A DNA stretch of 26,311 nt, taken from positions 1 to 26,311 of IMG/VR virus record IMGVR_UViG_3300046675_000241. The stretch is one strand, 5' to 3'. Made by a program: the position numbers and the translations under genes. Position 1 is the first letter of the stretch, and the number at the start of each line of letters is the position of its first letter. The notes beneath the pieces are model-generated. The model was not told the DNA's origin and did not search any database. It worked only from the letters and a program-made list of their open reading frames with translations. This DNA comes from a virus. This document shows, piece after piece, positions 1 to 26,311 of the stretch.

Positions 1-529
1 TGGCCGTTATAGTATCCCCTTCTTTGGCAAGCTTTCTGCCACCGATACTGAAGCCCTTATAGACGCCTTCGAGGCACTTCTTCCACGCACTATCATCGAC
101 GATCTTTGCCGTTAGAAACAGCCCCTTGGTATCAACATTAGCTTCCTCGGCAGTACCTACGGCAGATAACTTGTGCATCTCCCGAATGTTGCCCCATGCC
201 ATATAATCCGGTAGGGCCGTTTTGATTGCACCGAGTGTAACGATCTCTCCGTCCGAGTCTTTCTTCGGCGTTGAAGCATAGCCACTTACCGTTCTCTTCT
301 CTTGATCCAATTTGGCAATTGGCAAGAAGAATTGGAAGTCATTCATCACATTGGCCTTTCCAAATCCATCGGCTTTCTCCACCGTAGCCCAGGCCTCGGC
401 AAAAGCAATGCTTTCGCTCTGATGGCGGGCAAAGGAAGAGTTCCATACGTGCATCCATTGGCGAAGCTTCTTACCCTTTAGCTTGCTTCTGACATTCGCC
501 GGAAGCTCTTTTGTTGAACCGTAGGGCAC
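1..529 (-). CDS. ChaB-domain / XkdF-like prohead protease, partial (runs off left edge)
   Basis: The minus frame is open from a GTG at 529 to the window edge, about 176 codons with no stop. The N-terminus (PYGSTKELPANVRSKLKG...W...FAEAWATVEKA) reads like a ChaB domain. It is followed by a segment like XkdF-type phage serine proteases: VSGYASTPKKDSDGEIVT, then REMHKLSAVGTA, then KGFSIGGRKLAKEGDTIT. These proteases process scaffold and capsid during head maturation. The GTG is preferred because the ChaB domain begins directly after it. The upstream DUF3309 gene's TGA lies at 533-535 and an in-frame TAA at 530-532 closes the frame just before it. The C-terminus is missing because of the window edge, not a mutation. 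Family calls are from recognised sequence patterns; the protease role is inferred. Confidence 0.72.
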   Translation of the reverse strand, partial: MPYGSTKELPANVRSKLKGKKLRQWMHVWNSSFARHQSESIAFAEAWATVEKADGFGKANVMNDFQFFLPIAKLDQEKRTVSGYASTPKKDSDGEIVTLGAIKTALPDYMAWGNIREMHKLSAVGTAEEANVDTKGLFLTAKIVDDSAWKKCLEGVYKGFSIGGRKLAKEGDTITA

Positions 530-532
530 TTA

Positions 533-697
533 TCAGAACCTGCCGCTAAACAACAGGAATATAATTATGATAAGAACGACAAGGCCGAGACCACCAAAGC
601 CACCACCACCATAATATCCGCCCCGGTAGCCATAATAGCCTCCTCCGAGGCCGCCAAATAACAAAACTATGATGATGATTAGTAGCAACGGGCTCAT
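533..697 (-). CDS. DUF3309-like small membrane protein (54 aa)
   Basis: The product begins MSPLLLIIIIVLLFGG, has a central Gly/Tyr-rich stretch (GGGYYGYRGGYYGGGG) and a second hydrophobic segment (LVVLIIIIFLLF), ending SGRF. This hydrophobic, Gly/Tyr-rich, hydrophobic layout is the DUF3309 pattern found in proteobacteria; the function is unknown. The ATG at 695-697 is chosen over an upstream ATG because it overlaps the stop of the preceding gene by 4 bp (ATGA), implying translational coupling. The pair lies between the fibre and the protease. It could instead be a lysis-related membrane peptide. Confidence 0.7.
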   Translation of the reverse strand: MSPLLLIIIIVLLFGGLGGGYYGYRGGYYGGGGFGGLGLVVLIIIIFLLFSGRF

Positions 698-882
698 CGA
701 ATGCCTGGCCCCTGGACGGCAAAGCCGAACACGGCCCACCCGAGGATGAACAATAAGACGAAGAGCCAAACACCATTGAACCTAGGCCAGTGGGGATTAT
801 CGGCATATGGTCCCCAATAACCTACCCCATAGAACACTATTGCAAGCAGCATGATTAGCCAATAGATAAATCCGATAGGCAT
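694..882 (-). CDS. Small two-TM membrane protein (62 aa)
   Basis: The protein starts MPIGFIYWLIMLLAIVFYGV and has a second hydrophobic stretch (VWLFVLLFILGWAVFGFAV), so two membrane segments are separated by a short Trp/Pro-rich loop. An AGGGG ribosome binding site lies about 8 nt upstream of the ATG at 880-882, which rules out the longer reading from 954 that would run into the fibre gene. The stop overlaps the start of the DUF3309-like gene (ATGA). I recognise no family. A holin-like or envelope role is possible but not shown. Confidence 0.65.
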   Translation of the reverse strand: MPIGFIYWLIMLLAIVFYGVGYWGPYADNPHWPRFNGVWLFVLLFILGWAVFGFAVQGPGIR

Positions 883-893
883 ATTATGTCCCC

Positions 894-2672
894 TCATCTC
901 ACACGACGGGCGCAGATATAACCTTTCGTCAAGAGTGTGCCGCCACTGGACCAAATAGCGTTTGCTACTACATAGAGCGTAAGAGCGGTGCTAGTATTCA
1001 CCCGGCATTGGCCCGTCATCAGCACTTGCCGAGCACCAGCAGTCAACCCCGTTAGGTTCAGCATCGTCATGTTGCCGATGCCCGTATACATCGCTGTATC
1101 TGTCGGTAGGGCGTTGTTAACGCTGCTAATTGCTGCGGCGATCATACTCGGGGCCTTACTTGCATCAAGGGAATAATCTACTAGTCCCCATGCCTCATAA
1201 CAGCCTGGGGTTAGGTTAATAGTAGCGATTGTTAACGCAATGGCCGAAGTTAAGGCAAAACCCACTTGATTAGCCGAGACAATATATTCGCCGATTTGCC
1301 CAGCAGTGGCATTACTTCCGTTGGTAATGCCCATAGCCGGAGCACGGGAGGTATCAACGGGATGAACATGATCCGCTCTGGCCCAAGTGGTTCCCGTTCC
1401 GACGGCAACAGCCCCAGCCATAGATGGATTGGTCGAGGAAGCAACTGGCAATGCGGCCGTGACTTGGGCAGCAGTTTGAAAGCCCGAAGGGTTACTCGCC
1501 GCATAACGCGAGGTGTCAACTGGATGAACATGGTCACTGCGGGCGAATGTGCCACTCGTCCCTATCGCCGCTGTGCCATTAACTAGGGGCATAGTGGAAG
1601 AGGCAATTGGGACGAAGGTTGACCAATCGCTAATATCACCATGAACTAGCGTAATAGCCCCAGTCTTTGTTGCCACGGACTTAACGGGCGAAGCCAGTGC
1701 GGCACCAGCGGCATCGACATAATTCGCCGGATTAGACGTTGGGTAGAGGTTTGTGTCCGTTGGATGGACGTGATCTCCACGAGCGAAAGATGGTGCTATA
1801 CCAACCGCCGCTAGGCCATTCATAAGTGGGGTTGTTGACGACGCCGGTGGATCACTCTCATAGAGATGTTGGAGGACGGATTGAGTATCGGCAAATCCTG
1901 CAATTGTTGGAACAACCCCGACTTCACTCGCAGTAACGGAGGTTCTGCCTAGTTGCAATTGGGTCCAAGTAGTTCCGTCACTAACTATCCAATCGGACTT
2001 AGCGTAACTTCCCGCAGGGATATTAGAGCCTACTGGGGGATTACCCGCCGTGACGACAATAACATAGTGCCCTTTGTTTTGCGCCGTCGGCAACGGAATT
2101 GGCCCTGTTGACGGAGTTACACCCGAGGCTGGGGTGAAGTTCGTACTATCACTAGGGACATTCGTCTGACCGATGAAGACAAGGTTTTGGGAGAGATTAT
2201 CTATCGACGCCTGCATTGCGGCGTCTTTGGCATCAACATACTCTATTGTTGCCGCATCACCTGCCGGCGCTATTTGTGCCCAAGCACCACTAGAACGAGC
2301 ATAGGTATTGCCATCAAGCGGTGCATCGGTTATCCCACCGCTGGTGCTATCAACGTAGGCCTTATTAGCAACATCCCCTGGGCTTTGCGGATTGGCTATG
2401 CCCGTTATTGCCGCCCCATTAGATAGAACAACCGCCCCATTGCCAGTCGTAGCGAGACTAGCATCACCGGCCGACATCGGTGCGGCCGGAGTAAAGCCCC
2501 GAGCAATGAGATAGGCCTCATCCTCTCGGCGAATGCTAATCATCTGATTAGGCACTGAGCCATATGTCGTCCGTGTTGGTGTATTTGCAATTACCCCACG
2601 GAAATTGGGCGGGCAATACACATACACCATTGACTCTGCGGTGATGGCAAAGGGCATTATGCTATCGGGCAC
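894..2672 (-). CDS. Phage fibre / structural protein with DHVHP repeats (592 aa)
   Basis: The protein is Ala/Ser/Thr/Gly-rich with little Cys, typical of fibres. Three similar units carry FAR-x-DHVHP-x-DT at about residues 297, 377 and 430. Each is preceded by a (A)SSTxP-MxG-A-VG segment, a module common in tail fibres and receptor-binding proteins. The N-terminal 60 residues may be the virion-attachment part. A segment near 200-240 (YVIVVTAGNPPVGS, WIVSDGTTWTQLQLG) is also typical of fibres, and the last 130 residues look like a globular tip. The start is GTG at 2670-2672, supported by a strong GAGGAGG 8 nt upstream; the ATG five codons later lacks one. It probably recognises the host surface and works with the downstream small membrane genes in one transcript. 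Confidence 0.75.
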   Translation of the reverse strand: MPDSIMPFAITAESMVYVYCPPNFRGVIANTPTRTTYGSVPNQMISIRREDEAYLIARGFTPAAPMSAGDASLATTGNGAVVLSNGAAITGIANPQSPGDVANKAYVDSTSGGITDAPLDGNTYARSSGAWAQIAPAGDAATIEYVDAKDAAMQASIDNLSQNLVFIGQTNVPSDSTNFTPASGVTPSTGPIPLPTAQNKGHYVIVVTAGNPPVGSNIPAGSYAKSDWIVSDGTTWTQLQLGRTSVTASEVGVVPTIAGFADTQSVLQHLYESDPPASSTTPLMNGLAAVGIAPSFARGDHVHPTDTNLYPTSNPANYVDAAGAALASPVKSVATKTGAITLVHGDISDWSTFVPIASSTMPLVNGTAAIGTSGTFARSDHVHPVDTSRYAASNPSGFQTAAQVTAALPVASSTNPSMAGAVAVGTGTTWARADHVHPVDTSRAPAMGITNGSNATAGQIGEYIVSANQVGFALTSAIALTIATINLTPGCYEAWGLVDYSLDASKAPSMIAAAISSVNNALPTDTAMYTGIGNMTMLNLTGLTAGARQVLMTGQCRVNTSTALTLYVVANAIWSSGGTLLTKGYICARRVR

Positions 2673-2687
2673 AGTCTTAGCCTCCTC

Positions 2688-2894
2688 TTATGGGAGAAGT
2701 CCGGTGCTAACCATTTGCATAAAGTTAGCTAGATATTGCTGTCCATCGGGGCGAACGGTGCCACTACTGGCAAATGTTGCGGTAATACCAGCGCCGATGC
2801 CTTGCGTCACGGCAACAGTAATGGTCGAACCCTTTACATCGGTGATAACATAGGTCGAAACGGCACCAGCAACGCTCTTTGTCATCGAAGCCAT
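2688..2894 (-). CDS. Small structural-type hypothetical protein (68 aa)
   Basis: The product begins MASMTKSVAGAVSTYVITDV and is rich in Thr, Val, Ala and Gly, like small virion or head-tail proteins. GGAGG sits about 8 nt before the ATG at 2892-2894. The TAA stop lies inside the ribosome binding site of the fibre gene, so the two are tightly linked. It is the first gene after palindrome copy 1 and may open the transcript that continues to the protease. No family recognised. Confidence 0.65.
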   Translation of the reverse strand: MASMTKSVAGAVSTYVITDVKGSTITVAVTQGIGAGITATFASSGTVRPDGQQYLANFMQMVSTGLLP

Positions 2895-2921
2895 TGTTTA
2901 GTCCTCCATTTGCGGTTAAGT

Positions 2922-2960
2922 AAGGTATATGGGGTAGACAAAAGCTACCTCATATATCTT
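2922..2960. repeat. Dispersed palindrome, copy 1 (core 2929-2953)
   Basis: Arms of 16 bases flank the 7-nt spacer ACAAAAG. The inner core is ATGGGGTAG / CTACCTCAT. The arms differ at two positions, which would pair as G-U in plus-strand RNA but mismatch in minus-strand RNA. It overlaps the stop of the TPR gene (TAA at 2959-2961) and lies 35 nt before the start of the next minus gene. See the finding on the six-copy family. Confidence 0.85.
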
Positions 2961-4344
2961 ATTTAACCTTCGCCTCTCTCACAGCACTTATCACTTTCTT
3001 CATAGCACTATCCCAATTGCCATTTTCGCTTTGGTAATATACTGCCATGCGGTTATACCACGGCCATCCGTGGCTCTTCCCCCACCAGCGCCAGCAGCGG
3101 GTATAGGGCGAGAGCATCAAGCAGGGCTTACCGATTGCACCAGCAATATGAGCAACAGCACTATCAACACTAATAACCAGATCAAGATTTGCAATATAAT
3201 CTGCCGTTATTGCGAAATTCTCAAACTTATGCGTAATGTCGAATACAATTCCTTCCATTCCGTTGTCAATAATAGCCTTAGTATCAGGGCCTTTCTGAAG
3301 CGAGATTAGTGCCACACCGGGAATTTCACTTAGCGGTAGGAACTTAGTTAGGTCAATAACCCGTCTTCTGTCAACAAGTGTTGGCCCGTGATTACCCGAG
3401 GCCCAACAAATCCCAATTCTACACGCCGCATCAGGCAGCCGATTGTCTTCACTAGGCTTAGCATAAAGATACGTTGATGCGTCTATTTCACTCGGGGTCT
3501 TAATACCCAACCAACGCATCAAGGATAACATGGGCGTGTGATAATCGAAGGCCGAGACGTTATCCAGCGCCTCAGCTTCGGTTAAGCTAATGACCTTAAT
3601 GAACCTAAAACTGCGTTGGAATAGCAGCGTCAGTTCGTCCGGAACAGCCAAGGTAATCGAACATCCTAATTTGGCCAAGGGATTAAGGAAACGGACGAGC
3701 ATTATACTATCACCGAAGCCCTGTTCGTGGTGAACAAGTATTCGGCTGCCAATCAGGTTCTCCCCTTTCCATTCCGGAAGGTCTTTTTCCCAAATCTTAC
3801 TATTAGCCAAGAGTTTCCAACGAACTTCGTAACTCTCTAGGCCGTCTTGTATGCGCTCTAGGGCAAGCAGCGTTAGTGCCCTATCACTCTGCACTTGCGA
3901 ATTGGTGCTATCCAATTCGAGGCTTTTGTCAAATGACTTCAGCGCCTCTTCATAGCGGCCGAGCATATATAGCACTAGGGCGAAGTTGTGCCAACCCGGA
4001 GCGGCATCTGGTAAACCGTTAGTTACCGTCTTCAGGGTCTTTAGGGCTTCGCCATATTTCCGAAGCGCCATTTGGGCAACACCCAAATTAGATAGACAAT
4101 ATGGGTTATTGCCACTAGCGGCGACACTTCTTCGGGCAATTGACTCCGAGGCTTCGTAGAAGTTCAGGTTCCTTAGCACCGCACCGAGGTTCTGCAACAC
4201 TTGCGGCTGATTAGGCTCCATGAAGAGGGCCGAGAGAAAGTGAAGCCTTGCTGGTTCCATCTGACCCTTCTGAAAGAACTCAACGCCAATCATATTGAGT
4301 TCTTCCACACGAGTCATACGGGGCTTAGGAACATAGGTATTCAT
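2959..4344 (-). CDS. TPR protein with GT-B glycosyltransferase-like domain (461 aa)
   Basis: The N-terminal half (about 15-170) is tetratricopeptide repeats, with motifs such as PQVLQNLGAVLRNLNFYEAS, AAPGWHNFALVLYMLGRYEEALKSFDKSLELD and a degenerate final copy. The C-terminal half looks like the GT9/GT41-type fold: LVHHEQGFGDSIMLVRFL, then IGICWASGNHG, then DLVISVDSAVAHIAGAIGKP, the usual nucleotide-sugar-binding end. Such proteins transfer sugars to protein or glycan targets, and phage versions may decorate virion proteins or alter host surface glycans. A GAAG ribosome binding site precedes the ATG, and the gene follows the portal cluster with 5 bp to the upstream stop. Transferase activity is inferred; substrate unknown. 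Confidence 0.75.
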   Translation of the reverse strand: MNTYVPKPRMTRVEELNMIGVEFFQKGQMEPARLHFLSALFMEPNQPQVLQNLGAVLRNLNFYEASESIARRSVAASGNNPYCLSNLGVAQMALRKYGEALKTLKTVTNGLPDAAPGWHNFALVLYMLGRYEEALKSFDKSLELDSTNSQVQSDRALTLLALERIQDGLESYEVRWKLLANSKIWEKDLPEWKGENLIGSRILVHHEQGFGDSIMLVRFLNPLAKLGCSITLAVPDELTLLFQRSFRFIKVISLTEAEALDNVSAFDYHTPMLSLMRWLGIKTPSEIDASTYLYAKPSEDNRLPDAACRIGICWASGNHGPTLVDRRRVIDLTKFLPLSEIPGVALISLQKGPDTKAIIDNGMEGIVFDITHKFENFAITADYIANLDLVISVDSAVAHIAGAIGKPCLMLSPYTRCWRWWGKSHGWPWYNRMAVYYQSENGNWDSAMKKVISAVREAKVK

Positions 4345-4349
4345 AGAAC

Positions 4350-4679
4350 TTACTTCTTCGTCTGGTTCTGTCCCACTTCAGCCTTTGTTCCCGCCGGATG
4401 CTGAACCTGACCTTGTGCCTCTGCGCGTTTTGCTTCAGCCTCTTCCTCGGCAGCAAGCTTCTTGGCCGCAGCTTCTTGTTCTTTCGCCCGCTTCTCCAGC
4501 ATTACTTCATGGGACTTTATGAGAGCTTCCGATGCTACGGTCATCCCGGCATTCATCAGAGACACTACGTCTCGGGAATCAACCGTGAATGTCCCATCCT
4601 CGTCTTGCCAATAGAGGCCAAATTCCCCATTTACCTTTCCACCGATCATATTGCCATTCATCAGGATCATATTTTGCAT
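4350..4679 (-). CDS. Hypothetical protein with charged coiled-coil tail (109 aa)
   Basis: The first 55 residues (MQNMILMNGNMIGGKVNGEF, then YWQDEDGTFTVDSRDVVSLM) look folded. The rest (about 60-95) is Lys/Glu/Ala-rich with heptad character (MLEKRAKEQEAAAKKLAAEE), ending in a polar tail. AAGGAGA lies 7 nt upstream of the ATG. It sits directly after the portal gene, where some phages encode head-completion or scaffold-like proteins. I do not recognise a family. Confidence 0.65.
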   Translation of the reverse strand: MQNMILMNGNMIGGKVNGEFGLYWQDEDGTFTVDSRDVVSLMNAGMTVASEALIKSHEVMLEKRAKEQEAAAKKLAAEEEAEAKRAEAQGQVQHPAGTKAEVGQNQTKK

Positions 4680-4689
4680 GGTATTCTCC

Positions 4690-7134
4690 TTATGCTACGA
4701 GTGCAAGCCACCTTGGCCCGCTCTTGAGTTTCGATTTCTTCTTGCGCTTCTTTTTAGGAACCGCAGTCTTTTGGTCATATGACAAAAGCCCCGTGCTTTG
4801 GCTAACAGTATCTGTCTTCGTTATGCCCCCACCAACACCTCGGCGAGCAATTACGGAGCCAACACCCTGCTCTGCGATAGGGGTCTTCATATCACCGTTC
4901 TTCAGCCAATCCTTCAGTTCATCATAAGAAAGGCTCGTTATGGCAGAGATACGTTCTCTTCCGAAGGCATCATAGCTCTTATCATAGTCTTTGATAGCTT
5001 TTTCGACATCCCTATAGCAGAGCATGACCTTGTGTTCGTCAAAGCCCATGTCTCTACCGTTTGCGTCGAACTTGTCTTGATCTATGACGAAGACCTTTAG
5101 TGACTCCGGATGCTTCCCCAGGAAACAATCTACGTGCATATCATCGGCGCCTACGGTGCCCTTTATATACCCGTAGGCAGTTGCCATTCTTGTTCCCTTA
5201 TGGCGCTTACTGCCTTTTGCGTTCTCTATGGAAATGCCTAGACCGCGAAGAGAGATATGGCCCTTCGGGTAGTTGCCTATCTTGCGCCTATTGTGGGATG
5301 GATTGCGCTCTGCCTGAGCCGCAGCAGAGGCTATTTCCTTGCCCGTCAGCAGCTTGTGGACAGGCGTGGAGGCACTTGGGGGCTTTGCTGGTGGAATGGG
5401 GCTAGCGCCCTTGGGCCTTGCAGGCCCCCTCACAGGAGTGGCAGTGGCATGGCCCGTTTCGGAAGCAGGCTTGGGCGGCTCTGTCGGTGCTGGAGATCCT
5501 GGCATGAGTGCCTCTCCAGAGATAACTTGGTCGAGACGCACAACGCTAGCACCAGTAAACAACAGATGATAATCCCCGTCAACAATCGGCTCCAATCCGA
5601 GTTCTTCCCGCACCTCATTGATTGTCATCGCGCCATCATGAAGTCGGATCTGGTGGATAGAGGCCTGTTTCGACTGGTCTGACTCAGGGCGAGGAAGATA
5701 AGTAAACTCAATATCCCCGTAGCCAAATTTCTCCTGAATTATCGTGTCCATAATGTCATCTTTCCACCAACTCATTAGTGGATAGAGACCCTCTTCATTC
5801 GCACTTTCTTGGGCCTGATTGGCAGAGGCCCGGTTCATCTGCTTAACAAACGGTGTTGGAGAGACGCTAAAGGCATAACATGCTAGGCGGACGAGTAGTT
5901 CGTCCCTCTGTGACCAGAGCGACTCTCCACTTGCGTTCTTTATATCAAAGGGCTTCATACCACCCGGTACGAACCTGACCTTCGACTTCAGTGTCAACTG
6001 GCCACTAAGAACGGCATCAAAATGGGCCTGGAACGTAGCAATCTGTCTCGGGGTCCAGTTATCTGGCACGGTGACAATCAACTCGGGCATCGAACCAGAG
6101 CGCCAAAACTCAAGCTGATAGAAGGTCTTACGAATGGCTTCAGTTGCCTCTGTAAGTATTTGCTCAACCTGACTGTAGCCAAACATCGGCAACTCGGGCC
6201 TAGGCCTCATCATCCCGTAGATTAGCTCATCCTCGGATAAGTTAATCATAGGCAAACCGTAGATGATCTGCTGAAAGGCCGGTTGGCGCTTCTGGTAAAT
6301 AACACCGTCATCTGAAATGGTCATCTCAGTATCAGGCCGACGACCAACATCATCAATAAGAGGAAAAATAGTGGCACCATCCAGAACTTGAGCATTCCGT
6401 AGATGCCCACCAAGATCTCGGTCCATGTATAGCGTCGGGGCATCTATGCAAAAGAGATCATCAAGAAGCTTCCTGGTCCACTGCGAGTAACTTAGCTTAC
6501 CGTCGGGCCGACGAAAGAATGACCTAACTTCATCGACGAACTTGGAGTCAGCCCTAGGCTTGTTGCGAACTTGGATTGTCCAAGGAACCCGAAGCAACTG
6601 ATCCTTTCTTGTCTCTATAATGGTTGACAACACGCCCCAACTCTGTCTCATGCCCCGAAGCATTCCCATTAGCTCAACTCGGGGACTTACGTAGTTAAGA
6701 TTATACCCGACAGGGAAGTCCCATTCCCGAGGAACGTTATAGTATGGGGGTCCGAATGGCCAAACTGGTTCCATAGGAGAATACCATATGGAGGACATAT
6801 TAACGTCGTCGATCCACGGGTTTGGCTGATTGGGGCGAAGACTATCGTATTTGCTATTTGGGTTTCGGGGACTACCACCGGCTGGAACCCCTCCTTGCAT
6901 ACCTACGGCCCGGTTTCCGTGCGGCGTGTTTCTTGCTGCGTGTCGAGCACTGGAACTTGTGTTGAGCGAATGTCCCATGAGGCCGAAGCCGGGGGCCTGT
7001 TGGCCAGCCATGCGGGCCTTCCCCATGTTCTCCCGTCGCCATTCTGGGAAATCACCTGGGCCAAGGCGCTTCGCACCTTCTTGCACATCCCGCAGGGCAT
7101 TCAGAAAGTCCTCATTCGTATAAGCCTCAGTCAT
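4690..7134 (-). CDS. Portal protein fused to an inorganic-pyrophosphatase-like domain (814 aa)
   Basis: The middle (about 90-560) matches phage portal proteins: SPRVELMGMLRGMRQSWGVL, KDQLLRVPWTIQVR, then LACYAFSVSPTPFVKQMNRA, then TINEVREELGLEP. A Pro/Ala/Ser-rich linker (about 570-610) leads to a C-terminal domain (about 615-775) like the InPase domain of phage polyvalent proteins: GHISLRGLGISIENAKGSKR, YGYIKGTVGADDMHVDCFLG, FDEHKVMLCY, then ELKDWLKNGDMKTP. The portal ring is the DNA gate and packaging motor dock; the role of the attached domain is unknown. The start is the ATG at 7132-7134, whose first bases overlap the stop of the zinc-ribbon gene (ATGA). A longer TTG reading to 7200 would read through that gene in another frame. 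Conserved acidic residues of the C-terminal domain are visible. Confidence 0.82.
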   Translation of the reverse strand: MTEAYTNEDFLNALRDVQEGAKRLGPGDFPEWRRENMGKARMAGQQAPGFGLMGHSLNTSSSARHAARNTPHGNRAVGMQGGVPAGGSPRNPNSKYDSLRPNQPNPWIDDVNMSSIWYSPMEPVWPFGPPYYNVPREWDFPVGYNLNYVSPRVELMGMLRGMRQSWGVLSTIIETRKDQLLRVPWTIQVRNKPRADSKFVDEVRSFFRRPDGKLSYSQWTRKLLDDLFCIDAPTLYMDRDLGGHLRNAQVLDGATIFPLIDDVGRRPDTEMTISDDGVIYQKRQPAFQQIIYGLPMINLSEDELIYGMMRPRPELPMFGYSQVEQILTEATEAIRKTFYQLEFWRSGSMPELIVTVPDNWTPRQIATFQAHFDAVLSGQLTLKSKVRFVPGGMKPFDIKNASGESLWSQRDELLVRLACYAFSVSPTPFVKQMNRASANQAQESANEEGLYPLMSWWKDDIMDTIIQEKFGYGDIEFTYLPRPESDQSKQASIHQIRLHDGAMTINEVREELGLEPIVDGDYHLLFTGASVVRLDQVISGEALMPGSPAPTEPPKPASETGHATATPVRGPARPKGASPIPPAKPPSASTPVHKLLTGKEIASAAAQAERNPSHNRRKIGNYPKGHISLRGLGISIENAKGSKRHKGTRMATAYGYIKGTVGADDMHVDCFLGKHPESLKVFVIDQDKFDANGRDMGFDEHKVMLCYRDVEKAIKDYDKSYDAFGRERISAITSLSYDELKDWLKNGDMKTPIAEQGVGSVIARRGVGGGITKTDTVSQSTGLLSYDQKTAVPKKKRKKKSKLKSGPRWLALVA

Positions 7135-7223
7135 GGAACGAATACCCCAGCTTTGCCACATTTCGGGCAATGGGGCGGGAAGGCAAACATTATCTGACAA
7201 TTAGTGCAATACCAAACGCTCAT
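7131..7223 (-). CDS. 30-residue zinc-ribbon microprotein
   Basis: The complete reading is MSVWYCTNCQIMFAF then PPHCPKCGKAGVFVP. It has two CxxC knuckles (YCTNC and HCPKC), a classic zinc ribbon. The ATG overlaps the stop of the methyltransferase gene by one base (TAATG), and the TGA overlaps the portal start by four (ATGA). The gene is therefore locked into a translationally coupled chain on both sides, which makes chance occurrence unlikely. The function is unknown; a small adaptor or assembly factor is possible. Confidence 0.7.
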   Translation of the reverse strand: MSVWYCTNCQIMFAFPPHCPKCGKAGVFVP

Positions 7224-7810
7224 TAGCGTTTCACCACATAATAGCGTTGGGCACAAGTCTTTAGTTCATCAATAGAGAAATTCTCCTCTACCGCCTTCTT
7301 CGCACCAGCGAGATAAGGGTAATCATCGAACAAAAGAATACCTCCGCTGACAACAAGTGGCCACATACGGTGAATAACACTGCTGTAGCTTTCGTATTGA
7401 TCGCAATCACAATGTATAAAGGCAATGCTTCGCATCTCCGCAGGATGGGTATCAGGGTAAATACCGATGTGAAGATGTGCTAGGGGCATCAAGTCTGCGA
7501 TACGTTTTGGGGCATGTTTATCCGCGAATTCATCATCTATCCGGTGCTTATCAAGGCCTTCGGTAAAGACCGGGGTGCCACTAAAGGTATCAAATAAGTG
7601 TAGCTCTCGGTCTTGCTTTATGGCAACCTCGTAGAGATAATAGGCACTGCCGCCATGATAGACGCCGATCTCGCAGAACGCACCATCCGGTGTCAGTGAC
7701 GCTAAGTCTGCCATTGCTTTCAGTTGGTGCGAATTGACAATACTTGGCAGCATGTTATTAAGAAGCCAATTTCGCTCTGAGAGATACGGGCTTGGCTGAC
7801 GGCGAAGCAT
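7223..7810 (-). CDS. TylF/MycF-type class I SAM methyltransferase (195 aa)
   Basis: The SAM-binding motif is FCEIGVYHGGSAYYL (about residues 44-58). It is followed by LHLFDTFSGTP, the metal/substrate region FIHCDCDQYESY, and GGILLFDDYPYLAGAKKAVEE, which is the arrangement of the TylF/macrocin O-methyltransferase group acting on sugar hydroxyls. AGGGG lies 7 nt before the ATG at 7808-7810. The start lies 53 bp inside the upstream gene and the stop is coupled (TAATG) to the zinc ribbon. With the TPR glycosyltransferase nearby, it may methylate a sugar on virion or host glycan; that link is inference. Confidence 0.78.
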   Translation of the reverse strand: MLRRQPSPYLSERNWLLNNMLPSIVNSHQLKAMADLASLTPDGAFCEIGVYHGGSAYYLYEVAIKQDRELHLFDTFSGTPVFTEGLDKHRIDDEFADKHAPKRIADLMPLAHLHIGIYPDTHPAEMRSIAFIHCDCDQYESYSSVIHRMWPLVVSGGILLFDDYPYLAGAKKAVEENFSIDELKTCAQRYYVVKR

Positions 7811-7967
7811 CTAGTTCCCCTGGAAGTTCATTTAGTTCGATGTCTTTTAGGCCAACGGATTTCAATTGCCCATCGGTTATCACAATTGCCTGAACTTTGC
7901 TTTTGTGCCCTTGGCAATAACCTACGATTAGCGCCGGCTTCTTATTCACTTTACATAGTATCTTCAT
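7758..7967 (-). CDS. Small hypothetical protein (69 aa)
   Basis: The product begins MKILCKVNKKPALIVGYCQG and is mostly beta-type, with a Ser/Pro/Ala tail that overlaps the methyltransferase gene in another frame. The ATG at 7965-7967 has a GGAG 10 nt upstream, inside a short hairpin (GCGGAG / CTTCGCCGC) that could hide it. It is the first gene after palindrome copy 2 and probably heads the transcript leading to the portal. No family recognised. Confidence 0.55.
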   Translation of the reverse strand: MKILCKVNKKPALIVGYCQGHKSKVQAIVITDGQLKSVGLKDIELNELPGELDASPSAKPVSLRAKLAS

Positions 7968-7994
7968 TGCGGCGAAGCTCCGCGAGTATGATAG

Positions 7995-8019
7995 ATGGGG
8001 TAGGGAAAATCTACCGCAT
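7995..8019. repeat. Dispersed palindrome, copy 2
   Basis: The core is ATGGGGTAG, spacer GGAAAAT (7 nt), CTACCGCAT, with flanking ATA continuing the right arm. Read on the minus strand it is ATGCGGTAG-ATTTTCC-CTACCCCAT. It lies 10 bp beyond the stop of the holin-like gene and 28 nt before the start at 7967. Confidence 0.85.
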
Positions 8020-8028
8020 ATACCATAT

Positions 8029-8232
8029 TCACTGTTTCTTCTCCAAACAAGAGGTGATAATTCTCTGTATCATCTCGTTCCGGGCCGCAGTATTGTGCTG
8101 AAAGACATAACTTGCCACGCCGAGAAAGACAATATTGAGCAAAACAAGTAAGAGGAATGCAGGCGGCAATGCCCGAATAAGTTTCTCACTAACGCCAGCA
8201 AGGAGACCTCCGGTATCATTAGACTCCGACAT
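8029..8232 (-). CDS. Single-TM holin-like membrane protein (67 aa)
   Basis: The product starts MSESNDTGGLLAGVSEKLIR, has one strong hydrophobic helix (LPPAFLLLVLLNIVFLGVASYVF, about residues 22-44), and ends in a charged tail (RNEMIQRIITSCLEKKQ). Its size, the single helix and its place directly after an amidase-like gene fit a holin or spanin-type lysis partner; sequence alone does not prove this. The ATG at 8230-8232 overlaps the end of the amidase gene by 14 bp; a GTG one codon earlier is possible. It ends just before palindrome copy 2. Confidence 0.6.
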   Translation of the reverse strand: MSESNDTGGLLAGVSEKLIRALPPAFLLLVLLNIVFLGVASYVFQHNTAARNEMIQRIITSCLEKKQ

Positions 8233-8602
8233 CACTAACTAGCTCAATAGCGTAGAACTTATTACCGTCATTGACGGCATCACCAGTTCCGTTACGAAAG
8301 GAAATAAGCCTCTTATGGCAAACCTGGCCCTTCCATTGGTCACAAACTAAGAGGCCATCAGTATTTTCCGAAAGCAATATTGCCGCATGGCTGCGGCCAT
8401 CGGTATGATTGCCATATAATCCATTTGGATCGAAGGTAGCGATGCATGTGCCCGAAGCAAGGTATGAGCCTTTTACTAATTCGCCACACCTCCATTCGCT
8501 CGTATGCGGCAACCCACCGCATTCTCGCACAAGGGCTACGCAATGACCATCAGGAACCACTGTTCCCATATGACGCTCGTAACCCTTGGCGAGATGCGGC
8601 AA
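8219..8602 (-). CDS. BPSL0067-like papain-fold amidase, possible endolysin (127 aa)
   Basis: Motifs match the BPSL0067 family: PDGHCVALVREC (candidate catalytic Cys, near residue 20), HTSEWRCGELVKG, GTCIATFDPNGLYGNHTDGR then SHAAILL (candidate His), then GLLVCDQWKGQVCH. These are NlpC/CHAP-like cysteine peptidases or amidases that cut peptidoglycan cross-links. The start is set at a TTG at 8600-8602, 8 nt after AAGGA and just past the stop of the upstream gene (8614). A longer frame to 8686 would overlap that gene by 73 bp, and an ATG at 8567-8569 is also possible. The adjacent membrane protein suggests a lysis pair. Confidence 0.65.
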   Translation of the reverse strand: MPHLAKGYERHMGTVVPDGHCVALVRECGGLPHTSEWRCGELVKGSYLASGTCIATFDPNGLYGNHTDGRSHAAILLSENTDGLLVCDQWKGQVCHKRLISFRNGTGDAVNDGNKFYAIELVSDVGV

Positions 8603-8613
8603 AATAAGTTTCC

Positions 8614-9132
8614 TTATTTCGGCGCCGGTGCAGGTGGGAGGGGCATTCCCACTTCCAGCGATGGATCGACACAAACGTAGCGCCAACCAATACCAGGAAT
8701 ACCTGCTACGACCCAGAACTTGACGGACGGTAGAGTATTATCGGGCATTCCGCCAGAGCCGCCCGGAAGAGTATTGTCTGGCCCTTCGCCACCAGGCATA
8801 GGTCCACCACCAGGATGTCCCGTGGACGGCAGATCATGTCCTGGACGAGCTGGGCGGCCGGGAGACGGCCAAATAGTTCCCGGTTGCACGGGCAGTGTAT
8901 TATCTGGCCCGATCGGGACAATTGGCCGACCGAAACTGGGTGGTGGCCAAATACCCGGAGGGGGTGCGGGCAAATTCACACCGATAGGCGGCGTTCCCGG
9001 GGGAAGCGAGTTGTCGATACTCCCACCCATATCATGCCCATAACCTGGATCAACCGGCCCTTCCATGCCAGGAAGTTCATTATCCGGATGACCCCGTTCA
9101 CGAACCCGAAGGAAACCACTAACAAATGGCAT
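8614..9132 (-). CDS. Pro/Gly-rich repeat protein with PDN(T/S/E)LP motifs (172 aa)
   Basis: Residues about 15-135 are low-complexity Pro/Gly with the recurring short motif DNELP, DNSLP, DNTLP (at least five copies, several as GPDNTLP or MPDNTLP), spaced by glycine/proline runs. The final 35 residues are different (KFWVVAGIPGIGWRYVCVDP) and look folded. AGGAGAG lies 7 nt upstream of the ATG. It may be an extended structural or adhesion linker on the virion. The repeats are direct observation, the role a guess. Confidence 0.65.
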   Translation of the reverse strand: MPFVSGFLRVRERGHPDNELPGMEGPVDPGYGHDMGGSIDNSLPPGTPPIGVNLPAPPPGIWPPPSFGRPIVPIGPDNTLPVQPGTIWPSPGRPARPGHDLPSTGHPGGGPMPGGEGPDNTLPGGSGGMPDNTLPSVKFWVVAGIPGIGWRYVCVDPSLEVGMPLPPAPAPK

Positions 9133-9167
9133 AAGGCACTCTCCTATAGTTGTTAAGAACGGTTCTA

Positions 9168-9353
9168 CTAATCGGGCAAGTTCTGGGCTTTCAGCAGTTC
9201 TGCCGATGCCACCGCTTGCTGCTCAGGCGTTCCTTTCTTCGCCTCTTCTACGGCCCTATGGGCCTTATTTAGCGCATCACGTTTCTTCTGCGCGTTTGTT
9301 GCCGCCTCTTCCTTGGGCTTCTGCTCTTCCTCAGCCTTTGGGTCTTCAGCCAT
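9168..9353 (-). CDS. Small charged helical protein (61 aa)
   Basis: The product (MAEDPKAEEEQKPKEEAATN..., then KKRDALNKAHRAVEEAKKGT) is almost entirely Ala/Glu/Lys and predicted helical or coiled coil. GGAGA lies about 7 nt before the ATG at 9351-9353, so the upstream ATG at 9383 is rejected. It lies between the beta-helix protein and the Pro/Gly repeat protein. Function unknown. Confidence 0.6.
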   Translation of the reverse strand: MAEDPKAEEEQKPKEEAATNAQKKRDALNKAHRAVEEAKKGTPEQQAVASAELLKAQNLPD

Positions 9354-9364
9354 TACAGTTCTCC

Positions 9365-10360
9365 TTACTGGTGATCGGACCATAGAGTTGCGCTCACTAC
9401 ATTAACATGATGGCCATGTCCATGTCCGTGGCCATGCACGGGCGGAGGTGGGGGCAGAGGTGGAACCGTAGTGCCAAACGTCAACGAAGATGTATCTAAC
9501 GTTGGGCGAGTTGCAAGGTCAGTATTGCCAGAAGCAATTACGTTGCCGAGATTAGAGAGGTTCCAATCTGAGTTATTGGTAAATGATGCCGGCCCTCCCA
9601 ATACGCCATAACCACTAGGATCGTCATTAACGATCGTATTGCCCGTGATGAACATCATCCCGCCGTTGGTATTGCCCTCTTCGCCCCAAGCGAATATCGC
9701 GGGGTTCTGTGTAAACGCACCTTGCTCTATGGTGTTCCCCGTAATGCTAGCATTGCCACCGTTAGGAAGGTCAATACTGTAGCTAGCACTAGCATTGTTA
9801 TCGAATATGCGATTATTCGTGATAGTGTTATCCTGTGCGCGGCTCTTGATTTCATGACCGACCACAGCCTCGTGAACATAACTGTTGCTTATCGAAAACG
9901 ACTTAATGGCGCCAACATAGATGTTATGCGTTGATCCACTGCCATCCCCGTTGAAGGCAAATTCACTATGGTTGATGGTAATGCTACCGTTTGGATCGGC
10001 TGCACCAAGGAGTCCTTCTTGGTTGTTGTGGAAGTAATCGTCGGAGAGCGAAAGCGCACCTCCCTCATAGCGGATCGCAGCGCCATTTCGATCCGATACA
10101 GAAACCCCGCTAATCTCAAACCCATTGATTGCCACATTTAGGCCACTTGCTCCCTCCGTTATCATCGCCTTACCGTTGGTTGGTGAAGTATCTTCGGTCA
10201 TAACCACTTGGCCGCCAATGGCCTGAAGGGTCAGGGACTTCCCGATGGTTAGGAACTGGTCATTATAAGTACCAGCAGCAACGTCAATAGTATCACCACT
10301 GTTAGCCGCATTTATTGCCTGCTGGATGCTCTGACCGACGGCAACATTGATAACTGCCAT
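9365..10360 (-). CDS. Right-handed beta-helix surface protein with His/Gly tail (331 aa)
   Basis: The N-terminus SIQQAINAANSGDTIDVAAG then TYNDQFLTIGKSLTLQAIGG is the usual entry to a parallel beta-helix. It is followed by many Asn-rich turns (ITGNTIEQGAF, MMFITGNTIVND, DNTITNNRIFDNNAS). Such folds occur in phage tailspikes, depolymerases and pectate-lyase-like enzymes; no active-site motif can be assigned. After a polyproline stretch (PPLPPPPPVHG) the C-terminus has alternating His-Gly (HGHGHGHGHH), a possible metal-binding tail. An AAAGG ribosome binding site precedes the ATG. It comes straight after a terminator and may need read-through or its own promoter. Confidence 0.72.
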   Translation of the reverse strand: MAVINVAVGQSIQQAINAANSGDTIDVAAGTYNDQFLTIGKSLTLQAIGGQVVMTEDTSPTNGKAMITEGASGLNVAINGFEISGVSVSDRNGAAIRYEGGALSLSDDYFHNNQEGLLGAADPNGSITINHSEFAFNGDGSGSTHNIYVGAIKSFSISNSYVHEAVVGHEIKSRAQDNTITNNRIFDNNASASYSIDLPNGGNASITGNTIEQGAFTQNPAIFAWGEEGNTNGGMMFITGNTIVNDDPSGYGVLGGPASFTNNSDWNLSNLGNVIASGNTDLATRPTLDTSSLTFGTTVPPLPPPPPVHGHGHGHGHHVNVVSATLWSDHQ

Positions 10361-10372
10361 CTCAGGCCTTTC

Positions 10373-10399
10373 TCAAAAGAAAAGGCCCCGAAGGGCCTT
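10373..10399 (-). terminator. Rho-independent terminator after the PEP-CTERM genes
   Basis: In minus-strand RNA this is AAGGCCC-UUCG-GGGCCUU followed by a U-rich tract (TTTTCTTTT): a 7-bp stem closed by a UUCG tetraloop. It lies 30 bp beyond the stop of the second PEP-CTERM gene and about 12 bp before the start of the beta-helix gene. Confidence 0.82.
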
Positions 10400-10429
10400 A
10401 AGTTTCACTCCCAAACGAGAAGAAAGAGA

Positions 10430-11173
10430 CTAGCTAGTCTTGCGTCTCCCGAACGCAACTGTTCCAAGCAAACCGAGGCCTAAGAGGGCAATTGACATCG
10501 GCTCTGGTGTCGCTACGATCACCGGATTTATCACACAATCCGGACACGATGTGTTAATCGGAATATCTTCCGACACGAGACTGTAGTTTTGCTGAGTACC
10601 GACCCAGTTGATCTTCAGGGCGGTGCTATAGTTTGCCCAAGAGTCACCCGGCAACAGCGTTGCTTCGAATCCAATCACGATCGGCGTAGTGCCGAGTAGC
10701 GCCGTAGGAATAATCTGGGGATTGGAGTTCTGGTCAATCGCTGTATTGTCGAAGCAGAAGAAATTCCCGGTGCTATTGCAGCCGGTTGAGTTCAATCCGC
10801 CGTTCTTGAACACCCAATTACTCGGATTATTCACCAACGTACCGTCGAAGATAGTCCCGACCACAACACCCGTTGCGGGCGAGTTAGTCTTATTGTTCAC
10901 GAGATTAAACGCAAAGGCATCAATGCCAGTGCGGCCACCACGTGTGTCGGTGCCTGAGTTCTGGCCCGTGATAAGTAAGGCGAATTGCTCCGTCAGCGGA
11001 TCGGCTGTTGCTTGCGCTTCAAGAGTATAGGTAAGGCCTTCGCAAGCCCCGTTTGGCGCCGGTGCACCGCAAGTCCCAGCAGCATTAGAGATCGAGATTA
11101 GCGCAGCATATGCTGGGACGGTGAAGTACATGGCACCAGCAACAACCGCCGTAGTCATTAGTAACTTTTTCAT
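10430..11173 (-). CDS. PEP-CTERM sorting-domain protein (247 aa)
   Basis: It has a signal peptide MKKLLMTTAVVAGAMYFTVP ending AYA, a beta-rich secreted body with several Cys (TCGAPAPNGAC, STGCNSTGNFFC, TSCPDC), and a C-terminal TPEPMSIALLGLGLLG helix followed by FGRRKTS. That is the complete PEP-CTERM tripartite signal (PEP, TM helix, basic end) recognised by exosortase in Gram-negative bacteria. The protein would be exported and processed by the host envelope machinery. AAGGA lies 10 nt before the ATG. It follows a second such gene with 39 bp between, and a strong terminator follows. The presence of such a protein in a phage structural region is unusual. Confidence 0.85.
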   Translation of the reverse strand: MKKLLMTTAVVAGAMYFTVPAYAALISISNAAGTCGAPAPNGACEGLTYTLEAQATADPLTEQFALLITGQNSGTDTRGGRTGIDAFAFNLVNNKTNSPATGVVVGTIFDGTLVNNPSNWVFKNGGLNSTGCNSTGNFFCFDNTAIDQNSNPQIIPTALLGTTPIVIGFEATLLPGDSWANYSTALKINWVGTQQNYSLVSEDIPINTSCPDCVINPVIVATPEPMSIALLGLGLLGTVAFGRRKTS

Positions 11174-11212
11174 TTTGGTGTGTCCTTTGCGTTTCCCAAG
11201 TTTATATTGTTG

Positions 11213-11860
11213 TTAGTAGCTTCTGCGGCGGTGGGCAACCATGCCAATGCCGAGAAGACCCAGGCCAAGAATGCCGAGAGACGCCGGTTCAGACGCTGCA
11301 ACGGCGTTAGACGACACATCGCCAGTAAATGATGCATCGAATGCACCAATGGTCGATCCGTCAATGACTAGTGGTGTCGAGAAATTGACGAACGTCAGGT
11401 TGAACGAGCTCGGCGGTAAGAGTTCACCGGCCGGAATAACATTCGAAGATAACGTAAGGTTTTCTGGCGGGTTACTGACCTGAACGGTCAGGCCGGGGCC
11501 ACCAGCAGCACCGAAGGCGGCATCGGTAAATGTGCCCGAGAGGAAGTTGCCGCCGCAGCCGGCGACGGAACTGACGCAGAAGCTGCCGCTGTAGTGCTGG
11601 ACGATTTCACCGGAGATATTCACGGCGCTGTCGATCGACGTTGCGGAGAGTTCGAACGATGCCCCGGCAACATTGAACAACCCACCACCAAGTGTAACTA
11701 GCGTTCCTGCGGCGACACTGATATTCGTCACCGCGCCGTCGTCAGTTGCCACCACGGTATTATTCAGGCTCTCCTGCGAGAAGCCCGTTAGCAGCGTGGC
11801 ATTCGCGGGCACTGTGGCGAGGGCTAAGAGGCCGGCTGTAGCATAGAGTAGCTTCTTCAT
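11213..11860 (-). CDS. PEP-CTERM-like secreted protein (215 aa)
   Basis: The signal peptide is MKKLLYATAGLLALATVPAN-A, followed by a Ser/Thr/Val-rich beta body with one Cys pair (GSFCVSSVAGCGGNF), then SEPASLGILGLGLLGIGMV and a basic end (AHRRRSY). The PEP box is the SEPAS variant. The signal peptide start and C-terminal anchor resemble the neighbouring PEP-CTERM protein, but the bodies differ, so the two are a tandem set rather than recent copies. AGGGG lies 7 nt before the ATG; the gene begins 10 bp after the TerL stop. Host cell-surface modification or biofilm matrix are possible roles. Confidence 0.82.
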   Translation of the reverse strand: MKKLLYATAGLLALATVPANATLLTGFSQESLNNTVVATDDGAVTNISVAAGTLVTLGGGLFNVAGASFELSATSIDSAVNISGEIVQHYSGSFCVSSVAGCGGNFLSGTFTDAAFGAAGGPGLTVQVSNPPENLTLSSNVIPAGELLPPSSFNLTFVNFSTPLVIDGSTIGAFDASFTGDVSSNAVAASEPASLGILGLGLLGIGMVAHRRRSY

Positions 11861-11869
11861 TTGTTTCCC

Positions 11870-13363
11870 CTATATTAGAGTTGCAACTAAGGCACGATGA
11901 GGAGAATTGCTCCGTCCTGCACATGCGTTGTGCCAGAACAATTCCCCATCCGTTACGCGACTACCGCCGGTAACGGCCTTTCCGCAGGAGACACATACAC
12001 GCCTCATTTGCGGAAGGGTCTGGGCCACGACTTCGTTATAGAGTTCCTCTAACTCATTCGCCGTGATATTATCGACCGCTAGGTCTGGCTCATCTCGCCA
12101 AGGGCGATTGTTAATCAAAGGAAGAGCTGCTTCCTTCTCTCGCAGAGCTGTCGAAACCCCGGCATAGTACTTCATGATATTCTCGCCTGGGGCAACTTCG
12201 GTCCACATCTGCCGAGCAAGGGCCAGCGAACATACACAATCGTCGTTATGCCCCTCTGGCGCACTATACCTAATGCCAGTCCGGGCAACGACATATTCAA
12301 ACATTTCGAGTTCCTGGGCAATCGGACCCTGCGGAAAAGCAATCTCTCTCGACTGGATACTGACGGCAAGACCTTCCATAAGCTTCTGCTTGGATGTCGA
12401 GCTGAAATGGAAACCGATGAAGTTCCCGTGTTCGTGTTGTAGTTCCTCAAGGACCGGATCTCCAACGCCGGTCGAGTCAACCAACGCAGGCGTGTCCTCT
12501 CCGACAATACCCCACACCCGGCGAATGCTCTGACGCCACGGCAAGCCACGCCAGCGGTGAAAGGCAGCCACTTGGCCATGTTCATTCAATCCGACGGTGA
12601 CAAAGAAATCCTGACTCTTCGCCAAATCTATGCCCCAAGCAACAACCGGGCCAGGCCCCAGATCACCAATAGTGCAAGCCCGAATATGATCGAGACCAAA
12701 AGGATTTCCCGTGTCATCCCCTGGTTCGGCATAATAGAGTTCCCTAAAGATATTCTCAGGAAGGTCTCTCTTTGCTTCGTCTATTTCTTCACTATCAAGC
12801 ACCCCGGCACTTACGGCATCATCAGCAGTGATCTTGGCGTAGTGCATCCCTTTGTGTTCGCCACTCTCAGCGCGGCGAGCCAAATTATAGAACCAATTCT
12901 TGCGCCCCTTTACATTGCCGATGATGCGGATAGGGCCTCTGGTTGCAGTCAGTGTCGATCTGACGGCATACCATGCGTCTTCTTTGACACGAGAGGCTTC
13001 GTCAATGATTGCCGCATAGACATCCTCTCCGTAGAGAGAGTCTGCGTTATCGCCCGACTTAAACCATATCCACGTTCCGGCCATCGTATGGATACGCGGA
13101 GTTGGCGTGTCGAAGGCGGTGAAACTTCCGGGTGTTAGCCCCATCTTAATTCGGCGATACGCTATCTCGGCCTGATTATACCCTGGGGCTACCCACCAAT
13201 AGTTATGGCCCGTGCTGCCACCTAGGGCCTGTTCGACGATCCAAGCGATACTTCCGACGGTTTTGCCCGATTTGGTCGAGGCTTCGATGAGCGCAAGTCT
13301 CTCTGGGCAGAATATTGCCTCAAGCTGCTTAGGATATAAGTAGGGTCTTGTAAACTCGGCCAG
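11870..13363 (-). CDS. terL: Terminase large subunit, TerL (497 aa)
   Basis: Walker A is ASTKSGKT (about 28-35) and Walker B IIDEAS (about 119-124). Next come the RATR-like/motor segment STLTATRGPIRIIGNVKGRK and a nuclease domain with DLAKSQD, LVDSTGVGDPV and HNDDCVCSLALARQ as the three acidic sites. It cuts and pumps DNA into the prohead. The frame continues upstream of the ATG at 13144 through Walker A to a stop at 13379-13381, with no ATG, GTG or TTG. The best start is CTG at 13361-13363, 8 nt after AAGGA, giving an N-terminus (AEFTRPYLYPKQ) of normal family length. The C-terminus carries an extra zinc motif, C-x2-C-x17-H-x2-C. Confidence 0.88.
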   Translation of the reverse strand: MAEFTRPYLYPKQLEAIFCPERLALIEASTKSGKTVGSIAWIVEQALGGSTGHNYWWVAPGYNQAEIAYRRIKMGLTPGSFTAFDTPTPRIHTMAGTWIWFKSGDNADSLYGEDVYAAIIDEASRVKEDAWYAVRSTLTATRGPIRIIGNVKGRKNWFYNLARRAESGEHKGMHYAKITADDAVSAGVLDSEEIDEAKRDLPENIFRELYYAEPGDDTGNPFGLDHIRACTIGDLGPGPVVAWGIDLAKSQDFFVTVGLNEHGQVAAFHRWRGLPWRQSIRRVWGIVGEDTPALVDSTGVGDPVLEELQHEHGNFIGFHFSSTSKQKLMEGLAVSIQSREIAFPQGPIAQELEMFEYVVARTGIRYSAPEGHNDDCVCSLALARQMWTEVAPGENIMKYYAGVSTALREKEAALPLINNRPWRDEPDLAVDNITANELEELYNEVVAQTLPQMRRVCVSCGKAVTGGSRVTDGELFWHNACAGRSNSPHRALVATLI

Positions 13364-13396
13364 TTGTTTGTTCCTTACCTAGCACCGGGAAAAATA

Positions 13397-13571
13397 GAGC
13401 CGTGACCAGTGCCGTTCCTGTGGGAGAAATACCTGGCCACGACTCTAAGGAGAGGAAACAAAGTAAACACCGAAACCCCCGACCCGGCATAACCGGGCGA
13501 ACCATAGGGCACGAGCACGGAAGGAACCGAAAGCTGAATGCCCTATGATGAGGCAGAGGGTGAAGGCTTTC
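13397..13571 (-). ncRNA. Structured RNA segment between DUF6362 and TerL
   Basis: There is no credible coding in this ~200-nt gap. On the minus strand it can fold into a 13-bp stem (13433-13445 with 13397-13409; both arm differences are G-U pairs in minus RNA but C-A mismatches in plus RNA), a CCCGG-TTATG-CCGGG hairpin (13483-13497), and a 9-bp stem CATAGGGCA / TGCCCTATG (13503-13511 with 13539-13547). A 6-bp pairing GAAAGC / GCTTTC (13566-13571 with 13529-13534) crosses the last stem as a pseudoknot. It could be a leader controlling TerL, a processed RNA, or packaging-related. No known RNA family recognised. Confidence 0.5.
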
Positions 13572-13581
13572 TGAGGCAAGG

Positions 13582-14049
13582 TCAAGGGTTTGATCCCAGG
13601 TTTGTGAAGGATTGGATAAACGCATCTACCTTATCTTGCGAAACGTTTCGCTGAATATCCTTCAGGCCAAGGACATGGTGACGGACGACTTGGTACTTCG
13701 ACGTGTGGAGCATGAAGGCAAGTTTGGTCCAAGAATATAAGTAACGATTCGATATGGGTGTTACCAAGGCTCTAGCATTCACTATCCGACGGCGAGTAAT
13801 GTCCTGTATTAAACCTGGGAGAAGTAGTATTTCGTCCATTAGTTCTATTTCAAACCGATTGGGTATTGCCGCCCGGAGTCGTTCACCAGTATATCCATAT
13901 GCCTCTCTATGGTCCTGGGCAAACTCGGGCCAAGAGACATGAGGCTCTTTGGGAAGTGGCGAAGAGATTTGCAAAGACAGGAGGCGACTGCCTGCCCACT
14001 CGAGCCATTCCTTGATTTCCTCTACGGGGACTATAACACCCTGCCCCAT
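13582..14049 (-). CDS. DUF6362-like protein (155 aa)
   Basis: The core motifs VSWPEFAQDHREAYGYTGER then LRAAIPNRFEIELMDEIL and DITRRRIVNARAL match DUF6362, a phage family usually found beside terminase genes. The last third (SWTKLAFMLHTSKYQVVRHH) looks like a helix-turn-helix, so DNA binding is possible. The ATG at 14047-14049 overlaps the end of the methyltransferase-like gene by 19 bp. The gene is followed by the structured 200-nt gap and TerL. It might serve as a terminase partner or regulator; this is inferred from context. Confidence 0.65.
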   Translation of the reverse strand: MGQGVIVPVEEIKEWLEWAGSRLLSLQISSPLPKEPHVSWPEFAQDHREAYGYTGERLRAAIPNRFEIELMDEILLLPGLIQDITRRRIVNARALVTPISNRYLYSWTKLAFMLHTSKYQVVRHHVLGLKDIQRNVSQDKVDAFIQSFTNLGSNP

Positions 14050-14594
14050 TGTTCGGCCATAGCTTTGGCAACCCCAGGGTATGTCCGACTGCGCTCTTTG
14101 GGCCTATTCCGATGCTGTGACATCTCATATGCCATAGAGCCGAAGGCGATAGTGGGGTTTGTCGGGCGAAGCAGCGGTAGGTTCTTAAGCCAAAGGCAGG
14201 TGCTCTTATTAACATCATGCCCAAACCACCACGGCTGAATGATCTGATTTGGTTTCCGTAGGCGAGTGCTAATGATAGAAACGGGATTCTCTATCGCAAT
14301 ATGCTTTATTGGGGCGTTCATTAGGTCACGAACAAGTTGTAAAGCAAATTCTAGTTTATCCCCTTTCTTCTCAAACAACCAAGCGCCAGAGACTGCTAGA
14401 TCCGTACACGGCGGATGGGCAATTAGTAAGTCCCAATGGCCCCGACAGGCGACATTCAGCACATCGTCTTCTATATGTTGGCCCGCTATTTCACTAGGTT
14501 CATAATCAACGCTCCATGCGTCGAAGCCAAGGCGAGCGAATGCCTCTCTAATGGTGCCACTAAATTCACACCCAATAAGGACTCGCTTTACCAC
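14031..14594 (-). CDS. Phage DNA cytosine-methyltransferase-like protein (187 aa)
   Basis: The start MVKRVLIGCEFSGTIREAFA is a SAM-binding motif I (GCEFSG). It is followed by the acidic loop (WSVDYEPSE) and the catalytic-type motif LLIAHPPCTDLAVSGAW (PPC), then HIAIENPVS (ENP), QPWWFGHDVNKSTCLWLKNL and KERSRTYPGVAKAMAEQWG. This set is typical of short phage DNA methylases related to C5-cytosine enzymes; the protein is shorter than full Dcm-type enzymes. GTG at 14592-14594 is preferred because motif I then starts normally; an upstream GTG at 14616-14618 is possible. It may protect phage DNA from host restriction. Neighbours include a nuclease. Confidence 0.72.
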   Translation of the reverse strand: MVKRVLIGCEFSGTIREAFARLGFDAWSVDYEPSEIAGQHIEDDVLNVACRGHWDLLIAHPPCTDLAVSGAWLFEKKGDKLEFALQLVRDLMNAPIKHIAIENPVSIISTRLRKPNQIIQPWWFGHDVNKSTCLWLKNLPLLRPTNPTIAFGSMAYEMSQHRNRPKERSRTYPGVAKAMAEQWGRVL

Positions 14595-15004
14595 AAGAGA
14601 TGTCCATTGTTTGGCCACTGTAGCAAGTGATAGGGCGAACTAAGGGCGGCACTAACAGTGTGCGAAGCAGGGGGACTCTCGGAAGTAACATTTCGACATA
14701 TGACTAGGGGTGTTGTCATTAGACCGAATGCGGCGGCGACGACGGGGGTATATAACGCATTTAGCTTCTCAACCGCTACTTCGACCCAAGAGAGTTTGAC
14801 CTCTACGATGATAATATAATCGTTGTGCCAGACGAGATAATCCGGACAGCAATTCCCCGGTCCAAACGAGTCCCGATAGGTCAGCCACGGATTATGCTCT
14901 ATCTTAATAAACTTATCCTGCCCTATGTGGCGATGGAGTTCCTTCCCAATTCGCCTCTCGTACCTTAGACCCATCTTTTGGGCCGTGGAGGTTGCTTTTG
15001 GCAA
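14588..15004 (-). CDS. PD-(D/E)XK nuclease-like protein (138 aa)
   Basis: The core GNCCPDYLVWHND then IIIVEVKLSWVEVAVEKLNA carries the PD...ExK active-site signature, preceded by an N-terminal helix (MGLRYERRIGKELHRHI) as in many small phage nucleases. The start is TTG at 15002-15004, with AGG about 8 nt upstream; an internal ATG ten codons later is an alternative. It overlaps the methylase-like gene by 7 bp. Candidate roles are recombination or junction resolution, or nucleolytic host takeover. Confidence 0.65.
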   Translation of the reverse strand: MPKATSTAQKMGLRYERRIGKELHRHIGQDKFIKIEHNPWLTYRDSFGPGNCCPDYLVWHNDYIIIVEVKLSWVEVAVEKLNALYTPVVAAAFGLMTTPLVICRNVTSESPPASHTVSAALSSPYHLLQWPNNGHLLW

Positions 15005-15062
15005 TATTATGCCTGCGCGAGAGCGTTCGGCGCGAATAAGCCCGGCAACTATGCGAAAGTCG

Positions 15063-15254
15063 TTAATTGCTTTCGCCCACTGCTAGCTTTAGGTGCTCTA
15101 AGGCGTCTGCACACAGAACGGCGTATCCGTAGTTCGTCGCCGCCTTGTCACCGGCTCCTTTCGCCTTATGGTGTTCCGCATAACTAGTAAACTGTTTCTC
15201 AGCCCTATCTAAGGCCGACATGGCTTTCTCAATTGCATCGTCCATTAGGGTCAT
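15063..15254 (-). CDS. Small helical phage hypothetical protein (63 aa)
   Basis: The product (MTLMDDAIEKAMSALDRAEK, then FTSYAEHHKAKGAGDKAATN) is a predicted helical hairpin with a YAEHHKAKG segment similar to that in small phage proteins of unknown function. GGAG lies 7 nt before the ATG at 15252-15254. It lies between the nuclease and the zinc-binding gene. No function assigned. Confidence 0.65.
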   Translation of the reverse strand: MTLMDDAIEKAMSALDRAEKQFTSYAEHHKAKGAGDKAATNYGYAVLCADALEHLKLAVGESN

Positions 15255-15263
15255 GACCGTCTC

Positions 15264-15494
15264 CTACGCATCAACCTGCCCTTCACGTTTCTCTACCAGC
15301 CTCTTCGTTTCCGCTTCGTAGATACGCCGGATTTCGGCTTCCGGCAGGCCACCCCACTCACGGAGCTGCTCACACATGAAGCGTAGCTGTGTCTCGGTGA
15401 CTTTCAAAGGCGGCAATGGGCATCCAGGCATAGAGCAATGGTGCGTTCCCTCCGCGCCACATTTTCGGCAAATGGTTGTGGTTTCGTTGTTCAT
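15264..15494 (-). CDS. Small zinc-binding protein (76 aa)
   Basis: The product begins MNNETTTICRKCGAEGTHHC and continues SMPGCPLPP, giving four Cys/His groups (CRKCG, HHC, PGC) that suggest a zinc ribbon. It then has a helical Glu/Arg-rich tail (LRFMCEQLREWGGLPEAEIR). The ATG at 15492-15494 is supported by AAGGAA 7 nt upstream, so the longer reading to 15650 is rejected. The ribosome binding site begins right after the pseudoknot at 15511-15572, so translation could be controlled by it. Confidence 0.62.
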   Translation of the reverse strand: MNNETTTICRKCGAEGTHHCSMPGCPLPPLKVTETQLRFMCEQLREWGGLPEAEIRRIYEAETKRLVEKREGQVDA

Positions 15495-15510
15495 AGTTGT
15501 TTCCTTTAGG

Positions 15511-15572
15511 TGGAAGCTAGGGATGGCTATGCTCTCGCATTTACCTAGCTTCCATCGAGTAGTTGCGAGAGC
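15511..15572 (-). promoter_or_regulatory. H-type RNA pseudoknot just upstream of the 15494 ribosome binding site
   Basis: On the minus strand GCTCTCGCA (15572-15564) pairs perfectly over 9 bp with TGCGAGAGC (15539-15531). TGGAAGCTAGG (15554-15544) pairs over 11 bp with CCTAGCTTCCA (15521-15511). The stems interleave, with connecting loops of 9, 4 and 9 nt, so both can form only as a classic H-type pseudoknot. Its 3' end is directly followed by CCTAAAGGAAACAACT and the ATG. This is the layout of a translation-controlling element or riboswitch. Confidence 0.68.
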
Positions 15573-15941
15573 TACCAAGCCAGCGTTGTTTTTGTTATTC
15601 ATCAGTAAGTAGGTGCGAAGGCAATTGAGGCGGTGGGGAGGTCCTACCATTACGGTGTGAACGGCGATACATCCCAGAAATGTAACGAAGAACTCCTTGT
15701 AAGTAGGACCACCGCTGAATGATTTTTCTGTTGCAGTCTTTTTCTGCTCCCACGGCGGCCCACCTTGGCTAATCTCAGGCCGTTACGACCACCGCAGCGG
15801 TAAGTAGGTAAGTGTGCGTGGTATATTGGGACATGGCTATTGGGGCGAAGCGGTTTGCCACCGAGGCCGACTGGGGCGCCAAGCTGGCATAGCGGGGAGT
15901 ATAACTCCTTGGCGAAGCCTGTCAAGGGAAATCCCAGGTGG
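15573..15941 (-). other. Gene-free structured region
   Basis: I find no convincing gene here; the ORFs lack ribosome binding sites and family resemblance. The segment holds three direct copies of GTAAGTAGG (15605, 15699, 15800), an imperfect long stem (GCGGT plus GGTCCTAC at 15630-15647 with GTAGGACC plus ACCGC at 15703-15715), a small hairpin TACAT / ATGTA inside it, and the palindrome ACCGC-A-GCGGT (15791-15801). Together with the downstream pseudoknot it may be a long structured leader or a small RNA. Confidence 0.45.
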
Positions 15942-15966
15942 ATGGGGTAGAAAGTCACTACCGGAT
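15942..15966. repeat. Dispersed palindrome, copy 3
   Basis: The core is ATGGGGTAG, spacer AAAGTCA (7 nt), CTACCGGAT. The minus reading is ATCCGGTAG-TGACTTT-CTACCCCAT, so the transcription-downstream half is canonical and the other half diverges. It lies 10 bp past the stop of the HAD gene and heads the gap leading to 15494. Confidence 0.75.
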
Positions 15967-15976
15967 ATGCCTTGCA

Positions 15977-16390
15977 CTAGGGCTTCGGGCTATTCCACGG
16001 CCGAAAGGCGAGTATAGCTTCAGGGCGAAGATTGGTAGCATTCCAATCGCCATAGAACTGATAGCACCGATCGTCAATCGTCAACCACGCCGCAGGCTTT
16101 TGGCTGGCGAACTCAATTTCAAGCTCCATGAGCGTTTCGGTGTTTTGCGCGGCGGCCCACTTGTTGCGCTGCTCGTATAGCCATAGGGCCATCAGCTTGA
16201 GTTGGTCCGGGTCCTTGCTGCGCGAGCTATAGATGACGAGTTTGAAATGCATCTGCGCCTCCTCGGCCCACTCGAAGAAACCTTCGGTGATGTCATCGTA
16301 TATTGTTCCATCTTGCCAGCCCTTAGAATAGCGATGGATAACGCCGTCGAAGTCGATACAAAGAGTTGGTTTGAACGTTGTTTCAGACAT
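15977..16390 (-). CDS. HAD-superfamily hydrolase (137 aa)
   Basis: The motif I DFDGVIHRYS (nucleophile Asp near residue 13) is followed by motif II VIYSSRS (about 53-59) and motif IV-like LTIDDRCYQF (about 103-112), with a compact cap region. This resembles small phage HAD phosphatases thought to act on nucleotides or polynucleotide ends. A GGAG lies 11 nt before the ATG. It follows the DUF4338-like gene closely, so both are probably in one transcript with the zinc-knuckle gene. Substrate not deducible. Confidence 0.75.
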   Translation of the reverse strand: MSETTFKPTLCIDFDGVIHRYSKGWQDGTIYDDITEGFFEWAEEAQMHFKLVIYSSRSKDPDQLKLMALWLYEQRNKWAAAQNTETLMELEIEFASQKPAAWLTIDDRCYQFYGDWNATNLRPEAILAFRPWNSPKP

Positions 16391-16406
16391 TTGGCGATGT
16401 CTCCTA

Positions 16407-16961
16407 TTATGCCATTCGGCAGAACACTAACTTGGGCGCAACTTCGGTTGTATTCCACTTCCGGCGGCCGGTCCAATTATCAGATCCCTTTCCGGGAAGA
16501 CGCTTACAGGTATAGCCTTTTGTTTCACCGACGGCGGTCCACTTATCGCGCAAATAACACTCTCCCGTTCGGGGCAACTCGACGAGGGCCTCAAATCCGA
16601 TGACAAAGTTACCATACTTTTCTATCCACCTGCGGGTAATGGCCATTCGCCATGCGGCCAAAACTTTGGGGACGAAGTTATGCGCAGGGTATTTCCCGTC
16701 GATCTTATTGATGTGGAAGAATGTGTTGTTGATGATTTCCTCGAGGGCAAATGACGCTATGCCCCTTCGGAGATAGAAATTTTGGCGGCCTGGGAGGAAT
16801 AGGGTGGCACTGCCACCGACTATCGACCCGTAGCGAACACCGTTGTCGTAGATTAAGTAACAGATATTCCGGCCGACGAATCCATTCGGTTGCGAATAGT
16901 GCTCCCACATATCTGTCCAAAGGAATGTGTTGCTATTTGGGACTTCCTTTAACTGAAGCAT
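16407..16961 (-). CDS. DruA / DUF4338-like (GNAT-related) protein (184 aa)
   Basis: It shows the pattern of DUF4338/DruA-type proteins: HYSQPNGFVGRNICYLIYDN, YGSIVGGSA, LEEIINNTFFHI, AHNFVPKVLAAWRM, then YGNFVIGFEALVELPRTGEC and YLRDKWTAVGETKGY, and a basic C-terminus. Family members include DruA of the Druantia defence system and phage homologues whose activity is unknown, possibly nucleic-acid-modifying acyltransferases. GGAAGG lies 7 nt before the ATG. Its placement near methylase and nuclease genes suggests DNA modification or counter-defence. No other Druantia component is visible here. Confidence 0.55.
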   Translation of the reverse strand: MLQLKEVPNSNTFLWTDMWEHYSQPNGFVGRNICYLIYDNGVRYGSIVGGSATLFLPGRQNFYLRRGIASFALEEIINNTFFHINKIDGKYPAHNFVPKVLAAWRMAITRRWIEKYGNFVIGFEALVELPRTGECYLRDKWTAVGETKGYTCKRLPGKGSDNWTGRRKWNTTEVAPKLVFCRMA

Positions 16962-17042
16962 AGCCTTCCATTCAGACGCTTCATTTCGTTTCGCTCCGCT
17001 GCTCTCCGCTGCACTACGTTCGCTAATACCTGGCCGATATAC

Positions 17043-17237
17043 CTATGGCGCCACAATTGTCTCCGAGGTTCGGCGCCTGGAGCGAAGCGCCCTTTGGCGA
17101 TTGGCATGACATATTAGGCACCGCAGATAGGTCTTTTTGTTCTTCGAATGTCGCATTAACCTTGTGTTTTTGGCATTTAGCCTATGGCCGAAGCGGCACC
17201 ATTGAACGCTTCCTTCGGGAGAGTGATACCGCATCAT
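17043..17237 (-). CDS. Zinc-knuckle protein (64 aa)
   Basis: The product (MMRYHSPEGSVQWCRFGHRL, then RLMRHSKNKKTYLRCLICHA, then NRQRALRSRRRTS) has CRFGH and CLICH knuckles spaced as in small phage HNH-like zinc proteins, with a very basic tail that could bind nucleic acid. No catalytic HNH motif is apparent. No good Shine-Dalgarno precedes either ATG (17237 or 17279); the start at 17237 sits inside a CGCATCATGCG palindrome. It is first after palindrome copy 4. Confidence 0.5.
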   Translation of the reverse strand: MMRYHSPEGSVQWCRFGHRLNAKNTRLMRHSKNKKTYLRCLICHANRQRALRSRRRTSETIVAP

Positions 17238-17291
17238 GCGTAGGGAAAGGGAAGGGGCGAGTGAGAACGGGAACCGCATGATGCGTAGGGA
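17228..17291. repeat. Two copies of a 19-bp motif containing CGCATSATGCG
   Basis: ACCGCATSATGCGTAGGGA occurs at about 17228-17246 and 17273-17291, 45 bp apart and differing only at the palindrome centre (C versus G). Each contains an 11-bp perfect palindrome (CGCAT-C-ATGCG and CGCAT-G-ATGCG). They straddle the possible starts of the zinc-knuckle gene, so they could be operators for it; part of the DNA is also coding if the longer start is used. Confidence 0.6.
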
Positions 17292-17318
17292 CGAATGGAG
17301 AGGGGCACTGGAAGATAG

Positions 17319-17343
17319 ATGGGGTAGAATTTCCCTACCCCAT
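17319..17343. repeat. Dispersed palindrome, copy 4
   Basis: ATGGGGTAG, spacer AATTTCC (7 nt), CTACCCCAT: the only copy with two perfect 9-bp arms of this composition. It ends 5 bp before the TerS-candidate stop codon and lies ahead of the zinc-knuckle, DUF4338 and HAD genes. Confidence 0.87.
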
Positions 17344-17348
17344 ATACC

Positions 17349-17936
17349 TTACTCATCGTCTGCCTTGTGCTCTATTGTCGGCTGAACCTTGTCTACGACA
17401 CGTAGTGGGGTTCCGAAGTTGATGGTTATTGCCGCCGGCGCCGCTTGGGAATTGACGCTTGTCTTCGGAGGCGCTACCGTTCGGTCCATGGCGAATTCTG
17501 CAATCTTTAGGATATTCCCTGTTTGCATTGCCCGGCGTTTGTCATCGTCTTCTAGCCGATCCCTGAGTTCGTCAACTGCCATTTCCCCGACATCGACGAG
17601 TTTGTCGGCAAGCCGGGCCGAATCCTGTATCATGGCCGACATGATTTGGTCTTGGTAGTAGCTGACAAGTTCCGTAAACGTGGGGTCAACTTGCAACTGG
17701 ACGAGCCTTTGCACCGTGCAGCCGACTATGGCGGCGACTTCGGTTGGGGAATGGCCTTTTGCCAATAGCTGTGCTTGTCTGTGGTGTGTCGCTCGGAGCT
17801 TTTGGAGAATGGGGACCGAGACTTTTGGGGCATCTCCTAGGCGCGTTAGATCCTCTCGGGTCAGCTCTCGCTCAACCTCCATTAGAAGTGGCTCTGCTAT
17901 AGCGCCGCGGCTCGGTATGAGATCTGGGCGGGCCAT
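17349..17936 (-). CDS. terS: Terminase small subunit candidate, HTH protein (195 aa)
   Basis: Residues about 52-85 (RQAQLLAKGHSPTEVAAIVG, CTVQRLVQLQVDPTF) form a helix-turn-helix typical of small terminase N-terminal domains. It is followed by a helical middle (QDQIMSAMIQDSARLADKLV, DELRDRLEDDDKRRAM) and a Pro/Ala/Thr-rich end. Small subunits recognise the packaging site and load TerL. The gene is 4 kb from TerL but is the best candidate in the window. GGAG lies 8 nt before the ATG, with a possible promoter just upstream. It could instead be another HTH DNA-binding protein. Confidence 0.6.
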   Translation of the reverse strand: MARPDLIPSRGAIAEPLLMEVERELTREDLTRLGDAPKVSVPILQKLRATHHRQAQLLAKGHSPTEVAAIVGCTVQRLVQLQVDPTFTELVSYYQDQIMSAMIQDSARLADKLVDVGEMAVDELRDRLEDDDKRRAMQTGNILKIAEFAMDRTVAPPKTSVNSQAAPAAITINFGTPLRVVDKVQPTIEHKADDE

Positions 17937-17976
17937 TTCGGTGCTCCAATTTTGGGCGGGATGGGGCCACTAGATA

Positions 17977-18006
17977 GCATATGCCTTTGCTTTGCCTGAA
18001 AGTCAA
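17977..18006 (-). promoter_or_regulatory. Possible sigma70-type promoter for the TerS candidate
   Basis: On the minus strand TTGACT (18006-18001) is followed at 17-19 nt by CATATG / TATGCT as a weak -10. It lies about 40 nt before the start codon. The -35 is good and the -10 poor. Confidence 0.35.
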
Positions 18007-18156
18007 GCACTTTCTGTGGATACTTTATAATTGATTGATTGTAGAGGGACAATACCTAGTGATGATAGATATATGCGTAAAAACTGGAATATTTCAGTTC
18101 GTCTCTAGAGCGTCAACCTGCGGTTGTGTGTCCGAAGGGGACCCTACCCGGCACGG

Positions 18157-18514
18157 GGTTGTATACACGGCTGTAGATACACAACCCAGGGTTCATGCCG
18201 AGGGCGAGATGTTATCACACTCGCAACATAGGGGCAGTGTATATACAACACGTATATACACGCCTGGCACGGTGGGCAGACCAGAGGGCATACACCGAAG
18301 GGTTGTGCCATAGCATGGGCCGTGCAACCACTGTGCCCTGTGTATATACAAGCTTGTAGACATGCCAGACCAGGGCGCAGCACGGAAAGTATATACAAAG
18401 TGTCTATACAAATGGGGCGAAATATCACTATTTGCAACGTTCCGACCTGCCCTTTGCGGCGCTTAGGGGGCGTCTACAATGGCACAAGAAAACTCGGGTA
18501 TATAGGTATACCCC
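18157..18514. repeat. Gene-free repeat-rich block (TGTATATACA-type sites)
   Basis: The gap from 17937 to 18653 has no supported gene. It carries at least eight TGTATATACA-like sites: 18159 and 18171 (within GGGTTGT...ACAACCC), GTGTATATAC-AACAC-GTATATACAC (18237-18261, a perfect inverted repeat), 18341, 18354, 18388 and TGTCTATACA at 18401. The palindrome GGGTATATAGGTATACCC is at 18496. A longer unit, CCACYGTGCC...GTGTATATAC, occurs in opposite orientations at 18252-18275 and 18328-18346. It resembles an iteron origin or multi-operator switch. Confidence 0.65.
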
Positions 18515-18602
18515 TCTAACGGGCGCCGTAAGGGATATGTCTAAGCCCCGTTAAGCCCGTAGATACGTAACAATCGAGGTTAAGCCTGGCTAACGCAAAC
18601 GG

Positions 18603-18630
18603 GCAAAGGAAAGGGGCCATTTGGCCCCTT
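18603..18630 (-). terminator. Rho-independent terminator after the 54-aa gene
   Basis: In minus RNA AAGGGGCCA-AA-TGGCCCCTT (9-bp arms, realistic loop of 4) is followed by TTTCCTTT. It lies 24 bp past the stop at 18654, closing the group of small genes. Confidence 0.75.
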
Positions 18631-18653
18631 AGTTTGATGCAGGAGAGTGTGCC

Positions 18654-18818
18654 CTAGTCCTTTAAGGTTGTGCGGATGACGTAGCAGAGCGATCCAGTAG
18701 CGCCGACGGATATGGCAATGGTGTTGTGCTTGTCACACTCTGCAACGGCCGCGTCATGATTGCGGTAGACTGCCACCGGGTAGTGCGTTGCGTCCATTAC
18801 GGCGAAGACTGTTGTCAT
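18654..18818 (-). CDS. Small hypothetical protein (54 aa)
   Basis: The product is MTTVFAVMDATHYPVAVYRN, HDAAVAECDKHNTIAISVGA, TGSLCYVIRTTLKD. It looks like a compact alpha/beta fold. AAGGGAATTGAGACC precedes the ATG at 18816-18818, the same leader as the next gene upstream. A terminator follows. No family recognised. Confidence 0.65.
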   Translation of the reverse strand: MTTVFAVMDATHYPVAVYRNHDAAVAECDKHNTIAISVGATGSLCYVIRTTLKD

Positions 18819-18822
18819 GGTC

Positions 18823-19050
18823 TCAATTCCCTTCGGGGTTAAACGCTAGGGCAAACGTCTTGAACCGGTCTGCCACGGGGATAGACGTTGCTACTGTGCG
18901 CCCGACACGGAATGAACCATTAGCGCCCAGATAGTAGCAACGGTTATAGCCGTGCCTATGAGCATGGTAGGTCCAACGCTTGGACGTCTTAGCTAGGCAA
19001 ACATACCCCGCATGGTCGAGGTAGCGTGCAATCAATTCCCGTTGTGTCAT
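18823..19050 (-). CDS. Small basic hypothetical protein (75 aa)
   Basis: The product (MTQRELIARYLDHAGYVCLA, KTSKRWTYHAHRHGYNRCYY, LGANGSFRVGRTV...) is rich in Arg/Tyr/His. The TGA stop lies inside the ribosome binding site of the 54-aa gene, and its own ribosome binding site overlaps the stop of the membrane gene in exactly the same way. No family recognised. Confidence 0.62.
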   Translation of the reverse strand: MTQRELIARYLDHAGYVCLAKTSKRWTYHAHRHGYNRCYYLGANGSFRVGRTVATSIPVADRFKTFALAFNPEGN

Positions 19051-19054
19051 TGTC

Positions 19055-19297
19055 TCAATTCCCTTTGATGGTCATACGGTAGCCAACGATGCCCGTGCAG
19101 ACGCCGCAACCAATGGCAGAGAGGATGCCAGTGGAAAATAGGGCACAACCCAAAAGACCATGCTCGTTAACGAAGTCTGGGAAACAATCAATCAACCCTT
19201 GCGCCAGTGCGGCCGGAGCAATGAAGCCCACGGCGGCGAAGATACTGGCAACCCCGATCAGACAGAGTGGGATTATGGCGAAGAACCAATCAGACAT
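19055..19297 (-). CDS. Small membrane protein (80 aa)
   Basis: Two hydrophobic segments (FFAIIPLCLIGVASIFAAVG, then LLGCALFSTGILSAIGCGVC) are joined by a loop, ending YRMTIKGN. AAGGAAA lies 8 nt before the ATG at 19295-19297. It begins the three-gene set ending at the terminator near 18.6 kb. Its layout would fit a superinfection-exclusion or lysis membrane protein, but nothing decides this. Confidence 0.62.
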   Translation of the reverse strand: MSDWFFAIIPLCLIGVASIFAAVGFIAPAALAQGLIDCFPDFVNEHGLLGCALFSTGILSAIGCGVCTGIVGYRMTIKGN

Positions 19298-19370
19298 AAC
19301 GATATTTCCTTCCGTGCCGCACCATGCGGCAAGGGATTAATGGCATAGGCTGACGGCGGATGCAAGCCCC

Positions 19371-19399
19371 AAAAGAAAAGAGCCCCAACTAGGGGCTCT
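19371..19399 (-). terminator. Rho-independent terminator after the 19429-20238 gene
   Basis: In minus RNA AGAGCCCC-TAGTT-GGGGCTCT is followed by a TTTTCTTTT tract: an 8-bp stem with a 5-nt loop. It starts about 30 bp past the stop codon. Confidence 0.85.
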
Positions 19400-19428
19400 C
19401 TCCGTAGGCTCAGATTGTGACCGTGGGC

Positions 19429-20238
19429 TTATGCGGCCAAATCTGAAAGCACACTGTCAACCGTGGCCGCTGGCGCATTGGGAGTTGCTTTCTTAGCATC
19501 GCTCTGTGCAACAATCAGCTCAAGCTGGGCAGCAATCCGTGGGGCGTAGGCGTCGATTGTCAGCAACTGCTTCGCCAGTGCTTCGCGCTGCTCCGCTGCC
19601 GTGACGGTGTTACCCTCCGCGTCTTTCTTAGCAACGAAGACCGTATTCCGCTTGTTCTTGTTGCGGAATAGCGTCGGCTCCTCGCCGCGATCCATCGCCT
19701 CGTTGTGCTCTTTCTCCATGATGGAAAATGCCACAAGCGCGGCTTGGATTTGCATCCTCTGCATTGCGCTCTGGCGCGGTGTGCCTTGGATTGCCGGACC
19801 GCTGTAGGCGTTCCACAAAGTCACATAGTCCGCCTCAGTCAACTCGCGGTTATTCTCCGCATTGCGCTCTTCATCCGTCGTTGCGGCCGCACGGCGCTTG
19901 TTACGCGCAAGGGCGTTTGCCTCCTGATTGTTAACGAATTGCCGGGCAATCAGGTCATTCAACATTGCGGCCGCATGGTCCGTAACAACCATGTCCTTAA
20001 TCCATTTGTCGGTCAGCTCGAGATCCAGCTTGCGGACGACGTTCTTGTTTGCATCCCGCTCTTTCAATTCTTGAACAAACGTTGGCATGTCCAACTTGGC
20101 GGCCGTGGTCTGTGTCTCTTGTGTCTCACTCATGTCCTGATCCTTCACATTGGTGTTGTGTTCTACGGTCAAATTCGCCGCAACGTTAAGTGCGGCTTGT
20201 TCTAGTTCTGCGGGGGTAGGCACTTTGGACTTTGCCAT
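19429..20238 (-). CDS. Acidic helical hypothetical protein (269 aa)
   Basis: The N-terminus is disordered (MAKSKVPTPAELEQAALNVA...QETQTTAAKL). A mainly helical middle follows (LELTDKWIKDMVVTDHAAAM, LIARQFVNNQEANALARNKR, then EADYVTLWNAYSGPAIQGTP), ending in an Ala/Glu-rich section and SVLSDLAA. AAGGA lies 10 nt before the ATG. It is a single-gene unit with a good terminator and a possible promoter, the first minus gene beside the divergent control region. That position often holds an early or abundant protein. I do not recognise a family. Confidence 0.65.
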   Translation of the reverse strand: MAKSKVPTPAELEQAALNVAANLTVEHNTNVKDQDMSETQETQTTAAKLDMPTFVQELKERDANKNVVRKLDLELTDKWIKDMVVTDHAAAMLNDLIARQFVNNQEANALARNKRRAAATTDEERNAENNRELTEADYVTLWNAYSGPAIQGTPRQSAMQRMQIQAALVAFSIMEKEHNEAMDRGEEPTLFRNKNKRNTVFVAKKDAEGNTVTAAEQREALAKQLLTIDAYAPRIAAQLELIVAQSDAKKATPNAPAATVDSVLSDLAA

Positions 20239-20284
20239 TTTCTAGATCCTTTGTTTCCTGCCAAGCAACACACTTGGCCTAGGG

Positions 20285-20313
20285 GTTATCCCATATGTGG
20301 CAAGGCAATGCAA
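20285..20313 (-). promoter_or_regulatory. Possible promoter for the 20238 gene
   Basis: On the minus strand TTGCAT is followed at 17 bp by GATAAC (20290-20285), 47 nt before the ATG. CAAGGCAATG within it recurs at 20420-20429. The match to sigma70 is only moderate. Confidence 0.33.
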
Positions 20314-20694
20314 CAAAGGATTAGCGGCTTTCTGAAAATTCTTTTGATGCATTGCAGCATGGGCCAAGGGATAAATATGGCAGCAATGTTGTCCTAGTTA
20401 GGCTCCCTCGGTAGAGTGCCAAGGCAATGGTTGTCAGCCGACGATAACCGTTGGATTAGTCTCTTTTCGGACCTATAACGTGCATCTACTTTCACTAGGT
20501 TATATCATGTGCCGAATACATAATAGACCCTACTGATTGTTAAGCTTGCTATTAGCCAGGCTTGGTATCTTTCCCTTCGGCTGATTGCATCGCAGATTGC
20601 CGAATGTGCGCTCTGAGCCAGGCGCAATGAAAGCTTGCGAGGGGGAAATTCCACATTCCGAATCCAGCGAAGCCGGGCGAAGCGCAAATGATAT

Positions 20695-20719
20695 ATGGGA
20701 TAGTGAAAAACTACCGCAT
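20695..20719. repeat. Dispersed palindrome, copy 5
   Basis: The core is ATGGGATAG, spacer TGAAAAA (7 nt), CTACCGCAT, flanked by AT-rich outer arms. The minus reading ATGCGGTAG-TTTTTCA-CTATCCCAT matches the polarity of the other minus copies. It sits in the divergent region, 457 bp before the 20238 start, directly before the TGCGCGAAA array. Confidence 0.8.
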
Positions 20720-20725
20720 ATCTGT

Positions 20726-20867
20726 TGCGCGAAAATTGTGCGCGAAACTTGTTTGCGCGAAAGAAATATGCGCGAAAAGCGCGAAACTTTTGCGCGAAAA
20801 AGAAATGCGCGAAGCGAACGAAGTTTGCGAAAGAACAAAACAAGAAAAACACAATCATTGCGCGAAC
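20726..20867. repeat. TGCGCGAAA repeat array
   Basis: Copies of (T/A)GCGCGAA begin at 20726, 20739, 20754, 20769, 20778, 20791, 20806 and 20859, plus a degenerate TTTGCGAAAG near 20824. Spacing in the first seven is 9-15 bp. The surrounding DNA is A-rich. A plus-strand ORF through it (20725-21048) encodes a low-complexity C-A-R/K repeat and has no ribosome binding site. The layout suggests iterons: an origin, or tandem operators between divergent gene arms. Confidence 0.65.
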
Positions 20868-21175
20868 AATAAAACACTATAAAGCAAACACACCCTTAAC
20901 TAATAGCACACAAATCAAAAGCCTTTCCCAAATTGCATATGCCTCTCGTTTGTGTTGGGGTTCGGCGTTTCTTTGTCTGTCTCTACTTCGTAAAAAAAAA
21001 AAAGAAGAACAAATCGCAGTTCAAGTCACTCAAGTCCAGAAGGAATAAGACATATCCTTTTCGCGGAAGCCTCTCTATCACTGTGCTATTAATCATTGCC
21101 AAATTTCCTCTACAAGCGCACCATAACAGCGCCCCAAATCAACATTCCGAGCCACCAAAATAGGAGAATAACACC
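20868..21175. other. A-rich gene-free leader before the plus-strand arm
   Basis: There is no supported gene between the repeat array and 21176. It contains TATAAA (20879), a run of twelve A residues (about 20992-21003) and a strong AGGAGAA ribosome binding site right before 21176. Possible promoters are ambiguous; I assign none. Confidence 0.5.
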
Positions 21176-21985
21176 GTGCCCATAACTCAAGAACGTTTCA
21201 TGACCATCATTCGCGGCGCCAAACGGGTATTACAAATCCAAAGCAACATAAAGGAATTTGCCATAACAGCATTGGCGGACACAATGTCCGAAGCAAACAC
21301 GGTCCTAAGCAATACAACAGACCACAATGCCAAAAGAGTCATAGCCGATCTACTCGGAGCATTAACCAACATAAACCAAATCTTTTTATCAAATAGAGAT
21401 AGAGAAACCGATGAATTAATCGCCACAATCTATGCAGAGGAACTCCATTTCAACAAAACCATGCGAAGGAACAATCAAGCAAGGGAATACCAAACGCAAA
21501 ATAGACTAAAGCAAGGCGTTGTGCCAAGAAGTCCCGAATTAACCCTCCCCGCCCCAAAAGAAAAAGACGAAATCGCCCCACCTATTCCAAAAACCCTACT
21601 ACCACAATTGCGAGAAGTTTGGGAGACTTCGTCTACAACCACAGCAACATCAACCGCGGCTTGGCAACGGGCCAAAAATAAAGAAGAAATACAAAAGCAA
21701 GAACAAGAATGGATCGAAAACAATAGAAACAAAGAAAGAAATATAATTCCGCCCGGAGAAGCTATCAGCATCGCCGAAGCACAAAAGCAACAAGAAAAAG
21801 TATTAGGGAAAAATAAATTCAACGAACAAATCATCGAAGATCTGATAGACCAAACACTAGAAAAAGCCTCACCGATGCGAAAAGTTAATTACGACCCAGA
21901 TGTTATATCGGCCTCATTACCAACACAAGACGAGGCAAATAAAATAAACATCCCCTTACCAGGCAGCAACGAAAATCTCCTCTAA
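21176..21985 (+). CDS. A-rich-coded helical hypothetical protein (269 aa)
   Basis: The N-terminal third is helical (TIIRGAKRVLQIQSNIKEFA, then AKRVIADLLGALTNINQIFL). It is followed by a Pro-rich linker (ELTLPAPKEKDEIAPPIPKT) and a Lys/Glu/Gln-rich coiled coil (NKEEIQKQEQEWIENNRNKE), ending PLPGSNENLL. The codons are strongly A-rich (aaa, caa, aat), unlike the left-arm genes. GTG at 21176 follows AGGAG by 9 nt; an ATG nine codons in is possible. It is the first gene of the plus arm. No family recognised. Confidence 0.6.
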   Translation: MPITQERFMTIIRGAKRVLQIQSNIKEFAITALADTMSEANTVLSNTTDHNAKRVIADLLGALTNINQIFLSNRDRETDELIATIYAEELHFNKTMRRNNQAREYQTQNRLKQGVVPRSPELTLPAPKEKDEIAPPIPKTLLPQLREVWETSSTTTATSTAAWQRAKNKEEIQKQEQEWIENNRNKERNIIPPGEAISIAEAQKQQEKVLGKNKFNEQIIEDLIDQTLEKASPMRKVNYDPDVISASLPTQDEANKINIPLPGSNENLL

Positions 21986-22006
21986 AATCCGAAGGAAACA
22001 AAGCAA

Positions 22007-22168
22007 ATGAAAATAGAAATAGGCCAAATTCCCGAAACCCCATTCGACAAACTCACAAAAGAAGAACGGAAGAAAAAGATAAAGCAAATGAAAAGAAAAC
22101 ATAAGGAACTTAGTAGCTATCGAGAAAAGGGCGTTTTCGTCCATCAAAAGAAAAAGGACGTGCTATGA
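22007..22168 (+). CDS. Small basic protein (53 aa)
   Basis: The product is MKIEIGQIPETPFDKLTKEE, then RKKKIKQMKRKHKELSSYRE, then KGVFVHQKKKDVL. It is very lysine-rich, with a helical middle that may bind nucleic acid. AAGGAA lies 8 nt before the ATG. It shares the A-rich composition of the previous gene and follows it by 21 bp. No family recognised. Confidence 0.6.
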   Translation: MKIEIGQIPETPFDKLTKEERKKKIKQMKRKHKELSSYREKGVFVHQKKKDVL

Positions 22169-22316
22169 AATAACCCCAAACGCTCGGCAATGAGGTATGC
22201 ACTGCGCGCAGGTCTGGTATGCGTTCTTACCCCTATTATCGTTGCACCATTGTGATATTGTGCCCTGTGGTCCTATACCACTTGCCCATACTTGGCCAAT
22301 CGGAAGGAAACGTCCA

Positions 22317-22700
22317 ATGCCCTCAACGGATAGAGCTAGTGCCCTGCCAAGGGTCATAATAGAGCTACAGCCTGACGGAAGCATGATACTAGAACAATAC
22401 ATAAATGGTGCCCGTAGCCGCGATCAAGTCTGGTCGATCGAGGGCATTAAATGGGCCTTAGACATTCAACAGAGATCAATTATGGCCCAAGCGGAACGGA
22501 ACGAAGCCAAGCGTCTTGCGGAGATTGAGTCCCGGCATAACAGAGTCTATAAGTGGACCGCAGAGTCGCACGGCGTTCAATTTGCCAACAGGGTCATAAA
22601 CGGCAAATCGAGCACCAAATTGCGCGCCAGAGTCGATGAGCCGAAGAAGAAAGTCCCAGTGCCCGTTTCAGTCGCCGACGTTCTAGCGGATCTGATCTGA
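22317..22700 (+). CDS. Hypothetical phage protein (127 aa)
   Basis: The product starts MPSTDRASALPRVIIELQPD, then GSMILEQYINGARSRDQVWS, then a helical Arg/Glu-rich middle (AQAERNEAKRLAEIESRHN), a basic region and a C-terminal SVADVLADLI. AAGGAAA lies about 8 nt before the ATG at 22317; the longer reading from 22197 has no such support. Composition returns to that of the rest of the genome. No family recognised. Confidence 0.6.
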   Translation: MPSTDRASALPRVIIELQPDGSMILEQYINGARSRDQVWSIEGIKWALDIQQRSIMAQAERNEAKRLAEIESRHNRVYKWTAESHGVQFANRVINGKSSTKLRARVDEPKKKVPVPVSVADVLADLI

Positions 22701-22701
22701 T

Positions 22702-22905
22702 ATGAAAGCCCAAATCACCATAACAAACGAAGACGCCCACTGGCTCATAAGAAACGTCGGAATGAAATTCCGCGGTGCGTATCTCAGTGAGACAATGGGG
22801 CCGAACTTCAAGCCAATCGTCTGGGTTATCTGCGGAGGAACCAAGCGGCCGAACATCTGCCTCACCCACACGCACATACAAATCAGAAAGGCCCTAAAGT
22901 CATGA
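22702..22905 (+). CDS. Small hypothetical protein (67 aa)
   Basis: The product (MKAQITITNEDAHWLIRNVG, MKFRGAYLSETMGPNFKPIV, WVICGGTKRPNICLTHTHIQ) looks like a small alpha/beta fold. The ATG is one base after the upstream stop (TGATATG), so the two are coupled. Its stop overlaps the next start (ATGA). No family recognised. Confidence 0.58.
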   Translation: MKAQITITNEDAHWLIRNVGMKFRGAYLSETMGPNFKPIVWVICGGTKRPNICLTHTHIQIRKALKS

Positions 22906-23213
22906 ATGGTAAAGAATCAATCGAGTTGGAAAACGGCGCAACACTCCGCGTCTATAACCATCCGGACGGCAGCACTTTCACCTGCCAAGTCAGCACCAGC
23001 ACGGTCTGTTTCCACGCCCTTTCCAATGAAAACATGCCAAAGATTTTTGGCATAATACGAACTGATGGCGATGATACGGAAGAAGTTGTGGCTGACAACA
23101 TTGGCCTAACGCGCAATCAGGCCATAAAGCGGGCAATAGAACTCGTCCTTATTGAAGCCGGCTATCTCAACCCAAATGATACGCACACAATCACCATAGG
23201 CCAAATGCACTAA
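22902..23213 (+). CDS. Small hypothetical protein (103 aa)
   Basis: A beta-rich N-terminus (SIELENGATLRVYNHPDGST, FTCQVSTSTVCF) is followed by an acidic loop (RTDGDDTEEVVADN) and a helix (RNQAIKRAIELVLIEAGYL). The start overlaps the previous stop by 4 bp (ATGA). Palindrome copy 6 begins 17 bp after its stop. No family recognised. Confidence 0.6.
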   Translation: MNGKESIELENGATLRVYNHPDGSTFTCQVSTSTVCFHALSNENMPKIFGIIRTDGDDTEEVVADNIGLTRNQAIKRAIELVLIEAGYLNPNDTHTITIGQMH

Positions 23214-23229
23214 ATGCTAGTATAGGGAT

Positions 23230-23254
23230 ATGCGGTAGTTTTCCGCTACCGCAT
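23230..23254. repeat. Dispersed palindrome, copy 6 (plus-arm copy)
   Basis: ATGCGGTAG, spacer TTTTCCG (7 nt), CTACCGCAT: a perfect 9-bp inverted repeat and the only copy in the plus-strand arm. It lies 72 nt before the AAA+ ATPase gene, with the same order of elements (stop codon, palindrome, gene start) as in the minus arm. Confidence 0.87.
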
Positions 23255-23325
23255 TCCTCTACACTAGCCCACTTCGTGCCTAAGCCTACCACACCACACC
23301 CAAACAACCGAAAGCACCCAATCCA

Positions 23326-24750
23326 ATGTCTACTTACGATGATGATGCAATCGCTACAAGCCTAGGGATAAGGCCAGGTTCCCGTTCGTCAACCGATGAA
23401 TGGACCCTCACGCAACGCATTAAGGACAATCTTCTCACAAAGAACCTCGTCCAGACGTGGCTGACGAAGCACGGCATACCGGAGAAGCAAGCGAGAACAG
23501 CCCTGCCAAAGTCCCTTGCTACGGCATATGTCATGCCCCAGTATTTGGCCGGCTGGGTAAAGAGGGTTAATCCCAGTTCAGCCATTCTTGATGATCTAAA
23601 TGAAGATTTCATTGCGAACGAAGGTGATACGGCGCCAACAGTTGTGGCGCCAGTTGCCAAGGTTTCGGAAGAACAGATCAAAGACATTGTCACGGCAATA
23701 GTCGATGAGAAGATCGCCAATACGAAGCTAAGCCTATCCGATGAGGCAATAGGCCAAATCAGGGCCATAGCAAGAGTCGCCGCCGAAGTAAGGGCCACGG
23801 AGCTGGCGAAGCCAAAGGTCATCGAAGTCCATAACCAAAAGACCAGCGAAATCATCGCCCTTGGCATCCAGCATGAGATGTTCCCAAAGCTATTACGCGC
23901 AGCACAAGCCAGGACACCGGACGGATTTCACCTCAACATCTGGCTAACGGGTCTGCCCGGTTCCGGCAAAACCCACGCCTGCAAAGCAGTTGCCAAGGCA
24001 CTCGGCTACGAGTTCGAGGCAGAGTCCAGCCTCGATGCAGACTTTAAGATAACAGGTTATCGCTCACCTGACGGGCAATACCAGGACACGGCATTCTTTC
24101 GCCGCTTCACCCAGGGCGGAGAGATATTGCTTGACGAGATCGACAACTTCAGTCCCTCGGCATTGCTTGCAACAAACAGTGCAACAGGAAACAGCTTTGC
24201 CCAATTCCCCCACGGACACTTCCAAAGGCATAAGGACTTCCTCGTAATGTCCTGTGCCAACACATGGGGCTTAGGTGCAACAGGAGACTTCGTCGGAAGA
24301 ACAAGGCAAGATGCAGCCAGTTTAGATCGCTACATTAAGCTGCATTGGACTACGGACGAAAAGCTCGAAATGGCCATTGCGGACTTGCAGCATGGTTCCG
24401 AGGGTGTCCGGTGGTGTGAGACGGTTCAAGCTGCCCGCAGGGCGGCAAAGGCGCAGGGGCTAAAGATAATTATCAGCCCTAGGGCAACCTATTTCGGCAT
24501 CTCACTGTTGCAACAAGGATTCAGCCCCGATGATGCCATCGACATGACATTCTGCGCCGGTCTCAGCGATGAGCAAAAGAAGGCCATAGCGCCCAGGTCC
24601 AGCTCGTCCTTTCGCGGCCATAGCGGACAATACATCGAGTTGCTTCGCACCAAGGGCAAGATGGAAGCAATCAAGCAATACCGTGCGGATCACGGCTGCG
24701 ATCTATATGAGGCCAAAGTAGCGATCGAATTGTTGGAGTCAGCGGCGTGA
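23326..24750 (+). CDS. CobS/MoxR-like AAA+ ATPase with L7/L12-like tail (474 aa)
   Basis: Walker A GLPGSGKT (209-216), Walker B ILLDEID (267-273), sensor-1 region VMSCANTWG (307-315) and an arginine-finger region GRTRQDAASLDR define a CobS/MoxR-type AAA+ ATPase. The N-terminal 170 residues include a helical spacer. The last 35 residues (KGKMEAIKQYRADHGCDLYE-AKVAIE) resemble the C-terminal helix motif of ribosomal protein L7/L12, an unusual addition that may bind a protein partner. Such ATPases remodel protein complexes together with VWA-type partners. There is no clear Shine-Dalgarno before the ATG. It leads the right-hand operon after palindrome copy 6. Confidence 0.82.
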   Translation: MSTYDDDAIATSLGIRPGSRSSTDEWTLTQRIKDNLLTKNLVQTWLTKHGIPEKQARTALPKSLATAYVMPQYLAGWVKRVNPSSAILDDLNEDFIANEGDTAPTVVAPVAKVSEEQIKDIVTAIVDEKIANTKLSLSDEAIGQIRAIARVAAEVRATELAKPKVIEVHNQKTSEIIALGIQHEMFPKLLRAAQARTPDGFHLNIWLTGLPGSGKTHACKAVAKALGYEFEAESSLDADFKITGYRSPDGQYQDTAFFRRFTQGGEILLDEIDNFSPSALLATNSATGNSFAQFPHGHFQRHKDFLVMSCANTWGLGATGDFVGRTRQDAASLDRYIKLHWTTDEKLEMAIADLQHGSEGVRWCETVQAARRAAKAQGLKIIISPRATYFGISLLQQGFSPDDAIDMTFCAGLSDEQKKAIAPRSSSSFRGHSGQYIELLRTKGKMEAIKQYRADHGCDLYEAKVAIELLESAA

Positions 24751-24775
24751 GACTTCGTCCGCAGGAGGTTTCCCT

Positions 24776-25582
24776 ATGATAAAGCGGTATGATAGCACGG
24801 CGGCACTTAGGGCAAGCTACATTGCCCTAGGCTGCCGCAGGGGCAATTCCGGTTCCGAATGGTATGGCGGCGAAACAGAGAATGATACACTCCGTAAGGC
24901 CGAACTCGGCGATACATCGCTTGTCCCCCAAGCAGAAAAGGTATTAGACCAGCTCAATCGGACCATCGACACCCCTCGCAAGATGTGGGAACCGGCAATG
25001 GTCGGAGCATATTATGCCGTGCCCGACGTAATAGCAGGCAGGCCAATGTCCATGAGGCAGCAGATCACCACCCAAGACGAGGTTAGTCCCATAACGGTAT
25101 TAGTTGTGACAACCTCCAGTGCGGGCATAGCGGCCGAGACTTTGGCCAAACGGGGCACAGTTATACTAGCTCTTGTGATGGCCCTAAGCCGAGTTCGGCC
25201 CGTTACATTGCAGGCCCTATGTTGCGTCGACGGATACAAAGACGGAACGGGCGAAACAATCATAACGAGCGAAATCAACACACATCCCCTAGATTTAGCC
25301 ACGGCATGTTACGTGCTAACCTCCGCAGGCTTCGCCAGGCGGTTAACCTACGGCCTGGCAACAGAGCTAAACCATTTCCGTGGTGGTTGGCCAAAGGGCT
25401 TCACATATTCCGCAGGAGGCGGTTCGTATTACGACAAACTAATCCCCAGGTTGGTAACTGACCCCAAGCGTTGCTTGCTAATAGAAGCCGCCCGGTTAAA
25501 TGATGCCCTACTCGTCAACCCCACAGAGTGGCTCAATAACCAAATAACCAAGTTCACCACAAATGAAGAGGAAATGGTATAA
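24776..25582 (+). CDS. Likely MoxR/CobS partner protein (268 aa)
   Basis: The N-terminus (LGCRRGNSGSEWYGGETEND) resembles the DUF7192-type proteins encoded next to phage CobS-like ATPases. It is followed by PRKMWEPAMVGAYYAVPDVI, RPMSMRQQ and a Rossmann-like core with ITVLVVTTSSAGIAAE. That strand sits where a VWA metal site (DxSxS) would be, but the Asp is absent, so any metal binding is doubtful. A strong AGGAGGT lies 7 nt before the ATG; the stop overlaps the next start (TAATG). The pairing with the ATPase suggests a remodelling complex of unknown target. Confidence 0.6.
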   Translation: MIKRYDSTAALRASYIALGCRRGNSGSEWYGGETENDTLRKAELGDTSLVPQAEKVLDQLNRTIDTPRKMWEPAMVGAYYAVPDVIAGRPMSMRQQITTQDEVSPITVLVVTTSSAGIAAETLAKRGTVILALVMALSRVRPVTLQALCCVDGYKDGTGETIITSEINTHPLDLATACYVLTSAGFARRLTYGLATELNHFRGGWPKGFTYSAGGGSYYDKLIPRLVTDPKRCLLIEAARLNDALLVNPTEWLNNQITKFTTNEEEMV

Positions 25583-25941
25583 TGTCCATGTCAACAACCC
25601 TCATGACAATAAGCCAAATGAAAGACGAGCTAAAGGCGCTAGTAAAGGCGAACTATACCCTCGCGGAGATCAACAGGATCGAAGAAATTGCAAGAGAGTT
25701 AATTGTCAGGAAACACAACGGAGAGGATAAGGTATCACTCGACGTTGCGGCCAAGGCACTTGAGGCCGAACGTAAGTGCAATTACCGCACCGCACTAGTC
25801 CATTGGCTCGATGTCGGGTATAGTGCCGACACCGCTCGGGCACTCGCAGCGGTAAAGTGGGGGCAAAGTGACGACGTAAAGAAGTGGGCACTATGGAGAA
25901 TGACGGAACTAACGAACCTGCGTGAAGAGGACATGATATAA
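25582..25941 (+). CDS. Helical hypothetical protein (119 aa)
   Basis: The product (MSMSTTLMTISQMKDELKAL, NYTLAEINRIEEIARELIV, then AAKALEAERKCNYRTALVHW) is entirely helical and resembles no family I know. The ATG shares one base with the TAA of the preceding gene (TAATG), implying coupling to the partner protein. It could be a third component of the AAA+ module. Confidence 0.62.
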   Translation: MSMSTTLMTISQMKDELKALVKANYTLAEINRIEEIARELIVRKHNGEDKVSLDVAAKALEAERKCNYRTALVHWLDVGYSADTARALAAVKWGQSDDVKKWALWRMTELTNLREEDMI

Positions 25942-26019
25942 TACCCTCGCGAAGCGGGAGCGAGAGCGGGCGTCTATTAGCGGCGAAGCCGCACTGCAAC
26001 AGAAAGGAATAGAGCAAAG

Positions 26020-26226
26020 ATGTTAACGGAACTAAATCACATCATCGAAAACCACCGGCAGAATATGCGCCATGTCAGACAGTGCGATAGCGGCATAGCG
26101 GCCCTATTGGAACTCTACGGAGAATGCCCAGCGGATCACTTCGACGCTAATTGCATCGCCTGCAAGGCATCAGTGTTCATTCGCGATATGCGCGAAATGA
26201 AAGAGGAGTTGCTACGCACCGTGTAA
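26020..26226 (+). CDS. Small helical protein with Cys cluster (68 aa)
   Basis: The product (MLTELNHIIENHRQNMRHVR, then LYGECPADHFDANCIACKA, ending VFIRDMREMKEELLRTV) is helical with four Cys (two in CIAC). AAAGGAA lies about 12 nt before the ATG. The 78-nt gap upstream holds short hairpins (GCGGCGAAGCCGC and CGCGAAGCG). No family recognised. Confidence 0.55.
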   Translation: MLTELNHIIENHRQNMRHVRQCDSGIAALLELYGECPADHFDANCIACKASVFIRDMREMKEELLRTV

Positions 26227-26236
26227 CATAGACGGA

Positions 26237-26260
26237 TTGCAGGGGCAAAGCCCCCTGCAA
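26237..26260 (+). terminator. Hairpin after the 26226 stop, possible terminator
   Basis: TTGCAGGGGC-AAA-GCCCCCTGCAA is a near-perfect 10-bp stem with one bulged C, 10 bp after the stop. No U-tract follows, so it may only attenuate or protect the 3' end. Confidence 0.45.
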
Positions 26261-26311
26261 TGGCCTACGTTACCAATCTCCAACAATCAATAGAGGACAC
26301 GCGAAGTGAAT

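Follow-up and report, generated by a model that had tools for sequence, protein, structure and literature searches.

What does a perfect RNA pseudoknot do directly in front of a phage ribosome binding site (RBS)? Most known examples of leader RNAs controlling phage operons come from a small number of laboratory phages. The window analyzed here, a stretch of 26,311 nt, is a 26.3-kb virus record with a terminase large subunit, which points to a tailed phage. Its minus strand carries an apparent structural operon that reads from the gene of a small C/H-rich protein of 76 aa (15264-15494) towards the terminase. About 480 nt without a credible gene separate this 76-aa gene from a HAD-like gene (15977-16390, a weak Pfam match), and the pseudoknot lies within this gap.

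The pseudoknot spans 15572-15511 on the minus strand. In it, a 9-bp and an 11-bp stem, both perfect, interleave and leave loops of 9, 4, and 9 nt; the coordinates reported for this H-type structure in the first-pass annotation were exact. Its order from 5' to 3' is GCTCTCGCA (15572-15564), ACTACTCGA, TGGAAGCTAGG (15554-15544), TAAA, TGCGAGAGC (15539-15531), ATAGCCATC, CCTAGCTTCCA (15521-15511), and CCTAAAGGAAACAACTATG. GCTCTCGCA pairs with TGCGAGAGC to form stem S1, and TGGAAGCTAGG pairs with CCTAGCTTCCA to form stem S2, whose 3' arm contains UUCC (15515-15512). All four arms were assigned from sequence and perfect pairing, the S2 3' arm also from pairing probabilities. The expectation that such interleaved stems are unlikely by chance was borne out: none of 200 window shuffles reached the 20 bp of the pseudoknot (longest interleaved total, 17 bp), and each dinucleotide shuffle of the window contained on average 0.23 interleaved stem pairs with 7+7 bp or more and loops of at most 15 nt. 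Outside low complexity, a further 1.03 Mb of fetched DNA yielded only two cases with both stems at least 9 bp and loops at most 20, one intragenic (L053) and one intergenic (L079). Nested-fold z-scores for pieces of the region ranged from -3.0 to -4.8. The pseudoknot is real and rare, far above chance, with no second copy within the window. Covariance models from Rfam 15, riboswitches and small ribozymes included, gave no match above the curated threshold in the whole window; a known riboswitch or ribozyme was rejected on this result, which agrees with the first reading. When E values up to 5 were allowed on 15250-16050, the only match was a chance one to M23 elsewhere (16.3 versus 41.2 bits).

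The pseudoknot adjoins a good RBS on the coding strand, as first described. After the last paired base (15511), 16 nt (CCTAAAGGAAACAACT) lead to the ATG (15494-15492) of the 76-aa gene, the first of the operon. The sequence shows a Shine-Dalgarno motif, AAAGGA (15507-15502), 7 nt upstream of the start codon; it begins 4 nt from the end of the pseudoknot and lies outside it. The frame of the gene is open upstream through the pseudoknot (ORF 15264-15650), and a coding explanation was therefore considered. We dropped this extension and set the start at 15494 because a close relative (L003, below) has an in-frame TAG right before the same ATG and the extension has no relatives. From the ORF, its relatives, and a structure model, the protein combines a C/H-rich N-terminus (CRKCGAEGTHHCSMPGC) with two helices. 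The earlier description of the gene as zinc-binding is a reasonable, predicted reading of CRKCGAEGTHHCSMPGC, but the protein matched no family in Pfam, PHROGs, NCBIfam, or PADLOC, and its AlphaFold2 model has low confidence over this part. L003 is the only relative with the whole gene (95% protein identity); the other four (L004-L007) share the N- or C-terminal half only, and nothing leader-like was found upstream of these half-protein genes. In other phages, the C/H-rich N-terminus and the helical C-terminus turn up apart from each other, with identity reaching 87% (L006:5150-5260, L007:2455-2530, L004:6001-6138, and L005:6001-6135), and the 76-aa protein is, judging by these matches, a shuffled two-module protein.

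The pseudoknot belongs to something larger that the first-pass annotation missed: farther upstream lie a promoter and two helices that covary. A pattern scan placed a sigma-70 type promoter, TTGACA-16-TATACT, at 15925-15898 on the minus strand, and comparison showed that it is kept in L003. It agrees with the consensus at 11 of 12 positions, is the best in the window, and is the only match there of a stricter pattern. With transcription assumed to start about 7 nt past the -10 box, the predicted leader runs for about 398 nt to the ATG, and the pseudoknot forms its 3' end. Helix P1 (15797-15750) joins arms 15797-15787 and 15760-15750, with an inner GGC/GCC pairing and conserved internal bases TCGTAACGGCC and GCCANGGNGGG. 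Helix P3 (15715-15630) joins arms 15715-15703 and 15647-15630, the 3' arm being bulged. Against L003, each helix shows three double-changed pairs and none broken; taken together, with the inner pairing of P1 included, 27 of 27 pairs are kept, with 15 of 54 arm bases substituted and six double changes. The corresponding null probabilities, 5e-5 for pairing and 2e-4 for double changes, are optimistic since the helices were chosen after folding, and the covariation is that of two sequences. Hairpin P2 (15747-15733, GCAG/CTGC) has a counterpart in L003, CAGG/CCTG, shifted by a base; it was counted as covarying at first and then dropped because of this shift in the alignment. The folding energy of the whole leader is ordinary (z 0.22).

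The leader also carries three copies of CCTACTTAC on the minus strand: one before P1 (15808-15800), conserved in L003; one inside the P3 5' arm (15707-15699), absent from L003; and one between P3 and the pseudoknot (15613-15605). The window's Shine-Dalgarno sequence is not complementary to them. These copies, like the CCTACTT repeats of L003, resemble the 16S rRNA 3' tail. Upstream of the promoter, a minus-strand hairpin, AAGGYATAT..GGTAG..CTACC.CAT, occurs at 17318-17350 and at 15941-15973, with 82% identity over 33 nt. It follows two genes, recurs in L003, and is possibly a processing or 3'-end element.

IMG/VR contains one close relative of the window, L003/L088 (10.7 kb). Window positions 5226-15155 are identical to L088 over 9,930 bases (9.9 kb); all 23 mismatches up to 15505 fall within 15156-15486, and farther upstream the identity is about 73%, with gaps. 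This pattern, with its edge directly at the leader, could reflect recent recombination or strain alleles assembled onto a common body. In L003, the promoter is retained together with the upstream portion of the leader, P1 and P3 included. There, P3 is followed by CAAAATAGAGT and then by the common AGGAAACAACTATG, so that the RBS follows P3 directly, and the approximately 115 nt holding the pseudoknot in the window are missing. The L003 leader contains no replacement interleaved stems of at least 6 bp, neither S1 nor S2, and no compensated version of either. It does contain two CCTACTT copies (L003:229-262) able to pair with its own Shine-Dalgarno sequence over 8 and 7 bp; the cover there would be formed by CCTACTTT with AGAGTAGG. 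The first-pass annotation had proposed a translational switch, a regulator-binding site, or an exonuclease-resistant RNA. An above-chance pseudoknot between a promoter and an RBS agrees with this proposal, but conservation speaks against it: in the one relative available, the gene is kept at 95% protein identity while both stems are lost without compensation, the result named at the outset as counting against the proposal. On the evidence of two alleles, the pseudoknot is an allele-specific module; the leader as a whole is conserved better and tells more.

Further copies of either part were sought in larger collections. A pattern scan of IMG/VR for the pseudoknot returned three chance matches, all without the stems, and blastn of phage and plasmid records returned no copy. 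The pseudoknot is without a homologue in the collections searched and hence without covariation support. Pattern scans for P1 in IMG/VR and GTDB genomes gave one real match, L003 itself, the others looking like chance. Model R1 had no matches other than the window and L003 across 0.5 Mb of loci, and none in 397 genomes from the order of an Acetobacter genome, the latter search having no positive control and carrying little weight. Among 80 loci with relatives of the HAD-like gene, no leader-like sequence was seen, and the 25 inspected run straight into another gene.

Folding calculations suggest how such a module could act on the RBS. The best nested fold of the region is an extended S1 hairpin of -29.4 kcal/mol for 96 nt including flanks, in which a competing strand at 15584-15574 lengthens S1 by pairing with the loop that precedes the S2 3' arm and with a portion of this arm. 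This minimum-energy fold releases UUCC (15515-15512), which pairs with the GGAA of the Shine-Dalgarno region (15504-15501) at a probability of 0.75-0.95. This pairing comprises only 4 bp and is impossible once S2 has formed. The stem stacks of the pseudoknot amount to -20.3 and -23.0 kcal/mol. Pseudoknot formation carries a penalty of about 10-12 kcal/mol in parameters of the Dirks-Pierce type; with this penalty, the pseudoknot comes to about -31 kcal/mol and is at least competitive with the nested fold at -29.4. The two potentials to cover a Shine-Dalgarno sequence, that of the window and that of L003, were compared with shuffled leaders and gave P values of 0.115 and 0.08. Neither is under 5%, and Shine-Dalgarno sequestration was rejected as a statistical signal.

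Based on these results, we tentatively favor, at slightly less than even odds, a reading in which a structured 5' leader controls the translation, and probably the mRNA stability, of the phage operon, with the pseudoknot as its last, exchangeable module. The strong predicted promoter, the leader of about 398 nt, the covarying P1 and P3, the above-chance pseudoknot beside the Shine-Dalgarno sequence, and the absence of this pseudoknot in L003 together lead to it. S1 would fold first during transcription, and S2 would then capture the 3' arm CCUAGCUUCCA. With the arm held in S2, UUCC could not reach the GGAA of the Shine-Dalgarno sequence and the RBS would be open; if the extended S1 hairpin claimed the arm, part of the Shine-Dalgarno sequence would be covered. 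The pseudoknot would in this way clamp the open state, presumably the usual state of the leader, and might also serve as a nuclease block or as a landing site for ribosomal protein S1. Because S2 uses up UUCC, initiation would be favored, the mRNA shielded, or both. The structure is supported, and from it we infer the mechanism. No ligand or regulator is evident for the leader. The alternative fold makes a switch possible, and the sequence fits a regulator-binding site or an exonuclease block as well as a switch. A bolder version, which we regard as doubtful, would assign the leader to a new class of cis-regulatory RNAs in phages, with a conserved P1-P3 core behind the promoter and an exchangeable 3' module, in which the pseudoknot would open the Shine-Dalgarno sequence by capturing the anti-Shine-Dalgarno strand under the control of a phage protein or the infection state.

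The exchangeable-module reading has to be weighed against several alternatives. If the pseudoknot were an mRNA stabilizer, it would block nucleases only and leave initiation unaffected. A stable, compact structure adjoining the RBS suits this role, and a riboswitch pseudoknot that blocks RNase E scanning has been described, according to a citation in PMC9373788. However, the best place for a stabilizer is the 5' end, and here about 320 nt of upstream leader would be lost first; the sequence, moreover, does not discriminate a role in stability from one in initiation. We consider this alternative unlikely.

Improbable as well is a protein-binding operator, in which the 76-aa C/H-rich protein or another phage protein would bind the pseudoknot and, in the manner of T4 gp32, repress or activate its own operon at the level of translation. 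The position immediately before the first gene's RBS and the capacity of a small C/H-rich protein to bind nucleic acid would fit, and the T4/RB69 gene 32 operator (PMC535899) is a precedent, being likewise an H-type pseudoknot in a phage mRNA upstream of the RBS of the controlled gene. That operator is divergent and apparently missing in some relatives (RB49) (PMC535899), so divergence or loss among relatives is common to both. The differences are substantial. In gene 32, unstructured RNA rich in UUAAA/UAAA and over 40 nt long separates a pseudoknot of about 28 nt from the start (PMC535899), whereas the pseudoknot of the window has 62 nt, far longer stems, and only the 16 nt of CCTAAAGGAAACAACT before the ATG, a spacer in which no UUAAA/UAAA unstructured repeat tract of the gp32 kind was found. 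The downstream 76-aa protein is no single-strand-binding protein, its RNA binding is putative, and neither family nor structure points to such binding. In addition, L003 has this protein at 95% identity and no pseudoknot.

The interleaved inverted repeats could instead form a protein site on DNA, an operator or a recombination site, with the RNA fold as a by-product. The recombination edge of L003 is nearby (100% identity below 15156, 23 mismatches to 15505, 73% above), as are GTAAGTAGG repeats. The edge, however, is gradual over 350 bp and does not fall at a repeat, and the window holds no second copy of the element. A role in RNA fits better for an element about 330 nt inside the predicted transcribed region and flush with the RBS, and we give a DNA-level site rather little credence. 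Least probable of all is a chance or relic sequence, inserted neutrally and without function: the pseudoknot is missing from the only close relative and has no homologue in the searched collections, but perfect interleaved 9- and 11-bp stems would decay without selection and shuffled sequence gives none as long.

Other known leader pseudoknots resemble the module in part. The tisB standby pseudoknot (PMC7708055) also lies in a long structured leader and, as would be the case here, favors translation; it is located near the 5' end, about 100 nt from a sequestered RBS, whereas the pseudoknot of the window abuts the RBS. SAM-II and other alphaproteobacterial pseudoknot riboswitches (PMC9373788) share an H-type pseudoknot of about 60 nt in a 5' leader. 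In SAM-II, the pseudoknot takes in the Shine-Dalgarno sequence (PMC9373788), while here it ends at 15511 and the Shine-Dalgarno sequence (15507-15502) stays 4 nt outside. This type was rejected on these coordinates, together with the lack of an Rfam match and of a definable conserved ligand pocket. The ToxI type III antitoxin (PMC8860590) is likewise a pseudoknot RNA between a promoter and a gene, but its repeats are arrayed in tandem, with a terminator and then the gene of an endoribonuclease downstream, and the window has a single copy. No tandem pseudoknot array was found in 15200-16100 (only a 7-nt unit elsewhere), no minus-strand site resembling a terminator within 14900-17500, and no ToxN-like endoribonuclease downstream in Pfam, PHROGs, NCBIfam, or PADLOC searches, the 76-aa C/H-rich protein being encoded there instead. 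A type III antitoxin was rejected with array, terminator, and toxin all missing. The put RNA of HK022 (PMC9378689) comprises phage leader stem-loops just past a promoter, and P1-P3 recall it by position only. It has about 70 nt with two stem-loops and binds RNA polymerase (PMC9378689); likeness in sequence was compared via Rfam only, and antitermination by P1-P3 is putative.

Two uncultivated phages, identical over 9.9 kb, share a leader core but differ in its 3' module, which amounts to a natural swap experiment beside an RBS. With leader and gene both present but the pseudoknot missing in the sole close relative, the pseudoknot resembles a replaceable part for tuning more than it does a conserved switch. 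If it does set initiation, it would be a compact part for tuning translation; if it does not, a striking perfect structure need be neither conserved nor regulatory.

Several other features of the minus strand were observed along the way. The terminase ORF (11870-13144) is without an N-terminus, and its frame continues upstream (13145-13360) with a Walker A motif (EASTKSGKT). This upstream frame has no ATG, GTG, or TTG start, and translation probably begins at a CTG that follows AAGGAA. A cluster of TGTATATAC-like repeats lies at 18150-18420, in a stretch of about 600 nt without clear genes. At 10430-11860, inside the phage structural operon, two adjacent genes encode proteins with signal peptides and PEP-CTERM-like C-termini (EPxSxxxLGLGLLG...RRR).
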